From: Psychromonas sp. CNPT3 | GTDB lineage: Bacteria; Pseudomonadota; Gammaproteobacteria; Enterobacterales; Psychromonadaceae | NCBI RefSeq assembly: GCF_000153405.2 | Contig: NC_020802.1 | Span: 1,073,883-1,137,882, forward strand | Direction of reading: 5' to 3' | Length of the DNA stretch: 64,000 nt | Shown here: positions 1-64,000 of the stretch, piece by piece | Numbering within the stretch: the stretch's first letter is position 1 | Layout: each line of letters opens with the position of its first letter | Program-made: the position numbers and the translations under genes | Notes under the pieces: generated by a model | Told to the model about the DNA's origin: nothing | Databases searched by the model: none | What the model saw: only the letters and a program-made list of their open reading frames with translations

Positions 1-441
1 CTTGGAGATAAATACTATCAGCAACACTTAGTTAACTTAGATGTAGTTTCAAAATGGGTTGTTATTCCTCTGTTAATTTGTGGGAACTCTTTAGATAAAT
101 CAGGACCAGCTTTTGCTAGCCTTAAGAAATTGATAAAAGCCCGCAATAATCTTATCCATAATAAATCATTTGAAATGGATGCATCTGATCCGATAGCGCT
201 TGTACATAAATTAGATAAGCGAGAGTTAGAATTCGAAGATGATTTTACTAATTCACTTCGAACATTATATTTATTGAGTATGGAAATAAGTTATGTTGTA
301 GGTAATTATCATAATCCAATTAGAATATTCAACGATAAAACAAATCCATTTCAAGAAGTACCAAGTTTAGCTAAACCTTTATTTACAGCTTGTCAGAAAA
401 CTGTGAGTGAAATTCATAACAAGGCAATTAAACGGAACTAA
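1..441 (+). CDS. Partial cassette protein with HEPN-like motif
   Basis: The reading frame is open from the first base, so the 5' end lies outside the window; 146 residues are visible. I do not recognise the family. Near the middle there is RNNLIHNK, which fits the R-x4-H motif of HEPN ribonuclease-type domains and sits in a predicted helix. That resemblance is inference from a short motif. The TTG at 130 is a possible internal start, but the upstream residues read as normal protein. The stop lies inside the following attC, as is usual for integron cassette genes. HEPN proteins are often toxins or defence effectors, but no partner antitoxin is visible here. Confidence 0.6.
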   Translation, partial: LGDKYYQQHLVNLDVVSKWVVIPLLICGNSLDKSGPAFASLKKLIKARNNLIHNKSFEMDASDPIALVHKLDKRELEFEDDFTNSLRTLYLLSMEISYVVGNYHNPIRIFNDKTNPFQEVPSLAKPLFTACQKTVSEIHNKAIKRN

Positions 442-512
442 AACAGTGGGTTAGGTTTCGCTTTGCTACACATTATAACCCACTATTTTAGTCCGCTTAT
501 TGCGGCGTTATA
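414..512 (+). other. attC recombination site
   Basis: The left edge CATAACAAGGCAATTAAACGG pairs with the right edge that ends in GCGGCGTTAT. Inner arms AACAGTGGGTTA and TAACCCACTATTTT also pair. This is the imperfect inverted repeat expected of an integron attC of about 98 bp, and it overlaps the end of the preceding gene. Confidence 0.85.
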
Positions 513-771
513 TTGTATGGTGCAGTTCGGATATTGTGTGTAGAAATAAGCATCCTTTGTCATTCATGATGTTCGAGTTCATCGAGGGATCTAAGCCGAA
601 ATGAGCACATTTATGTTTATTGTATTTACGGCTTAATCGCGTATAAAAGTCGGCTTAAATTTGTATAGTAAAAGTGTACTTAAGCTGGGTATTACATTAT
701 TTTAACTCGTTAATTTTCATCTGAAATAGAGGGTTTAAAAGGAGCAACGCAGCAATATACTCATAAGTTGT

Positions 772-836
772 TTAATTATTTGTTTTGTTATCGTACTCGC
801 AGGAGCCTATCTGCGGAGTTTAAAGCAAATAATTAA
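772..836. repeat. Two-part inverted repeat in gene-less cassette
   Basis: An outer stem of 11 bp (TTAATTATTTG at 772-782, CAAATAATTAA at 826-836) encloses an inner stem (ACTCGCAG at 795-802, CTGCGGAGT at 811-819, one bulged base). The layout resembles a structured RNA or a single-strand DNA fold. It is not the attC of this cassette, which is at 923-1031. Confidence 0.55.
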
Positions 837-922
837 GTTGCTTTAGCTTGGTTAGTTTCTTTTCAATGCAATCAAGTAAAGTGTGTTTTTAAACGTAACT
901 TGTTCAAAAACAAGTCATAAAA

Positions 923-1031
923 AATAACAAGTTGCTTAACTCGGACGCAAAACGCTTTGTCATCATTTTTGCAAAAGAACAAACCGCAAAAATAAAGCCA
1001 AACCTATGCGTCGGTTAGCAATGCGTTATAC
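923..1031 (+). other. attC recombination site
   Basis: The left edge ATAACAAGTTGCTTAACTCG pairs with the right edge that ends GTCGGTTAGCAATGCGTTAT. The central part carries the TTTTTGCAAAAGAA type of loop that recurs in several attC sites of this array. Confidence 0.85.
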
Positions 1032-1046
1032 TTCTAGGAGTTATTC

Positions 1047-1250
1047 GTGTCTAAAATTGAACATTTAAATATTACTATTCCAAATATAGATAAAGCGATT
1101 AAATTCATTAAAATCATCGCGCCTGATTTTAAAGTAAGAAAAAATGTGAAATCGTCGACTAGTTATCTATAGGTAATGATGCTTGTTATTTTGCTCTTCA
1201 AGAACCTCATTTAAATAGTGAACCTGAAAAACCACGCAAAACCTACGCGC
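1047..1250 (+). pseudogene. Broken VOC/glyoxalase-like cassette gene
   Basis: A GTG start at 1047 with an AGGAG ribosome site opens a frame beginning MSKIEHLNITIPNIDKAI, a typical VOC-superfamily N-terminus. It stops at 1172. Similarity resumes in another frame with GNDACYFALQEPHLNSEPEK, the metal-binding strand region typical of VOC proteins, before running into attC sequence near 1240. The C-terminal half is missing. This is therefore a frameshifted and truncated glyoxalase/bleomycin-resistance-like gene, not a functional one. The small N-terminal peptide could still be translated. Confidence 0.7.
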
Positions 1251-1268
1251 CAGTTATTAAGGCGTTAA
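1236..1268 (+). other. Right half of an attC site
   Basis: The stretch ACCTACGCGCCAGTTATTAAGGCGTTAAAT matches the right arm and core of attC sites in this array, but no complementary left arm precedes it. The VOC fragment runs directly into it, so a deletion removed the gene end and the left arm together. Confidence 0.6.
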
Positions 1269-1362
1269 ATTTCATTCAGTGTTGTTGGTGTGAAACACGT
1301 TTGATAATTTTTTATTAAGTGATGTAAAGTAAGGAAAATTACATAAACTGAGGCTTTGCTCT

Positions 1363-1776
1363 ATGGCAGGAAAATCACCGAAAGGACCTGGTTATATCTA
1401 CATTTTTGTGAATGAGACTAATCCGAATGAAGTCAAGATTGGATTATCTATAAATCCTGTAGCTAGGCGGAAACAATTACACTCAACTGGTACTGCAAAA
1501 CCCATGTATATTCACTCCGTATGGGAAGTGCCAAATATGAAAGAAGCAGAAACAATTGCGCATGAAGTCATGAAAGGTCACCGCGTTAACCCAAAGCGTG
1601 AGTTTTTTCACTTAGTTCCAGAAGAAGCCGCATTAGACCTAGAAACTCCTCACCAGCATTTTGGTGGCCATGACCTTGCTGACGAATATATTTATACTAT
1701 TGCTGGGTTAATAGAAGATGCGTGGGAGTATTGTGATATTGACTATACACAAGTAAAAGGCAATACGTACTACTAA
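1363..1776 (+). CDS. T5orf172/GIY-YIG-like nuclease domain protein
   Basis: The 137-residue product starts MAGKSPKGPGYIYIFVN and continues with KIGLSINPVARRKQLHS, the pattern of the T5orf172 (MUG113) branch of the GIY-YIG nuclease fold: a GYIYI strand, then KIG-x-S, then a basic helix. Later EREFFHL-like residues (KREFFHLVPEEA) match the domain end. The family is common in phages and mobile DNA; the substrate is unknown. It is a whole single-gene cassette. The start is the first ATG, with no strong ribosome site. A non-catalytic role remains possible because the full catalytic set cannot be confirmed by eye. Confidence 0.75.
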   Translation: MAGKSPKGPGYIYIFVNETNPNEVKIGLSINPVARRKQLHSTGTAKPMYIHSVWEVPNMKEAETIAHEVMKGHRVNPKREFFHLVPEEAALDLETPHQHFGGHDLADEYIYTIAGLIEDAWEYCDIDYTQVKGNTYY

Positions 1777-1844
1777 ATAGGCGTTCACACCAACGCGGAT
1801 ATTAAATGTTCGCAATTTTGCCAGACAGTTCGCCTAAAACTGAA

Positions 1845-1932
1845 ATTTAACAAGTCATTTAAACGGAACAAAAACAGTTGGCCATCGCTCCGAGATTATA
1901 GCCAACCATTTTTCTCCGCTTAATGAGGCGTT
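1845..1932 (+). other. attC site interrupted by an insertion sequence
   Basis: The left edge TTTAACAAGTCATTTAAACGG and arms ACAGTTGGC / GCCAACCATTTT form a normal attC, but the core GCGTT at 1928-1932 is followed by the insertion sequence. The rest of the core (GTTATAC) appears at 3780 on the far side of the element. Confidence 0.8.
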
Positions 1933-3779
1933 GAGGCTGTAGAATTTATCCCCAAAGAGCGTTTCACGCTCTTTTTCCAATTAAGTCTAATTGTATATAA
2001 AATGTACTTGTTTGTGTTGATCGTCTGTGATCTAATAGTTATTATTCGCTCAGAGTTAAATGTGATGGCTAACTATAAACCTGATATGTCCTGTCAAAGT
2101 AAATTCATTCCTATTGATTTCTCACGACAAATTATTCCTGGTACGTTTGAATATGCACTGTCTCATATTGTTGATAATCATCTCGATTTAAGCACTTTTG
2201 ATAGCTGGTACAATAATGATCGTCGTGGTGCAGCCGCCTATCCGCCTTCCGTTATGTTAAAAATTATTCTCTTTGGTTATTCAAGAGGTTTAGTCAGTAG
2301 TCGACGTATTGCTGAGGCTTGTGAAACCAATATTACTTTTATGAGTTTATCTGGTGATGTTCAGCCTCATTACACTTCTATTGCTAGCTTTGTCGCTAAA
2401 ATGAAAGATAAAATCGAACCTATTTTTACTCAAGTATTGATGATATGTGATAAAGAGGGACTGATTGGTCGTAATATATTTGCTATTGATGGTTGTAAGA
2501 TAAAGTCGAATGCGAGTAAAGAATGGAGTGGTACATTCGCAGAGTTAACTCGAAAACAACACAAATTAAGCCAAGCGAGTAAACGTATTATTGAACGCCA
2601 TCAAGCGCAAGATGGTTTAAGTGAAGATGAAGTCGTACATGACTTAAAACAGAAAGAAAAGCTCGATAAAAGCGCAGATAAAATTAGAGACTTTTTAGCG
2701 ACTAATAAAGAAAAATTAGGTAGCCGTAAAACGCCAGTGAAAAGTAATATAACCGATCCCGACAGTGCCAAGATGACTACCAGTAAGGGAACTATTCAAG
2801 GTTATAACGGTATTGCAATTAACGATGATAAACACCAGATTATTTTACAAGCACAAGTATGGGGCTCCGTTGGAGAGCAACAAACCTTAAAACCCGCCAT
2901 TGAACAACTACAAAAGCAACTTAAAAAACTGGGTACTCCTGATACGTTTAAGCAAGCCAAATTTACCGCAGACAGTGGATTTCACAGTGAAGTAAACCTT
3001 GAGTTTATGGCTACAACGGGCTTGGATGCGTATATGGCAGATACCGCGTTTCGAAGTCGAAACCCACTATTTCAAGAAAGTAAAACCTATCAAACAGAGC
3101 AAGAAAAACGCCGTTTGAAACGCAATAAAGGGCGTGAAAGATTATTTAAGAGTATTGATTTTTATTTTGATGAGAATGCTTTAACAAGTCGGTGCCCAGC
3201 CGGTAAAGAGATGTGGTTAAGTGTCAAAAATATTACAACGGCAGGCCGACAATATGTGCGGTTCTCTGGTTACTTAAAAAATTGCCGAGTTTGCCCACTG
3301 CAATCTCAATGCATGCGAAAAACGCCGAGCAAACAAGGTAGACAAGTTCAGTTTGAAATCAATAAGATGACTAAACCTATCTCGTATACCGATAAAATGC
3401 GCGTGAAAATAGACAGTAGCGCAGGTCGGCGACAATACAGTAAACGGTTAGGTGCGATAGAGCCTGTATTTGGCAATATTACGGTCAATAAAGGCATGAA
3501 TAAATTCACACTACGCGGTCAAGATAAAGTGAATACTCAATGGCAGATGTATTGTCTTGTGCATAATATAGAGAAGTTAAGAAATAGCCTACATTAGCGA
3601 CAGGGGGCGAAGCCCTAACGTAAAACAATCCACCTACACGCCTCAATAAACCGATTTACCACTCAACTTAACCAATCTATTACTAAAAAGAGAATCATTT
3701 ATTGAATATCAAGTATATGTAAATTACAGTAGTTTTAATTTCACTAGAGTGGACTGGGAATGAGTTATTCTACAGCCTC
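1933..3779 (+). mobile_element. IS1182-family insertion sequence
   Basis: The element is about 1847 bp. Its ends are inverted repeats: GAGGCTGTAGAAT at 1933 and the complement ATTCTACAGCCTC ending at 3779. It carries one transposase gene. It sits between GTT (1930-1932) and GTT (3780-3782), consistent with a 3-bp duplication of the attC core triplet. Both ends and the transposase frame are intact, so it may still be active. Confidence 0.85.
2065..3597 (+). CDS. IS1182-family transposase
   Basis: This 510-residue protein (from the ATG at 2065; the frame is open further upstream from 2002) is a DDE transposase. The N-terminal part (SKFIPIDFSRQIIPGTF, then the DUF772-type helix region with YPPSVMLKIILFGYSRG) is typical of IS1182. 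Likely catalytic acidic residues are in FAIDGCKIKSNAS, TADSGFHSE and LGAIEPVFGNI. A Cys-rich segment (CRVCPLQSQCM) lies between the second D and the E, as in relatives. The length is normal and there is no frameshift. It catalyses movement of the surrounding element. Confidence 0.9.
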   Translation: MANYKPDMSCQSKFIPIDFSRQIIPGTFEYALSHIVDNHLDLSTFDSWYNNDRRGAAAYPPSVMLKIILFGYSRGLVSSRRIAEACETNITFMSLSGDVQPHYTSIASFVAKMKDKIEPIFTQVLMICDKEGLIGRNIFAIDGCKIKSNASKEWSGTFAELTRKQHKLSQASKRIIERHQAQDGLSEDEVVHDLKQKEKLDKSADKIRDFLATNKEKLGSRKTPVKSNITDPDSAKMTTSKGTIQGYNGIAINDDKHQIILQAQVWGSVGEQQTLKPAIEQLQKQLKKLGTPDTFKQAKFTADSGFHSEVNLEFMATTGLDAYMADTAFRSRNPLFQESKTYQTEQEKRRLKRNKGRERLFKSIDFYFDENALTSRCPAGKEMWLSVKNITTAGRQYVRFSGYLKNCRVCPLQSQCMRKTPSKQGRQVQFEINKMTKPISYTDKMRVKIDSSAGRRQYSKRLGAIEPVFGNITVNKGMNKFTLRGQDKVNTQWQMYCLVHNIEKLRNSLH

Positions 3780-3824
3780 GTTATACAAATAGTCGTACTC
3801 TTCAGAATTAAGGATAATTAACGA

Positions 3825-4697
3825 ATGCAACACGCTAAATGTACAAGTGATGGTAAAGTATGGGAGGCATTGCCTTTTTCTCAACTTGAACCAAGCATCT
3901 TGGATTCAAAGCGGTTGAGTTTATTATGCGCAGAGTGTGGTGAGTTCGCTTGGTTTCGAAAAGAAAGCCGTCACGGACATCCTGCTCATTTTTGTGCTAG
4001 ACATGACTCTGAATGTAATTTAAAAATCGAATATATAACTTCTGATGAACATAGAGATAATGCAATTACAGAAGAGGATCAAGTTGCAGCGGGAGATACA
4101 ATTATTGTCCGCTTAGATCAAGAAGAAGGTGGGAAAGTTGAAGTTAAAGATGTTTTAGCCCCTCCTAGAGAAGGATATGGAGAAGGTGGCCGTACCTTTA
4201 TCATTAAAGGGAAAAATCGAGAATCTAACCAACAATTTACTTTGAGACGTATTCTCCATAGGCTTGTCCAAAGTCCTACATTTCGCAACTCAAATAGCAA
4301 AATTGTCTTTTATAAAAATGCTGAAGAAATTATGTTGAGTGGGCAAGTTTTAGATATTGTATGCGGTTTCAAAGATATAACTAAAAATCAACACGACAAT
4401 AAAATCATGTTCTATTGGGGGCCCATTGCATCAGCAAAAAAATCCTCTAATGGTATAGTATGGCTTAATTCAGGAGGCCAATATAGATCTGTAAGTGTTG
4501 CTATTTTTAACGATATAGTAGAAGAGTTTCTATCTTTATTTGATGTGGATGAATTAGAGGATTTAGCTGGTGCGTATGTACTTGTCGCAGGTCGCTGTCA
4601 CTTCACCGGAAATGGGGAAGGAAAGCCTGTAATTTGGTGTGGTACTTCGAAATATATATTTGTTCGTAAATATAGATCTAATAATTTTCAAGTGTAA
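3825..4697 (+). CDS. Cassette protein with Cys/His zinc-ribbon-like N-terminus
   Basis: The 290-residue product matches no family I can name with confidence. Residues 30-70 carry LLCAECGEFAWFRKESRHGH and then HFCARHDSEC, a Cys/His spacing (CxxC ... H ... CxxH ... C) that suggests a metal-binding knuckle. The remainder is mixed alpha/beta with no membrane segment or signal peptide, so it is probably cytoplasmic. The cassette is complete: it begins just after the attC core that the upstream insertion sequence split and ends at its own attC. Large cassette genes with zinc ribbons are sometimes nucleic-acid processing or defence genes; here that is only a guess. Confidence 0.7.
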   Translation: MQHAKCTSDGKVWEALPFSQLEPSILDSKRLSLLCAECGEFAWFRKESRHGHPAHFCARHDSECNLKIEYITSDEHRDNAITEEDQVAAGDTIIVRLDQEEGGKVEVKDVLAPPREGYGEGGRTFIIKGKNRESNQQFTLRRILHRLVQSPTFRNSNSKIVFYKNAEEIMLSGQVLDIVCGFKDITKNQHDNKIMFYWGPIASAKKSSNGIVWLNSGGQYRSVSVAIFNDIVEEFLSLFDVDELEDLAGAYVLVAGRCHFTGNGEGKPVIWCGTSKYIFVRKYRSNNFQV

Positions 4698-4702
4698 ATT
4701 TG

Positions 4703-4798
4703 TATAACAAGTTGATTAACTGGACAAAAAACAGTGCGCTGTTTTCGCTACGCTCAAGTCTAGCACAATATTTTTAGCCAGTTACAACGGCGTTAGAC
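4703..4798 (+). other. attC recombination site
   Basis: The left edge TATAACAAGTTGATTAACTGG pairs with the right edge TAGCCAGTTACAACGGCGTTAGAC. The middle has the GCGCTG / CAGTGCGC-type arm pair. Confidence 0.85.
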
Positions 4799-4847
4799 CC
4801 CAGTGTAGCATATAGTATCATTAACAATTTAAGGTCGATTACAGAGA

Positions 4848-5708
4848 ATGAGTGAATCACTTTTTAAGTTTTTCCCATATAAGGCACATGATTTAGACGC
4901 AATTGCAAATAACTATTTGTGGTTCAGTCATTATTCTAAATTTAATGACCCATTTGAAGATGTGTTTATTAAAAATGCTTTTGATTATAAGAAACTAGAA
5001 TTTAACGAAATTACGGCTATTAATTTTTATAAAGATCTACACAGGGGGCGTATTCCGCTAACACAAGTAGAACAGTCAATTCTTGAGATGAAGTTTAAAG
5101 GAACGTTTGAAGCGGAATACAATCGTTTAATTTCAGTAACCTTTTTGGGAGCAAAAAAACGATTTGAGGACTTTGTGGATAACTATAAGGCGTGTTGTTT
5201 TGCTCGAAATAATGAATATGGTGATGTATTAAAGAATCGACTTATGTGGTCACATTATGCAGACGGTTTAAGAGGGTTCTGCATTGAGTTTAATAAAAAA
5301 ATGCTCATGAAAGGGATAACTGAAAATTTAGGTGAAGAAATTTTTTTTAGTGAAATGAAGTACGGGCAGTTGAAGAAATTTTCATTTGAAGAATTAGCCA
5401 TCAATTCTGCTAGAAATATAAATTCAGGCACTAATGTGTTTTCTATAGGTGATATTGCGTCTTTAAAATCCGAAGAGTGGGCATATGAAAGTGAATTTAG
5501 GCTTCTGACGGAGTTATGTAGTGAAGTTAAAATTCCTATAGAGTCAATTGCATCTATTACAGTCGGGGTAAAGATGTCACACACAAAATCAACTACTTTA
5601 AAGTCAATCTTACAAGGTATCCCAAAACTAAAATGTTCATTATATGAAGCGTATATTGATAAGGATACTTTTGAAATTGAAAAAAAATATATATGTGAAA
5701 TTCAATAA
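4848..5708 (+). CDS. DUF2971 family protein
   Basis: This 286-residue protein has the marks of DUF2971: an N-terminal LFKFFPYKAHDLDAI, then WFSHYSKFNDPFEDV, a central LMWSHYADGLRGFCIEF, and a late EEWAYESEFRLL. The biochemical function is not established; the family is widespread in genomic islands and phage-like regions. There is no signal peptide or membrane segment. The start ATG follows a short AGAGA sequence. It fills one complete cassette between attC sites at 4703 and 5714, and the family length is normal, so it is probably intact. Confidence 0.85.
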   Translation: MSESLFKFFPYKAHDLDAIANNYLWFSHYSKFNDPFEDVFIKNAFDYKKLEFNEITAINFYKDLHRGRIPLTQVEQSILEMKFKGTFEAEYNRLISVTFLGAKKRFEDFVDNYKACCFARNNEYGDVLKNRLMWSHYADGLRGFCIEFNKKMLMKGITENLGEEIFFSEMKYGQLKKFSFEELAINSARNINSGTNVFSIGDIASLKSEEWAYESEFRLLTELCSEVKIPIESIASITVGVKMSHTKSTTLKSILQGIPKLKCSLYEAYIDKDTFEIEKKYICEIQ

Positions 5709-5713
5709 AAGGG

Positions 5714-5828
5714 TCTAACAAGACGCTTAAACGGGGGAAGATCACGTGTTTTGGCTTTGCTTAGTTTTTGCAAAAGAAAAGGCGTAAAAACTGCTTCATG
5801 CCCAAGCCGTTGTAGTGGGCGTTATATG
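5714..5828 (+). other. attC recombination site
   Basis: The left edge TCTAACAAGACGCTTAAACG pairs with the right edge GCCGTTGTAGTGGGCGTTATAT. At about 115 bp it is one of the longer sites, with the TTTTTGCAAAAGAAAA loop type. Confidence 0.85.
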
Positions 5829-5845
5829 ATGAAAGGAGTTACTCA

Positions 5846-6421
5846 TTGAGCGAATGGGATAGTGTGGCAGAAAATGTTGACTTCAATCTTGAAATATCAG
5901 CTGATCACTTTGCAAGAACTGTATCTCAAGAAGCTAAAGTTCTTGATTTTGGTTGCGGTTATGGTCGTATTGCAAATCAACTCTATCATTTAGGTTATCG
6001 TCATTTAGTTGGGGTAGACTCCTCAATAAAAATGATACATAGGGGCTTAATTGAGTTCCCACATCTAGATTTACGACATCTTTCAGGCTCGATACTGCCG
6101 TTTGCAGATAATGAGTTTGACTCAATAATAACGTGTGCTGTTTTCACATGTATCCCTAACCAAGATGTTCGCAAGAATATATTGATAGAACTTCGTCGAG
6201 TACTAAAGCCTAATGGTGTTCTTTATTTAGCTGAATTTTGTTCTGAACAAAGTATGAGATTCACCTCCAGTGCAGGAGTTCCGATGTGGCACAGTCAACA
6301 AAGGGAACTTAAGATCATACTAGACGGGTTCAATATCGAGCAGTCTCAGGTAGTTGAAAGTTCAACAATGTCAGGACATGCTAGCCATGCCAGTCACATA
6401 TTTGCACGTAAAATCATATAA
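5846..6421 (+). CDS. Class I SAM-dependent methyltransferase
   Basis: The 191-residue product has motif I VLDFGCGYGRIA, an acidic ribose-binding end in LVGVDSS, and motif post-I/II residues FDSIITCAVFTCIP, all standard in class I S-adenosylmethionine methyltransferases. RRVLKPNGVLYLAEF is the usual motif III strand. The substrate is unknown. The TTG start at 5846 is supported by AAAGGAG about 9 bases upstream. It overlaps the attC left edge at its stop, as cassette genes here commonly do. It is short compared with many relatives but contains the whole core fold. Confidence 0.85.
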   Translation: MSEWDSVAENVDFNLEISADHFARTVSQEAKVLDFGCGYGRIANQLYHLGYRHLVGVDSSIKMIHRGLIEFPHLDLRHLSGSILPFADNEFDSIITCAVFTCIPNQDVRKNILIELRRVLKPNGVLYLAEFCSEQSMRFTSSAGVPMWHSQQRELKIILDGFNIEQSQVVESSTMSGHASHASHIFARKII

Positions 6422-6514
6422 CAAGACTCTAAATCAAAATTAACCAAGGCTGTCATGGAATTTTCTGTGCAAATCGCCGGACAGCACATGGTTCACTAAT
6501 TAGAGGGGCGTTAA
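6415..6514 (+). other. attC recombination site
   Basis: The left edge CATATAACAAGACTCTAAATC pairs with the right edge ACTAATTAGAGGGGCGTTAAT. Inner arms TTAACCA and TGGTTCA also pair. Confidence 0.8.
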
Positions 6515-6560
6515 TTTTACTCAAGGAGAGAGTTATCGAATACGCGGAGAGTTCTCAAAA

Positions 6561-6998
6561 ATGGAAAAGTTTAGGAGAATAGTCCTATTTCTTTTACTCG
6601 GTATATTGGGTCTTATCATTAACGAAAAATGGTATCTCCCTTTTATTAATGGGTATGTTGATACGGCCCATTGCCATACTCTGCTTGGGTATTCAGGGAT
6701 TTCTGTAATGTGGTATTCGATATTTGTTGGTTTGCCTCTATTCATTGCTCTTATGATCGGTATCGTCTCAGTTCCAATTGGTTATAAGGGATTTATTGAA
6801 AAACAGTTTCCGCCGAAAGGGATGAAGGTGTATAAACCCACTAAAATACTCAGGGGTTGGAAAGCTAATGTAAAGTCAATGTTACATCTACTTTTTCCTG
6901 CCTGTTTGATTCTATTTTCTGTATGGGGATATTTTCAAGTTGATAAAATGCCTCACGACGTCCCCGAAGATTTTGACTATATCGTATGTCAAAGCTAA
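6561..6998 (+). CDS. Small cassette membrane protein
   Basis: The 145-residue product has three likely membrane helices, at about residues 7-22, 45-70 and 110-128, with a positively charged loop PKGMKVYKPTKILRGWKAN between the last two. I do not recognise the family. GGAGAG lies upstream of the ATG. Integron arrays commonly carry such small inner-membrane proteins of unknown role. It is bounded by attC sites on both sides and looks intact. Confidence 0.7.
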   Translation: MEKFRRIVLFLLLGILGLIINEKWYLPFINGYVDTAHCHTLLGYSGISVMWYSIFVGLPLFIALMIGIVSVPIGYKGFIEKQFPPKGMKVYKPTKILRGWKANVKSMLHLLFPACLILFSVWGYFQVDKMPHDVPEDFDYIVCQS

Positions 6999-7083
6999 CA
7001 AGAACCTCAACCAGACTCATTTTTTAATAAAAACAAGGGCGCAAAACTTGCGCCAGCACGCCACTGGTCGGTTGGTGTTAGCT
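6993..7083 (+). other. attC recombination site
   Basis: The left edge GCTAACAAGAACCTCAACCAG pairs with the right edge CTGGTCGGTTGGTGTTAGC. The core is TGTTAGC rather than CGTTATR. Confidence 0.8.
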
Positions 7084-7103
7084 GAATACTGGGAATTTTA
7101 ATC

Positions 7104-7568
7104 ATGATCACAATTAGAAATTTCGAAACTAAGGATGTTGCTATTACATGGGATCTTAAGTTCAATACTATTAGATGCATTAATATCCGAGATCATACAG
7201 TTGATCAAACCAAAGTGTGGGCTCCTGATGATCAGGATATGAATTTATGGCAGAAACGCGTAAGTGAAATGAATCCTTTCATAGCCGAATTGAATGGTAA
7301 AGTTGTTGGGTTCGCTGACTTACAGAATGATGGGTATATTGATCACTTCTTCTGCCACTCAGAATATCAAGGTTTGGGTGTGGGTAGAGCATTGATGGAA
7401 CATATTCTAGCCATTGGAAATTTAAAAGGAATTTCACGATTTTATTCTGAAGTGAGTATTACTGCCCGCTCATTCTACGAGCATCTTGGTTTCAAAGTTG
7501 TTAATGAACAGCAAGTAAAAATTAAAGATCAACAACTGACTAACTTCCTAATGGAGAAAGTCAGCTAA
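7104..7568 (+). CDS. GNAT family N-acetyltransferase
   Basis: The 154-residue product has the GNAT fold signature: strand ITIRNF at the start, AELNGKVVGFADL, DHFFCHSEYQGLGVGRALM (the Q/R-x-x-G-x-G/A acetyl-CoA loop), and the closing ARSFYEHLGFKVV. It transfers an acetyl group from acetyl-CoA to an unknown amine. YafP/ElaA-like enzymes are the nearest match in layout. It is a single-gene cassette with intact length. Confidence 0.85.
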   Translation: MITIRNFETKDVAITWDLKFNTIRCINIRDHTVDQTKVWAPDDQDMNLWQKRVSEMNPFIAELNGKVVGFADLQNDGYIDHFFCHSEYQGLGVGRALMEHILAIGNLKGISRFYSEVSITARSFYEHLGFKVVNEQQVKIKDQQLTNFLMEKVS

Positions 7569-7664
7569 CAAGCAATTTAAATGTAGCTAAAACAGTTGGC
7601 TCAGTTTCGCTTTGCTCTACATTTTAGCCAACAATTTTAGTCCGCTTAATGAGGGCGTTATATA
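7563..7664 (+). other. attC recombination site
   Basis: The left edge AGCTAACAAGCAATTTAAATG, arms ACAGTTGGCT / AGCCAACAATTTTAG, and right edge CCGCTTAATGAGGGCGTTATAT form a textbook site for this array. Confidence 0.9.
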
Positions 7665-7669
7665 TCTAG

Positions 7670-7847
7670 ATGAGTATGCAATTTGCAGAGCGATTTAAGT
7701 TTTCGAGTTGGCCTAATAAAGATATCCAAAATGTAGCGTCTGGTATTTATGCTATTTGGAATATCTGGTAGAGAAATAGAAGTTTGCTTTAATTACTCGA
7801 CTACACTCTATAAGGAGATGGATCACTTTATAGGGAAATTGACATGA
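7670..7847 (+). pseudogene. Fragment of a GIY-YIG-like gene
   Basis: An ATG frame at 7670-7771 ends ASGIYAIWN; immediately after, another frame reads ISGREIEVCFNYSTT and runs to the TGA at 7845-7847. Together they resemble the start of a GIY-YIG nuclease (GIYAIW ... YVGxSGRxIE) with the region between lost. The second frame overlaps the start of the next gene by ATGA, which could still matter for translation. The assignment rests on a short motif. Confidence 0.4.
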
Positions 7848-8290
7848 AAAATATATTACCGCCTATTTTATTTCTTATTTTTGTAGTTGTTATGGGGGTT
7901 ATTTGCTGGATGATGGGATCACCACATAACATATCAGGTTATTATACAATGATAGGTTTGCCATTCGTTATTATTGGATTTCTTCTTACGTTGGTAGGCA
8001 AAAGTTTGTTTAAAAGATTAGGCACCAATATTATGACCTTTGACAAGCCAGATCTATTGGTCATGGAAGGTGTATTCAACTACAGCAGAAATCCTATGTA
8101 TCTTGGTTTTGTTATCGCCTTGTTTGGGTTTTCCTTGCTAATGGGAGGCGCTATCTCATCCTTTTTTCTTGTTGGTTTGTTTTTTATTATTACCGATAGA
8201 TGGTATATAGCGTTTGAAGAGCAAGCAATGATAAGTAAATTTGGTTTGCAATATGAAGAATATTGTCACAAAGTTAGACGGTGGATTTAA
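7844..8290 (+). CDS. Isoprenylcysteine/phospholipid methyltransferase-like membrane protein
   Basis: This 148-residue integral membrane protein has helices near residues 4-24, 32-53 and 90-122. The conserved EGVFNYSRNPMYLGF is the hallmark of the ICMT/PEMT-like family, followed by FEEQAMISKFGLQYEEYCHKVRRWI, the usual C-terminal SAM-binding segment. It probably methylates a lipid or a membrane-embedded substrate; which one cannot be told. It ends 5 bases before its attC. Decayed nuclease sequence precedes it in the same cassette. Confidence 0.8.
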   Translation: MKNILPPILFLIFVVVMGVICWMMGSPHNISGYYTMIGLPFVIIGFLLTLVGKSLFKRLGTNIMTFDKPDLLVMEGVFNYSRNPMYLGFVIALFGFSLLMGGAISSFFLVGLFFIITDRWYIAFEEQAMISKFGLQYEEYCHKVRRWI

Positions 8291-8293
8291 AAA

Positions 8294-8402
8294 CGCATAA
8301 CAAGCGACTAAATGCAGATCCCGCATACAGTCGCATTTTTTGCTAAGGATGCCAGCAAAAAAAAGCGCCAGCATTAACTGGCGCTTAGTGGGACGTTATA
8401 CC
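8294..8402 (+). other. attC recombination site
   Basis: The left edge GCATAACAAGCGACTAAATGC pairs with the right edge GGCGCTTAGTGGGACGTTATAC. An extra inner hairpin (GCGCCAGCATTAACTGGCGC) makes the right arm longer than usual. Confidence 0.8.
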
Positions 8403-8417
8403 GATTTGTTATAGTAA

Positions 8418-9674
8418 TTATGCAAGAAGCCCAAGCATAGATAAAGTTTGGAAAACCACCACGCTAATAGCAAAGATAAGAACCACTAGCATGCGCAGAT
8501 GACCACCAGAAACCGCAAAATCAGTATCCGGTAGTTTCTTACGCGCCTGGTATGCCAACGCAACAGGCGTAAATAAGGCAAATACAGCAGCAGCAAAACC
8601 AGCATAACCAATCGCATAAATAAATCCATTGGGAAATAATACGCCCCCAATCATAGGTGGTAAAAAGGTTAACAGCGCTATTTTACTACGTCCGCTCAGA
8701 CTGTTATCCATTTTCAATAAATCAGTTAAAAAGTCAAACAAACCAAGTGCTACGCCTAAAAATGAAGTCGCCACAGCAAAATTGGCAAACAGTTGTAACA
8801 TGACAGCAAGTGTTGGTCCTGATCCCGTTGATTCTAACGCAGAAACCAACGCCCCCATGTTTCCACCCGCAGCCATAACTGTCGCAAAACCTTCTCTGCC
8901 AATCGCAGTAAAGCTTGCCAATAACCATACAAGGTAGATAGCTATCGCGAGCAAACTTCCGTAACGAATTGAGTTAACTACTTTCTTGCTGTCTTTTCGG
9001 TAATACTTAACAAGGCTAGGAATATTCGAGTGAAAACCGAAACAGACCATTAATGCAGGAATAGCAGCCCAGCTATACTGTAAACGTTCGCTCATTTCTG
9101 CAAAGGGCTGTAACTGTGAAAAGTCAGCATTATTCAATAAACCAAACATGGCAATACAGAAGGTGATCACCATGCCGCCAAGCATTGCAGAAGTAAAACG
9201 ATCGACTGCGCGCGTACTCAAACTAACAATGAGTCCCAGTAAAACAGCAAAAATAAAACTACTAGCTGACTGGCTAATACTAATACCTAATCCGGACTGC
9301 AAGCTATGCTCAAGCATCGAACCACCGCCTGATATATACGCATAAATCAGAATATAACTAACAAATAGTACCGATAAACCATTAATTAAACGTAGTGCTG
9401 GCGATAATAATGTCTTGGTCATGGTGTCGAAGTTCACACCATGTTTAAATTTTTGATTCGCTTCCAGTAAATATAACGCCGAGCTATACATGCAATACCA
9501 AGAGACAACAAGAAACAACACTGCCCAGCCAAACCACATATTAGAAGTAAGCACAGGCAATGAAAACATGCCGGCACCGATACTGGTACCGGTAATAATA
9601 AATATTCCACCTAAAGAAGATATTTCCTTATCTTGAGTAGATGTCGTTAACTCTTCAGTTAGTACCTCAGACAT
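8418..9674 (-). CDS. Aromatic amino acid permease (HAAAP family)
   Basis: The 418-residue protein has about 11 membrane helices. It opens with SSLGGIFIITGTSIGAGMFSLPV, the signature of the hydroxy/aromatic amino acid permease family (Mtr, TnaB, TyrP). It imports tryptophan or tyrosine by proton symport at the inner membrane. Its partner gene upstream is trpR, 4 bp away, so tryptophan is the likelier substrate. The pair is in the opposite orientation to every cassette around it. Length and motifs are normal. Whether it is Mtr, TnaB or TyrP cannot be decided by eye. Confidence 0.88.
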   Translation of the reverse strand: MSEVLTEELTTSTQDKEISSLGGIFIITGTSIGAGMFSLPVLTSNMWFGWAVLFLVVSWYCMYSSALYLLEANQKFKHGVNFDTMTKTLLSPALRLINGLSVLFVSYILIYAYISGGGSMLEHSLQSGLGISISQSASSFIFAVLLGLIVSLSTRAVDRFTSAMLGGMVITFCIAMFGLLNNADFSQLQPFAEMSERLQYSWAAIPALMVCFGFHSNIPSLVKYYRKDSKKVVNSIRYGSLLAIAIYLVWLLASFTAIGREGFATVMAAGGNMGALVSALESTGSGPTLAVMLQLFANFAVATSFLGVALGLFDFLTDLLKMDNSLSGRSKIALLTFLPPMIGGVLFPNGFIYAIGYAGFAAAVFALFTPVALAYQARKKLPDTDFAVSGGHLRMLVVLIFAISVVVFQTLSMLGLLA

Positions 9675-9678
9675 AAAT

Positions 9679-9942
9679 TTATTCCTTAATTAATAATGTT
9701 TGTAATAATTTTTTTTCAGTACTGCTCATTGATTTCAAATTATTTGAGCCACGCGTAATAGTCGCAATACTTATTGAATGTGCTTTAGCTATTTCACGTT
9801 GTGATTTTTTGCCGAGTAGCAGTTCTTTATAAACCAAGATGCGCCCGTTAATTGCATTAAGTTCTTCAGCAGAAAGCAGCAAAGGAACAAGTGTTGCTAA
9901 ATCTTCCGCTCCCCCCACATCATCCAATAATTTAGTGAACAT
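9679..9942 (-). CDS. trpR: Trp operon repressor TrpR
   Basis: The 87-residue protein matches TrpR: LVPLLLSAEELNAINGRILV, then ELLLGKKSQREIAKAHSISIATITRGSNNLK, which holds the helix-turn-helix and the near-invariant IATITRGSN. It is shorter at the N-terminus than the Escherichia coli protein (about 108 residues) but complete through the DNA-reading head. It binds operator DNA when loaded with tryptophan. It is the first gene of a two-gene operon with the permease, so the repressor probably controls both itself and transport. AGGAG stands 7 bases upstream of the ATG. Confidence 0.92.
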   Translation of the reverse strand: MFTKLLDDVGGAEDLATLVPLLLSAEELNAINGRILVYKELLLGKKSQREIAKAHSISIATITRGSNNLKSMSSTEKKLLQTLLIKE

Positions 9943-9971
9943 TTGAATCTCCTAGACACACTTTATGTAAT

Positions 9972-10012
9972 GGCGTAACAGTACAGCAGTACAGTTGATT
10001 AGATCAAGTGTT
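9972..10012 (-). promoter_or_regulatory. Promoter with candidate TrpR operator for trpR-permease
   Basis: On the minus strand TTGATC is followed after about 18 bases by TACTGT, a plausible sigma-70 promoter. The spacer and -10 contain TGTACTGCTGTACTGTTAC (plus-strand 9978-9996), with two GTACTG half-sites. TrpR operators contain GTACT-type half-sites, so autoregulation by tryptophan is likely; this is inference without a binding test. Confidence 0.5.
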
Positions 10013-10362
10013 ATTTACAAAAAATCAGCACTAGAAAGGCATAAAAGCAGGATATCCGTAAACTTTAAACTAAATCCTATCAGCCAAGTTGAACGTGCCG
10101 ATGTAGTGCTTAGCTAGATTTTGAGTGTTTTTTCTACGTTAAATGCACATAATTTTATCAAAGTAGATGTTACAAGATTGGGGGGGGGCCCAATTTCACT
10201 GATTTTATGTTCTTATCTGAAAATTAAAGCTCAAGGCTAAAGACCTGACATTCGCATGTTCCGTTTGTTTTTATTGTAAATATTTGAGGGCGTCTTTCTT
10301 GTGGAAACACGGAATTTTTCCGTCTAATAATATGTTATATGTATATGGAGTTGCTTCGTTAT
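10013..10362. other. Intergenic stretch with a nine-G run
   Basis: No gene is seen. The one striking feature is nine consecutive G at 10180-10188 followed by CCC, unusual in AT-rich DNA and prone to slippage or sequencing error. A small hairpin (ACGGA / TCCGT) lies near 10308. Confidence 0.5.
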
Positions 10363-10685
10363 ATGAAAATCCATAAAGGTGATATTGCGATAGATATGCT
10401 AGAAGATTATATTGATCTATTTAAGGCTAAGCATTTTCATTCTTGCTTACATTTGTCTGCTGCTGCATCAGAATTACTTTCAGGGTTATGCCAAATCAAT
10501 AAATTTTAAAGTGCTTAAGGAAATTTAAAATTAATGCTTAAAGACGTTTATGAGTCAGATAACAATTTTTTTATAAGTCTAAAGCCGCATTAAAAAGTTT
10601 CAATTATTCAAAGAATACTATTAAGCATATAAATGGCGAAAATGATCAATTTGCTTATATTTCAGCTGAAATGTATATTAAATAG
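10363..10685 (+). pseudogene. Decayed cassette gene of an uncharacterised family
   Basis: The ATG at 10363 opens a 48-residue frame (DMLEDYIDLFKAKHFHSCLH followed by LSAAASELLSG) that stops at 10509. A later segment in another frame (TIKHINGENDQFAYISAE, to the TAG at 10685) continues the same kind of helical protein. I have the impression of a small family with this two-part pattern in proteobacterial islands but cannot name it. The break makes it a pseudogene. It is followed by an attC right half. Confidence 0.45.
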
Positions 10686-10699
10686 TGTCAAAGAATGTT

Positions 10700-10762
10700 G
10701 CAAAAAAAATAAGGCGCAACTAATGTGCCCGTATTGCTTACTGTTTATGTGGGCGTTCGGTG
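10700..10762 (+). other. Degenerate attC remnant
   Basis: AAGGCGCAACTAATGTGCCCG and the right end TTTATGTGGGCGTTCGG look like the right arm and core of an attC. The left arm is eroded, and the core is CGTTCGG rather than CGTTATR. Confidence 0.45.
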
Positions 10763-10779
10763 CCCAAAAGGCTGGTAAC

Positions 10780-11610
10780 ATGAAAATAATTTTTATACTA
10801 ATTTATATGTCATGGGTGATGGCAATCAGTGGCTGTACAAAGGACACTCGATTGGATCCTGATGTAGCAGCAATCACAGTGGGTGACTGGTATCGGCCTG
10901 CGGTACTCGTTACATGGCAATGGCAACTAACAGATCGCATTAATACTTCATATTCGGTTGAAATATATGATGTTGACCTTTTCAATACCCCTTTATCAAC
11001 AGTTCAAAAACTTCAAGCATCAGGGAAAAAAGTTATATGTTATTTCTCTGCAGGTTCGTATGAAAATTTTCGTGAAGATAAAGGCCTTTTTCTCTCTGAA
11101 GGGCTAGGGAATACTCTTGACGGCTGGGAGAATGAGCGTTGGTTGGATATTCGCTTATCCAATGTCCATACTATTATGAAATTTCGTTTAGATTTAGCCA
11201 AAGAAAAAGGATGTGATGGGGTTGAACCTGACAATATGGATGGGTACACCAACAACTCAGGTTTCAATTTAACTGCCGCAGATCAGCTAGCATATAATAA
11301 ATTTATTGCTAATGAGGCACATAAAAGAGAATTGTCTGTTGGTTTAAAGAACGATCTTGATCAAATTATAGAGCTTGTAGACTATTATGATTTCTCTGTA
11401 AATGAGCAATGCTTTGAATTCGAGGAGTGCTACACACTCTTGCCATTTATAAACAATGACAAGCCGGTCTTGAATGCTGAGTACTTAAAAAAATATATGG
11501 CTGATGAATTAGAGAGAAGTGCTCTATGTACTGAATCAGTGAACAATCAATTTAGTACACTAATTCTACCACTAAATTTAGATGATGAATTCAGGTTTAG
11601 TTGTCTATAA
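10780..11610 (+). CDS. Secreted lipoprotein glycoside hydrolase, GH114 family
   Basis: From the ATG at 10780 the 276-residue product starts with a lipoprotein signal (MAISGC, acylated Cys at residue 19). The domain follows the endo-alpha-1,4-polygalactosaminidase pattern (GH114): TWQWQLTDRIN, KVICYFSAGSYENFR, ERWLDIRLSNV, GCDGVEPDNMDGY, and LKNDLDQI with VNEQCFEFEEC. It probably cleaves galactosamine-containing polysaccharide, such as biofilm matrix or a rival's surface polymer, from the periplasm or outer membrane. The frame is open upstream to 10633, but those residues are attC-derived. No clear attC separates it from the next gene, so the two may share one cassette. Confidence 0.85.
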   Translation: MKIIFILIYMSWVMAISGCTKDTRLDPDVAAITVGDWYRPAVLVTWQWQLTDRINTSYSVEIYDVDLFNTPLSTVQKLQASGKKVICYFSAGSYENFREDKGLFLSEGLGNTLDGWENERWLDIRLSNVHTIMKFRLDLAKEKGCDGVEPDNMDGYTNNSGFNLTAADQLAYNKFIANEAHKRELSVGLKNDLDQIIELVDYYDFSVNEQCFEFEECYTLLPFINNDKPVLNAEYLKKYMADELERSALCTESVNNQFSTLILPLNLDDEFRFSCL

Positions 11611-11637
11611 ACACCTAACATTATTATGAGGTTACCA

Positions 11638-12036
11638 ATGAAAGAAATAATTCGAATTAATCATGTTGGCTTAAGAGTAAAGAATTTAGATTGCACACGC
11701 GTGTTTTATGAAAAACTAGGTTTTGTATTTTTAGTGGGTCCAGTTGGGCCAGAGCCTGTTGCTATAATGGAACATCCTTCGGGAATAAATATAAATTTCA
11801 TTCTCAATGCAAATACCGATGACGCTGAAAATATTCTCATGGATATTCCCCAAAAGTATACGGGTTATACTCATATAGCACTGCAAGTATCTGACTCAAT
11901 ATCCGCCGCTAATACGGTTGAAGGTTTGGGTCTGATTATTACTGAAAAAGTAGAATATGAAGGTGCAAAATTCTTTTTTATTAGAGATCCTGACGGCAAT
12001 GTCATTGAGTTTCATCAGCCTGCCGTCAACGAATAA
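11638..12036 (+). CDS. VOC family (glyoxalase/bleomycin resistance-like) protein
   Basis: The 132-residue product has the two beta-alpha-beta-beta-beta modules of the vicinal oxygen chelate superfamily: IIRINHVGLRVKNLDCTRVF with FYEKLGF, then YTHIALQVSDSISAAN, and the closing FIRDPDGNVIEFHQP. Likely metal ligands are the His in NHVGL, the His in THIAL and the Glu in VIEFH. The ATG at 11638 is preferred over the one at 11626 because GAGG precedes it by 7 bases. The substrate is unknown; relatives include glyoxalase I, dioxygenases and fosfomycin or bleomycin resistance proteins. Confidence 0.85.
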   Translation: MKEIIRINHVGLRVKNLDCTRVFYEKLGFVFLVGPVGPEPVAIMEHPSGININFILNANTDDAENILMDIPQKYTGYTHIALQVSDSISAANTVEGLGLIITEKVEYEGAKFFFIRDPDGNVIEFHQPAVNE

Positions 12037-12113
12037 GTTGATGAACTGATGCGCTGTTTTCGTTACGATGAAGTCTAGCGTTCGGTTTTTAGCCCGTTAA
12101 TAAAGCGTAATAA
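12026..12113 (+). other. Degenerate attC
   Basis: The arms GATGCGCTG...AGCGTTCGG and AACTGATG / CCCGTTAATAAAGCG still pair weakly, but the core reads GCGTAAT, so the GTT triplet that integrase cuts is lost. The site is probably not recombinogenic. Confidence 0.5.
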
Positions 12114-12163
12114 CACTTAAATTTTTTCATCATAATTAACCTTAAAAAATAGAGTATTAATAT

Positions 12164-12553
12164 ATGTTTAGTCATGTAATGTTAGGAACTGATAATGTTG
12201 AAGAGTCAAAGAAATTTTATGACTCTATTATGAAGGTTTTAGGATATAGCGAGGGAGTAATAGATCCTAAAGGACGTTGTATGTATCGAAGTGAGTCTGC
12301 TGTGTTTTTATTAACTAAACCTATTAATGGAGAACTCGCTAGCCATGGAAACGGTATGACAATAGGGTTCTCGGCTTCAACGCCTGAGCTTGTAGATAGG
12401 TGGCATGAAACGGGCGTTAATAACGGAGGAACAACGTGTGAAGAGCCCCCTGGCATTCGAGGCTCTGGAGCAAGGAAATTATATTTAGCATATTTACGAG
12501 ATCCATCCGGTAATAAAATATGTGCGACCCATATTATTATTAATGAAAGCTGA
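12164..12553 (+). CDS. VOC family protein
   Basis: The 129-residue product begins MFSHVMLGTDNVEESKKFYD, the typical start of a VOC domain, and ends with LAYLRDPSGNKICATH, the closing strand. Between them lie the second-module elements MTIGFSASTPELVDRWHE and a glycine-rich PPGIRGSG loop. This layout is close to the common YaeR/BphC-like VOC proteins of unknown substrate. The first His (FSHVML) and last His (CATH) are possible metal ligands. It is a single-gene cassette. Confidence 0.85.
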   Translation: MFSHVMLGTDNVEESKKFYDSIMKVLGYSEGVIDPKGRCMYRSESAVFLLTKPINGELASHGNGMTIGFSASTPELVDRWHETGVNNGGTTCEEPPGIRGSGARKLYLAYLRDPSGNKICATHIIINES

Positions 12554-12558
12554 TCTTG

Positions 12559-12668
12559 TTATAGCAAGCTGTTAAACGCAGACGTGTAAACGGTTGCCAA
12601 TATTTTTGCAAAAGAGAAAGTACGCAAAAATACTAGCAACCTATACGGCGGTTAACAGGGTGTTATAC
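12559..12668 (+). other. attC recombination site with altered left edge
   Basis: The left edge TATAGCAAGCTGTTAAACGCA (expected TATAACAAG) pairs with the right edge ACGGCGGTTAACAGGGTGTTATAC. The TTTTTGCAAAAGAG loop is of the same type as in other sites here. Confidence 0.75.
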
Positions 12669-12683
12669 CAAAAGGTGATATTA

Positions 12684-13295
12684 ATGGAAAATTACATTTT
12701 ATTTATCGCTATTGCTTCGGCAACTATTTTAAGCCCAGGGCCTGGCGTTGTTTTTACGATAACAAATTCAATCAAAGATGGATTTTTAGGGGCTATTTCG
12801 GGCGTATTGGGTGTGGCTATTGGGATGCTCTGTATCGCTGCAATATCTGCGACTAGCCTTGCCACAATCCTTTCTACTTCTGCTTTCGCTTTTACTATTT
12901 TAAAATATATCGGTTCAGCCTACCTTATCTATTTGGGTATCAAAATGTGGCGATCTTCTTCAAACTTTAGTATCAGCAATAACAACCATGCTAAAAGTAA
13001 CAAGAAAAAATTTACTGAAGGATTTTTTATTACATTATTGAATCCAAAGGCTATTTTCTTTTTTATGGCGCTTTTTCCTCACTTCATAAATCCCAATGAA
13101 GCCTATATATTTCAGTTTCTCTTATTAGCGATAACATTTAGCGTGTTAGTGGTAATCATTCACTTTAGCTATTCATTTTTTGCTAAATCTGCAAGGTCTA
13201 AGTTATCAACGCCAAAAGGAAGCCGCGTATTAAGCAAAACGAGTGGTACCTTTTACATGCTTTTTGGTGCTGGACTCGCCATAGCGAATAAATAG
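12684..13295 (+). CDS. LysE/RhtB family amino acid exporter
   Basis: The 203-residue integral membrane protein has about six helices. It carries ATILSPGPGVVFTITNSI, the SPGP loop of the LysE/RhtB family, and EGFFITLLNPKAIFFFMALFP, the second family motif. It probably exports an amino acid or related metabolite across the inner membrane. The start is the ATG at 12684, preceded by AAAGGTG; upstream frame extension reads through attC DNA. It is one of two LysE family genes in the array (the other starts at 18600), and they are not close copies. Confidence 0.85.
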   Translation: MENYILFIAIASATILSPGPGVVFTITNSIKDGFLGAISGVLGVAIGMLCIAAISATSLATILSTSAFAFTILKYIGSAYLIYLGIKMWRSSSNFSISNNNHAKSNKKKFTEGFFITLLNPKAIFFFMALFPHFINPNEAYIFQFLLLAITFSVLVVIIHFSYSFFAKSARSKLSTPKGSRVLSKTSGTFYMLFGAGLAIANK

Positions 13296-13296
13296 G

Positions 13297-13390
13297 TACA
13301 ACAAGGTAATTAAACGCAATTAACACAGTAGGTTTTGTGTCGACCCACATTTTAACCCACGGTTTGAGTGCGCTTATTGCAGCATTATAC
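13297..13390 (+). other. attC with mutated core
   Basis: The left edge CAACAAGGTAATTAAACGC and arms ACAGTAGGTT / AACCCACGGTTTGAG match the array type. The core reads GCATTATAC where active sites read GCGTTATAC. Loss of the G at the crossover should impair cutting. Confidence 0.7.
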
Positions 13391-13407
13391 TGAAGAGAGT
13401 CTATTCT

Positions 13408-13983
13408 ATGCATGAACCCAACCCATTTAGGATCATGAGATTTGCAACATCGAAAGATCTCAGTGAGTGGCTCAAGAATAATCACGCTACGGAAAGTGAA
13501 TTATGGGTAAAAATATTCAAGAAAAAAACTGGAATTCAAAGTGTTACTTGGAATGAGATAGTAATAGAGGTTTTATGCTGGGGTTGGATTGATGGTGTAA
13601 AAAAATCAATTGATGATCAAGCCTATTTTCAGCGCATAACGCCAAGAACAGCACGAAGTAACTGGTCGAAAAGGAACACTGAACATGTAGAACGTTTGAT
13701 AAGAGAAGGCCGGATGCAGGGATCTGGGTTTGTGCATGTTCGTGCAGCGAAAGCTGACGGGCGTTGGAAAAATGCTTATGTTGTAAGCGAAATGGAAGTG
13801 CCCATAGATTTCTTAGCTGCATTGGAAAATCAGCCGAAAGGAAAACAGTTTTTTGAAAAACTTAATAAATCAAGTCGTTATGTTATAGCTTACGGATTAA
13901 CAAGTGCAAAAAAACCTGAAACCCGAGAAAGGCGATTTGTTAAGTACATGGCGATGCTTGTTCATGAGGAAAAGCCTAAATAA
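13408..13983 (+). CDS. YdeI/OmpD-associated (OmdA) family protein
   Basis: This 191-residue protein follows the YdeI/OmdA family: FATSKDLSEWLKNNH near the start, LWVKIFKKKTGIQSVTWNE, CWGWIDGVKKSIDD, YFQRITPRTARSNWSKRN, then SSRYVIAYGLTSAKKPETRERR at the end. The family is cytoplasmic and linked in enterobacteria to tolerance of cationic peptides and bacteriocins; the molecular function is unresolved. The length is normal. It is a single-gene cassette, and such genes are common cassette cargo. Confidence 0.85.
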   Translation: MHEPNPFRIMRFATSKDLSEWLKNNHATESELWVKIFKKKTGIQSVTWNEIVIEVLCWGWIDGVKKSIDDQAYFQRITPRTARSNWSKRNTEHVERLIREGRMQGSGFVHVRAAKADGRWKNAYVVSEMEVPIDFLAALENQPKGKQFFEKLNKSSRYVIAYGLTSAKKPETRERRFVKYMAMLVHEEKPK

Positions 13984-13991
13984 GAGGCCTT

Positions 13992-14086
13992 CGTTATAAG
14001 AAATGACTCAAAGGGTGCTAAACAGTTGCCTAGCTTCGTTTCTCTCAATTTTAATTAACTATTTTTCACCTGTTATCTAGGTGTTC
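13992..14086 (+). other. Degenerate attC
   Basis: Arms ACAGTTGCCTAG / TTAACTATTTTTCACC and the right end CTAGGTGTTCTG can be aligned to the array attC type, but the left edge reads GTTATAAG and the core GGTGTTCTG is altered. Confidence 0.55.
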
Positions 14087-14104
14087 TGCTCTCAAGGAAA
14101 TTTT

Positions 14105-14428
14105 ATGATTTATTCAACAACGGAAACCATTCCAGGAAAAGAAATCACCGAAATATTAGGTGTTGTAACGGGTAACGTAGTGCAATCGAAACATATAGGC
14201 CGTGACATTATGGCAAGTTTAAAAAGTATTATTGGTGGTGAAATCCGAGGCTATACAGAAATGTTAACCGAGGCGAGAGATATTGCTGTTCAACGTTTAA
14301 TTGAAAATGCCAATCAAAAAGGTGCTGATGCTGTTGTTGGAATTCGCTTTACCACAAGTGCGATCATGGATGGCTCTTGTGAGTTAATGGTTTTCGGCAC
14401 GGCTGTTAAATTAAGAACGAACGCATAA
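14105..14428 (+). CDS. YbjQ family (DUF74) protein, copy 1
   Basis: The 107-residue product matches the YbjQ/UPF0145 family: strand IPGKEITEILGVVTGNVVQSK, helix GEIRGYTEMLTEARDIAVQRL, and NQKGADAVVGIRFTTSAIMDGS. These proteins form pentameric beta-rich rings of unknown function. The start is the ATG at 14105 with CAAGGAAA upstream. The product is identical to the one encoded at 19305. Confidence 0.88.
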   Translation: MIYSTTETIPGKEITEILGVVTGNVVQSKHIGRDIMASLKSIIGGEIRGYTEMLTEARDIAVQRLIENANQKGADAVVGIRFTTSAIMDGSCELMVFGTAVKLRTNA

Positions 14429-14493
14429 CTGTTGGCGGCGTTCATTCTTTGTTAGTTTAGCCAACAATTATTCGCCACTTATGGGGCGTTATA
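14422..14493 (+). other. Short attC site, copy 1
   Basis: CGCATAACTGTTGGCGGCG pairs with GCCAACAATTATTCGCCAC and the end GGGGCGTTATAT. At about 70 bp it is shorter than its neighbours, with a minimal variable loop. Confidence 0.8.
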
Positions 14494-14511
14494 TCATTCG
14501 GAGTATTAACT

Positions 14512-14892
14512 ATGAGTCCTATTAAACATGGATTATCTATTGGTATTGAACGAGTTGGTGAAAATTTATTTCTTTCGTTAAAAGGTGTCGGGAAGCTTAC
14601 GCATGCAGACTATGAAATATTTACACCTTTGATAGATTCAGCTTTAGCTTCAGTAAAGGAGCCCAAAGTGGATGTGTTAATAGACGGTACGGAATTAGAG
14701 GGCTGGGAGTTAAGGGCTGCTTGGGATGATTTTAAGCTCGGCCTTAAACATAACAATGAGTTCAACAAGATAGCAATATACGGAAATAAAAACTGGCAAG
14801 AAATAGCAGCTAAAGTCGGTTCTTGGTTTCTGTCCGGTGAAGTTAAGTATTTTGAAAACCTAACGAATGCCACGTTGTGGTTGAAAAAATAA
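14512..14892 (+). CDS. SpoIIAA-like (STAS superfamily) protein, copy 1
   Basis: The 126-residue product fits the SpoIIAA-like family: LSIGIERVGENLFLSLKGVG, then DVLIDGTELEGWELRAAWDDF, IAIYGNKNWQEIAAKVGSWF, and a terminal strand VKYFENLTNATLWLKK. This is the fold of STAS-type proteins that bind lipids or act as regulatory partners; no phosphorylatable Ser is obvious. It is cytoplasmic. The protein is identical to that of the copy at 19712, the DNA differing by one silent base. Confidence 0.8.
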   Translation: MSPIKHGLSIGIERVGENLFLSLKGVGKLTHADYEIFTPLIDSALASVKEPKVDVLIDGTELEGWELRAAWDDFKLGLKHNNEFNKIAIYGNKNWQEIAAKVGSWFLSGEVKYFENLTNATLWLKK

Positions 14893-14980
14893 TAAAAGTA
14901 GGACTATTAAGCATTGGCTCGGTTCCGCTTCGCTTCTTATTTTTACCAATAATTAAAAACCTCTTAATGGGGCATTAGAC
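14893..14980 (+). other. attC with mutated core
   Basis: Arms GACTATTAAGCATTGGC and ACCAATAATTAAAAACCTCTTAATGG pair; the core reads GCATTAGAC instead of GCGTTAGAC. The left edge lacks the usual TAACAAG. It differs from the sequence that follows the second copy of this block. Confidence 0.6.
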
Positions 14981-15028
14981 TTGCAATGGTCTAACATTTT
15001 TAAAAACGAGTTGTTTAGGAGAAATAAT

Positions 15029-15448
15029 ATGAAATATTTAACGCTATTAATTGGCTTGTTAACAATATCTTCTTTTTCTTATGGTGCAGGATTGCCCATA
15101 TCAACATCACCTGATGGTGCAAGTGTTTATATAATATCCCCTGAAAATGGTGAAATAGTTGGTGAATTGTTGACAGTTAAATTTGGCTTGCAAGGCATGG
15201 GGATATCTCCAGCAGGTTTAGATAAAGCAAACACAGGGCATCATCATTTAATAATAGATGGCAAAAAACTTCCTGATTTTGATAAAGCTATGGGAAGTGA
15301 AGTTGTGCATTTTGGTGGAGGACAGACCCAAAAAACTATTAAACTATCAAAAGGAAAACACACATTACAGTTAATTTTAGGAAACTATTTACACGTTCCT
15401 CATAACCCTCCAGTTGTATCAGAAAAAATAACTGTTTATGTAAAATAG
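15029..15448 (+). CDS. Exported DUF4399 protein
   Basis: The 139-residue product starts with a signal peptide (MKYLTLLIGLLTISSFSYG, cleavage near residue 19). The DUF4399 domain is clear: VKFGLQGMGISPAG, NTGHHHLIIDGK, VVHFGGGQTQKTIKLSKGKH, LQLILGNYLHVPHNPPVVSE. The His cluster suggests metal binding, but the role is unknown. It is probably periplasmic. TTAGGAG precedes the ATG; the frame upstream of that is attC-derived. It is a complete cassette with one of the shortest attC sites. Confidence 0.88.
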   Translation: MKYLTLLIGLLTISSFSYGAGLPISTSPDGASVYIISPENGEIVGELLTVKFGLQGMGISPAGLDKANTGHHHLIIDGKKLPDFDKAMGSEVVHFGGGQTQKTIKLSKGKHTLQLILGNYLHVPHNPPVVSEKITVYVK

Positions 15449-15508
15449 TATAACAAATCATTCCAGCGGACTGTGATCCGCCAGTTCGCTGAATTCAAGC
15501 GTTATGCT
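15449..15508 (+). other. Short attC site
   Basis: TATAACAAATCATTCCAGCGG is separated by a small loop from CCGCCAGTTCGCTGAATTCA and the core AGCGTTATGC. At about 60 bp it resembles the compact attC of mobile integron cassettes rather than the long array type, which hints that this cassette arrived from elsewhere. Confidence 0.8.
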
Positions 15509-15545
15509 TTCAGTGGGCACTAATATTTATCGATGTTGAGGTTTT

Positions 15546-16511
15546 ATGAATGAAAGAAATGAGGCATTCGATGCCCTAAAGGGGTTACTAATAGTTTTTG
15601 TTATATTAGGTCATGTACTGTTGGGGAGTATCTCAGGAAATCTAGGAAGAGAAATAATTTATTTTTTCCATATGCCATTGTTCTTGGCCGTCACTGGTTA
15701 TTTCGTAAAGGATACCTTACTCAAACGGCCGTCACTTGATATTCTAAGGCAATATACACATAGAATGTTAATTCCTTTTATTGTTGCATTTATTTTCTAT
15801 ACTACTGTGACTGTATCTTCCTATGGGTCTGTAACTTTTGAACAGGCGATAACTAAACTTATTTACCCTTATTATCATCTTTGGTACATCCCAGCGGTTA
15901 TGATTTTTATTTATTATATTAAAATATTAGAATCAATCCCCAAAATAGCTTCAATGTTAGTGTTAGCGTTTTTTTTATTTTTGGCTATATTTTTTGCGGA
16001 CCATGATCAATATACCTACGATATCACTGTATATAAGTTGCTTGGCGACAAAAGATTTTATTACTTCTTTATATATTTTTATGCAGGGTATTACCTTTCA
16101 TCAAGACAATTAAATATTAATAAAGATATAGCATTAGTGTCATTCGTTATCGGTTTATTGTGCTACGGATATTCTGAGAATACGTTATTAATTGGTTTAG
16201 GTAAAAGCGTTTCAAATATTAGTATGATACTATTTTTACTATCATCCATAAAATTCACTGCCTATAAAAGTAGTTTTCTCGGGGCAGTTGGAAAGGTTTC
16301 ACTACCGATATACTTATGGCATGTGTACCCGCTAATGATTCTAAAAAAACTATCTATATCTACATTAGAATACTATTTACTCTCCGCTTTTATCTTTGTA
16401 TCTTTTATCTGCATACTTGTAAAGCTTGAGGGTAAAAACGAATTACTCGATAAGTACCTATATGGGGCAGTTCAAAGCAGAACAACACGCCCTGAGGTAG
16501 ACCACAAGTAA
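15546..16511 (+). CDS. Acyltransferase 3 family membrane protein
   Basis: The 321-residue product has about 9-10 membrane helices and opens with NEAFDALKGLLIVFVILGHV, the standard start of acyltransferase 3 proteins, including the H in LGHV. IIYFFHMPLFLAVTGYF is the second family motif. Such enzymes O-acetylate surface sugars or peptides; this one resembles the fucose 4-O-acetylase type. GAGG lies before the ATG. A terminator hairpin follows the gene, unusual within this array, and no clear attC does. Confidence 0.85.
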   Translation: MNERNEAFDALKGLLIVFVILGHVLLGSISGNLGREIIYFFHMPLFLAVTGYFVKDTLLKRPSLDILRQYTHRMLIPFIVAFIFYTTVTVSSYGSVTFEQAITKLIYPYYHLWYIPAVMIFIYYIKILESIPKIASMLVLAFFLFLAIFFADHDQYTYDITVYKLLGDKRFYYFFIYFYAGYYLSSRQLNINKDIALVSFVIGLLCYGYSENTLLIGLGKSVSNISMILFLLSSIKFTAYKSSFLGAVGKVSLPIYLWHVYPLMILKKLSISTLEYYLLSAFIFVSFICILVKLEGKNELLDKYLYGAVQSRTTRPEVDHK

Positions 16512-16539
16512 AAATCAGCTGTTTATTGCAAATTTTAAC

Positions 16540-16560
16540 AGAGGTGAACCTCTTCTTTTT
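16540..16560 (+). terminator. Rho-independent terminator after the acyltransferase
   Basis: AGAGG-TGAA-CCTCT followed by TCTTTTT, 28 bases after the stop codon. Confidence 0.65.
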
Positions 16561-16810
16561 AACGCGTCTAAATATTTAGATCCGTCATATGGCGTGTTGG
16601 TTTTCCTTTGTTTTTTTGCTGTGCATAATATGCCTTTTCCCCAAAGGAATAACGGATTGAAAATCCGGCGCATTCAACAAAAGTTTGTCTTAAAAATATC
16701 GGGTAACTATATCTCCAAGGCATCCTCATTTATTACCACTACGCTCAATAACGGGGAGGGAATTTCTACGTATATTTTCAGTTCAGAGGCATCATAGTAA
16801 CGTCATTACA
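16561..16810. other. Gene-poor stretch
   Basis: No convincing gene. A perfect 14-bp palindrome (TCTAAAT/ATTTAGA) sits at 16567-16580 between AACGCG and GGCGTGTT, possibly the relic of a short attC. Confidence 0.4.
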
Positions 16811-17064
16811 ATGGAATCTTTATCTGAACAATTTATTGCTTTATAGCAGAGCGTATGTAAGAACCTTCACTATACTTTGGTATTAGTTATGATCTGTATA
16901 TAGATAATGAGAAGGACTCAATTTTCATCTTTCACGAAAATTGGAGATCAGAACAAGATCTAAATACTAATTTAGAGTCTTCACATATTAAAGAGTGTTT
17001 TGGCGTTATTGGCGAGAGGTTAGATTCTGTCGAAATATCAAAGATCACTAAAGTCAGTGTTTAA
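16811..17064 (+). pseudogene. Truncated antibiotic biosynthesis monooxygenase-like gene
   Basis: The frame 16861-17064 has no start codon but reads YDLYIDNEKDSIFIFHENWR and then LESSHIKECFGVI, the C-terminal half of an ABM/YgiN-type dimeric barrel monooxygenase. A short frame before it (ATG at 16811, MESLSEQFIAL then stop) may be the degraded N-terminal half. The two parts are joined by stops and a frame change. It is followed by an attC, so it was once a cassette gene. Confidence 0.6.
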
Positions 17065-17066
17065 AA

Positions 17067-17166
17067 ATAACTAACCAGAACTTTAAACGGAAAAATACAA
17101 CAGGCTGTTTTCACATTTTTTCAACATTTAGCCTCTATATTTTGCTGCTTAAATAGGCGTTATAAG
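17067..17166 (+). other. attC recombination site
   Basis: AATAACTAACCAGAACTTTAAACGG and TTGCTGCTTAAATAGGCGTTATA pair; the inner arms CAACAGGCT / AGCCTCTATATTTTG match. Confidence 0.75.
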
Positions 17167-17194
17167 TGTTCTCAAACATAGTTTAAAGGCAGAC

Positions 17195-17755
17195 ATGAAA
17201 TGTTCAGTATTCATAGCAACGAGTGCAGATGGTTATATCGCCACACTGGATGGTGGCGTGGACTGGTTGCATACAGCAGGAAACCTAGATGCGGATATAA
17301 GCAACGATGATATGGGGTTTCATGATTTTATGGGATCGGTTGACTGTATGATCATGGGCCGTAAATGCATGGAGATGATTTCCCAGATGAATTTAACCCC
17401 AGAGCAATGGCCGTATGGGAAAATGCCAATTTATGTTCTTAGCAAGACACTTAAAGACGCGCCGTATAACCTCCAAGGTAAAGTTGAGATGTACTCGGGT
17501 GAGATTAAACTGCTCATTAGAACGTTTGAAGAAAAAGGATATAAGAGTGCATATATTGATGGTGGCTTTACCATTACATCATTCTTAAATCATGGTCTCA
17601 TTAATGAAATTATACTTACTAAAATACCTGTCTTATTAGGTGAAGGAACACCGCTTTTTGGTAATGTAAACAAAAAATTAAAATTAGAAAAGACTGAAGT
17701 AAAGTCGTTTAAAAATGACTTCTACCAAGTAAAATATGGCGTAAATTACTTATAA
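17195..17755 (+). CDS. Dihydrofolate reductase/RibD C-terminal family protein
   Basis: The 186-residue product has the RibD_C/DHFR-like pattern: CSVFIATSADGYIATLDGGVDWL, then VDCMIMGRKCMEMI, YVLSKTL, YKSAYIDGGFTITSFL, and IPVLLGEGTPLFG. These are the NADPH-binding elements of YyaP/YwjB-type reductases; the substrate is not known. It is cytoplasmic. Another gene follows after 55 bases without an attC, so the two may share a cassette. Confidence 0.87.
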   Translation: MKCSVFIATSADGYIATLDGGVDWLHTAGNLDADISNDDMGFHDFMGSVDCMIMGRKCMEMISQMNLTPEQWPYGKMPIYVLSKTLKDAPYNLQGKVEMYSGEIKLLIRTFEEKGYKSAYIDGGFTITSFLNHGLINEIILTKIPVLLGEGTPLFGNVNKKLKLEKTEVKSFKNDFYQVKYGVNYL

Positions 17756-17810
17756 TAAGGCGCAGCAAACCGTCTGGTGCTGATCTGCACATTTAAAAAG
17801 GATACGAAGA

Positions 17811-18287
17811 TTGAAACTTATACCGATACTATTTTGTATTCTATTTTCAGGGAATTTAATGGCAGAAGGCAGGTTCTTAAATTATCAAGATGCACACCCG
17901 CAGGCGCTCATAAGTATTGAGAAGGCTTCTCTTCAAACAATCAACGACTTTAAAGAATATGGAATTAAAGAGTTTGGATATGATGAGGCGTCAATAAAAA
18001 TATTGAGCGACATTATAACCACAGAGAGAACTCACTATTCTGAAAATGCAAAAAAAATACTGCCAAACATTTGGGGGGCCTATTTAGGAAATACCATCAT
18101 CAAAAATTTTGGCGGAAAGTGGGTGAAATATGACAATCAGTACGTCGTAATAGTGGGAGTGGAAAAACCACATATATGTTTTCCTATTCAGAAGGTGCAT
18201 AAGCATATATTAAATGGAAAGATCGATTCGATATATGCTTTTTATCTCTCTACCAGAAAGATAAACGAAGAGTTAAGTACTGAGTAA
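17811..18287 (+). CDS. Exported hypothetical protein
   Basis: The TTG start at 17811 follows AAAAAGGATACGAAG, a good ribosome site. The 158-residue product has a signal peptide (MKLIPILFCILFSGNLMAEG, cleavage near residue 18). The mature part is alpha/beta with a late strand pair WVKYDNQYVVIVGVEKPHIC. I do not recognise a family. The stop TAA (18285-18287) is also the left flanking direct repeat of a MITE-like element, so the insertion sits exactly at the gene end. The MITE lies between the gene and its attC. Confidence 0.65.
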   Translation: MKLIPILFCILFSGNLMAEGRFLNYQDAHPQALISIEKASLQTINDFKEYGIKEFGYDEASIKILSDIITTERTHYSENAKKILPNIWGAYLGNTIIKNFGGKWVKYDNQYVVIVGVEKPHICFPIQKVHKHILNGKIDSIYAFYLSTRKINEELSTE

Positions 18288-18446
18288 TACCAAAGGAATT
18301 AATTTAGCTTCCATGTATTGCGCAGAAAAAATTAACACTAGCAAGGCGTGAGTTGCAGGAGATAGTTGTTCTCACTTCAAAACTCACAACGCAGCTAGAG
18401 ATAATTTCAACAAGCAAGACGGGTAACCTTTTTAGTTCCTTCGGTA
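18288..18446 (+). repeat. MITE-like element, copy A (159 bp)
   Basis: The ends TACCAAAGGAATTAA and TTTAGTTCCTTCGGTA are inverted repeats. Direct TAA triplets flank the element (18285-18287, 18447-18449). It is nearly the reverse complement of copy B at 45850-46008. There is no coding frame, so any movement would need a transposase in trans. Confidence 0.85.
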
Positions 18447-18456
18447 TAAGATGGTG

Positions 18457-18552
18457 TATAACAAGCTCATGAAGTCAGGTTCGTAACGCGGTCTCATTCA
18501 TTGCAAAAACAAAAGACGCAATAAATTTATCACCGTTTATGGGGGCGTTAGG
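18457..18552 (+). other. attC recombination site
   Basis: TATAACAAGCTCATGAAGTCAG pairs with the right edge ACCGTTTATGGGGGCGTTAGGC. The left 20 bases recur at the attC starting at 21042. Confidence 0.8.
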
Positions 18553-18599
18553 CATTCATCATATACATCGGTATTTGGTGTTTCTCATTAAGGAACAAG

Positions 18600-19193
18600 A
18601 TGTCTCTATTAATCGCAATGGTATCGTTCTCGTTGGCAATGTCAATTTCACCTGGACCAGTAAACATGGTGATTGTTTCTTCGGGTGCAAGTTACGGTAT
18701 TCGCAAAACGTTTTCTTTCGTTTCGGGTGCTACGATTGGTTTTACATTATTACTGCTATTTATTGGTTTAGGTTTTTATAAGGTTATTGATCTGTATCCA
18801 TCTATTCTCAAATATTTAGCGATAGCAGGCTCTATATTCATTATGTATATGGGTTATTTTCTTGCTTCATCAAAACCCGAACTAGATATAAAAAAAGAGA
18901 AACAGCCCACTTTTATTCAAGGTTTTCTATTACAGTGGTTAAACCCTAAAGCATGGATTGCATGTGTTGCAGGTGTTTCATTGTTTTCAGTACCTAATGA
19001 TAACGGAGTGTTTTTAACCTTTTCATTTATCTATTTTGTCGTTTGCTATTTCTCATTATTGGCTTGGTCTGTATTAGGAAGCAAGGTGACAATATTTTTA
19101 AATAGTGAATTTAGATTAAAGGCATTCAATATTTTAATGGGGGGGTTATTAATGGTAACCGCCTGTTTTTTGCTTTATTCACAGTTTATATAA
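18600..19193 (+). CDS. LysE family translocator
   Basis: The 197-residue membrane protein carries VSFSLAMSISPGPVNMVIVS (the SPGP family loop) and FIQGFLLQWLNPKAWIAC (second family motif), with about six helices. It is a predicted exporter of amino acids or small metabolites. The RhtB-type layout differs enough from the gene at 12684 that this is not a local duplication. AAGGAACAAG precedes the ATG. Confidence 0.87.
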   Translation: MSLLIAMVSFSLAMSISPGPVNMVIVSSGASYGIRKTFSFVSGATIGFTLLLLFIGLGFYKVIDLYPSILKYLAIAGSIFIMYMGYFLASSKPELDIKKEKQPTFIQGFLLQWLNPKAWIACVAGVSLFSVPNDNGVFLTFSFIYFVVCYFSLLAWSVLGSKVTIFLNSEFRLKAFNILMGGLLMVTACFLLYSQFI

Positions 19194-19286
19194 TTAACAA
19201 AAAGCTCAATAGAATGGCTTTGTTGTCGTATTTTTGCATCAAAGCCGTAAAAATTACGCCAGTAAGCCAGCGCTAGATTGGCGTTA
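19194..19286 (+). other. attC recombination site
   Basis: The left part ATTAACAAAAAGCTCAATAGAATGG pairs with CCAGCGCTAGATTGGCGTTATG; the loop contains the TTTTTGCATCAAAGCC element typical of one attC subtype here. The core GTT lies at 19283-19285, at the left edge of duplicate copy 2. Confidence 0.75.
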
Positions 19287-19304
19287 TGCTCTCAAGGAAA
19301 TTTT

Positions 19305-19628
19305 ATGATTTATTCAACAACGGAAACCATTCCAGGAAAAGAAATCACCGAAATATTAGGTGTTGTAACGGGTAACGTAGTGCAATCGAAACATATAGGC
19401 CGTGACATTATGGCAAGTTTAAAAAGTATTATTGGTGGTGAAATCCGAGGCTATACAGAAATGTTAACCGAGGCGAGAGATATTGCTGTTCAACGTTTAA
19501 TTGAAAATGCCAATCAAAAAGGTGCTGATGCTGTTGTTGGAATTCGCTTTACCACAAGTGCGATCATGGATGGCTCTTGTGAGTTAATGGTTTTCGGCAC
19601 GGCTGTTAAATTAAGAACGAACGCATAA
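19305..19628 (+). CDS. YbjQ family (DUF74) protein, copy 2
   Basis: The 107-residue product is identical to that of the gene at 14105 at both DNA and protein level. The start is again the ATG after CAAGGAAATTTT. Here the preceding core is a normal GGCGTTATG, whereas copy 1 follows a degenerate core, so this copy is the better candidate for the donor or the still-mobile cassette. Confidence 0.88.
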   Translation: MIYSTTETIPGKEITEILGVVTGNVVQSKHIGRDIMASLKSIIGGEIRGYTEMLTEARDIAVQRLIENANQKGADAVVGIRFTTSAIMDGSCELMVFGTAVKLRTNA

Positions 19629-19693
19629 CTGTTGGCGGCGTTCATTCTTTGTTAGTTTAGCCAACAATTATTCGCCACTTATGGGGCGTTATA
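19622..19693 (+). other. Short attC site, copy 2
   Basis: Identical to the site at 14422-14493. Confidence 0.8.
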
Positions 19694-19711
19694 TCATTCG
19701 GAGTATTAACT

Positions 19712-20092
19712 ATGAGTCCTATTAAACATGGATTATCTATTGGTATTGAACGAGTTGGTGAAAATTTATTTCTTTCGTTAAAAGGTGTCGGGAAGCTTAC
19801 GCATGCAGACTATGAAATATTTACACCTTTGATAGATTCAGCTTTAGCTTCAGTAAAGGAGCCCAAAGTGGATGTGTTAATAGACGGTACGGAATTAGAG
19901 GGCTGGGAGTTAAGGGCTGCTTGGGATGATTTTAAGCTCGGCCTTAAACATAACAATGAGTTCAACAAGATAGCAATATACGGAAATAAAAACTGGCAAG
20001 AAATAGCAGCTAAAGTCGGTTCTTGGTTTCTGTCCGGTGAAGTTAAGTATTTTGAAAACCTAACGAATGCAACGTTGTGGTTGAAAAAATAA
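19712..20092 (+). CDS. SpoIIAA-like (STAS superfamily) protein, copy 2
   Basis: The protein is identical to the product of 14512-14892. The sequence after the stop is unlike that after copy 1: it starts TATAACC (attC-like left edge) but then reads as the remains of a protein-coding frame, with no recognisable attC right core before the minus-strand gene at 20285. Confidence 0.8.
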   Translation: MSPIKHGLSIGIERVGENLFLSLKGVGKLTHADYEIFTPLIDSALASVKEPKVDVLIDGTELEGWELRAAWDDFKLGLKHNNEFNKIAIYGNKNWQEIAAKVGSWFLSGEVKYFENLTNATLWLKK

Positions 20093-20093
20093 T

Positions 20094-20273
20094 ATAACCA
20101 TAATTTTAGATGGGAAAAATACAGTTGTCGCGTTTTTTGAAAAAGGAGAACTTCTACAGCTTCGTGATAGGGTTGTTGAAAAGTCGCTCTGTTGTATATG
20201 TAGGTATTTATACTTAATAAAAGTGGTTCTAGCACTATTTGACTCTAAAAATGGTCATCAAAAAAATCGATGA
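20094..20273 (+). pseudogene. Start-less coding remnant
   Basis: An open frame without a start codon reads DGKNTVVAFFEKGELLQLRD and stays open for about 60 codons to the TGA at 20271-20273. The first 30 residues look protein-like and the rest does not. It may be the internal piece of a lost cassette gene joined to the duplicated block. Confidence 0.3.
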
Positions 20274-20275
20274 CC
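20253..20275 (-). terminator. Terminator of the 38-residue gene
   Basis: GGTCATC and GATGACC form a 7-bp stem; on the minus strand it is followed by ATTTTT. It lies just beyond the stop of the small minus-strand gene. Confidence 0.65.
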
Positions 20276-20284
20276 TTTAATTAG

Positions 20285-20401
20285 TTAATTAACTGAAGAA
20301 GTACTTGTGATTTTTTTCGCAGCCTTTGCTGCTTTCTTTTCTTTTGGTGTTAAAAGTGCTTTCTTTTTAGTATTTTTTTTACTGTCTTGGCCTTTACTCA
20401 T
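20285..20401 (-). CDS. Small basic protein, 38 residues
   Basis: The start ATG (20399-20401 on the plus strand) follows AAAAAGGAAAG, a strong ribosome site. The product MSKGQDSKKNTKKKALLTPK continues with EKKAAKAAKK and a Ser/Thr tail: highly Lys-rich, no hydrophobic core, probably disordered and nucleic-acid or ribosome associated. Similar tiny Lys-rich proteins occur in marine gammaproteobacteria, but none has a function I can name. It runs against the array direction and has its own terminator. The longer frame reaching 20527 lacks a ribosome site. Confidence 0.65.
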   Translation of the reverse strand: MSKGQDSKKNTKKKALLTPKEKKAAKAAKKITSTSSVN

Positions 20402-20601
20402 GATACTTTCCTTTTTGAGATAAACTATTAAGCCTAAGTCAGTTTGAGCCAACCTAAGAACTGGGCTTACGCAGTGACGTTGTGGGTCAAAGTGTAACAA
20501 TATCAGTATGACTCGAAGAATGAGCAATTGATAGGAATAGCTAACATTAACCGATTATTATTTTTGGTTGCTGTATATTATTAGCGCATATTATGTATCG
20601 C
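20402..20601. other. Intergenic stretch
   Basis: This must hold the promoter of the small minus-strand gene; I see no further gene or clear repeat. Confidence 0.4.
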
Positions 20602-20674
20602 TCTATAACAATGCACTTAAACCGTGGGTTACGGTTCGTTTGTTTGCTATTTTAGCCCACTAGTGTGAGTGTTT
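20602..20674 (+). other. Degenerate attC
   Basis: TCTATAACAATGCACTTAAACCG and arms GTGGGTTA / TAGCCCACTAG pair, but the right core reads GAGTGTTTTT, far from CGTTATR. Confidence 0.55.
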
Positions 20675-20688
20675 TTTGGGGATAGTCC

Positions 20689-21036
20689 GTGATCGAAGCT
20701 TTTATCGTATTTATTCTGATTTACGTCGTTTTTTCTTTGTTCGCGTGGATCAATGCAAAAAGAAGACGTGCTCTTTATTGGAGTGATATTTGTCCGCCTG
20801 TTGTTTTACCTCTCTTTTGGGTTGCGGTTACAGCGACAGGATATGGGCATCAAAGTTTAAGCCATATTATTGAAGTTCCAATTGTTCTTATCGTGAGTCT
20901 TTTACTTTTAAATATTCGCGTTTTTGTCATTGATCGCTATAAGAAAAATTACAAAGTTAATTCATATATCATGCTTGGCTTTGGCTTTATAGTGGTTTTA
21001 TTGTTACGTTCTTTTATGCCATATTTGGCAGAGTGA
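20689..21036 (+). CDS. Small cassette membrane protein
   Basis: The GTG start at 20689 gives a 115-residue product with four likely membrane helices (about residues 2-20, 36-50, 61-80 and 92-110) and a basic first loop NAKRRRALYW. I cannot name a family. A GGGGATAG sequence precedes the start. It sits between a degenerate attC and the attC at 21042, so it is a cassette gene, possibly no longer excisable. Confidence 0.7.
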   Translation: MIEAFIVFILIYVVFSLFAWINAKRRRALYWSDICPPVVLPLFWVAVTATGYGHQSLSHIIEVPIVLIVSLLLLNIRVFVIDRYKKNYKVNSYIMLGFGFIVVLLLRSFMPYLAE

Positions 21037-21041
21037 TCGCA

Positions 21042-21115
21042 ATATAACAAGCTCATGAAGTCAGGTGCGCAACAACTTTTGGCATTCGCCACGGGTTAGG
21101 TGGAAGTTAGGCGTT
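21042..21115 (+). other. attC recombination site
   Basis: AATATAACAAGCTCATGAAGTC, then GGTTAGGTGGAAGTTAGGCGTTTTAT on the right. It shares its left 20 bases with the attC at 18457. Confidence 0.7.
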
Positions 21116-21120
21116 TTATA

Positions 21121-21411
21121 ATGAATGAAGCTTTGAAAGTATCAATAACTAAAGGTTTTAAAAATACTCTTTTAGGATTTGTGAGAATAAGAAAAAACCT
21201 AGACGTCACTCATTTTTCAGATATTGAAACGGAGGCGTTTATAGAAGAAATTCTGTTATCAACGCCACTTGAAGATATAGAAACGAAGGGTAAAAATCAT
21301 TATTTTAGATGTGTTGAGAAAAATGCAATTTTAACGGTTAACGCTCATCGTTTGACTATCATCACAGCAAAGACAATTAACAATAGTTTACGGACAAAAA
21401 AGGTGACTTAA
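21121..21411 (+). CDS. DUF3781-like protein
   Basis: From the ATG at 21121 the product is 96 residues and follows the DUF3781 pattern: LLGFVRIRKNLDVTHFSDIE, then GKNHYFRCVEKNAILTVNAH, and RLTIITAKTIN at the end. The function is unknown; the family is small and cytoplasmic. The preceding attC ends only a few bases before the ATG, so translation signals come from the attC/cassette junction. The upstream GTG in frame at 21100 lies inside the attC. Confidence 0.7.
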   Translation: MNEALKVSITKGFKNTLLGFVRIRKNLDVTHFSDIETEAFIEEILLSTPLEDIETKGKNHYFRCVEKNAILTVNAHRLTIITAKTINNSLRTKKVT

Positions 21412-21492
21412 ACGGACGATGAACAGTTGCCTAGCACTTGTTTATCATGCCTTTTAGCCAACAATTTCGCGCAGCTTAATAAGACAAATTTA
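21400..21492 (+). other. Heavily degenerate attC
   Basis: Inner arms ACAGTTGCCTAG / TAGCCAACAATTTCGCGCAGC and a right side CTTAATAAGAC can still be matched to the array consensus, but both outer cores (TAAC and CGTTA) are gone. Confidence 0.45.
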
Positions 21493-21548
21493 ATCTTGAT
21501 CTGATTTGGCTATTTACGCTGTTAGCATTAAAAACGGAGGTCATAATT

Positions 21549-21905
21549 ATGTACTTAGGAAAGATCCCGAATATCACACAAGATGATCCTGACGTTATCG
21601 CTAAATTACAAACATTTATAGAGTCGTGCGTTGATGAATTTAGCGCCGGCTTGATTGGTGATTTGTCGCATATAAACTTGGGGGCTGAGTGTTCTGCGGG
21701 TATTAATGTTGAAGGCCTACATAAAATTACCGAGGGAGAGTATCAACTTAATTATTCTTATACCTGGTTTATTTATAATGGCTGTGCAGACATGGATGAG
21801 TCGGATAGTGTAGAAGGTGCTACTGTTATTTACATGAGTGATGACGGGGACATTGACATTAAACTTCTTGAAGTTGAAGCGCGAAATACAATCGATGAAT
21901 TTTAG
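21549..21905 (+). CDS. Hypothetical cassette protein
   Basis: The 118-residue product is acidic and mixed alpha/beta (ITQDDPDVIAKLQTFIESCV, then ECSAGINVEGLHKI and YQLNYSYTWFIYNG) with a late ATVIYMSDDGDIDIKLLEV pair. There is no signal peptide or membrane helix. I do not recognise it. GGAGG stands upstream of the ATG with good spacing. No attC is visible between it and the following VOC gene; about 80 bases separate them. Confidence 0.65.
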   Translation: MYLGKIPNITQDDPDVIAKLQTFIESCVDEFSAGLIGDLSHINLGAECSAGINVEGLHKITEGEYQLNYSYTWFIYNGCADMDESDSVEGATVIYMSDDGDIDIKLLEVEARNTIDEF

Positions 21906-21983
21906 TGCTGAAAAACAATAGGCTCCACTCTCTAATCTAACCTGATTTGGATAATGCGCTGTTATGCGCTACGGAGAATATCG

Positions 21984-22346
21984 ATGATGACTCAGCATGA
22001 AAAATTAAATTATGTAGAATTTCCCGCTAAAGATATTGTGGCGACAAAGCTATTCTTTCAAAAAGCATTTGCTTGGACATTTGAAGATTTTGGCCCCGAT
22101 TATACTGCCTTTACGGATCAAGGTCTTGATGGTGGATTTTACAAATCCGATCTAATATCAGCACAAAATAAGGGTTCTGCTCTCCTTATTTTACTGAGTA
22201 ACAACCTTAAAGAAACACAAGTAAATGTTGAGTTGGCGGGTGGTAAAATAACACAGTCTATATTTTCATTTCCGGGCGGTAGTCGTTTTCACTTTACAGA
22301 GCCAAGTGGTAACGAATTCGCTGTCTGGTGCAAAATCAAGGCATAG
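21984..22346 (+). CDS. VOC family protein, last gene of the array
   Basis: The 120-residue product begins MMTQHEKLNYVEFPAKDIVA and proceeds KLFFQKAFAWTFEDFG, typical of the single-domain VOC group that includes PhnB-like and bleomycin-resistance-like proteins; it ends RFHFTEPSGNEFAVW. GGAG lies 7 bases before the ATG pair. It is the last gene with cassette character: no attC follows and the next gene, selO, is chromosomal in type. Confidence 0.85.
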   Translation: MMTQHEKLNYVEFPAKDIVATKLFFQKAFAWTFEDFGPDYTAFTDQGLDGGFYKSDLISAQNKGSALLILLSNNLKETQVNVELAGGKITQSIFSFPGGSRFHFTEPSGNEFAVWCKIKA

Positions 22347-22962
22347 CAAGTCGCTCGAGATCATTCATACTACCCATCTGTTTTACAGGTGCATGCAATA
22401 AAAAGTTGCTTCATTTTTGTTTGGTGCTGCAATTACTTCGTAATAAATGCTTAACGCGCCAGCTTAGGTAACTTAAATTAATGTTTGATGTCAGCTATAA
22501 GAACGAGCGTTTTCCCCTCCAAAATCAGCAGGCCCGATTGTACTTGACTTATAGGCTTGAAATTGAAAAACAGTTATTATACATTGATGTTTTATAATAA
22601 TATCTAACAACGCCGAAGCGCTCCTTTTTAGTTACCATTTTGGGGCGAACTCGAATAGTGTTTCGGTGGTGTAACTAATGAAAATAGCGTAACCATTAAC
22701 AATGCTTACGTCTTGAACAGTTATCTTCGTGAGTGCAGGATAATACTAAAATAACTAAAAAAGTGATCAGTATTACTTGTTAAAATTATCCCTCCCTGCG
22801 TTGTAAATTTTGAAGTGAGAACAACTCTCTCCGGCAACGTACGCCTGATGAGTGCTGATTTTCCTGCGTAATACAGGGAAGCTTAATTAATTTCATTGCT
22901 ATAAATAACAGTGTCCGATCCGCGTATTAAAATTTATATTTACGAACCTTGGTATAAAAACT
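22347..22962. other. Boundary stretch between cassette array and chromosome
   Basis: There is no gene. It holds a MITE copy (22744-22901) and, around 22590-22680, ATCTAACAACGCCGAA and TTCGGTGGTGTAAC, a pair that could be the worn outer arms of a last attC. The promoter of selO should lie at its right end. Confidence 0.45.
22744..22901 (-). repeat. MITE-like element, copy C (158 bp, diverged)
   Basis: It starts TACTAAAATAACTAAAAAAG and ends AATTTCATTGCTA, aligning along its whole length to copy B, with direct TAA triplets at 22741-22743 and 22902-22904. It shares the middle motif TTGTTAAAATTATCCCTCC. Confidence 0.75.
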
Positions 22963-24729
22963 ATGACAAACCGACAGCATCAGAAAACCTCTTCGACGAT
23001 ATCAACGCTCAAAGATCTTGCGAAATTTGTAAACTATTCCCTAATGGAATCGCTCCACAGTGATCCTGACGCGACAATCGACGGTGAAGATCGCGCGCCA
23101 CGACAAGTTTTCTCTGGCCATTATGTCCCTGTCAAACCTACTCCAATTACAGATCCTGAGTATGTTGTGCACAGTAAAACCTTTTTTGCAGAGCTTGGCT
23201 TCACTGACAGTTTGGCTACGTCCTCGGACTTCGTTCGTATGTTCTCTGGCGATCTATCTCAGGTTCCTGAGTCGATGCGTAAGATTGGTTGGGCAACGGG
23301 GTATGCTCTTTCAATCTACGGCACTGAATACATTCAGCAGTGTCCATTTAAAACCGGCAACGGGTATGGAGATGGTCGTGCAATTTCTGTGCTTGAGGCT
23401 GTTATTAACGGCCAACGTTGGGAAATGCAACTAAAAGGCGCGGGTCGCACGCCATATTGTCGTGGCGCCGACGGTCGCGCTGTCTTGAGGTCGAGTATTC
23501 GCGAGTTCTTAGCGCAAGAGCACATGCACGCATTGGGCGTGCCGACATCACGATCTTTAAGTTTGTACGTTTCAAAAACGGAAAAGGTAAATCGACCGTG
23601 GTATTCGGATGGCTCGCACTCGGAGGATCCTGACATGCTTATCTCTGAAGCCGTCGCTATCTCGACACGTGTCGCTCCGTCGTTCATTCGTGTCGGTCAG
23701 CTCGAACTTTTTGCTCGCCGGGCGCGTAGAAATGAACACCCGAAAGCGATGCAAGAACTCGAAATGATAGTGTTGCACTTGATTGATCGTGAGTACGCTG
23801 ACGTTATCGATAGGCAGTTAACTACGCCAGAAAAAGTGCTAATGCTAGCGCGCGAGTTTCGTTCCCGCCTCACATCACTTATTGCTAACTGGATCCGTGT
23901 CGGTTTCTGTCAGGGTAATTTCAACAGTGATAATTGCGCAGTGGGTGGCTTTACACTTGATTATGGCCCCTTTGGCTTTTGTGATGTGTTTAATGCGCAT
24001 TATCAGCCTTGGACAGGTGGTGGTTATCACTTCTCGTTCATGAACCAACCAAGCGCCGCACAAAAAAACTTTGACATGTTTTGCTCAGCGTTACGACCGT
24101 TGTTGGTATCATATCAAAACGATTTACAAGAACTCGACGAGATCCAAAGAGCGTTTTCGAGCGTCATGCAAACAAAAATGCACACGATGTGGGCAGCAAA
24201 GCTGGGTTTGAGCTCGCTACAAACTGCGTCTCATAAGGCACTTTGTAACGAATTACGTATTGAGCTAGAAACGCTCATGATGCAAACACCGATTGATTAC
24301 ACTATTTTCTTTCGCGAGCTCTCATCGATACCCCGCGACATTGGTCCACTCAAAAAAAGCTTCTACAATAACGCTGCGCAGGGTGCAGATGCAAAAGAGA
24401 GGGACAAGCGCTGGGAAGAGTGGCTAGAAAAATGGAAGATGCTCATTAACAGTTGCTATGATGCGAATGTTACATCAGCCCAATCCATGGATGAAATTTC
24501 GATTGCGATGAAGCTCGTCAACCCAAAATACATTTTGCGAGAGTGGTTTTTGGTGCCGGCTTATCAGCAAGCAACTGCTGGCGATCACGCTCTCATTCGA
24601 GAGCTACAAGAGGTGATGACACAACCCTATGCCGAGCAGTCAAAGGATGTGGAAGATAAATTTTATAGGTTGAAACCACTTGAGTTCTTTGACGTGGGGG
24701 GATTATCGCATCTCAGTTGCTCATCGTGA
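22963..24729 (+). CDS. selO: Protein adenylyltransferase SelO
   Basis: The 588-residue protein is SelO (YdiU, UPF0061), a pseudokinase-fold enzyme that transfers AMP from ATP to Ser, Thr or Tyr of target proteins and is linked to redox stress. Family landmarks: [12 protein letters not shown], the GATP-type site around [20 protein letters not shown] with the key Lys and Arg, [20 protein letters not shown], and [21 protein letters not shown]. The C-terminus ends LSHLSCSS: bacterial SelO has a Cys-type C-terminal motif where mitochondrial forms have selenocysteine. Length is normal for the longer bacterial class. Codon use looks somewhat more GC-rich than its neighbours. Confidence 0.93.
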
Positions 24730-24977
24730 TCTTTTTAGGCGCGTTACTTGGTGCGCCTTAGCGCTGACTCGTTCACTGTAAACGGAGCAATCTGCTAATA
24801 TCCATATTAACAATGATTGTTTTAGTTTGCTTGAGCGAGGCGTTAACGAGTGAGATAAATAGGGACGTTGATGGCGATCACGGTTAAGGCAATATAAGGT
24901 TATACGATTTTCTATCGCTCTTTGGATGCACACGCTATGATTAATGGATACTGCAGTTATGAAATCAGGATGAAATC

Positions 24978-25460
24978 ATGCTAATGCTAATAATTATTTT
25001 TTTAATATTATCTTCGCCACTCGCTTTGGCTTTTGTTTATGCAAAATTTAAAAAATTGCCTGTTGATATTAATAAATATGCTTGTTGGGGTTTAGGTCTG
25101 GCATTTATATTTTTCTTTATCGGTCATATCGTAAAAACGGATGGAATGGTTGAGATGCTTCCTCCGTGGCTACCTTTAAAAGTGACATTAATATATTTTA
25201 CGGGTGTTATCGAATTATTAGTGGGCATCGCTCTGTTCATACCCAAGTGGCAGACTTTGGCTGCAAAAGTGGGGATCTTTCTTTTTGTGATTTTCTTTCC
25301 CGCTAATATATACGCAGCTTTAAATAGTGTTGGGCTTGGTGGGCATCAGTTGGGCCCGGTATATTTACTGATACGAGCGCCATTGCAAATGTTATTGATT
25401 GCATGGGCGTACTTTCTTTGTGTAAAAAAACAGGATCACAAAACAAACAAGCATACGTAA
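24978..25460 (+). CDS. DoxX family membrane protein
   Basis: The 160-residue product has four to five helices. The pattern GHIVKTDGMVEMLPPWLPLK, then YFTGVIELLVGIALFIP, then FPANIYAALNSVGLGGHQLG and LIRAPLQMLLIAWAYF is that of DoxX-like proteins (DUF4281/MauE-DoxX group). The function is uncertain; the family is associated with redox processes in the inner membrane. AGGATG lies upstream. Confidence 0.83.
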   Translation: MLMLIIIFLILSSPLALAFVYAKFKKLPVDINKYACWGLGLAFIFFFIGHIVKTDGMVEMLPPWLPLKVTLIYFTGVIELLVGIALFIPKWQTLAAKVGIFLFVIFFPANIYAALNSVGLGGHQLGPVYLLIRAPLQMLLIAWAYFLCVKKQDHKTNKHT

Positions 25461-25471
25461 ATGCTTAGCCA

Positions 25472-25508
25472 AGCATTAATTCCTTTGGTATTAGGTATTA
25501 GGTATTAT
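25472..25508. repeat. MITE end remnant with triple GGTATTA
   Basis: ATTAATTCCTTTGGTA is one end of the MITE-like element, followed by TTA and then two further GGTATTA units, a short tandem repeat of its tip. The other arm is not present. Confidence 0.55.
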
Positions 25509-25534
25509 CTGTTTTGCAAAGCAGGAGGTCTTAA

Positions 25535-25939
25535 ATGGAGATGATGGTAAAGAAAAAATTTGAAACCTATCCCAAACACATTGCCGTTTTACTTGGTAAT
25601 ATACGTGATCTGATTTTGAGTGTTGCTAAAAAAGATGATCGTATTAAGATAACTGAAACGTTAAAGTGGGGTGAGCCGAGTTATATTTCAAACATTGGTA
25701 CGACGATCCGATTTGATTGGAAAGCTAAATCGCCACAACAATACTGTGTTTATTTTAATTGTAAAACATCCTTGATTGAAACCTTTAAAGAAGTATATGG
25801 CGATACATTTATCTATGACGGTCACCGCGCTATTATTTTTAAAATAAATCAAGAGCTACCATTAAAAGAGTTATCTCATTGTATTTCGATGTCATTACGT
25901 TACAAAAAAATCAAACATTTGAATCTGCTGGGTGCATAG
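25535..25939 (+). CDS. DUF1801 domain protein (YdhG-like)
   Basis: The 134-residue product matches DUF1801: ILSVAKKDDRIKITETLKWG, EPSYISNIGTTIRFDWKAKS, YCVYFNCKTSLIETFKEVYG, and HRAIIFKINQELPLKEL near the end. It is a small cytoplasmic protein of unknown function related to the iron-chaperone-like YdhG fold. AGGAGG precedes the ATG at good spacing. Confidence 0.85.
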   Translation: MEMMVKKKFETYPKHIAVLLGNIRDLILSVAKKDDRIKITETLKWGEPSYISNIGTTIRFDWKAKSPQQYCVYFNCKTSLIETFKEVYGDTFIYDGHRAIIFKINQELPLKELSHCISMSLRYKKIKHLNLLGA

Positions 25940-25994
25940 ATATATAACACTAAATTTAAAATGACCGGCTACACACATAGGAAACGTTTCTAGT

Positions 25995-26699
25995 ATGTCT
26001 GAACTTAACACGTTATATTCTAAAATGTGGACCGACTCTATTGATAAATTTAATACCAATACTTGTGTCGTCGACCCGTTAATTCACTATCCTGCTGATT
26101 TGCGGCGTGGCATTACAATATTGTCTTATTTTGATCAGTCAGTTGGCGTTAATATTTCTAATTTCTTAGCGGAATTAAAAACGATTGAACCCCATCAGTA
26201 TTACTATCCCCAAAATGAATTGCACCTGACCATCCTTTCAATTATTAGCTGTATCACAGGGTTTAAACTATCAGATATTGAGGTAGAGGCGTATTGCGAT
26301 GTATTTAAAGAAACGCTTAAAAATATGGGTGGATTTAAAGTTCAATATAAAGGAATTACGACCTCATCTTCTTGCATTTTAATTCAAGGCTTTCCTGATA
26401 TTAAACAGTTAAAACACCTAAGAGATTCATTACGGATAAACTTTAAAAAAGCAAAACTGCAATCAACTATTGATTCAAGATATAAAATAATAACGGCGCA
26501 TAGTACGGTTATGAGGTGCTTAACGCCCTTTGAAAATAGCCATAACCTTGTGAATATATTGCATAAATACAAAAATCATGACTTTGGTACACTCGACGTT
26601 AATTCATTAGAGCTTGTTTTTAATAATTGGTATCAAAACTTAGGCATAACTAAGCATTTATCGCGTGTTGAACTTAAGACTCGCGCTATAGTCGTATAA
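25995..26699 (+). CDS. 2H phosphoesterase / 2'-5' RNA ligase-like protein
   Basis: The 234-residue protein has both catalytic motifs of the 2H superfamily: LHLTILS near residue 77 and AHSTVMR near residue 172, each H-x-T. Around them lie EPHQYYYPQNE, YKGITTSSSCILIQGFP, KHLRDSLRINF and LELVFNNWYQN, a pattern found in proteins annotated 2'-5' RNA ligase or 'mutarotase'. It probably acts on RNA ends or cyclic phosphates. Its stop codon TAA (26697-26699) is the left flanking triplet of MITE copy D. Confidence 0.75.
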   Translation: MSELNTLYSKMWTDSIDKFNTNTCVVDPLIHYPADLRRGITILSYFDQSVGVNISNFLAELKTIEPHQYYYPQNELHLTILSIISCITGFKLSDIEVEAYCDVFKETLKNMGGFKVQYKGITTSSSCILIQGFPDIKQLKHLRDSLRINFKKAKLQSTIDSRYKIITAHSTVMRCLTPFENSHNLVNILHKYKNHDFGTLDVNSLELVFNNWYQNLGITKHLSRVELKTRAIVV

Positions 26700-26786
26700 T
26701 TGCAAAGGAACTAAAAAACAGATCCGTCTTGCTTGTTAACATTATCCCTACCAGCGTAGACATGAACTTAATTAATTCCATTGCTA
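26700..26786 (-). repeat. MITE-like element, copy D (87 bp, internally deleted)
   Basis: It starts TTGCAAAGGAACTAAAAAAC and ends TTAATTCCATTGCTA, with the shared inner block TCTTGCTTGTTAACATTATCC. About 70 bases of the middle are missing. The left TAA is the stop codon of the gene before it. Confidence 0.75.
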
Positions 26787-26860
26787 TGAGTAGCCATTTT
26801 AAAAACCAATAATGGGTTTTAAGCGCGGTGTTATATTATAAATTTATCCGGTGAGGTTTT

Positions 26861-27550
26861 ATGAAAACAATTGGTCTTTTGGGTGGAATGAGTTGGGAAA
26901 GTAGTGTTGGGTACTATCAAGCAATCAATCAAGGTGTCAAAGCGTCACTTGGCGGTTTACATTGTGCAAAAATTGCAATGTATAGTGTTGATTTTGATCC
27001 GATTGCAAAATTACAGCATAGTGGAGATTGGGAAGGTACCGCAAAAATACTTATTGAGGGGGCGAAGAGTGTTCAAGCCGCCGGTGCAGATTTTTTACTT
27101 ATATGCACAAATACAATGCATAAAGTCGCCCCACAAATAGAAGCCGCTATCGATATTCCATTGTTGCATATTGCAGATGCGACGGCCGACGTTCTTGTCA
27201 AAAAAGGGATCAAAAAGGTAGGGCTGTTGGGCACTGCTTTTACGATGGAGCAAGACTTTTATAAGGGGAGGTTGCAGAACAATTCTGGTTTAACGGTTAT
27301 CGTCCCGGATGAAGCGGATAGAAAAATTGTGCATAATGTTATCTATAAAGAACTTTGCTTAGGCAAAGCGATGCCGGCCTCTAAAATAGAATACTTAAGA
27401 ATTATCGAGTCTTTAGCTGCGCAAGGCGCTGAAGCGGTTATTCTTGGTTGTACTGAAATTGGCATGCTGGTGGATCAATCTGATACCGAGATAACACTGT
27501 TAGATACAACAACTATTCATGCTCAAAAAGCGGTTGAGTGGGCAATATAA
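26861..27550 (+). CDS. Aspartate/glutamate racemase family protein
   Basis: The 229-residue protein opens MKTIGLLGGMSWESSVGYYQ, diagnostic of the YgeA/RacX branch of Asp/Glu racemases. The two catalytic-Cys segments are FLLICTNTMHK and VILGCTEIGML. It interconverts L and D amino acids without a cofactor; broad-specificity D-amino acids of this type remodel the cell wall or biofilm. It is a cytoplasmic monocistronic gene with GTGAGG before the ATG. Length is normal. Confidence 0.9.
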   Translation: MKTIGLLGGMSWESSVGYYQAINQGVKASLGGLHCAKIAMYSVDFDPIAKLQHSGDWEGTAKILIEGAKSVQAAGADFLLICTNTMHKVAPQIEAAIDIPLLHIADATADVLVKKGIKKVGLLGTAFTMEQDFYKGRLQNNSGLTVIVPDEADRKIVHNVIYKELCLGKAMPASKIEYLRIIESLAAQGAEAVILGCTEIGMLVDQSDTEITLLDTTTIHAQKAVEWAI

Positions 27551-27653
27551 CACGCTCCGAAAACAGTGGAAGGAATCTAGCAATCAGTTATATTGTTGAT
27601 TGTTTCTGCTTTTAATGGGCACTTGTTGAATATTTTATAGCGCTTACTATTGC

Positions 27654-28538
27654 TTACCATTGCTTACAAAAAGCCATGAATTTTTTTATCAGTGGGCTTT
27701 GGTATTTATTTTTATGGATGACTAAATAAAAGGTGCGTGGCATTTTAACCGGTGTTTGAATTAAACTTACCCTACCTGCTGCGATAGCATGCTCGGCTGC
27801 AAGGGTAGATAAGCATCCTAAACCTAGCCCTGCGGATACACTGTTAATGAGCGCCTCCGTTGAATTTAATTGTAATGCTAAATGCCATTGTTTAAGCGTT
27901 GGCGCTAATGTATTAATAAAGCACTGTCTTGAGCCTGATCCTAATTCTCTTAACACCCAGTCACTATTTTCTAAATCACTGCTTTTAATGTTTGTTAGCT
28001 TTGTTAAAGGGTGATCATTGGCGCTAATAAGACACATTTCATCGCTGCTAAAAGGAAGAAAAATAAGATCATTATGCTGGACTTTACTTTCGATCAGCGC
28101 TAAATCGAGTTCAAAGTCGAGTAGTTTTTGACAAATGTTTGTTGAATTGGAAATAGATAGGTGCTGAGAAAAATGCTGTGTTTGTTGCCTAAATTGACTT
28201 ATCAAGTAAGGGCTGATGTGATTGCCAATCGTATTGCTACTGCCAATTTTTAATTGACCTGTTAAGGGATGATCATCACTAAACAAATGCTTAATATCCA
28301 TTGCTCTACGCAGTAACTCATCTGCTAAAGGTCGTAACTTCTTACCTTCTTGATTGAGTATGAGCCTTTTATTAACCCGATCAAATAAAGGCTGGCCTAA
28401 CTGTTTTTCAAGCTCTGAAAGTGCCATGCTAACCGCTGCTTTTGACATAAATAGGTGCTTAGCCGCCGCAGTTAGCGTGGTATGTTGGCTGATTGTATTA
28501 AATACACTCAGTTGTTTGAATGATATATTTGGGATCAT
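27654..28538 (-). CDS. LysR family transcriptional regulator
   Basis: The 294-residue protein has the LysR winged helix at residues 4-62 (LSVFNTISQHTTLTAAAKHL, then SKAAVSMALSELEKQLGQPLF) and a periplasmic-binding-like effector domain ending TFYLVIHKNKYQSPLI. It is divergently transcribed from the transporter at 28703 with about 164 bases between, so it probably controls that gene and itself. It resembles the YeiE group in layout. The effector is unknown. Confidence 0.9.
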   Translation of the reverse strand: MIPNISFKQLSVFNTISQHTTLTAAAKHLFMSKAAVSMALSELEKQLGQPLFDRVNKRLILNQEGKKLRPLADELLRRAMDIKHLFSDDHPLTGQLKIGSSNTIGNHISPYLISQFRQQTQHFSQHLSISNSTNICQKLLDFELDLALIESKVQHNDLIFLPFSSDEMCLISANDHPLTKLTNIKSSDLENSDWVLRELGSGSRQCFINTLAPTLKQWHLALQLNSTEALINSVSAGLGLGCLSTLAAEHAIAAGRVSLIQTPVKMPRTFYLVIHKNKYQSPLIKKFMAFCKQW

Positions 28539-28702
28539 GATTTCACACCTAATAGGTTATAATATGACACACGAAAGTTGTTCAGTTAATTTTAACTATT
28601 ATTCATTATAATTGGATATAAGTAAACGTTATGCAAGGGTAAAATAAACTTAATATGAAAGCATTTCAATAAATCTGATTTAAAGTATTAAGTGAGAATA
28701 CG

Positions 28703-29668
28703 ATGATAAAAAAAATAAAAATTAAATTAAGCTCGGTGCCCACACCCATGGCCGGATTAGCTTTGGGTATTGCAAGCTTAGGTTGGAGTTGGGAAAATAT
28801 CGCTCATTTACATGGCGTAGGGCAATGGACGAGCGCAATGATCGCGAGTGTGTTGTTAATTATTTTAGCTCTCAAATTTTTATTACTTCCCTCTACATTA
28901 AAAGAAGATCTGAGTCATCCCGTGATTGGTAGCGTGATCCCGACATTCACCATGGCGATAATGATCGTTTCCAATTCGTTAGGGCAGTTTTTTCCCCGAG
29001 CGGGAGATATATTATGGCTATGTGCGATTGGGCTACATATCGTCTTTTTAATGAGTTTCATTTATTATCGCGCTAAGTCGTTTGAACTGCATGATCTGCT
29101 ACCAAGTTGGTTTGTGCCTCCCGTTGGAATTATTGTGGCGAGCGTTTCTTTTTCAGGTGATCCTCAATTATATTGGGTAGCGCATAGTGCACTCATTTTT
29201 GGAATGCTTGCTTATGCCGTTATGTTACCAATTATGCTTTACCGTTTTATTTTTACATTTAATATTGCGGATAGCGCTAAGCCGACATTGGCGATATTAG
29301 CCGCGCCTGCGAGCTTATCTTTAGCGGGGTACTTCACACTGACAACCGATCCTTCTCCCATGATCATTGCTTTATTGTTTGGTATCGCGGTGTTGATGAC
29401 GAGTGTTACGTATTTAGCATTATTGAAGTTATTGAGGCTACCATTTAGTCCGGGTTATGCCGCTTTTACCTTCCCTTTAGTGATTGGTGCAACCGCATTA
29501 TTTAAGATGGTAGCTTGGATGCAAAGTAAAGAAATGCTCATTGAATATATCCAGCAGATAAGACTGTTAGCGATAGGGGAACTCTTTATTGCGACCATTA
29601 TTGTTATTTATGTTGCGATCAGGTATTTATATTTTTATCGGCCTAAGGCTACACCTCTCATTATTTGA
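28703..29668 (+). CDS. TDT/TehA-type membrane transporter
   Basis: The 321-residue protein has about ten helices and begins KLSSVPTPMAGLALGIASLG, the first helix of the tellurite-resistance/dicarboxylate transporter (SLAC1/TehA) family. The Phe-gate region is suggested by YAAFTFPLVIGATALFK. It probably conducts anions or small acids across the inner membrane. The neighbouring divergent LysR gene is the likely regulator. Length and hydropathy are normal for the family. Confidence 0.85.
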   Translation: MIKKIKIKLSSVPTPMAGLALGIASLGWSWENIAHLHGVGQWTSAMIASVLLIILALKFLLLPSTLKEDLSHPVIGSVIPTFTMAIMIVSNSLGQFFPRAGDILWLCAIGLHIVFLMSFIYYRAKSFELHDLLPSWFVPPVGIIVASVSFSGDPQLYWVAHSALIFGMLAYAVMLPIMLYRFIFTFNIADSAKPTLAILAAPASLSLAGYFTLTTDPSPMIIALLFGIAVLMTSVTYLALLKLLRLPFSPGYAAFTFPLVIGATALFKMVAWMQSKEMLIEYIQQIRLLAIGELFIATIIVIYVAIRYLYFYRPKATPLII

Positions 29669-29879
29669 AAAGATTTTGAAAGAGGCATTAATATCAGGTT
29701 ACTATTCATTAAACGCGGTAAATATAATAATAATCGTTAGCATCACCTCGTATTATTTTTAATTTATCGCGATCTCCAAGCAGATTGATAATTAACTTCT
29801 ATAATTATAAAAATTTGTAACATTATGTTACCTATACTATTAATTTAAATTTTACCTTCTAATAAAAAAGAGAATGCAT

Positions 29880-30038
29880 ATGAATAAAGTGATATTAATT
29901 ATACTTGCGATACTACTACCACCTGTTGCTGTTTTCATGAAAAGTGGGGTAGGTAAAGATCTTCTTATTAATATCGTATTGTGCTTATTATTTCTATTTC
30001 CGGGTATTATCCACGCGGTGTGGATATCAACAAAATAA
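29880..30038 (+). CDS. YqaE/Pmp3 family small membrane protein
   Basis: The 52-residue protein is short but has the full Pmp3/UPF0057 pattern: two helices with ILAILLPPVAVFMKSGVGKD between them and LLINIVLCLLFLFPGIIHAV at the end. Members are induced by salt or membrane stress and sit in the inner membrane. AAAGAGAATGC leads the ATG. Confidence 0.88.
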   Translation: MNKVILIILAILLPPVAVFMKSGVGKDLLINIVLCLLFLFPGIIHAVWISTK

Positions 30039-30141
30039 GTGTTTATTTCACTTTTAAGCTAATAAAAACAAGTCGATATATAAAGGGAAATAATGAACTT
30101 AATTTATCCCGATAATATATACGTCTATGTTAGGTTGTCAG

Positions 30142-30516
30142 ATGCCACATGTAGAAATTAAATATTCAGATAACGTGGAGATAAATACGAATGATATCTT
30201 CGATCTCATCGAAGATATCATTAATAAAAAAGATCCCAGTGCGGGAGAATGTAAGTCAAGAGCTTACCCTTGCGCAGAGTATAAATACTCCCATATCCTA
30301 GTCATTGTCTCGTTATTAACGAAGCCACACAGAGATGAAAAATTCACGCATCAATTAAGCCATGAACTTGAGCTGGCAATTAAAAATCATCTTAAACAAA
30401 GCGTGTATTTTTCGCTGAGTATCGAATACAGCTTAGCTTATTACACCACTAATATTCATCTTGTAGAGGGTGATATATTGAGAGACATTACTCATACTAA
30501 AAAACTTAAAAAGTGA
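30142..30516 (+). CDS. Tautomerase/CHMI-like protein with MITE-derived C-terminus
   Basis: From the ATG at 30142 the product starts MPHVEIKYSDN, as in 5-carboxymethyl-2-hydroxymuconate isomerase, where Pro after Met is the catalytic base; this favours 30142 over 30127. Later ECKSRAYPCAEYKYSHILVI and YFSLSIEYSLAYYTTNIH are consistent with that fold. The last seven residues (TKKLKK region) and the stop are encoded by MITE copy E (30495 on), so insertion trimmed and replaced the natural end. An intact catalytic role is likely but the substrate is not clear. Confidence 0.6.
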   Translation: MPHVEIKYSDNVEINTNDIFDLIEDIINKKDPSAGECKSRAYPCAEYKYSHILVIVSLLTKPHRDEKFTHQLSHELELAIKNHLKQSVYFSLSIEYSLAYYTTNIHLVEGDILRDITHTKKLKK

Positions 30517-30583
30517 TCCGTATTATTTGTTGAAGTTATCCCTCCCTGCGTAAAACAGGATGACGAAATTCATTCCACTGCTA
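30495..30583 (-). repeat. MITE-like element, copy E (89 bp, internally deleted)
   Basis: It runs from TACTAAAAAACTTAAAAAG to CATTCCACTGCTA with inner TTGTTGAAGTTATCCCTCC; a TAA triplet follows (30584-30586). It supplies the end of the gene before it. Confidence 0.7.
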
Positions 30584-30686
30584 TAACTCGCGATAATATG
30601 GGCGCTATATATGGATCGTGAATTTAGAAGCGCTGCATATAATCAAATAAAACGTTATTGTCCGTCCTAATAAGGGAATTATCTAA

Positions 30687-31103
30687 ATGATTAAATCTGA
30701 AGCTAAATGTCTTTGTGGCGCGGTAAAAATTACCGCTGAGGAAATTGATCCCATGTTTACCGTTTGTCATTGTCAATCGTGTCGAACTTGGGGAGGCGCC
30801 CCCTTTTTTGCGGTTAAATGTGGCACAAAAGTCAAAATTGAAGGCATAGACAAGGTCAAAATGTATGAATCGTCATCTTGGGCATCTCGGGGTTTTTGCA
30901 TCGAATGCGGAACGCATTTATTTTATAAGCTCAAAGAAAGCGGTGAATATAATATGCCTGTCGGTCTTTTTTCAAGCTTGAAAGGCTTAAAAATGGATAT
31001 ACAATATTTTAGTGATGTTCGCCCTAGTTATTATTGTTTTTCAAATGAAACAAAAGAGATAACAACGGCTGAAATTATGGCTTTTTTTGCCTCTAAAATG
31101 TGA
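30687..31103 (+). CDS. GFA family protein (glutathione-dependent formaldehyde-activating-like)
   Basis: The 138-residue protein carries the GFA zinc ligands: CLCGAVKI near the start, CHCQSCRTWGG, and GFCIECGTHLFYK. Members are related to glutathione-dependent formaldehyde-activating enzyme and centromere protein V; most bacterial copies have unknown substrates. It is cytoplasmic. The last strand NMPVGLFSSLKGLKM is typical. TAAGGG lies upstream of the ATG. Confidence 0.88.
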   Translation: MIKSEAKCLCGAVKITAEEIDPMFTVCHCQSCRTWGGAPFFAVKCGTKVKIEGIDKVKMYESSSWASRGFCIECGTHLFYKLKESGEYNMPVGLFSSLKGLKMDIQYFSDVRPSYYCFSNETKEITTAEIMAFFASKM

Positions 31104-31166
31104 TAGAAACTCTTTATAATCATCAAGGCATCAAAATAAATAATGAAAAACCCCATCTAACCTATG

Positions 31167-31204
31167 CACAAATAATGATAATGTATTATTTATCATTATT
31201 TGTG
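31167..31204. repeat. Perfect 15-bp inverted repeat
   Basis: CACAAATAATGATAA (31167-31181) and TTATCATTATTTGTG (31190-31204) form a perfect stem with an 8-base loop. It lies between the GFA gene and the first nuclease-like lipoprotein. No T-run follows, so it may be a regulator or RNA-processing site rather than a terminator. Confidence 0.65.
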
Positions 31205-31375
31205 TGAAAGTAGCAAAAAAATGGTTACACGTTATCTTCATATCTTATTATTTAATACAAAAAAATAACGGCCACGGCACAATGTCGCCTTAATCCCACT
31301 CATTTAAAATACGCTGTCATATTGGTGAAATATATATTCTTTATCATAATGTTTTTTAACTGAAGAGTATTAATA

Positions 31376-32920
31376 ATGAAAAAAACACTGCTTGCTACTA
31401 TTATTATCTCCTTATTAACAACTGGTTGTGATAGCTCAAACGACACCGAGCCAATGCCAACGCCAACGATTAAAACCACGGAGTTAACCGTGCTTACGGC
31501 AAATGTTTGGAATGAATTAAGCCATGACTATAACGATGCAATCGAAAATCCTGAAGGCAAAATCGCCTATCTACTTGCTGTTGATGAAATGAAAAATGCA
31601 AAGGCCGATATAATATTACTTCAAGAATCGGGTGGAACAAGTGCGCGTTTAGCTGAAGATTTAAATATGTATTTATGGCAAGGCTCTGATGTAATAGCCG
31701 ACACCGCTATTCTCTCTAAATACCCTATCATGGAGGTATTTGACAATACATCAAGTCTGAACAGTAAAGATGAGTCTGACACTGCACGTCGCGCAAATGT
31801 AGGGGTTAAACTTGATGTCAACGGGCGTGATGTTGTTGTTTGGTCTAATCATTTAGATTATACGCACTATATTAATTATGATGCGCGTGGGGGAGATGGG
31901 GTGACTTGGAGTGCTCGATTTGGCTGCGTACAAGTGACCGATACTGATGAGCTATATCGTAAAAACATGGCATCGAAACGTCCGGCACAAATTCAGTATG
32001 TGATTGATAATGTCAAACCGTTGATCCATTCAGACACGCTTATTATTGTGGGCGGCGATTTTAATGAGCCCTCAGGGCTTGATTGGACGGATGCGACTGA
32101 AAGTATGTTTGATCATAAAGGGGTGAGCTTTAATTATGAAAGCAATAAACGTTTATTAAATGCAGGGTTAACGGATACTTATCGAGAAATTTATCCTGAT
32201 CCAGTGACCCATCCTGGTATTACTTGGCCCTATAACAATGAAGATAGTTGGATGGATACAAAGAGTTATCTCCGTCAATGTGGGCGCTATCTTGATGATC
32301 GAGATCGTATTGATTTTATTTATTATAATGCGCAAGCAACAGGTGTTAAGTTATCTGCGAGCACCGTAGTCGGCCCTTATAGTAAGGAATTTTTTAAGCC
32401 TGTTGATGATAATGATTATAGTCAATTACAAGATATACATGAGGGGCTTAACATTGATGAGGATGGAAAATCACATTACAGTAAACGCCAATGGCCGTCT
32501 GATCACTTATGGTATAAAAGCGTGTTCTCGCTACAAACACAAGCGATATCGACAACGAAGATACAATATTTTACCCCTCAATTTGAGCATGTGACTTATG
32601 AAAAACAAGATCATGATATTAAAATATCCTTTAATCTCACGCATCTTGATTTATGGAATAACGAAATGAATTATATTTTTGAGCTCACGCCTCGTTATCA
32701 ACATGCAACATTTGATAATAACTTACAAACTCAGCCCTTGAGAGAAAAACCATTGGCTGAAGATGTGGTGAATATAATGCTTAATGAGGATTCGTTAAAT
32801 CGTTTAATAAAAGATAAAGCAGATTTGCAGATCCGTTACACGGTATCTGAAAATGTGGATGGTTATCATAAAATTTATGCAGTAAAAACTATCCCTCTTT
32901 CCACTTTGATAGCACTGTAA
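31376..32920 (+). CDS. Secreted endonuclease/exonuclease/phosphatase-fold lipoprotein 1
   Basis: The 514-residue protein begins with a lipoprotein signal (SLLTTGC, acylated Cys18). The EEP fold spans about residues 35-385: LTVLTANVWNEL, ADIILLQESGG (metal-binding Glu), TAILSKYPIMEVF, VVVWSNHLDYTHY (His), LIIVGGDFNEPSG (Asp, Asn), DRIDFIYYN and the terminal SDHLWYKS (Asp-His). All catalytic elements of a metal-dependent nuclease or phosphatase are present. A separate C-terminal beta domain follows (about 395-514). It acts outside the cytoplasm on DNA, sphingomyelin-like or phosphoester substrates. It has a close paralogue immediately downstream. Confidence 0.87.
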   Translation: MKKTLLATIIISLLTTGCDSSNDTEPMPTPTIKTTELTVLTANVWNELSHDYNDAIENPEGKIAYLLAVDEMKNAKADIILLQESGGTSARLAEDLNMYLWQGSDVIADTAILSKYPIMEVFDNTSSLNSKDESDTARRANVGVKLDVNGRDVVVWSNHLDYTHYINYDARGGDGVTWSARFGCVQVTDTDELYRKNMASKRPAQIQYVIDNVKPLIHSDTLIIVGGDFNEPSGLDWTDATESMFDHKGVSFNYESNKRLLNAGLTDTYREIYPDPVTHPGITWPYNNEDSWMDTKSYLRQCGRYLDDRDRIDFIYYNAQATGVKLSASTVVGPYSKEFFKPVDDNDYSQLQDIHEGLNIDEDGKSHYSKRQWPSDHLWYKSVFSLQTQAISTTKIQYFTPQFEHVTYEKQDHDIKISFNLTHLDLWNNEMNYIFELTPRYQHATFDNNLQTQPLREKPLAEDVVNIMLNEDSLNRLIKDKADLQIRYTVSENVDGYHKIYAVKTIPLSTLIAL

Positions 32921-32924
32921 CAGA

Positions 32925-32957
32925 AATGATCCCAGTATCTATAATATTGGGATCATT
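32925..32957 (+). terminator. Hairpin between the two lipoprotein paralogues
   Basis: AATGATCCCAGTAT and ATATTGGGATCATT form a 14-bp stem with one G-T pair, directly after the first gene's stop. The tail is GTTGTGTTGTT, only moderately T-rich. Confidence 0.6.
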
Positions 32958-33127
32958 GTTGTGTTGTTACAATGAAAATCCATAAATTTAGTTTCATATC
33001 AACAATGGCTTATTTTATTATATTGCACATTTAATTAATTTCGTGACGCACTTAAAGTACGCTGTCATCATATTGAAATATGCAGTCTTTATTATTTTGT
33101 TTTATTTTAAAATAATGAGAATTAACT

Positions 33128-34681
33128 GTGAAAAAGACACTTGTAGCAACGATAATTATCTCTCTATTAATGACGGGCTGTGATAGTTCAAGCGAGACTA
33201 ATGGCTCCCACAAAGATGAACCGCCAACTCTGGAACACAAAACATTCACGGTACTCACTGCAAATGTTTGGAATGAATTAAGCCATGACGCTAAGGATGC
33301 AGTTGAAAATCCAGATGGGAAAATCGCCTACCTACTTGCTGTTGATGAAATGAAAAATTCAAAAGCTGATGTCATTTTACTTCAAGAGTCTGGAGGAACA
33401 AGTGCGCGTTTAGCTGAAGATTTGAATATGTACTTATGGCAAGGCTCTGATTTTATACCCGATACGGCTATCCTTTCTAAGTATCCTATTACTGAAGTCT
33501 TTGATAATGAAAACAAAAGTATTAGCCGAGACGATCTGAGTCGAGGTAACCGAGAAAATGTAGGGGTAAAACTGAGTGTAGATGGTCGAGATGTCATAGT
33601 TTGGGCGAATCATTTAGATTATACGCATTATGTTAATTATGAAGCGCGTGGTGGAAACGGCATGACTTGGAAAGCGCGAAAAAATTGCCTTGCTATTACC
33701 GATACGGATGAACTTGATCGTAAAGAGATGGCATCAGAGCGACCGGCTCAAATTTCCCGTGTGATTGAGAATGTTAAACCTTTCATTGATTCTGATACCC
33801 TGGTTATTATTGGGGGTGATTTTAATGAATCGTCGGGGGTTGATTGGACTGCCGAGACGACAGATATGTTTGATCATAAAGGTGTTATTTATGATTACGA
33901 AACGCATAAACGCTTATTAAATGCAGGGCTCACTGATAGTTATCGAGAAATTTATGGCGATCCCGTCTCTCATCCAGGTATCACTTGGCCGTATAATAAT
34001 GAAGACAGTTATACGGATGCGCGGAGTTATATCCTTGAATGTGGCCGCGCGCTTGATGATAGAGATCGTATCGATTTTATTTATTATAACGCACAAGTAG
34101 CAGGTGTCACATTATCTCATGTTGCTGTGGTAGGGCCTTATAGTAAAGAGTTTTTTAAATCGGTTGATGGTGTTGATTATAGTCAATTAGAAGATGTACA
34201 TGATGGTGCTTACATTGATGAGGGTGGTAACTCGCATTATACAAAACGTCAATGGCCGTCAGATCACTTATGGTATAAATCTGTCTTTAGTCTGCAGACA
34301 GAAGGCGCAACAACTGTAAATCCCCACTATTTTACCCCGCTATTTGAGCGGGTTAAATATGAAAAACAAGGTAATGACATTCAAATATCATTTAATTTAA
34401 CGCACCTTGATTTATGGGAAAATGAGATCAAGTATATTTTAGAAATAACACCGCGTTATCAACATGCAATACTGGGTAAAAACTTGCAAAAACAGGCACT
34501 TCTTGAAAAACCCTTGGCAGATGAACGCATTAATATGTTGATCACTGAGGACACGCTAGCGCGCTTAAGAAAAGAAGGTCAAGATTTGCAGATCCGCTAC
34601 ACCTCATCTTCTCTTATCGGTGCTTATCATAAAATGTATGCAGTAAAAACAATCCCTCTAGATATATTGAACGCACTGTAG
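33128..34681 (+). CDS. Secreted endonuclease/exonuclease/phosphatase-fold lipoprotein 2
   Basis: The 517-residue paralogue of the gene at 31376 uses a GTG start. The lipobox LLMTGC and all EEP motifs are conserved (LTANVWNEL, VILLQESGG, VIVWANHLDYTHY, LVIIGGDFNESSG, DRIDFIYYN, SDHLWYKS). The leader upstream (ACGCTGTCAT ... ATATTGAAATAT) also resembles that of the first gene, so gene and promoter were duplicated together. Divergence is spread along the whole length, so the duplication is old and both copies are under selection. Differences cluster in surface segments and the C-terminal domain, which may give different substrates. Confidence 0.87.
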   Translation: MKKTLVATIIISLLMTGCDSSSETNGSHKDEPPTLEHKTFTVLTANVWNELSHDAKDAVENPDGKIAYLLAVDEMKNSKADVILLQESGGTSARLAEDLNMYLWQGSDFIPDTAILSKYPITEVFDNENKSISRDDLSRGNRENVGVKLSVDGRDVIVWANHLDYTHYVNYEARGGNGMTWKARKNCLAITDTDELDRKEMASERPAQISRVIENVKPFIDSDTLVIIGGDFNESSGVDWTAETTDMFDHKGVIYDYETHKRLLNAGLTDSYREIYGDPVSHPGITWPYNNEDSYTDARSYILECGRALDDRDRIDFIYYNAQVAGVTLSHVAVVGPYSKEFFKSVDGVDYSQLEDVHDGAYIDEGGNSHYTKRQWPSDHLWYKSVFSLQTEGATTVNPHYFTPLFERVKYEKQGNDIQISFNLTHLDLWENEIKYILEITPRYQHAILGKNLQKQALLEKPLADERINMLITEDTLARLRKEGQDLQIRYTSSSLIGAYHKMYAVKTIPLDILNAL

Positions 34682-34739
34682 TTAATATGATATTAATACG
34701 ATTTTTGGTCGCAACACTTTAAAATCGCTATTATTAAAC

Positions 34740-34776
34740 GTCAAAAAGTGAGCGATAAATTAGCGCGCTTTTTGAC
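34740..34776 (+). terminator. Hairpin after lipoprotein 2
   Basis: GTCAAAAAG and CTTTTTGAC pair, enclosing a GC-rich inner loop; it lies 59 bases after the stop codon. Confidence 0.5.
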
Positions 34777-34937
34777 ATTGTTGGGGCTTTTTAGAGATAG
34801 GCATGGCATTCATTGATGATTTATCGGTATATTTGAATGTTTTTCATAAAGAATAAACATTACAGAATGATACTCATAATAGATGATTGCTAACGTTTCA
34901 ATGGCGTAATATTTTTAACGCAGCGTGATATTAAAAA

Positions 34938-35492
34938 TTAAAGATCAGATGCCAATGCCACTTCATTTTTTATGCACAGCGTCATCGTAAGTTCTGAAAC
35001 TGATTTACCATCAATGCGATAACAATCTGCCATTTCAGCAATGATTTTGAAGCCACATTTCAAATATAAGTTCTTAGCTGGGAGGTTGTTTGCAAGGACA
35101 TTTAAATCAAGCCAATCAATACTGTTAGTCTCCTTACAAAAGGTGATGATTAATTCGATTAGTTTTACGCCGAAGCCTTGTTTTCTTACGCTGCTATCCA
35201 CACCTATACCTAACAATACGTGATGGGAATTGTTTGAATGGCGCAAATCGATGTGACCCAAAATATGGCCTTGAGCGTCTTTTAGCAACCAAAGTTTTCG
35301 CCAACCTGTTTTACCCACTTTATATTTAAAACCATCTCTAAACTTACCGCGAAGTCGTTCTGATACTTGGCTATGCTGTTTGGAAATAGGCTGAAAAATG
35401 GGAGTGTCGTCGGCCGCATTATCTAAAAGTTGTACCTCTAAATACTCAAAGAAGAGCTCTAAGTCCGTTATTTGTGCCTCTACTATTTCCAT
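34938..35492 (-). CDS. GNAT family N-acetyltransferase
   Basis: From the ATG at 35492 (with CAGGAG 7 bases upstream; the frame is open to 35537) the product is 184 residues. GNAT features: HILGHIDLRH, LLGIGVDSSVRKQGFGVKLI (acetyl-CoA loop), and ANNLPAKNLYLKCGFKIIAE. It resembles acetyltransferases with a WLDLNV central strand. The substrate is unknown. It stands alone on the minus strand. Confidence 0.85.
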   Translation of the reverse strand: MEIVEAQITDLELFFEYLEVQLLDNAADDTPIFQPISKQHSQVSERLRGKFRDGFKYKVGKTGWRKLWLLKDAQGHILGHIDLRHSNNSHHVLLGIGVDSSVRKQGFGVKLIELIITFCKETNSIDWLDLNVLANNLPAKNLYLKCGFKIIAEMADCYRIDGKSVSELTMTLCIKNEVALASDL

Positions 35493-35714
35493 GTGTACTC
35501 CTGAATTTATAACAAGTGCTTTAATTTGATGCGCCATAAGGGACGTCTCATCGGTAGATCGTATCGCTTAACTTTATCATAGGATTGAGAGTTGAGACTT
35601 ATGGTTTTTACAAATTCCGCAAGCGTTTAGACTATAAATAAAATGGTTAATTAACAAAGAGAGCTAACACTTTAAAAATATCTCTGTCGAATTGATTTTA
35701 CTCGGAGCACTTCA

Positions 35715-35813
35715 GTGAAAATTGGAAATTACGAAAAGGATTTGATTAATGCATTGAAAGAGATCCTGTATTTAGAGCAAGAAAGGGGAGGGGGCATTAA
35801 CAAAAAAGAGTGA
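35715..35813 (+). pseudogene. Short coding fragment before a worn attC
   Basis: The GTG at 35715 opens 32 residues (MKIGNYEKDLINALKEILYL, then Glu-Gln-Glu-Arg and a Gly run). It looks like the start of a small helical protein and is truncated. It is followed directly by attC-like DNA, as if an isolated cassette had once integrated here. Weak evidence. Confidence 0.3.
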
Positions 35814-35814
35814 A

Positions 35815-35918
35815 ATCTAAGTCATTTAACGAGGCGATAGCGTCTTTTAATTGTTTTTTTTGAGAAAAAGGCGTAAAACATTGCCAAACCGATGCTCACT
35901 TATGGTGGCCGTAAATGG
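35815..35918 (+). other. Orphan attC-like remnant, 13 kb from the array
   Basis: TCTAAGTCATTTAACGAGGCG and CCGATGCTCACTTATGGTGGCCGTAAAT have the same order, length and inner AAAAAGGCGTAAAACATTGCC element as attC sites of the array, with both cores eroded. It suggests an old cassette insertion outside the array or that the array once extended this far. Confidence 0.4.
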
Positions 35919-35942
35919 CATATCAATCAATGGGATACTAAT

Positions 35943-36314
35943 ATGAAAATTTATAAATTCTTGACGTTAGCTTCAATCTTTCTCGTTTCTGCTTGTGTCA
36001 GCACCCCTAAGGATGATGCGGATATAAAGCAATCGGCTACGCCGCCAGCATTAGCGCTTACAATATCTCATTATCGATGTGAAAGTGGTGCATCTATTAT
36101 GGCAAGTTACCCCTCTTTTGATTCGGCTAACATACAATATAAAGGACGTCGCTATCACTTGGAAATCGCAGTTTCTGCGAGTGGCGCACGTTATGTGGGT
36201 GGTAACTTGGAATGGTGGACAAAAGGCTCTGCTCACGGATCTGAGGCTTCTCTTTTTGAGCATGTCGAGGATGGGACCTCAGGTGACAGACTTGAATTTT
36301 GCACTGAATTATAA
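35943..36314 (+). CDS. mliC: MliC family lysozyme-inhibitor lipoprotein
   Basis: The 123-residue lipoprotein starts MKIYKFLTLASIFLVSAC (acylated Cys18). The domain matches MliC: YRCESGASIMASYPS, then YHLEIAVSASGARYVGG, and LEWWTKGSAHGSEASLF. It binds and blocks C-type lysozyme, protecting peptidoglycan at the outer membrane. The lysozyme-contacting SASGARY and the WWTKG motif are both present. The upstream frame open to 35892 lacks a signal and is not used. Confidence 0.88.
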   Translation: MKIYKFLTLASIFLVSACVSTPKDDADIKQSATPPALALTISHYRCESGASIMASYPSFDSANIQYKGRRYHLEIAVSASGARYVGGNLEWWTKGSAHGSEASLFEHVEDGTSGDRLEFCTEL

Positions 36315-36332
36315 GCGCATTTTATTGATATA

Positions 36333-36359
36333 AAAAATGCCTCAGATGAGGCTTCTTTT
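36333..36359 (+). terminator. Rho-independent terminator after mliC
   Basis: GCCTC-AGAT-GAGGC followed by TTCTTTT, with A-rich DNA ahead of the stem. Confidence 0.75.
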
Positions 36360-36539
36360 AGCTTGGACCTCGACTCAGACATTACTTTGGTGTGTTTCTG
36401 TCTTTTTAGTTGTAACTTGCGGCAGTGCTCGCTACGCTGGCACATTAATAGTTAAGTATAATAGTGAGCAGAAATAAGGGTATATTTGACGATATAATGG
36501 GCTTTTAATGCGATAAAGCATAGACAGGATCATAACGAG

Positions 36540-37448
36540 ATGGTTGTTGAACAAAAAAAATCTAATTCAAGTGATTGGGTTGGTAGTAAAACGGTCCAAA
36601 TCACCGATAACATTGAGCATATCAGTTTTGATACGTGGTTGTTATATCCCTGTATAGACAAGCCTCAGAGCGTAGATGTTGGGCCTTATTGCATCAATGT
36701 ATGCGCTGATGGGCGCATAGCAAAAGGAGAATTCCCCTTAGTTATCATCTCGCATGGTAGTGGGGGATCGCACTTACTTTATCGCTTAATAGCACTGCAT
36801 TTAGTGAAAAATGGCTATATTGTCGCTATGCTCAAACATCACGCTAATAATCGAGATGACAATTCACTTGCGGAGCAGGATAAAAATCTAACGTTACGTA
36901 CAAGGCATATCCGCTATGTTATTGATACGTTGCTTAGCGATGAACAGTGGATGGACGTTATAAACCCTCGTAAAATTTTTATGATTGGTCATTCGATGGG
37001 AGGCTGCACCGCACTTGCTCTTGCTGGGGCGACCCCTTGGTCTCAACATCGATTAAAAATCGACGTTTCTAATGATAAACGGATCCGGGCATTGGTGTTA
37101 TTGGCACCGGCTAGCGCATGGTATCAGCATCCAAATTCCTTTGTTAATGTCAATCTACCCATGTTAATTTTTTCAGCTGAGCACGATGTGATCACGCCCT
37201 TTTGGCAAGCGGATTTAATAAAACAAAAGGTTAGTAACAGCGCGCTTGTTGATTTAAAAGTCATCAAAAATGCAGGGCATTTCTCATTTATTTCGCCTTT
37301 TCCTGCGGGGATGGTCAATAAAAACTTTGCAGCATCACAAGATCCTGAAGGCTTTGATCGCAACGCTTTTCATGATGACTTGAAAAAAGAGATCTCTGCC
37401 TTTTTTAATAACCAACTAAATACAACCCACTCTGTTATTAAAGATTAA
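36540..37448 (+). CDS. Alpha/beta hydrolase (dienelactone hydrolase/PAF-acetylhydrolase-like)
   Basis: The 302-residue protein has PLVIISHGSGGSHLLYRLI (oxyanion region), MIGHSMGGCTALALAGA (nucleophile Ser in GHSMGG), SAEHDVITPF (Asp) and IKNAGHFSFI (His), so the full Ser-Asp-His triad is visible. This is the COG4188-type hydrolase that cleaves esters of unknown identity. It has no signal peptide. The next gene begins about 60 bases downstream and may be co-transcribed. Confidence 0.85.
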   Translation: MVVEQKKSNSSDWVGSKTVQITDNIEHISFDTWLLYPCIDKPQSVDVGPYCINVCADGRIAKGEFPLVIISHGSGGSHLLYRLIALHLVKNGYIVAMLKHHANNRDDNSLAEQDKNLTLRTRHIRYVIDTLLSDEQWMDVINPRKIFMIGHSMGGCTALALAGATPWSQHRLKIDVSNDKRIRALVLLAPASAWYQHPNSFVNVNLPMLIFSAEHDVITPFWQADLIKQKVSNSALVDLKVIKNAGHFSFISPFPAGMVNKNFAASQDPEGFDRNAFHDDLKKEISAFFNNQLNTTHSVIKD

Positions 37449-37510
37449 AACGCCATTCTTTTATGTGTCATGATTGTTGTCTGTCACTGTCTTTATCTGT
37501 TGGGATCTTC

Positions 37511-38152
37511 ATGAAAATAATATCTACAAATATTTCAAAAGTAAAAACCATTATTCACAATGGCAAAGAAATACGAACCGGCATCTTTAAAGAGCCAACG
37601 TCTGAGGAAGTGGTTATTGGTCAATTGAACATAAAAGGTGATGAGCAGGCCGATCTTATTCATCACGGTGGTGAGCATAAGGCTGTGTACGCATTTTGCT
37701 CTTCTCATTATGCTTATTGGCAAAAAGTGCTAGGTATTGATAATTTATCGAGTGGTATATTTGGTGAGAATTTTACCATATCAAATTTATCAGAAGCGCA
37801 TCTAAACATTGGCGACCAGTTGCGCATAGGAACTGCGTTGCTCGAAGTTAGCCAGCCAAGAGTGCCGTGTTTCAAACTGGCTATTGCACTTGATAATAAA
37901 AACATACTGAAACTTTTTACGCAAAACTACTGTACGGGTGTTTATTTTAGAGTGTTAGAGGCGGGGGTTGCAAAAACCGGTGATAGCGTCGTAATTGAAA
38001 AAAAATCGACACACGGGATCTCCATTAAAACGCTTTTTCAGGCGTACTTTGATAGTAAGTTTGTAGACTCAAAACATATATTTACAAAAGCCTTAGCGTT
38101 AAAAGAACTGGCGCCAGAATGGAAAGAGAAGCTAAAAAAACGATTAGCTTAA
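37511..38152 (+). CDS. MOSC domain protein (YiiM-like)
   Basis: From the ATG at 37511 the product is 213 residues and follows YiiM: GIFKEPTSEEVVIGQLNIKG, DLIHHGGEHKAVYAFCSSHY, GIFGENFTISNLSEAHLNIG, and VSQPRVPCFKLAIAL with the conserved Cys of MOSC proteins. These handle molybdenum cofactor or sulfur and reduce N-hydroxylated compounds. It is cytoplasmic. It follows the hydrolase gene closely. Confidence 0.87.
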   Translation: MKIISTNISKVKTIIHNGKEIRTGIFKEPTSEEVVIGQLNIKGDEQADLIHHGGEHKAVYAFCSSHYAYWQKVLGIDNLSSGIFGENFTISNLSEAHLNIGDQLRIGTALLEVSQPRVPCFKLAIALDNKNILKLFTQNYCTGVYFRVLEAGVAKTGDSVVIEKKSTHGISIKTLFQAYFDSKFVDSKHIFTKALALKELAPEWKEKLKKRLA

Positions 38153-38421
38153 AGCGGGATCTTAACTGCGCACTAAAAGAGAAATACGTAGCTTTAGGCA
38201 GATGTTTTTGCGTGTTAAGATAAGTGTTTTGCCCTTAAGTTTATGATATTGTTTAATATATTAATTTGTAGGGCATAAGCTCGGACGCGTCATATAAAAC
38301 ATTAAATGAGCAGAAACTGAGGGGGTAAGCACACCCCGACAATTCATCAAAGACAATAATAAGTTTGATAACTTGGGGATGGCGTAATAGGTAATGGTTG
38401 GATCTAAAAAGAGAGGAATAA
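38153..38421. other. Intergenic stretch with long leader
   Basis: The 269 bases before the cold-shock fusion gene hold no other gene. Cold-shock genes often have long structured leaders, but no specific cold-box is visible. Confidence 0.4.
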
Positions 38422-39048
38422 ATGAGATCGCAAGGTAAAATTTTAAACTGGAATGATGATAAAGGCTTTGGATTTGTGGTTTCAAATGCGGGCGGTGTAA
38501 GCGCTTTCGTACATATAAAATCTTTTCAAGTAAATGCGCGTCGCCCCGTTAATGGTGATGTTATTACCTATGAACTCGTACAGGGAAATGACCAACGCTA
38601 TCAAGCCAAACAGGTCAAGTTTTTAAATGACGCGGTTAATACACGTAACAAAACAAGCTCTGTCGGTACTGTATTTACCCTTATGTTTTATCTTGGGCTG
38701 TTTTTATCGGTGCTCATCGGAAAATTACCCTTTATCATATTAGGCCTCTCTGTTTTTATGAGTTTGCTAACTTTCATTGCTTATGCCTTTGATAAATCAG
38801 CTGCACAAAAGGGACGTTGGCGAACACAAGAAAATACATTACATTTATTTTCTTTACTTGGTGGTTGGCCAGGGGCCTTTGCTGCGCAAAAGAAATTGCA
38901 TCATAAATCAAGTAAGCAAGCTTTCAAGCGAGTATATGGCATCACTGTCGTTTTGAATGTAGGGGTTTTATTTTGGCTACAAACGGCAACAGGGGCAAAC
39001 GCTCTGCATCAAGTATTGATGCTACTACGCAAGATCAGTTCTTATTAG
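38422..39048 (+). CDS. Cold-shock domain plus DUF1294 membrane protein
   Basis: The 208-residue protein joins an N-terminal cold-shock domain (residues 1-68: GKILNWNDDKGFGFVVSNAG, SAFVHIKSF, NGDVITYEL) to a C-terminal DUF1294 region (AYAFDKSAAQKGRWRTQENT, then LLGGWPGAFAAQKKLHHKSS) with three to four membrane helices. The fusion is known in proteobacteria and suggests an RNA-binding domain held at the inner membrane. AGAGGAAT precedes the ATG. Confidence 0.88.
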   Translation: MRSQGKILNWNDDKGFGFVVSNAGGVSAFVHIKSFQVNARRPVNGDVITYELVQGNDQRYQAKQVKFLNDAVNTRNKTSSVGTVFTLMFYLGLFLSVLIGKLPFIILGLSVFMSLLTFIAYAFDKSAAQKGRWRTQENTLHLFSLLGGWPGAFAAQKKLHHKSSKQAFKRVYGITVVLNVGVLFWLQTATGANALHQVLMLLRKISSY

Positions 39049-39098
39049 TTGTATATTAATACGCCTTTAATTACAGGCGAAAGAATCAAAGGGATCCT

Positions 39099-39392
39099 AT
39101 GAGTCATTGTTCAGAGTTCGCTATTTTTAAAGTCTCTAAAAAAAACATCCCAAGAGTTATCGCCTTGAGTTTATTGATTATTCAAGAAATAAATGCCTCG
39201 GAGAAAGTGGTTATCGCTCATGAAATTTTACAAAAAACAGATCAAGAAGAAGAGTTATGCTGGCATCTTACTTGGGTGAATCAAGAGGCGGTGGCATTGA
39301 TCGCTAAAAAATGGTCATCTTTTCCCAGTAGTAAAGAGTTAGAGTCGCTGGTGGGCGAAAAACTTTATTACGGCCATTTTATACGTATGTAA
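39099..39392 (+). CDS. Hypothetical protein, possibly dimeric alpha/beta barrel
   Basis: The 97-residue product reads SEFAIFKVSKKNIPRVIALS, then HEILQKTDQEEELCWHLTWV and LVGEKLYYGHFIRM. The beta-alpha-beta-beta spacing with the central ELCWHLTWVN strand suggests an ABM-like ferredoxin fold, but the similarity is only in pattern. It lies 20 bases before an acetyltransferase gene that starts with AGGAGGTG, so the two are probably co-transcribed. Confidence 0.6.
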   Translation: MSHCSEFAIFKVSKKNIPRVIALSLLIIQEINASEKVVIAHEILQKTDQEEELCWHLTWVNQEAVALIAKKWSSFPSSKELESLVGEKLYYGHFIRM

Positions 39393-39411
39393 TAAATGCA
39401 AAGGAGGTGCA

Positions 39412-39906
39412 ATGAATATTAAAATTAGGCAGATTGAAGATAAAGATATTCGCGGTTTTTACGATGCGTTATGTCGCGTTGCAAACGAAGGGATATATTT
39501 ACTAACACATCAAGCGCCAGCTTATGAAAAAATGCAACGTTTTGTACGGGAAAATATTGCAAACAATCATTCTCAATATGTGGCAGTGCTCAATGAGCAG
39601 ATTATAGGTTGGGCGGATATTATTCCCTTAACACGAGAAACGATGCACCATGTCGGACATCTTGGCATGGGTGTTACCTTAGATTTTAGAGGACAAGGTG
39701 TGGGATCTGCTTTGTTAGAGAAAAGCATCGCGCATGCTTGGAAGCAAAACTTAAAACGCCTCGAACTAGAAGTCTTTTCGGATAATGAAATCGCCATTAA
39801 TTTATATAAAAAATACGGATTTAAAATCGAAGGGGTAAAAAAACAGGCTAGATTGTTTAAAAATAAGTACCAAGATATTACCCTCATGGCGCAGTGTCAG
39901 CTTTGA
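39412..39906 (+). CDS. GNAT family N-acetyltransferase
   Basis: The 164-residue product has IKIRQIEDKDIRGFYDALC, VAVLNEQIIGWADIIPL, HLGMGVTLDFRGQGVGSALL (acetyl-CoA loop), and DNEIAINLYKKYGFKIEGVK. It resembles the RimI/phosphinothricin-type group with a C-terminal motif KNKYQDITLMAQ that recurs in Gcn5-like enzymes of unknown substrate. AAGGAGGTGCA is a strong ribosome site. Confidence 0.88.
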   Translation: MNIKIRQIEDKDIRGFYDALCRVANEGIYLLTHQAPAYEKMQRFVRENIANNHSQYVAVLNEQIIGWADIIPLTRETMHHVGHLGMGVTLDFRGQGVGSALLEKSIAHAWKQNLKRLELEVFSDNEIAINLYKKYGFKIEGVKKQARLFKNKYQDITLMAQCQL

Positions 39907-40019
39907 ATCTTCTGATTTGTTAAGCATACGTTATGAGTTATTCTTTTAAAAATACACAAGATCAGCTTTTATTATTAACGGTGTCATTGTTAATAATAAT
40001 AATAGAGATGAGGAGTCTC

Positions 40020-40352
40020 ATGTTTGAATTAAAAACCATCGCTCTTTTTGCGATCACCGCTATTGCTGAAATAGTGGGGTGTTATTTGTCGTATCTTTGG
40101 TTAAAGCAAGATAAGAGTATATTGCTCCTTATTCCTGCCGCCATCAGTTTATCTCTCTTTGCTTGGTTACTTTCGCTTCATCCTACTGCGACGGGGCGTG
40201 TTTATGCAGCATATGGTGGCGTCTATATTTTTGTTTCCATACTCTGGTTGTGGGGCGTTGATGGTGTTAAACCAACTTGGTGGGATCTTGCTGGTGGCTT
40301 AATGGCCTTAATTGGAATGGCCATTATTATGTTTGGGCCTAAACACGTTTAA
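40020..40352 (+). CDS. ynfA: YnfA family membrane protein (UPF0060)
   Basis: From the ATG at 40020 (AGGAG upstream) the product is 110 residues with four helices: [59 protein letters not shown] and [20 protein letters not shown]. This matches YnfA in length and sequence. It belongs to the small multidrug resistance-like fold, and export of quaternary compounds has been reported for relatives. The frame open upstream to 39933 is not used. Confidence 0.92.
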
Positions 40353-40529
40353 CGGCAATGACGCATAAAATAGGCCATTAACTGCGGATATTTTATGCGA
40401 AGCTCTGTTTCTAACAGAAAGTGGATAAGTGTTCGCCTTGTTTAATTTCGGTTTCAGGCTGAATGCACTCGAGAATGTTAACGATGTAGAGTATCCTATC
40501 GCCTTTTGAATTTTCTATTGTTGTTGTAT

Positions 40530-40820
40530 ATGATCATTAATGTAAAAAACTTACTCGTTGACGAAATTCTATGCTCTAATTGTCAGGCATGTTGCTGTAG
40601 CTCCGAAGTCATGATATTGACTGATACCGGTGTGCCTCATCGGCATATTTATGTCGATGAAAATGGCAGTGAGTCTATGTTGCGTTTAGACGACGGCTGG
40701 TGCTCGGCGTTAGATAGGAACACGCTACGTTGCTCTATTTATGAATATCGACCTTGGATCTGCCGAGAATTTGAGATGGGATCTTATGAATGTGCACAGG
40801 AGCGCATAGAAAAAATGTAG
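40530..40820 (+). CDS. YkgJ family cysteine cluster protein
   Basis: The product (96 residues from the ATG at 40530; a TTG at 40506 is the alternative) carries the CxxCxxCC-type cluster CSNCQACCCSSEV, the middle WCSALDRNTLRCSIYEYRPW and the end ICREFEMGSYEC. The eight Cys probably bind a metal centre or Zn. Relatives are annotated YkgJ/FliB-like without firm function. No ribosome site is clear, so the start is uncertain. Confidence 0.8.
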   Translation: MIINVKNLLVDEILCSNCQACCCSSEVMILTDTGVPHRHIYVDENGSESMLRLDDGWCSALDRNTLRCSIYEYRPWICREFEMGSYECAQERIEKM

Positions 40821-40846
40821 TTTACTTCTATCGGCATAAACATGCC

Positions 40847-41029
40847 TTATTTTTCTCTTTTAGCACTCCAGCTCCTCTCTGCAGCAAAAAATTCTTTTTT
40901 TGTCATGTCATTATAGGTCATGCACTTATCTAAAATCTTATAAACAGGGCGCGTCTCCGTTAGTAAATACTTTTTTATTTCAGGATCTCAACGAATCTGG
41001 TCTTTAAATTTTAGTGATTTGCATCGCAT
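40847..41029 (-). pseudogene. Small minus-strand gene with an in-frame TGA
   Basis: The frame from ATG at 41029 codes MRCKSLKFKDQIR, then TGA (40988-40990), then DPEIKKYLLTETRPVYKILD and CMTYNDMTKKEFFAAERSW to TAA at 40847-40849. The 46 residues after the stop read as solid protein. A single change of a Trp codon TGG to TGA would explain it. No ribosome site is evident. Either a small gene killed by a nonsense mutation, or a recoded TGA; the former is much likelier. Confidence 0.5.
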
Positions 41030-41165
41030 TTTGAATGGCTATGCTAAGGTTAATATATCGTTAGATTAGATTTTTGACGACGAACTTCTTCTTCATAATA
41101 TGGATTATTGCATACCAGCACTCATTACTGGGGTCAATAAGAGATGGATTTGAGAGTAATAGCTC

Positions 41166-41627
41166 ATGAAATTAAAAAGCCTATTAATGCACTTTAGAAG
41201 TGCTCTGGAATTAACAGATCCCTCCTGTTTTAAGGGGACATGCTTATCGGTAAATTATTTTCCTTATGCGTGTTGTGATCATACATCCCTCCTGTTAGCT
41301 GCTTATTTAGCGAATAACTCTTTTCCTGGCGCTTATATCATTCGTGGGATTGAGGGCGGAGATCACCATGAGTTAAACAGTCATGTTTGGCTAGAGCTTG
41401 ATGGCTTAAAAATAGATATCACCGCGGATCAGTTTAATCGATATGGTTATGAAAATGCGCCTGTTATTGTTGAAAAAACCAATGTTTTCTTATCATCTTT
41501 TGGCGCTCATAATATGGGATTGGGTGATTTTAGAGAGTTCTTACTTTTGCACCATGCGTCGCCACTAATGGATGATTTCACGTTAAGTTACCGAACGATC
41601 ACCTCTATTATTAGACAGCATTCATAA
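41166..41627 (+). CDS. Hypothetical protein with Cys-His-Asp arrangement
   Basis: The 153-residue product has FPYACCDHTSLLLAAYLANN and later NSHVWLELDGLKIDITADQF. The order Cys, then HVW, then D in IDITADQF is that of transglutaminase-like cysteine peptidases, and the spacing is plausible for a minimal fold. I cannot name a family. There is no signal peptide. GAGAGTAATAGCTC precedes the ATG. Confidence 0.6.
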   Translation: MKLKSLLMHFRSALELTDPSCFKGTCLSVNYFPYACCDHTSLLLAAYLANNSFPGAYIIRGIEGGDHHELNSHVWLELDGLKIDITADQFNRYGYENAPVIVEKTNVFLSSFGAHNMGLGDFREFLLLHHASPLMDDFTLSYRTITSIIRQHS

Positions 41628-42009
41628 TGATTGCTGCTTTAAAGAGGAGGGGAACTGTTTACCGGTGAATATAAAAAGCTATCGGTTTGTTTTAGGTAGC
41701 ATAAAAATAAAGTCTGCTATTAACCCTCTCGCATTTTAGATAATTCATGTATCCCTTTGTTTGATAAATACTTTATAGAAAAAGGGAGGATGTTATTAAA
41801 AAGAGAAGGATCATTTATAAATCATTGAATAACGGGCAATAGATACAGGTATAATGCTCGAAGTTGTTATATTATTGCACCAAGGTTAGTGTCTACTTAC
41901 ATGCAAAGGAAAGCTCATTGCTACAGAGTATGATACTAATGATGGTATAAGAAAATTATATTTTTAAGTTGTTTTACAGTAGAGATAACAAGGTATATTA
42001 GGAGATAAA
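41628..42009. other. Intergenic stretch with candidate promoter
   Basis: No gene. TATAAT at 41850 with TTGAAT 19 bases upstream is a possible promoter for the lipoprotein at 42010; AGGAG lies 8 bases before that ATG. Confidence 0.4.
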
Positions 42010-42360
42010 ATGAAAACATTAATAACGGCTTTGCTCTTTAGTTTTTTTGTGGCAGGTTGCTCGAATTCTAAAAACATTGAATTTGAAGGTTTTTTTACAT
42101 ATGGACATGAAGTTTCAGTATTTCAAAACTGTAATGATTCTAAATTATATTGGTTAAATGGACTCGATATGCAAAATATAGAGCAAGCCTCTTTAAGCCT
42201 TGCTAGAACAAAAAAATCGCCTTATCAGCCAGTTTACATTAAATTTTTAGGCTCATATGAAGATCGCGAAATGATTGGCTTTGAAGATAACTATGATGGA
42301 TTGATTTATTTAGATAAGTTACTCACAGAAACTGGAAAAGCACCTTTAGATTGTAAATAA
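42010..42360 (+). CDS. Small lipoprotein, NlpE-like domain possible
   Basis: The 116-residue lipoprotein opens MKTLITALLFSFFVAGC (acylated Cys17). The mature part has FEGFFTYGHEVSVFQNCNDS then LYWLNGLD and PVYIKFLGSYED, a pattern like the small beta-barrel of NlpE/copper-resistance-type lipoproteins. It probably sits at the outer membrane. Function is unknown. The next gene is a second small lipoprotein. Confidence 0.7.
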   Translation: MKTLITALLFSFFVAGCSNSKNIEFEGFFTYGHEVSVFQNCNDSKLYWLNGLDMQNIEQASLSLARTKKSPYQPVYIKFLGSYEDREMIGFEDNYDGLIYLDKLLTETGKAPLDCK

Positions 42361-42483
42361 AGCGTTATGATAAACTGTCAGTGTTAATAAGGCTAAAGCC
42401 AGTGATGCTGACAGATTTATAGTTGCTCGGTTTAACTTTAGGGCGTCTAGAATAGTATTTTTAATATAAAAAGAGTCATAAAT

Positions 42484-42861
42484 ATGCAAAAAAATAGGTG
42501 GATTTTACTACTGTGCTTATTATCGGGTTGTGCAAATTATAGTGCTAGTAACACCGATACCGATACTTATAATGATACCAGTACATCAGAAAAGTTAATG
42601 ACAGTGGATGTTGGCGCGCATAAAGTGGCGTGTTTTGGTGTTGGGCCTATGCAGTGTTTAGTCGTGGATGATTTATTATTTTATTCAAAAATTCAAGGCT
42701 TTAATTTTGAAGAAGGCTACAACTATCAGCTTAAAATAAAACGTATTACCGTGTTTACTCAATATACGGTGCCAGCAGATGCTAGCCTATATGAATACCA
42801 CCTTATAAAAGTGCTAAGTAAGACAAAACAGATGTCATTATTAATAAATGAGAAGATATGA
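42484..42861 (+). CDS. DUF4377 lipoprotein
   Basis: The 125-residue lipoprotein starts with MQKNRWILLLCLLSGC (acylated Cys16) and a Thr/Asp-rich linker. The domain then reads VACFGVGPMQCLVVDDLLFY, IQGFNFEEGYNYQLKIKRIT and PADASLYEYHLIKVLSK, the DUF4377 pattern seen alone or joined to META/HslJ domains. It is probably periplasmic-side of the outer membrane. Confidence 0.82.
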   Translation: MQKNRWILLLCLLSGCANYSASNTDTDTYNDTSTSEKLMTVDVGAHKVACFGVGPMQCLVVDDLLFYSKIQGFNFEEGYNYQLKIKRITVFTQYTVPADASLYEYHLIKVLSKTKQMSLLINEKI

Positions 42862-42992
42862 TCCTTTAACCCTGATATTTAAAAGTAAAAATAGGGTGCT
42901 GGTGGACGTTAAACTTAAATAATGAGTACACACAGTGCTTTACTGCGATATGGTTTAAAAGTTACCTTAAATAATAAAAAAGAGCGCATTAA

Positions 42993-43202
42993 ATGAGAGA
43001 AAGCTTACGAGCAAAAATAATTAAAGTGTGTGATGAAAAAATACAGAAAAAAGGCGCTAATGTGGGTTTATCTTTTTATGCTTTTTTTGCCAATAAAAAT
43101 GATGATCCGGCGCTTTTAATGGAAGTTGCACAGTGGTGGATCATGACTCATCAATTGGATCACTTTGAAAAAGCATTGAAAATAAAACAAATGTTACAAT
43201 GA
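42993..43202 (+). CDS. DUF6500-like small protein
   Basis: The 69-residue product MRESLRAKIIKVCDEKIQKK continues GANVGLSFYAFFANKNDDPA and QWWIMTHQLDHFEKALKIK. It is strongly patterned and, as far as I recall, belongs to a small conserved family (DUF6500) in marine gammaproteobacteria. It is helical and cytoplasmic. The function is unknown. Confidence 0.7.
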   Translation: MRESLRAKIIKVCDEKIQKKGANVGLSFYAFFANKNDDPALLMEVAQWWIMTHQLDHFEKALKIKQMLQ

Positions 43203-43700
43203 ATAAGAACGTCAGTATGCGTGCTAATGAAGCCTTACCTCAGGTGTAAAATCAGATTTCCTATCTTTCCCTCGTTATCAAAGGCCTATAATAAAAAATC
43301 TGTATTGTTAACTTAAAAATCCATTCAGGGTAAGCGCATTTACAAGGGCGCCTTGTCCTTATTATTTTTGCCTTGTGTTGGTGTTTAACTTGCTTAAAGC
43401 AACGTTTAGGCATTGCAGATGAGGATCTCTGATAAATTTTTAAATGACTAAACAAATTTAAAGGTCATTGTTTCCTCACTTATCTGGTACATGGCCTATA
43501 GTTTACTTTTAACAGAATAATAATAATAATAATAAAGATAAATATAATAGGGAATATCGTATTCCGTCTCACTTCTAACATAAAAAGTATCACATACACA
43601 TCACTTAAAAAAGTTAACTAGATGTTTATTATGGTTTTTTATGCTATAAAGCCATCATAACAAGTAAATGTTAGATAACTATCCAAATGGAGTTGTAAAT
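43203..43700. other. Intergenic stretch with AAT microsatellite
   Basis: No gene. Six AAT units lie at 43516-43533, ahead of the TM2 gene promoter region. Copy-number change here could alter promoter spacing, though no -35/-10 pair brackets it clearly. Confidence 0.45.
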
Positions 43701-44144
43701 ATGAAAGGTAAGATCCTTGAGTTTAATGAAGAAAGTCGTTCAGGTGTTATTTCTGGAGAAGATGGAAATAGATATAACTTTCAAGTGACTGAATGGAAAG
43801 GTAACGCATTACCTAAGGCCGGTAATAAAGTTGATTTTTCGATTAAAGGTGATGACGCAGAAGCTATTTATGCTGATACAGTCACTAATTCTGGTTCATC
43901 TAAAAAAATTGGCGCTGCATTGTTTGCGTTTTTCCTAGGCGTATTCGGCGCACATAAGTTTTATTTAGGTTACACCAAACAAGGTGTGATCATGTTACTT
44001 ACGTTTTTGTTTGGTTTTATCCTCTTAGGTTTACCTTCAATGGTTATCGGCGTGATTGCATTTATTGAATTTATTCTTTATTTAGTGAAATCAGACGAAG
44101 AATTTGAAGAAACATATGTTGTAGGTAAAAAACCTTGGTTCTGA
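43701..44144 (+). CDS. OB-like domain plus TM2 membrane protein
   Basis: From the ATG at 43701 the product is 147 residues. The first 60 (MKGKILEFNEESRSGVISGE, YNFQVTEWKG, GNKVDFSIKG) form a cold-shock-like OB fold; then KKIGAALFAFFLGVFGAHKF with YLGYTKQG is a TM2 domain with two helices. Function unknown; the same domain pairing is seen in many gammaproteobacteria. It recalls the cold-shock plus membrane fusion at 38422. TGGAG precedes the start. Confidence 0.83.
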   Translation: MKGKILEFNEESRSGVISGEDGNRYNFQVTEWKGNALPKAGNKVDFSIKGDDAEAIYADTVTNSGSSKKIGAALFAFFLGVFGAHKFYLGYTKQGVIMLLTFLFGFILLGLPSMVIGVIAFIEFILYLVKSDEEFEETYVVGKKPWF

Positions 44145-44236
44145 TTGAATGTTAAGCATATTGGTTTCAATATGCTTAACGGGTAAGAGGGTTTTGATTT
44201 ATACCCATGAACTCAAGCGCTGATCTGAAAGAAAAA

Positions 44237-44262
44237 GGCACTTAAATTAAGTGCCTTTTTTT
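44237..44262. terminator. Bidirectional terminator
   Basis: GGCACTTAA and TTAAGTGCC pair perfectly, followed by TTTTTTT on the plus strand and preceded by AAAAA. It can end both the TM2 gene and the converging transporter gene. Confidence 0.85.
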
Positions 44263-44346
44263 ATGTATAAAGGAAAATGACTTTTAGTTCGGGTTCTCAG
44301 AGCTTATTGCTCACTCTCCTGTTTTTCTAACAAGGCTTCTCCCTTC

Positions 44347-46008
<1,662 letters not shown>

Positions 46009-46020
46009 TAACTAAAGATG

Positions 46021-46167
46021 TTATTTATTTAAAAAGTTGTCATCTTCTCTGAGCGCAGCACGCGATAAGCTTTGTTTGGCTATTTTTGGTGACTGAGAAG
46101 AGGAAAAGTATGTGCGTGCTGGCATACAGTTCTCTTTTAAACGGAAGACGTTTTCCTTTTTATTCAT
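46021..46167 (-). CDS. Small basic protein, 48 residues
   Basis: A start at 46167 follows AGAGGATATCGC. The 48-residue product (MNKKENVFRLKENCMPARTY, then FSSSQSPKIAKQSLSRAALR and EDDNFLNK) is hydrophilic and basic, with no family I can name. It sits between the LacI gene and the transporter, both on the same strand. The ribosome site and coherent composition argue for a real gene; no homologue can be checked here. Confidence 0.5.
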   Translation of the reverse strand: MNKKENVFRLKENCMPARTYFSSSQSPKIAKQSLSRAALREDDNFLNK

Positions 46168-46398
46168 GCGATATCCTCTTGATAAAGTCGACTTAACATT
46201 ATTAAAAAACAGTGTATTTTATGAAGTGGGAGTTTAACTAAAGTTTTACTAAAACAAATGGGTAAGGTTGTTTATTTTTAACTGGCGCATATATTATGAG
46301 CAAGATTGTGATCGAGCTTGAATAAAAAGCATACAAATTAATTTTTAAGGGAAAGTCAAAAAGTGAAGAAAGTACAGATATTTTAAAAAAGGATAAAT

Positions 46399-46430
46399 AG
46401 CATCACCTATGCTTTATCGTGGGTGATGCT
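46399..46430 (-). terminator. Terminator hairpin after the LacI gene
   Basis: AGCATCACC and GGTGATGCT form a perfect 9-bp stem; on the minus strand it is followed by ATTTATCCTTTTTT. Confidence 0.6.
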
Positions 46431-46454
46431 ATGCGTAACGTGCTCGTTTTACTA

Positions 46455-48202
<1,748 letters not shown>

Positions 48203-48899
48203 GAGTAAGTGCTTTTAGTCACTTAAACACTATCACTGCATTTTATATTGTCGCTGATGGCTGGCTTGTTCAATTAAAAGAGCGTAATCATATAAACGCA
48301 TGGGAGGGACCCTATGTTTATAAGATGGATTTTCACCTTGATGGCGCATATTTTTAGGTAAAAATAGATCGCTATTAATTGTCTAAAATTAAAGACGTAA
48401 GATCACAAAAAGTATCATTAATATCCAATCTTTTGGAGTTTGTTTTTTGGTTATTTATTTTTCTGGCATGTTATGGTCGGTTGTTAATGAATGAGCCCCT
48501 TTATATGTTTGGATCCTCCCCATACCCCTCCTTTTAAGTATGATAGACGGTTTTTTGGGTACTTACGTGGCTCTTCTTATCGTTTACATCTCCGTTTTGA
48601 GCATATCGATGAAACGGGCTTGCAATGGATAGGCGTTGCGCGAGCTTATTCTGAAAAAACAATATTATTTTTGCAGAGCAGATGCTTATCTTACAAAAAT
48701 CACTGCATATTTAACGTTATCATGGCTGTTTATGTTACCTGTATGCTCATTGTATTTTTTATAAATCGTTGTAGCTTGCTGATTTTACACCTTGAGGTAA
48801 CATGGTCGCGCAGATTATAAATGTGGCACTGCGTAGATGACATCTTTTGAGATGAGTGTTGTGCAGTGTAAAGGGAAGTGGGTGTAATAGGGAGACAGA
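48203..48899. other. Gene-poor stretch
   Basis: One plus-strand frame (48491-48820, about 109 residues) is open but has no family signature, mixed composition and no clear ribosome site; I do not call it. No repeats of the window recur here. Confidence 0.4.
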
Positions 48900-49073
48900 A
48901 TGTTAAAAAAGATCCTAATTTATAGTGTATTAATAGCGTCTAGTTTTTTTATGGGGACGCAGTGGATGCAATTTCAATACGATGATATTTGTTTAGATTT
49001 AGGTGGCGGTAAAAACCCTCAAGGCTCGCCTATTTGCGTGTTATTCCTTGAAAGTCCTCCTTTTGAGGAATAA
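48900..49073 (+). CDS. Small membrane-anchored protein, 57 residues
   Basis: GGGAGACAGA precedes the ATG. The product is MLKKILIYSVLIASSFFMGT followed by QWMQFQYDDICLDLGGGKNP and ICVLFLESPPFEE: one N-terminal helix or signal anchor and a short tail with two Cys. Similar small proteins are annotated hypothetical in Vibrio and Shewanella, as far as I recall. It ends just before a terminator. Confidence 0.65.
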   Translation: MLKKILIYSVLIASSFFMGTQWMQFQYDDICLDLGGGKNPQGSPICVLFLESPPFEE

Positions 49074-49087
49074 CCTCAATATTTTGA

Positions 49088-49120
49088 GCACATCAGTGGC
49101 CTGATGCGCTTTTTTGTTTT
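49088..49120 (+). terminator. Rho-independent terminator
   Basis: GCACATCAG-TGGC-CTGATGCGC, one A-C mismatch, then TTTTTTGTTTTT. Confidence 0.75.
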
Positions 49121-49229
49121 TATTGAGAAGGAAAAAGAGTTTAATATTTAGCCAATCACACGTCAGATAAGCATGATGATAAGTGCATATCTGAGAAGGC
49201 GGGGCTGTGATTTGGGGGCAGACTGATCT

Positions 49230-49271
49230 CTATTATTGCGAAGGAAAACGTTTTTTACGGCGCAACAATAG
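49230..49271. repeat. Inverted repeat downstream of the OmpA-lipoprotein operon
   Basis: CTATTATTGCG (49230-49240) and CGCAACAATAG (49261-49271) pair over 11 bases with one mismatch; the loop has AAAACGTTTTTT. It lies 12 bases past the last gene of the minus-strand operon and may act as its terminator, although no T-run follows. Confidence 0.45.
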
Positions 49272-49283
49272 AAATATAGTGGC

Positions 49284-50198
49284 TTATTGACTCAGCACTT
49301 GTATTTTTTGGTTACTGATATCACCTTCTTTAAAGACCACAAACGCACGTCGATTTGACGCGTTGGCAAGGGCATTATGCTTGACGTCAATGGGCTTACT
49401 TTCGCCAAAAGAGGTGACTTCCCAGATAAATTGACTCGCATCGAGTTTATTGCGTAAGTATTTTTCAACCGCGCGCGCCCGAAAGGTCGCTAATGCCTGA
49501 TTATAATCGGCTGCACCTTGTATATCGGTGTGCCCTGCAATTAATATGCGCCCGTTTAAGCCGGCTAGTTTGTTTATAAACGCATCTAACGTTTTTTTAT
49601 CTTTTTCGGCCAGCTGTGATTTATCAAATTCAAAATGTGAGGCAACCGTTGCGTATATTTTCCGTTTTAAATCAGTGATCGCACACGCAGGATCCTCGTT
49701 TTTAAGGGTGCTTTCTTCAAAGATGAGATAGGCGCGTCGGTTGGCAGCATTTGCCGCTAATGTTTTTTGGGTGCTCAGTGGCTTTGTTTCGCCATAATAT
49801 TTAATTTCCCAATCATAGTTTTTGACCTCGAGCTGTTTACTCAAATAATCTTTTATCGTCTGTGCGCGTTGCGCTGAAAGGTGCACATTGTATTTTAGAG
49901 ATCCTTGTACGTCGGTATGCCCAACAATCGCAATGCGACCTTTTAAGTCTTTAATTTCACGAATAAACAGATCAATTGAAGCCTGATCTGAGGCTTGCAG
50001 ATCATATTTATCAAATTTAAAGTGTTCAACGCTTGCCATATGAATGGCACGTTGTGGTAATAAGCATTCACTGATCAAAAACTTTTGTACTTCATTCTCG
50101 TATTTATTAATGTTTTCTTGGCTGACGTAAGTGTCTGTACTACAAGCAAATACAGAAAACAGACTGGCTATCAGCAGGGCATATGTTTTTTTATTCAT
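49284..50198 (-). CDS. Lipoprotein with two tandem OmpA peptidoglycan-binding domains
   Basis: The 304-residue lipoprotein starts with the signal LLIASLFSVFAC (acylated Cys19, followed by Ser, which favours the outer membrane). It has two OmpA C-terminal domains: one around residues 55-160 (HFKFDKYDL, IAIVGHTDVQGSLKYNVHLS, ANRRAYLIFEE) and one around 187-293 (HFEFDKSQL, ILIAGHTDIQGAADYNQALA, SNRRAFVVFKE). Two such domains in one small lipoprotein is unusual. It is the last gene of the giant-protein operon, 11 bases after the barrel gene, and probably ties that system to the cell wall. Confidence 0.87.
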   Translation of the reverse strand: MNKKTYALLIASLFSVFACSTDTYVSQENINKYENEVQKFLISECLLPQRAIHMASVEHFKFDKYDLQASDQASIDLFIREIKDLKGRIAIVGHTDVQGSLKYNVHLSAQRAQTIKDYLSKQLEVKNYDWEIKYYGETKPLSTQKTLAANAANRRAYLIFEESTLKNEDPACAITDLKRKIYATVASHFEFDKSQLAEKDKKTLDAFINKLAGLNGRILIAGHTDIQGAADYNQALATFRARAVEKYLRNKLDASQFIWEVTSFGESKPIDVKHNALANASNRRAFVVFKEGDISNQKIQVLSQ

Positions 50199-50209
50199 GG
50201 GTTAACCTT

Positions 50210-53200
50210 TTATATTTTGCCGATCAGATTAAGAAAGACACCTTGTGCATCATAATCATCATCATTGGTTAAATTGTCATCAAATGCAGAGAAGTTATAG
50301 CCTACACCGACTTTAAAGTTAGCTGATATATATTTATTAAAAGAGATAAGGGCGCCTTGCTCTAGCTCCTCATTGAGGGTGTCGCCTTTCCAATGGTACT
50401 CGGTGCTAATATCCCAGTCTTTCATAATGCGGTAAGAGGCGCTTAAGCCCACTAAGTAAATTTGGCTATTTACATAAAATGAGGCATTAGAGGCGCGTTG
50501 ATAAGCCTCAAATTTATCTTTGTAAGCGTATTTTACGCCAAAGTCCCAGTGCGCATCCATGGAGTATATTGCTTCGGTCTCAATGATATGGCTCTTTTCA
50601 TCGCTATAATCGACATCTCGATATAAGTTATCAAAATCAACAAGATAAGTATAACGGGCCAAAAAGTTTAAGTTATCATTGTAAATAGGGCGATAAGCCA
50701 GTCCAATACTTGATTCAATAAAGCGCTCTAAGAGGGCGTTTTCAATACTATTGACCGCTTTAGAGTAATCAAATTTAGCAAATAAAGTATATTCATCACT
50801 TAAATGGTGCGTATAACTGTTGGTGGTGACCCATTGCTCAATTTTTTCATTTGTCGCCTGTGCATCATCACGGCGGTATTCTATTTTATGCTTAAGGCTG
50901 ACAGTGTCTAAGTCGATGCTGATATTAAAGCTAATCGCTTGGCGGAAAACCACACCTGTGATGCTGTTTTGAGGATCATCATTGTAGTCAATTTCACCTT
51001 GTTGATAGGCAATGCCCATATCGACATCATCGTTTAAATCATAATCAAAGCCAAACGAGTCAAGTTGACCTTTACCATTACGCTCGCGGGTAAATTGGTT
51101 TTCTTGATAGAAGTCGAGGGTTTGCGTTAAGGTCACGCGTTGACCTAACGTGACGTTGTTTTGCTGCTCTGCGCTGTCATTGAGATAGGTCACATAGGTT
51201 GAATAATTTCGGGTGACGTCATAAGTTAAGCTTGCATCAGTAGCATCACCTCGGTCGCCATCGGTGTAGGCTGCCGATAAACTTAAATCATCAAATATTT
51301 GAACTTCACCACCGAGGGTCAGACTGTCATTTTGTTCATAATTTTCATTGCTGTGCAGGGTTTTTTGGCCTTTAAGGTAAAGACTGTTGTCATTATCCCA
51401 AAGGTATTCAAATTTTGCGCCAGCGAGGCTACCATTACCGGATTCATTTTCAGCGTTCAGCTCGGTAATATTTTTACCGGCTATCGACACTTGAATATTA
51501 TCATTGAGCATCCATGCACCTTCAATTTCGGCGCTACTGGTGTCTGTCTTTAAGGTGCCATCGAGTTCTTTTTCTTGTAATTTAGAGAGACGAGTAGAAA
51601 GTTGAATGTCATCGCTCACTTGTAAACGTAGCTGCGCGCCGTAAGAGGTTTGCTCTACATCATCATTTTGGCTGGCAGATGAGTAGCCGGCATCTTTGGT
51701 TTTATACCACGCTTTAATATCATTGCCGATAGCGCCAAACCAATTTGGATTTAAGTCATAAAGACTGGCCACACCCACAAGTTGTAAGATATTACCGCTG
51801 CGCTCCTGCGTACTTGCAGAGCCCACTTGTGAAAAGCTAAGGCCACCATCATAGGAGACAAAATTACTGTCGGTTTGCGATCCCTCAGAATGGGCAACTT
51901 CCGCTTTGAAGTAACTGCCTTCGGTGGCGCGTAGGGTTAAATCGGTGCTGTATAATTGATGGTCTTGATTATCTTTTTGCTCACTAATATAACTGGCACC
52001 CAATCCAATATTATCATTTACCCAGCCTTTAACGCGTCCGCCATAGGTGGCGTTTTCAGTCGATTCTGTGCCTTTAGGGACATACTCATAATCGACGGCA
52101 AGATAATTACTATAACCATCACGAGGGTCATCATTGATAATGGAAGAAAACGCTTCATTCACAATATCAGACAGTGGCTTTGTTAAAATGATCCGCCCTT
52201 GGTAAGCATCAATCGTATAATCACTGCCGGCTTGTAAGGTGATCTCTTTTTCAACGAAACCGGTGTCTTTATCCATTAATTTAACACTGACTTTATCACT
52301 GCCAGTGACCACTTCACCATGCTTTAAAAAGTACAACGAGCCACCGGTGCCTAAAAACTCTTCGTGTGAGTATAGCGTTTCTGAATTGGCGGCAAAGCCT
52401 ACGATATTTAAACGGTCTGCGCCAAACTCGGTGGTTTCTCGGGTGCGATAATCGGTTTTAAAACCATATAAACTGCGGTTGTAATCGGCGTTGTCAGTGC
52501 CTGTGATCCCGGTGTTATAGTTACCCCAGAGCATTTCTGATTTATCATATTGTACGTTTAAGTAGAGTTTTCCTTGGGTATTCACCCATTTTTTTATGTT
52601 GGCGTTATCGCCATAATTACCGTACATCATTTCATCATCGCCATCGACAATATCAAAGACGCTACGTGTATCTTGCGCTGAGAAAAGCCCGTTAAACATA
52701 TCTTTTATATTGCTTTCTTGGGTGTCGATGTGAGTGATAATACGTAATTTATCACCAAATTTACCAAGGCCAAAGTAGGCTAAACGGCCTTGATTATAAA
52801 TATTATCGGTGTATTGGTCATCGACACTGAGCGCACTATTGTCGCTACTGACAAAGTTTTTACCGATGTATAAATCGGCTAAACCTGCTTGCGCGTAATA
52901 TGTTTCGGGAATGCGCGCATACAGAGAAAAACGGCGTTTACTGCCATCTTTAAAAATGACAGTGGTCGGGAAGCGATAACTGTCGGTGGGTAAAAACAGC
53001 TCTGCATAGAGCTTATTGTCTTCAACATCAAACTCATCATCACCGATGTGTACGCTTTCAACCCCTTTTAAGCCGGAGCCGATAAATTTTATTAGCCCCG
53101 ATGAAGTCGGGATATTATGACGCTTAAGTTGGGCTTTGCCGTAATGTTGACCGGCATCTTCATCATTAGTATTTTTATCAATGCTGACTTGTTTATCGCC

Positions 53201-53770
53201 ATTAACTAAATCAATAACACCTAATGTAGTGATGTCCATATTGTTGTCTTTGTCCCACACTTTAAGGCGGAATAAGAGTTGCTCACCACGTTTAAAGGCA
53301 TAATCTTTGACCTTTGATTGCCCATCCCAATCAATATTACTGCTGTTTGATAAACTGTCACCACGCTGTATGACCAAGGGCTCACTCAGGTGTCTATCAT
53401 TTCCACGGTAAATCTCGAGTTGCCAATGATGAATGTAATAACTAAAGTTGGTGTCGAGGTTAAAGCTTAATGGGTTGAGTAATTTCCCCTGCTTAACTTC
53501 AACTTCGTCACTGACGCTAAGGCTCAGCACCGGATCAAAACGGCTAATGTCACGGCTTGCCCAAATGGCGCCTTCTTTTAAATAAATACGTGAACTTTCA
53601 CTTTGCGTTTGCGCTTGTTGTTTCAGATCCGTGCTGTTTGAGCCTAGCTTTTTTAAATGTTTGCTCTCATCTGCAAGCGCGAGGCTCGGCATTAAACACA
53701 ATATAAACACAAATGTTTTTTGTTTCATTAATCGCTTCATTATCATTCTACTTGATGGAATATTTATCAT
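50210..53770 (-). CDS. Large outer-membrane beta-barrel protein of a DUF11-linked operon
   Basis: The 1186-residue product has a signal peptide (cleavage near ALA-D, residue 33). Residues about 60-190 form a soluble domain (SFNLDTNFSYYIHHWQLEIY, then LFRLKVWDKDNNMD); 210-290 resemble a short Ig-like or plug domain (IPTSSGLIKFIGSGLKGVES, FKDGSKRRFSLYARIP). From about 295 on, many alternating strands (e.g. YAQAGLADLYIG) run to a terminal GVFLNLIGKI, a usual barrel end apart from the final Ile. No TonB box is visible. The start among several ATGs (53770 to 53728) is uncertain. It lies 18 bases after the giant gene and is probably its export or anchoring partner. Confidence 0.75.
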   Translation of the reverse strand: MINIPSSRMIMKRLMKQKTFVFILCLMPSLALADESKHLKKLGSNSTDLKQQAQTQSESSRIYLKEGAIWASRDISRFDPVLSLSVSDEVEVKQGKLLNPLSFNLDTNFSYYIHHWQLEIYRGNDRHLSEPLVIQRGDSLSNSSNIDWDGQSKVKDYAFKRGEQLLFRLKVWDKDNNMDITTLGVIDLVNGDKQVSIDKNTNDEDAGQHYGKAQLKRHNIPTSSGLIKFIGSGLKGVESVHIGDDEFDVEDNKLYAELFLPTDSYRFPTTVIFKDGSKRRFSLYARIPETYYAQAGLADLYIGKNFVSSDNSALSVDDQYTDNIYNQGRLAYFGLGKFGDKLRIITHIDTQESNIKDMFNGLFSAQDTRSVFDIVDGDDEMMYGNYGDNANIKKWVNTQGKLYLNVQYDKSEMLWGNYNTGITGTDNADYNRSLYGFKTDYRTRETTEFGADRLNIVGFAANSETLYSHEEFLGTGGSLYFLKHGEVVTGSDKVSVKLMDKDTGFVEKEITLQAGSDYTIDAYQGRIILTKPLSDIVNEAFSSIINDDPRDGYSNYLAVDYEYVPKGTESTENATYGGRVKGWVNDNIGLGASYISEQKDNQDHQLYSTDLTLRATEGSYFKAEVAHSEGSQTDSNFVSYDGGLSFSQVGSASTQERSGNILQLVGVASLYDLNPNWFGAIGNDIKAWYKTKDAGYSSASQNDDVEQTSYGAQLRLQVSDDIQLSTRLSKLQEKELDGTLKTDTSSAEIEGAWMLNDNIQVSIAGKNITELNAENESGNGSLAGAKFEYLWDNDNSLYLKGQKTLHSNENYEQNDSLTLGGEVQIFDDLSLSAAYTDGDRGDATDASLTYDVTRNYSTYVTYLNDSAEQQNNVTLGQRVTLTQTLDFYQENQFTRERNGKGQLDSFGFDYDLNDDVDMGIAYQQGEIDYNDDPQNSITGVVFRQAISFNISIDLDTVSLKHKIEYRRDDAQATNEKIEQWVTTNSYTHHLSDEYTLFAKFDYSKAVNSIENALLERFIESSIGLAYRPIYNDNLNFLARYTYLVDFDNLYRDVDYSDEKSHIIETEAIYSMDAHWDFGVKYAYKDKFEAYQRASNASFYVNSQIYLVGLSASYRIMKDWDISTEYHWKGDTLNEELEQGALISFNKYISANFKVGVGYNFSAFDDNLTNDDDYDAQGVFLNLIGKI

Positions 53771-53788
53771 AAAATCAAAGGCTCTGCA

Positions 53789-56700
53789 TTATTTTTTGTG
53801 TACACTAAAATTAAATTTAGTCAGCTTGTTGGGTGAGATCCTAAGCACTTTAGGGTTCTCGCTGATAACGTGCATACCGGTGGGTAAAGAGTCCGTGTCG
53901 AGTTTGATTAATGTTTGTGTGCCTTTTTTATTGAGCACCCATTGATCTGGCAAGTGATAACGGCCATATTCATCGGTTTCAATGGTAATACCATCGACGC
54001 TTAATAATTTGATCCCCGGAATACCATCTTCATAAAGGCCGATATTTTCAATTTTAATTTCCCATAAGTACGTTTTGCCATCGGCATAAAGACTGCGGGT
54101 GATATTAAGGTTTTCAGCCCGGAGCCCTTTCGCTTTGTCGCCACTGTGGTTTATGGTGATGTTATTATCTTTGCTAAAGGTGATATGGCTGCCTGCATTA
54201 CTGTTGATGCTAAATGCAAAATAATCGGGTGTTAGGGTGTTAAAGCTCACAATAATGGTATTGCTTTGACTCAAGGTGCGATTTTGAGATAACCCCATTA
54301 AGCGCGAAATCTTCAGATCATCAATAATGTCATCTTGACTGATCACTTTATTATCGCGGGTGAGGGTGGTTGAGCCACTAATATAAGTGTCTGCAGCTAA
54401 ATCGACGTGCACGATAATGCCCGTTGCGGTTGCATCTGCTTGATAACCGTCTTGGTTATGATCTTCAAATACTTTACCAATGACAGACGCCGTATCAAAT
54501 ACTTTATCAGGTGCAATTTCAACACTTGCACTGCTTAAATTTGAAACCGTGCTTAATGCGCCACTGGAACGTGTATTAACCACTGCACGTGCATATGCGG
54601 TGTTAATGTATTTTCCGAACGTGGTGCCGACTGATGCGCGCAGAAGGTAACGCACACGTACTTTATCGTGCATATTATTGCCAGCACTACTGATCAATAG
54701 GTCGCCAATATTAAAGTGTAATACATTGCTGATACTCGGATCGGTATAAGAGATAACATCGTCGCTATTGTCCAAAATGCCATCTTCACCACTGTGCGTT
54801 ATCTCTGCTGAATCGGGGACATATTGAAAGCCTGATGGGTAGCGATCTTCCAGCACCACGCCCTTAAATTCTGATTCATTGTTGTTTTCAATGAGCACCT
54901 CATATTCCACTACTTCGCCCACTTGGATAATATCTTTTAAGGCGCGTTTAGTGACTAATAATTGGCCTTCATTATCCGCGTATTTTTTGACATGGACGCT
55001 GACACTTGCTCTTGCCGTTTCACCCGTTGGCGCAAGCGCATTAAAGGTGTTGGTGATATTATCATTTATGCCTTTATTAATACTGCCGATCACTGTTATC
55101 AAAAAGGAATTCGTAGCAGACGCTTTTAAGGTTTGTGTGGTATTTAAATCGACGTTATTTTGTGTAGCAATGATTTTTCCACTGGGCATCTCTTTTATGA
55201 TGGTTATCCAATCTGTAAATAATGGTGTGCCGGCAGCATTTTGTAATGCTGAGATCTCATCGGTTAATAATATTGCAGATGCATCGTTTGAGCCCCGATT
55301 ATAAGCATTTAACGTATAGGTTAGTTGGAGATCTGTATTGATATATTCTTTTTTATCTGCAATCTTAGTAACCACAAGAACGATACCCGCGGGTTGTAGT
55401 AGGGCACTTTCCGTTATCTCATTATTATTTTTAGTCATGTTGGCATTATTAATAATGGGGCCAATGGCATCGGCATTGACTCTGCCTGTTAAGGTAAATT
55501 TAATGCGAGCATTGGGCGCTAAGTCGATATTGATATCGAGCGCATCTGCAATATCAACCGTCTCAATAATACTGGTGTCATATTTGTCATTAGAGATCTT
55601 GTAACTGATATCAAAATCACTAAATGCGGCTTCTTCTTTTCCCGACAAAGTGTTGACGGTTAATTCATCCATCAAATCAACGATATTAATACCACGTGCA
55701 AAGCTATTGGCATTATTGGTTAAGGTTAAGAAGAAACTGGCTTCTTCGTTGGCAGTATAAATGCCTTCTTTGGTGCCATCTGCAACGCTTTTGACAAAGG
55801 TAACGTTTTGAATCGCAGGCAGTAAGAAAGCGCTTCGAGATACCGTTAGGTTATTAAACTCTAAACTCGCGTTGTTATTGACTCTTCCCACGGCTTTTTT
55901 ATTGACCAGACCACTGATGGTGAATTCAACCGTATCATTGGGCGCCAGTGTGATGTTGACATCAAGATCGGCATTATTAGCCTCAAAGTCGCTGATGATG
56001 GTTTTAACATCACCGGTTTTACTTTTTATATTCCATGTATCAAATGCCGGCTCTGTCTTGGCATCGATCGTATTAACGCGCAGGCCAGAGATAATGTCTT
56101 TAAGTTTAATATCACTCGCGTAACTATTGCTGTCATTTTTTATCGTTAAAATATAATCTGAGGGCTCACCCGGTGTATAAAAAAGAACCGGTGCGCTTTT
56201 GGTAAAGATAAGTCCGGGTATACGGGCAATACTTTTAGCTTGTGCGCTTGATGTCTGACCATCAAATTGTACGGTGACTTCATTGATGACATCACCATAA
56301 ATATCTTCTAATAAGTCCGCACTGGCCGTGATCGTTAATGTGTCATTGGGCGAAATATCAATATAACCATCGATGTCACCTTTATGATTAAGTGGCATAA
56401 GGGTATTTCCGGTTGCGGAAATCGCTTGAATTTTTAATGAGTCTGCTTTAAACGCGAGGCTTGTTTTACCGAAAACATTAGCGCTTTCGATTAAAGAGAA
56501 AAGGTCGGTGATATGTACATCTTTTGCCCATGCACCTGTTGAGTTTACGATGTTGATGACATAAGTTAATTTATCGCCAGATTCATACTCGCTTTTATCA
56601 ACTACTTTTGTCACTGTTACATTCGCTTTTTCAGGTCGATATGTTGCAAAGGCGCTTTGCTTTGTTCCCTTATCATCTTCAACGTCAACCGTATTCGTAA

Positions 56701-59700
56701 TGTCGCCCATGGTTTTTGCATTCACTTTTGCCTGGAAATGCAATTTTATTTTTTGATGTGGGGCAATATTATAGCGCGCGTTAAATCCATTGGCGTCGTT
56801 CTGTGAGAACAGTTGCTGCGTTAAATTAGTATTATCACCCTCGATAATGATGGTTGGTGTATCCCAGATGTCAAAGACTTGTCCGGGTAACGTTTGGCCC
56901 GCAAAATCAGAACGAATAGATGATACAAGATCAGAAATAAGGACATTGGTTAAGTAACCGTCACCGACGTTAGACACTTGTACATCAAAACCAATGACTT
57001 CATTGGGTAAATAGGTATCGGTGGCTTTAGTTATTGTTTTTTCTACTTCTAATGTGCCATTAACCGGCACAATATTACCAAAGTCTAATTTGTAGTTACG
57101 GCCATTGATGGTCGCTATATTGGTAAATTTACCGATAGCATCACTGCGAATATTTCCTGTGATTTTTATTTCCACTTTCGTAAAATCAGTATCACTACGT
57201 GACGCCGCCATTTTTATCTGTGCATTGATGTCTCCTGATAACGGTAATGTACTGATGTCGGTGTATGTTTGTTGACTATCACTGGTGGCATCGGAGATAA
57301 CGTTGGACTCAATCGTCCAATTTTCGAGTGCTGTTTGTTCTGTTCCGTCTGCGGTTTCGACCAGAAACATTGAAATTGGATCAATCACACTAACAATGGT
57401 ATTCACCTCCGAGGTATTGGAGATGGTGATACTATAAGTTATTTTTTGACCGGGGATATAAGACTCGGTATCGGAGGTCTTATTAGCGTGAATACTTGCC
57501 GTACCTTCGCTGAGCGTGATGGTATTAGAAGGTTTTGAATTGATTTTTGCGGTGTTTAGAATGTCACCCGTTGCGCGTGCAGAAACCGTTCCAAGCATTT
57601 CAAAAATTATTTTATCGCCAGGCATAAGATCAAGGCGAGCATCTAAATCGACGCGCCCCTCAAAGTTACCATTAATTGAATAACGTGCATCATCGGGACT
57701 TTCAATCACACTGACACTATTGGAGGTAAACGCATTGACGTTATCATTTACTTTAATTTTACTGATAAAATCTTCGATGTGGATATCATTTGCAATGCCG
57801 TCACCGTTATTACTCACTATGAGTTGGTATGTGACTTGACCTTCTGGATTATAATTACAGTTTTTACCGGTGCTTGATGGGAAAGTACATGTACCGCTTT
57901 CTGCTGTGGTTGATGCGACGCTCTTCTCAAAGCTTATAAGCGCAGGTGCGGGCGGTATTTTCGCTGTTTGAGCATTGTGATTATCGGCATAAGCCACATT
58001 CGCATCAATATCGCCTAGCGCATCTTCTCGAATATTGGCTTTGATGAGAAAGATAATATTTTCTTCGGGTGCGATATCGACACCTGCACTTGGATCTAAT
58101 ATTAAATCGGCATTGTTGAGATAATCAAGGGCTAAAGTATCGACCTTACTATCAAGACCGGTTGTGATCACATTGGTGATATTAAAATCAGTAAAGGCAC
58201 TGACAATGCTGCCTCCAATAACTTCGACGTGCACGCCAGAGATAATATCGCGTAATAAGATATTATCGAACCAAACGGCATTTTTATTATCCACGATCAC
58301 TTCATAGATAACTTCATCACCGGGCAGGTAATAGTTTTGTGCACTAGTATAAGGGCGCCCGCCAATAGATATTATTTTTTTATCAATACTGACGTCATGT
58401 GCAAGTGGTTTTATCGTTGAGCTAGCAAATGTTTTATTATCATATTTTGGACTAATTTTTACATTTTCTAATGTGTCTGGGCGGATGTCGGACTGCATCA
58501 CAAAGTCTATCCAGCCACCGGCTGCAATGGAAAGGTAAGGCAGGTCGATATCTTTATTATTGCCATCGACGAAGTTGCCAATAGAGGTCATTGATTCATT
58601 AGATTGGCTTACTTTTAATGTCCAACTGTCATAAACGGGCGCTTGTGTATTATCAATTTGGCCACTTGTTATTTGTGCCAGTTTAACCTTTAGCTTAGAG
58701 AAGGCTTCCGTTAATGCTTTGCCGTATTCAAGGCCTTGTCCTTTATTTTCTAAACGCAGATGATAGACTACTTTTTCACCGTCTATGGTGTGATCATAAA
58801 TCGTTTTTTCGATGCTTAGGCTATCATCGGTATACGCTTTATGCATTTTTTTAATGTTGGCTAAAAGCATATGTGAGCGTGCGGAGCTACTTTTATAGCG
58901 TGAGTCGATAGTGACACTATTAATAAAATCGCCGACCACATTTTCTTTAATGTGCGCTTTAATGGTGTAGGTTAAAAAAGAGTCTCCACTAGAGGCGTTT
59001 TTGGCTGCCAGATCAAAATTGGTATTGAGATCATTATCAGCCGAATAACTACCCGCATCTGTAATGCCACTATTATCTTTTTCAGCTGTTATGGTCCAAT
59101 GATCAAAAGCAGGGCAGGGTGTTGTTTGTCCGTTGCTTAAAGAGTAACAAGCGCTCATCACGCTGCCAATGTCGTCTTTAATTGACAGGTTATCTAAATG
59201 TACATCTTGCTCATTACGTAATTTTATCTGATATTCAACATAACCATCGGGTTTATAGCCACCGAGGCCACTGGCTAACTTTGTGACACCATCTGGCTCA
59301 TAATAGGCAATGATTTCTTTTTTATAAGTGAATTTTTGTGGTGCTGGTTTAGAGATATTACTCACTAGGTTCGCATTTACGGTAAGATTATTGACAATAT
59401 TACCAATGGCCTTTGGATGTACGGTTGCTTCAATAAAATATTGTAGTTTACTGTCTTTGCCCAGTGAAAAATGTGTGTTGAGATCTTGGTCGTCAGCGTA
59501 AGTTCCCGCACTTGAATTCATATCGGCTAGAGAGTCAGTGATTTTGTCGGTAATAGTCCAACCTGATGGGAATGCTTTGTCGTTATTACCATCAATTAAA
59601 TCGACTGTGATCTTCGATAATTCATCTAAAATTGGAATGTTATAAGCATTACCTCCGCCGGTGTTTTTAACCGTTAAAATATAATTTAATGGCTGATCTG

Positions 59701-62700
59701 GCAGATAATTTTTTTCTTGTGTTGTTTTAAAGAAGCTTAGGTGAGGAGGTGCCGATTCAACCGTAATACCCCCAATCGTAATATCACCAACAGCGTCATT
59801 ACGCACTGTGCCAATGACTTGGTAAGTCACCGAGTCACCACTGGCAATATCGATAATGGTGTTAATGTTTTGATTGTTTTCAACGGTGCCATCGCTACGT
59901 CCATCGGTTGTACCGTCTCCACCATGCGTGCTGATTTTAGACACATCGACACTAAAGACATCTTTAAACGGATGTTGTGAGCTACCATTCATTAATAAAA
60001 CGCGTACATCCGTAATATTTTCTTTAACCGTGCGATCATTCGTATAACCTGTTTTAGAGGCATATGTGACGCGGTAAGTCAGGGTGTCGCCTGGGCCATA
60101 ATATTTATTGGGTTTACCGTTGACCAATAAAACTTTCGTGATACTTAAATGATTGGTCGCTAGGTTAATTTCATGCAGTGACTCTTTTGATAATTGGTTA
60201 CTGTCCGCATAGTCTTTATAAACAAAGGCGGTATTACTGATGATCCGGCTGAGAGTATTACCCTCTTTCATGCCCACAAAATTATCTTTTACATGCACTT
60301 TGATTTTAAATATTTTATTTTCACCCGGGCTTAAGGTTAACTTAATGCCCAAGTTTTTCGCTGGGTAAATAAAATCATCGTTCGTTTTAGGGCCAAAAGA
60401 TGACTCGCCAGGGAGTTTTATTTGCCAAGAATCAAACGGAGATTGATCTTCTAAATTGGGATAATGTTTATCTTTACTATTTGCGAGTACCCCTTTGATT
60501 TCGGTTAGCATATCAGTGACTGTTAAATTTTCTTCAGTAGTCGTCTCACTGTTATTAACAATCATAATTGAGTAGATAAGATCTTCGCCCGGGATCATGC
60601 GCGTTTGATCTGCTACTTTCAAAATGGAGACGTTTAATTTACTTAACGCATCTCCCTTGCCCACACTTGCTGTTGAAGAGTGATGTGTATTGTTTAACGG
60701 ATCATAGATTTTAACCGTATTAGTAATGTTGTCAGCCACATAATCATTTTTTACGATGCCGGTGACGGTATAGGCGACAAAACCGAGTCCACCATAAGTG
60801 CCCGTTTTACCATCGGCGGGATCAAGATCAACAACGGTTGCAATATTTTGGCCATTTTGTAGTGTATTTGTGGTATCAAAATTAGAGCCTGTGCGCGGAT
60901 GTGTATCTGTCTTACCTTCTAAAGTCCAGTTAGGCTCAAAAATATTAAGCGCCGTAATATTATCGGTTACTTGCACATTATTCGCGTAGCCTTGGCCACT
61001 ATTAAACACATAAATATCAAAAGAAAGCTTCTGTCCGGGTGTAAAATTATCAAAGCTGGTCGTTTTAAGGACGGTCACGCGCGGTGGTTTAGGCGTGATA
61101 GAGGCATCTGCGTTGAGCGTGCCATGCGGGCTTTGCATTTCAAGCGTTGCATGGTTAGTAAAAGTCCCCCAAATAATTTTGCTCTCATCAGAGCGGTCAA
61201 TCTTAGCAATAATAGTGTAGGTTATTTGTATATTGGCAGGGATCTGTATTGTTGTATTTATATTTGTATCATCATCAAAAACGCCCGTACTGGCGGCCGC
61301 TATCAGCTTTGCTTGTTGCGCGCTACTAAGACCTGAAGGATCTAACACTTTTACGTCGACGCTTGTTGTCCATGCATTAAAGGCCGGTATTTTGCCTCCT
61401 GCATGCAGTATTTCAGCCTCAATATCGGTTAAGGTATCGATTAATTTAACATCGATAGCAAAGCCAGCTTGTTTTTTGTTTTTAATCAATAACTTGTAGG
61501 TTACGGTTGTTGAGCCTTTTGAGTAATAGCTATTATTAGTATTATTAAGAAGATCATTTACCTGTGCAGATTTTGCGAAGCTTACGTCCGGATCATAAGG
61601 GTAGGCCATACGGTTGGCGGTTAAACTATTATTAATGCGTACATTATTATCGATAGTGCCATTTGCAGTGGCAGTGATATGAACTTTAATGCGATAAGTA
61701 ATAATGGTATGTGCTTCAATGGAAGCATATACATCAAATTTATCAGGGCTTTGTAGTGTTCCATTGATACCTGTAACGGTGGACTGAGTGGGCGAGCCAT
61801 CAATATGTTCACTGCTTGCTGTCACTTCCCAAGAGTCATATGCGGGAATTTGAGCACCATTAATATCAGTGACCATGATAGCGCCAAGATCATCAAAAAC
61901 ACGAATATTATCGGCAATGCCATCGCCAGTATTACCCACTTTTACGGTATATATCAAAGTGCTTCCGGGCGCATATTTTTCGATATTAACGTCTTTGATA
62001 ATCGACAAATTAAAGTCTGGCATATCAAGGCCCGTACCGGTTTCACTGATATTATCATTACAAGCGGGGTCGTTATCGACAATATGGCCAATATTTGTGG
62101 TGCTGACGGTAGCGGTCAATTTATATTTGATCTCTTTACCGGGGGCGATATCTACAGAAATTTGTAGGTCGCCCGTTTGAGGTACATTATAAGAAAATTG
62201 ACCGGGATCACTTCCCTGCGCGCCATTACCCTTGATCACTTCTAATTTCCAACTTGAAAAAGCAGGGCCATCGGGCGCGTTATTTGATTGCTCGCTTTTT
62301 ATACAGGTTAAGTTGTCCGTCAACTGTAAATTATTCGCAAAATATCTATCAGAGGTGTTTTTGACGCTAATGTTATAAACAATATCCCCCCCTGGAACAT
62401 ACTCGCCTTGCAACGTCGATTTTGTTATTTGTATTTCAGGATCAGTTTCATCAAGAACGGTGGCAGCGATAAGATCTTCTGATATTTTATTCTCATCTTT
62501 TTTTATTTCATTACTATCAAATATTCTTGCTGTTACGCCCTTAATATCGCCGATACTCACCGGACTTATGTTGGCACTTATCTCGTATTCTATTTTTTCG
62601 CCCGGGTAGATAGAAACCAGATCATCAAATATTTTGTCTGTTTGGGCTCCTGATATTTGTAACTCAGAGGTGGAGTGGCTGCCAATATTGACGACTGAAA

Positions 62701-63838
62701 AGGCCCAAGTACTATTAACGGGGCCGAGTTGATCGCTGGAGTTATTGTTATTAAGATCTAAATCATTGGCATTATTAGTGATTAAATCAGCAATGTTATG
62801 GCGCACATGATATTGGCTGACAATGTTATTACTGGTATTGCTAATGGTCAGTGTCATGCTCATTGCTGAGTCAACATAATATGGGCTACTACTGTTATAT
62901 TTATGCTGCGTTATTTCCAAGTAGCCAATGGCGGGTGGAATGCTTGATTTTATTGATTTTTTTATGCTTCGATCGGTCTCACTGCTCAGTGAAAGATTAA
63001 TATCCCCCACTAAATTATCAGTGATGGTCGTTTGTATGGTGTAGGTTAATGTATCGCCAGTGGCAATGATTGCTTTTTCAATCTGCAGATCATCACTACT
63101 TAAACTATTACCTACATTACTGTCGGCGTTATTTTTTTTTGCGCTAATACTGACCTGACTAAAAGCGGGGATCGCGGTGCCATCGATACTTTCAACAAGT
63201 AAAGACATAAAGTCTTGTTGCAAGGATAAATGCTGAATTTTATCTGAGCCGGTATTTTTAACTTTTAATGTGTAAGTGAGGCTGTTATTAATTTGATATT
63301 CACTTTTATCTGCGATTAAGCTAAGCGAATACTTATAAACAGGGGCTTTAACAATGGGAGCATTATTTTGGATATCATCGCTATCTGATGTCACCTTGAC
63401 GCTGAGAGTATCGATGGGGACTAATAGTTCATCGCTTACCACTGCTGTTACTGTGTAGGTTAACGTGCCATTTGCACGTAACTGCGCGTTACTGACTAAT
63501 AAGTCGCCACTGCCTACAAAGTCTCCTTTATTTGATAATAAAGAGGCTTGTCCTAAAATTTTACTGCTTACAAAAACGTTTTGATTGTTAGATTGAAGAG
63601 ATGTGAAGTCTGCATTAACAGAGATATTGCGGATCCGACGACTACTGTTATTTTTAATTTTTATCTGATAAACCAAGGGCGCATTATTTTCATAGGTGCT
63701 TTGATCAACTTGAATATCGATAGACAGGTCGCTTGCAAGTGCTTGTAATGAAAATAAACTTAGTATGCAACTTATGAATGTTACAAAGAGAATTCGATAT
63801 GAATATGAAAATAATTTGATCACAATACGTTTATCCAT
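53789..63838 (-). CDS. Giant exported DUF11-repeat protein (3349 residues)
   Basis: A signal peptide (cleavage near residue 35, LQALA) leads to about 21 repeats of roughly 146 residues, each starting like KxxxxYxPGxxxxYxIxVxNxG and ending with xAxGxIxNxV. The pattern is DUF11/CARDB-like, Ig-fold, best kept in the last repeat (about residue 2960, LLVTKRALKDIIQVGEVVEY). The C-terminal ~230 residues have VIGKVFEDHNQDGYQ and DEYGRYHLPDQW, an SdrD-B/carboxypeptidase-regulatory-like domain. It is probably a long rod at the cell surface, an adhesin or sheath protein. It has no autotransporter barrel and no RTX repeats, so the next gene (the barrel) likely handles export or anchoring. No strong ribosome site precedes the ATG. 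Confidence 0.88.
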   Translation of the reverse strand: MDKRIVIKLFSYSYRILFVTFISCILSLFSLQALASDLSIDIQVDQSTYENNAPLVYQIKIKNNSSRRIRNISVNADFTSLQSNNQNVFVSSKILGQASLLSNKGDFVGSGDLLVSNAQLRANGTLTYTVTAVVSDELLVPIDTLSVKVTSDSDDIQNNAPIVKAPVYKYSLSLIADKSEYQINNSLTYTLKVKNTGSDKIQHLSLQQDFMSLLVESIDGTAIPAFSQVSISAKKNNADSNVGNSLSSDDLQIEKAIIATGDTLTYTIQTTITDNLVGDINLSLSSETDRSIKKSIKSSIPPAIGYLEITQHKYNSSSPYYVDSAMSMTLTISNTSNNIVSQYHVRHNIADLITNNANDLDLNNNNSSDQLGPVNSTWAFSVVNIGSHSTSELQISGAQTDKIFDDLVSIYPGEKIEYEISANISPVSIGDIKGVTARIFDSNEIKKDENKISEDLIAATVLDETDPEIQITKSTLQGEYVPGGDIVYNISVKNTSDRYFANNLQLTDNLTCIKSEQSNNAPDGPAFSSWKLEVIKGNGAQGSDPGQFSYNVPQTGDLQISVDIAPGKEIKYKLTATVSTTNIGHIVDNDPACNDNISETGTGLDMPDFNLSIIKDVNIEKYAPGSTLIYTVKVGNTGDGIADNIRVFDDLGAIMVTDINGAQIPAYDSWEVTASSEHIDGSPTQSTVTGINGTLQSPDKFDVYASIEAHTIITYRIKVHITATANGTIDNNVRINNSLTANRMAYPYDPDVSFAKSAQVNDLLNNTNNSYYSKGSTTVTYKLLIKNKKQAGFAIDVKLIDTLTDIEAEILHAGGKIPAFNAWTTSVDVKVLDPSGLSSAQQAKLIAAASTGVFDDDTNINTTIQIPANIQITYTIIAKIDRSDESKIIWGTFTNHATLEMQSPHGTLNADASITPKPPRVTVLKTTSFDNFTPGQKLSFDIYVFNSGQGYANNVQVTDNITALNIFEPNWTLEGKTDTHPRTGSNFDTTNTLQNGQNIATVVDLDPADGKTGTYGGLGFVAYTVTGIVKNDYVADNITNTVKIYDPLNNTHHSSTASVGKGDALSKLNVSILKVADQTRMIPGEDLIYSIMIVNNSETTTEENLTVTDMLTEIKGVLANSKDKHYPNLEDQSPFDSWQIKLPGESSFGPKTNDDFIYPAKNLGIKLTLSPGENKIFKIKVHVKDNFVGMKEGNTLSRIISNTAFVYKDYADSNQLSKESLHEINLATNHLSITKVLLVNGKPNKYYGPGDTLTYRVTYASKTGYTNDRTVKENITDVRVLLMNGSSQHPFKDVFSVDVSKISTHGGDGTTDGRSDGTVENNQNINTIIDIASGDSVTYQVIGTVRNDAVGDITIGGITVESAPPHLSFFKTTQEKNYLPDQPLNYILTVKNTGGGNAYNIPILDELSKITVDLIDGNNDKAFPSGWTITDKITDSLADMNSSAGTYADDQDLNTHFSLGKDSKLQYFIEATVHPKAIGNIVNNLTVNANLVSNISKPAPQKFTYKKEIIAYYEPDGVTKLASGLGGYKPDGYVEYQIKLRNEQDVHLDNLSIKDDIGSVMSACYSLSNGQTTPCPAFDHWTITAEKDNSGITDAGSYSADNDLNTNFDLAAKNASSGDSFLTYTIKAHIKENVVGDFINSVTIDSRYKSSSARSHMLLANIKKMHKAYTDDSLSIEKTIYDHTIDGEKVVYHLRLENKGQGLEYGKALTEAFSKLKVKLAQITSGQIDNTQAPVYDSWTLKVSQSNESMTSIGNFVDGNNKDIDLPYLSIAAGGWIDFVMQSDIRPDTLENVKISPKYDNKTFASSTIKPLAHDVSIDKKIISIGGRPYTSAQNYYLPGDEVIYEVIVDNKNAVWFDNILLRDIISGVHVEVIGGSIVSAFTDFNITNVITTGLDSKVDTLALDYLNNADLILDPSAGVDIAPEENIIFLIKANIREDALGDIDANVAYADNHNAQTAKIPPAPALISFEKSVASTTAESGTCTFPSSTGKNCNYNPEGQVTYQLIVSNNGDGIANDIHIEDFISKIKVNDNVNAFTSNSVSVIESPDDARYSINGNFEGRVDLDARLDLMPGDKIIFEMLGTVSARATGDILNTAKINSKPSNTITLSEGTASIHANKTSDTESYIPGQKITYSITISNTSEVNTIVSVIDPISMFLVETADGTEQTALENWTIESNVISDATSDSQQTYTDISTLPLSGDINAQIKMAASRSDTDFTKVEIKITGNIRSDAIGKFTNIATINGRNYKLDFGNIVPVNGTLEVEKTITKATDTYLPNEVIGFDVQVSNVGDGYLTNVLISDLVSSIRSDFAGQTLPGQVFDIWDTPTIIIEGDNTNLTQQLFSQNDANGFNARYNIAPHQKIKLHFQAKVNAKTMGDITNTVDVEDDKGTKQSAFATYRPEKANVTVTKVVDKSEYESGDKLTYVINIVNSTGAWAKDVHITDLFSLIESANVFGKTSLAFKADSLKIQAISATGNTLMPLNHKGDIDGYIDISPNDTLTITASADLLEDIYGDVINEVTVQFDGQTSSAQAKSIARIPGLIFTKSAPVLFYTPGEPSDYILTIKNDSNSYASDIKLKDIISGLRVNTIDAKTEPAFDTWNIKSKTGDVKTIISDFEANNADLDVNITLAPNDTVEFTISGLVNKKAVGRVNNNASLEFNNLTVSRSAFLLPAIQNVTFVKSVADGTKEGIYTANEEASFFLTLTNNANSFARGINIVDLMDELTVNTLSGKEEAAFSDFDISYKISNDKYDTSIIETVDIADALDINIDLAPNARIKFTLTGRVNADAIGPIINNANMTKNNNEITESALLQPAGIVLVVTKIADKKEYINTDLQLTYTLNAYNRGSNDASAILLTDEISALQNAAGTPLFTDWITIIKEMPSGKIIATQNNVDLNTTQTLKASATNSFLITVIGSINKGINDNITNTFNALAPTGETARASVSVHVKKYADNEGQLLVTKRALKDIIQVGEVVEYEVLIENNNESEFKGVVLEDRYPSGFQYVPDSAEITHSGEDGILDNSDDVISYTDPSISNVLHFNIGDLLISSAGNNMHDKVRVRYLLRASVGTTFGKYINTAYARAVVNTRSSGALSTVSNLSSASVEIAPDKVFDTASVIGKVFEDHNQDGYQADATATGIIVHVDLAADTYISGSTTLTRDNKVISQDDIIDDLKISRLMGLSQNRTLSQSNTIIVSFNTLTPDYFAFSINSNAGSHITFSKDNNITINHSGDKAKGLRAENLNITRSLYADGKTYLWEIKIENIGLYEDGIPGIKLLSVDGITIETDEYGRYHLPDQWVLNKKGTQTLIKLDTDSLPTGMHVISENPKVLRISPNKLTKFNFSVHKK

Positions 63839-64000
63839 TTAAGCTGAAAATTTGTTATAAAGGTTTACATACGATTTTTAAAATATTCAAGTTAAAACAC
63901 CTGTGCTGATATTATCATCGCGTGTTGTAAATTCCATGCTCAACCCGACAGGTGTAGGTAAAGAAATAATAAGAATGAACTTCAATGTTGAATTTATATT
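63839..64000. other. Upstream region of the giant operon
   Basis: 162 bases to the window edge with no gene seen. It must hold at least part of the operon's leader; no clear promoter can be assigned. Confidence 0.4.

Follow-up and report, generated by a model that had tools for sequence, protein, structure and literature searches.

A giant DUF11 rod, a large predicted barrel and an OmpA-type anchor most likely form an autotransporter-like fibrillar-adhesin system

In type V secretion, passenger and barrel are found in one chain (type Va) or in two genes (type Vb); ushers of the chaperone-usher pathway combine a barrel with soluble domains and a plug insert after roughly the sixth strand; the barrel of TonB-dependent receptors has 22 strands; and TpgA carries an OmpA-type domain. 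SprA is described, in the available text, as a single-chain barrel of 36 strands with a lumen of about 7 nm (PMC7463736). DUF11 is now known as CLIPPER, an isopeptide-cross-linked stalk domain of adhesins (PMC12617251); as far as its accessible text goes, that study handles the adhesin B9T28_05395 alone, and the words ‘barrel’ and ‘secretion’ are absent from its main text. A survey across all phyla, again according to the accessible text, counted 1,785 fibrillar-adhesin-like proteins that had no anchor from its list, and proposed that new kinds of anchor exist (PMC8286594). How long single-chain Gram-negative fibres without known anchors are exported and anchored is the open question addressed here. 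In its accessible portions, the open-licence literature on DUF11, annotation names, anchors and large barrels yielded no description of the three-gene arrangement reported below. A T11SS, a Brucella and an Asaia paper were set aside as sources of DUF11 leads, the domains named in their accessible text being mainly DUF1194, DUF1176 and DUF1134, as was one on a gelatinase, where the DUF11 sits in a protease.

The locus lies in a window of 64,000 nucleotides (the whole stretch of DNA analysed) from a marine bacterium and comprises three minus-strand open reading frames that run in the same direction, from giant through barrel to double-OmpA lipoprotein (Table 1). Their near-contiguity, as claimed in the original prediction, is exact to the base, with intergenic gaps of 18 and 11 bp. 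One flank holds a LacI-type regulator, an amino-acid permease, a tRNA-binding-domain protein and TM2 and DUF4377 proteins; the other, past a gap of 1.76 kb, MFS and LytTR two-component genes. The flanking genes were excluded from the system, as nothing seen in them argued for inclusion, and the ten ORFs scanned around the trio include neither another exporter gene nor a chaperone family. Rfam and tRNA scans of the window gave no match; a promoter/terminator scan returned 69 promoter-like sites (51.8 expected) and 26 terminator-like sites (14.4 expected), none of which was assigned to a gene.

Table 1. Features of the three-gene locus, in window coordinates.
Feature	Position	Strand	Remarks
Giant rod protein	53789..63838	-	3349 aa ORF; pI 4.77
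20 full rod repeats	55019..63715	-	residues 42-2940; own-repeat profile
21st repeat, canonical DUF11	54569..54952	-	residues ~2963-3090; Pfam
C-terminal module of giant, SdrD_B-like	53792..54478	-	residues 3121-3349
Barrel protein	50210..53770	-	1186 aa ORF; without Pfam or NCBIfam family
Two predicted N-terminal soluble Ig-like domains	52910..53593	-	residues ~60-190 and 210-287; AlphaFold
First 4-6 predicted membrane strands	52388..52903	-	residues 290-461; AlphaFold
Highly conserved insert, candidate plug	52121..52375	-	residues ~466-550
Meander, 34 predicted strands of at least 8 residues	50216..52114	-	residues 553-1185; AlphaFold
Double-OmpA lipoprotein	49284..50198	-	304 aa ORF
OmpA domain 1	49737..50021	-	residues 60-154; D...N...R spacing of peptidoglycan-binding site kept
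OmpA domain 2	49335..49637	-	residues 188-288; D...N...R spacing kept

In the giant, Pfam recognises DUF11 in 14 stretches (E 1.3e-42). Searching with a profile of the protein's own repeats gives 20 full copies and a match to part of the canonical DUF11, from residue 2963, which makes 21 in total; the ‘about 21’ Ig-like repeats first counted thus stand as 20 full and one partial, and the Sec signal also proposed is seen as a Sec-type N-terminus (about residues 1-36, judged by eye). The giant's tail profile matches the CLIPPER crystal structure 9IFR (E 2e-6), and a PDB sequence search with the whole giant gave nothing beyond one chance match (E 0.93). The Lys/Asp/Asn triad, whose residues were picked by eye from an alignment and then verified against the sequence, is complete in 14 of the 21 repeats, has its Asn one place off in two, and is absent from five; the first three repeats lack it. 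We take the repeats to be old, since no DNA tandem repeats were detected and the mean identity between repeats is 25%. Recent tandem expansion is ruled out by this absence together with position-specific best matches: of the 20 repeats, 16 are best matched by their same-numbered counterpart in the giant of V. campbellii (L012), and 18 by that in the giant of L131. The six cysteines outside the signal make up three pairs, each inside one repeat, which would be in keeping with an oxidising compartment.

No adhesive Pfam family was matched in the giant (an adhesive region of another kind is possible), nor any T9SS sorting domain (Por_secre_tail, CHU_C; Pfam and NCBIfam). Among 13 relatives, hand-picked rather than random, the rods of 12 contain adhesin-stalk domains (DUF11/CLIPPER, DUF7507, SdrD_B, SpaA, cadherin-like, He_PIG, GEVED); the rod of L069 matched no Pfam family. 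Judged from sequence, the giant is probably a very long surface fibre, internally cross-linked: the stalk-type domains of the relatives support the fibre originally proposed, and its position on the surface would follow by extension from them.

The giant ends in an SdrD_B-like module with the signature GKVFxDxNxDGxQ ... GIPG ... IETDxxGRYH ... ENPxVxRI; in the window's giant, an insertion of about 130 residues separates GYQ from EDGIPG. Conservation falls from this foot towards the first repeat: the last 115 residues are 71-76% identical to four Vibrio-type giants, and the first repeat 27-31%. The model of the tail has a pLDDT of 89.9, and its nearest structures are isopeptide pilins and MSCRAMM-type adhesins. 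The giant had been said to have no export domain of its own; Pfam and NCBIfam indeed find no secretion signal of a known class past the N-terminus, but the strongly conserved module had been overlooked.

The barrel protein has a Sec-type N-terminus (by eye) and matches no Pfam family up to E 1 and no NCBIfam family. By sequence, neither the protein nor its profile matched a PDB chain, and tblastn found no relatives in viral contigs. Database labels for its relatives include TonB-dependent receptor, hypothetical protein, outer membrane protein transport protein and OmpA. AlphaFold (pLDDT 74.2, pTM 0.69) predicts two Ig domains, in agreement with the two soluble N-terminal domains first suggested, followed by a long β-meander of at least 34, perhaps 38-40, strands, which would close into a barrel. 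Within it, a conserved insert reading EFLGTGGSLYFL...GSDYxIDxxQGRIILTxPL might possibly serve as a plug. As a whole, the model resembles solved barrels only weakly in Foldseek, where the query-normalised TM reaches at best 0.20 among the matches listed.

Two OmpA stretches (E 1.9e-34, Pfam) follow a lipobox-like VFAC (C19, judged by eye) in the third protein, and the pair of peptidoglycan-binding domains ascribed to it appears sound, as both keep the D...N...R spacing that we take to be the arrangement of the peptidoglycan-binding Asp/Arg pair. The spacing is kept in 118 of 137 OmpA-domain matches from loci L012-L118 (112 of 131 distinct sequences), and the lipoprotein is probably what fastens the assembly to the cell wall.

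Relatives were drawn from the best 80 of 428 genome matches, a census of 78 loci that leans towards closer relatives. In all 76 evaluable loci, the barrel adjoins or is fused to a protein ending in this SdrD_B-like module, which lies in the gene directly upstream (69 loci), in the same chain (6) or just downstream (1); the other two are at a contig edge. The upstream gap is 50 bp or less in 61 of the 69, with a 4-bp overlap in 18. In G235, too, the two genes are direct neighbours, a giant of 3505 aa beginning 45 bp past the barrel. Forty upstream neighbours served as seeds for the module profile; 35 belong to the 78 loci and are no blind tests, and 41 of the 76 module-positive loci were non-seeds. 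Natural single chains are ordered rod - module - OmpA - barrel (L089, L058, L070), with one additional OmpA ahead of the module in L056, and all ten distant loci (chosen by hand, not randomly) have a module-like match and barrel in one chain. The OmpA domain may form a separate lipoprotein, the C-terminus of the giant, the N-terminus of the barrel or a part of one chain; the census has it as a separate downstream gene in 38 loci and at the giant's C-terminus in 29, and no OmpA was picked up in the barrel or next to it in L059, L065, L068 and L069.

A phylum sample of 398 genomes provides a less biased check. Co-occurrence of barrel and giant had been set beforehand as the test on which the proposal could fall, and it withstood the test: 60 genomes are barrel-positive and 47 module-positive, and 46 carry both. 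Among strong matches, the module is present in 22 of 22 barrel genomes and the barrel in 22 of 23 module genomes. Eleven of the 14 barrel-positive genomes lacking a module match belong to a distant clade (families f53 and f56), from which L152 and L153 give a module-like match at a looser threshold. In a separate set of 60 genomes, occurrence is sporadic (4 of them, own genome included).

The constant chassis in the relatives is thus the SdrD_B-like module, the barrel and, at most loci, an OmpA domain, with a rod that varies; it is encoded as three, two or one gene, and its parts recur split or fused in many proteobacteria. That OmpA shifts among separate gene, giant, barrel and single chain points to one machine, differently cut in each lineage, and because of the physical linkage and the natural single-chain fusions we are near certain that giant and barrel work as a joint machine. 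To this extent, linkage, fusions and co-occurrence uphold the secretion and anchoring system of the original prediction, with the barrel as its putative exporter. That prediction had passed over the CLIPPER identity of DUF11, the module at the giant's C-terminus, how large the barrel is predicted to be and the mobility of the OmpA anchor.

Synthesising these observations, we think it probable that the three genes encode one machine for building a single-molecule surface fibre, with the barrel exporting the rod and the module and OmpA domains holding its foot: most likely an autotransporter-like fibrillar-adhesin system. Sec would export giant and barrel separately, and BAM would insert the barrel, whose Ig domains might then catch, on the periplasmic side, the module at the giant's C-terminus. 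The rod would thread outward via the wide barrel, N-terminus distal, its repeats folding outside and cross-linking by Lys-Asn isopeptide bonds, whilst the module would remain at the periplasmic mouth of the barrel and the OmpA domains would bind peptidoglycan, such that the cell wall bears the load of the fibre. Overall, this would amount to an autotransporter (passenger, foot, barrel) whose chain is here split into pieces. Passage of the rod through the barrel and exposure of the giant at the surface are what we infer from this layout, with the barrel as secretor or holder of the giant the best available reading, and the fibre would likely serve to hold on, under shear, to particles, hosts or other cells.

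Barrel and lipoprotein might instead merely clamp a fibre translocated by other means, in the manner of the membrane part of a trimeric autotransporter with TpgA. Simulations, as reported in the accessible text, show this periplasmic partner strengthening the membrane anchor of the giant adhesin AtaA (PMC13082670), and a weak match to the NCBIfam TpgA model is seen for the third gene (E 2.8e-15, at 56 bits where the cut-off is 350). Of five annotated loci, one has a type II secretion-like cluster beginning about 2.8 kb past the barrel (L016) and another an autotransporter-domain gene about 3.7 kb past it (L017), but across the five the trio has no other exporter gene as a recurrent neighbour, and none of the ten scanned ORFs flanking it in the window is one. 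Since the predicted barrel is also far bigger than a clamp requires, and is the obvious candidate exporter in the single chains, we regard a pure anchor as unlikely.

A rod retained in the periplasm, connecting the outer membrane with peptidoglycan and perhaps also with the inner membrane so as to stiffen or shape the envelope, would agree with its position, in the single chains, N-terminal to a peptidoglycan-binding domain, which should be periplasmic, and with the lack of a known-class secretion signal (Pfam, NCBIfam) beyond the N-terminal one. Yet about 21 Ig domains would, from their usual size, extend some 80 nm, more than the width of the periplasm; the rods of relatives consist of extracellular adhesin-stalk domains; a channel-sized barrel would be left without a job; and sporadic occurrence is more what one would expect of an accessory adhesin than of a structural component. 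We consider such a scaffold distinctly improbable. Least of all do we favour a nutrient-importing barrel, TonB-dependent or other, served by the giant as a ligand-capturing surface protein: relatives are indeed labelled ‘TonB-dependent receptor’ (for example L017), and such receptors occur among the Foldseek matches listed, but nine barrels matched no plug or TonB-dependent-receptor family, the predicted strand count is well above 22, and no uptake gene set is common to the five annotated loci, all of which makes this reading very hard to credit.

If the fibre-building machine proposed here is correct, it answers the question of export and anchoring concretely for DUF11/SdrD_B giants, a large group, and links a nameless barrel family to a task; the model also predicts a single-chain outer-membrane barrel that may exceed SprA in size. 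We speculate further, and here more tentatively than for the machine itself, that this could be a secretion system of its own class, in which one barrel of about 38-40 strands (above the 36 of SprA) would export one giant adhesin, cross-linked by isopeptide bonds, that would be recognised through the SdrD_B-like module at its C-terminus and anchored to the wall by OmpA domains; alpha-, beta- and gammaproteobacteria would have kept this machine in the form of one, two or three polypeptides. If true, it could be seen as a counterpart to type V secretion that had so far been missing, serving fibres that are very large and folded or semi-folded. The system occurs in tractable hosts, such as Aliivibrio fischeri (L020), and so is directly testable.

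Set against known systems, the giant by its sequence belongs with CLIPPER/DUF11 fibrillar adhesins, having tandem DUF11, a signal (by eye) and the isopeptide triad. B9T28_05395 of Acinetobacter silvestris (PMC12617251; PDB 9IFR), as described in the accessible text, has a tandem DUF11/CLIPPER stalk that ends in an OmpA-like anchor at the C-terminus. It resembles the two-gene form in this, whereas the window encodes its OmpA domains in a lipoprotein of their own. AtaA-TpgA, in the accessible account, likewise has the membrane anchor of a giant adhesin reinforced by a periplasmic partner (PMC13082670), but here there is a monomeric Ig rod with a separate large barrel, and the lipoprotein, at 56 bits, stays far below the cut-off of 350 set for the TpgA model. 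SprA/Sov of type IX secretion is also a very large single-chain barrel, and SprA is the top Foldseek match by E-value (2.5e-7); however, there is no significant global superposition (query-normalised TM 0.14), the barrel profile has no sequence match in the PDB, and here one dedicated neighbouring cargo, lacking a T9SS sorting-domain match, replaces many. FimD has the best query-normalised TM among the Foldseek matches listed (0.20), and the barrel has in common with FimD/PapC that soluble domains are predicted at its N-terminus and that an insert, the candidate plug, follows roughly its sixth strand; no usher family is matched, no chaperone family lies among the ten flanking ORFs scanned, and the fibre here would be a single covalent chain as against assembled subunits. 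Autotransporter, IAT_beta, YadA and TpsB/POTRA models (Pfam, NCBIfam) give no match up to E 1 in the window's barrel or giant, nor do type V barrel models up to E 0.01 in nine barrels; the barrel is predicted to be several times larger than those of type V, with Ig domains and an OmpA wall anchor in place of POTRA. In layout, the system resembles type V, with the order passenger - foot - C-terminal outer-membrane barrel in the single-chain members and a split into two genes in others; passenger and barrel share one chain at six of the 78 loci, and at 69 the rod gene lies upstream as a partner.

The original prediction had described three almost contiguous genes, and the ORFs do lie where it had placed them, all in one direction and separated by gaps of 18 and 11 bp.

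Coordinates of the three genes within the window
Feature	Position	Strand	Type
giant	53789-63838	minus	ORF
barrel	50210-53770	minus	ORF
OmpA lipoprotein	49284-50198	minus	ORF

The three-gene system is accessory; the barrel was found in 4 of 60 genomes, its own included, two of them among the 24 genomes of the source genus and two in a single further genus of the same order. The source genome is a single contig of 3.05 Mb. Upstream of the giant, beyond the end of the window (L156, 722-2479), lie 1.76 kb without any ORF of at least 80 aa, possibly a long regulatory region. In the closest relative, Psychromonas sp. CD1 (G004; locus L126, 6913-8532), the giant is cut down to 539 aa, retaining, besides DUF11 and the tail module, roughly a single full repeat and no visible signal, while the barrel and OmpA gene are intact; the 4 kb upstream contain no further repeat, giving one chance-level match, and this short form reflects either truncation of the giant or an error in the assembly.

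Across its relatives, the combination of giant, barrel and OmpA domain is one machine, cut differently by lineage, and we consider it almost certain that the three make up a single functional unit. A scan of genome contigs gave 428 relatives of the barrel, and a census of the best 80 of these covered 78 loci. The C-terminal module, or ‘foot’, of the giant is encoded directly upstream of the barrel at 69 loci (at two of which, L081 and L086, a wide overlap with the giant is purely an artefact of calling the barrel ORF from the first start codon), in the same chain at 6, and in the next gene downstream at 1 (L095), with a contig end at the remaining 2; 40 upstream neighbours served as seeds of the module profile, 35 of them inside this set, such that 41 of the 76 positive loci are non-seeds. 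The OmpA domain changes place, being found in a separate downstream gene (38 loci), at the C-terminus of the giant (29), within a single chain (4) or at the N-terminus of the barrel (1; L060, at a contig edge); it was not detected at 6 of the 78, among which L055 lies at a contig edge and L095 has its OmpA in the downstream giant. Where everything is fused, the order is rod, module, OmpA and barrel (L089, at least 4442 aa; L058, 2170 aa).

The same association extends to plasmids and to more distant genomes. Matches occur in 22 plasmid records, six of which were examined: all five annotated plasmids (Croceibacterium, Sinorhizobium, Phyllobacterium, Eleftheria and Nitratireductor) have a gene for a giant immediately upstream of the barrel gene, and the trio is present on the sixth, an unannotated V. 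campbellii plasmid. A strain of the squid symbiont Aliivibrio fischeri (L020) likewise carries the complete trio. Across the phylum, a sample of 398 genomes contains 60 with a match to the barrel, 47 with one to the module and 46 with both; amongst strong matches, the module is present in 22 of 22 barrel genomes and the barrel in 22 of 23 module genomes, with both cut by contig ends in the 23rd (G257). One genome, G235, repeats the arrangement of L095, its giant gene following the barrel gene immediately, after a gap of 45 bp. In a distant clade, represented by ten loci chosen from the phylum sample, a module-like match and the barrel share one chain of ~1400-2400 aa in all ten (L153 is cut by its contig), with OmpA detected in three, either between module and barrel (L152, L153) or ahead of the module (L149).

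Several individual loci merit comment. DUF11-type proteins of ~165-996 aa lie near six of the distant single chains (L148-L152 and L154) on the same strand, some directly before the single-chain gene, and are possible extra fibre subunits. The giant-barrel gap is 719-779 bp in Photobacterium (L042, L043, L044, L046), compared with near-zero elsewhere; in L042 and L044 it is AT-rich (GC 0.29), with open stretches all of 69 codons or fewer. The barrel of L050 and L105 and the OmpA gene of L026 and L028 are in pieces, either because the genes are decaying or because of errors in sequencing. The system was also found in metagenome bins assigned to Fusobacteriia, Fusobacteriales, Campylobacterales or Epsilonproteobacteria (L051, L061, L065, L072, L074), which points either to a broader distribution or to contigs placed in the wrong bin.

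The final 229 residues of the giant (3121-3349) lie outside the rod. In some members (alphaproteobacterial L014 and L017; also L016, L061, L069, L084 and L085) there is one continuous SdrD_B-like domain (GKVFDDxNxNGYQDxGEPGLPGVRV...), whereas the window giant has an insertion of ~130 residues separating GYQ from EDGIPG; many gammaproteobacterial members are similar to it in appearance. Over the last 115 aa, the window giant and four Vibrio-type giants are 71-76% identical, as against only 27-31% for the first repeat, and on these alignments the module is the best conserved of the parts measured. The AlphaFold model of the tail (residues 2940-3349) has a mean pLDDT of 89.9; among solved structures it comes closest to pilins bearing isopeptide bonds and to adhesins of the staphylococcal type. 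The TM values are low, which probably stems from the simultaneous alignment of several domains. After the module, the giants of L015 and L017 (Hyphomicrobiales plasmids) have a stretch that by eye resembles the OmpA fold, lacking the peptidoglycan-binding residues and giving no match to the OmpA profile.

Within the rod, Pfam recognises 14 DUF11 stretches, and a profile built from the giant’s own repeats finds 20 full repeats plus the start of a 21st, which is the canonical DUF11. These repeats are old, since DNA-level tandem repeats are absent and pairwise identity between repeats is low (mean 25%, maximum 38%). The Vibrio campbellii giant (L012, 3771 aa) has 23 full repeats when scanned with the same repeat profile. 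The same-numbered repeat is the best match of the window repeat in 16 of 20 cases for L012 and 18 of 20 for a second relative, L131 (the exceptions being repeats 1 and 18, in L012 only, 19 and 20), and most repeats therefore have their own conserved identity; repeat 20 pairs best with the last full repeat of both relatives, and thus rod length has changed near the foot. DUF11 has been renamed CLIPPER, following a crystal structure that contains a Lys-Asn isopeptide bond and a presumed catalytic Asp, the bond conferring resistance to heat and proteases (accessible text of PMC12617251). Lys, Asp and Asn occupy corresponding places in 14 of the 21 window repeats, with Asn one place off in two more, and the triad is missing from five, the first three among them. 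A profile of the tail of the giant matches both the CLIPPER structure 9IFR (E 2e-6) and the Aureispira grappling-hook protein GhpA (E 3.7e-7).

The barrel protein, P0002, matches no family in Pfam or NCBIfam; a scan of nine barrels gave weak matches to OMP_b-brl in two and to DUF2490 in two (best 5.3e-6 and 3.2e-6). Its AlphaFold model (53 sequences; mean pLDDT 74.2, pTM 0.69) has two Ig-like domains followed by strands: 34 of at least 8 residues within 553-1185, counted from DSSP elements, preceded by 4-6 more predicted at 290-461, with a strongly conserved insert at ~466-550. A predicted total of 38 or 40 is an even number, consistent with a barrel whose two termini are both periplasmic. On this model we describe P0002 as a very large predicted outer-membrane barrel and do not claim homology to the 36-strand SprA, since SprA, though ranked first by Foldseek (E 2.5e-7), has a query-normalised TM of 0.14, and the highest such value among the 50 matches listed is 0.20, for FimD.

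What, then, might the machine do? Of the 13 relatives whose rods were scanned, 12 have rods made up of adhesin-stalk domains (DUF11, DUF7507, SdrD_B, SpaA, cadherin-like, He_PIG, GEVED), and the remaining rod, L069, matches no Pfam family. L069 (Acidobacteria bacterium Mor1, 1889-13282) is a single 3797-aa chain whose rod begins with acidic, DTDGDG-type sequence and which ends in module and barrel; judging from it, a passenger apparently need not be related to DUF11. We read the system as a passenger that varies, carried by a constant ‘chassis’ of foot and barrel. The peptidoglycan-binding spacing of OmpA is kept in 118 of 137 matches (112 of 131 distinct sequences), those without it being fragments, loop-length variants and degenerate copies, and the OmpA domains should be periplasmic. 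The foot would then be periplasmic too, and the rod would either go out through the barrel or stay inside. The length of the rod, its domain content and the predicted size of the barrel favour export: the giant is very probably a surface fibre, and we think it reasonably likely that the barrel is its exporter, with the rod passing out through it and the foot being held, with the OmpA domains, in the periplasm.

Both the stalk domain and the concept of a CLIPPER adhesin anchored through OmpA have already been published; in the accessible text of the open-licence papers that our searches found there is no description of the barrel partner, the foot module or the split and fused forms, and no model of a type V, type IX or usher family matches the system. 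The single chains described here share with autotransporters the order of passenger, foot and C-terminal barrel, and the OmpA wall anchor has its analogue in TpgA, which in simulations raises the force needed to extract the AtaA anchor about twofold (accessible text of PMC13082670). By analogy, the system would work like type V secretion, and there is a fair chance that it forms a class of its own.
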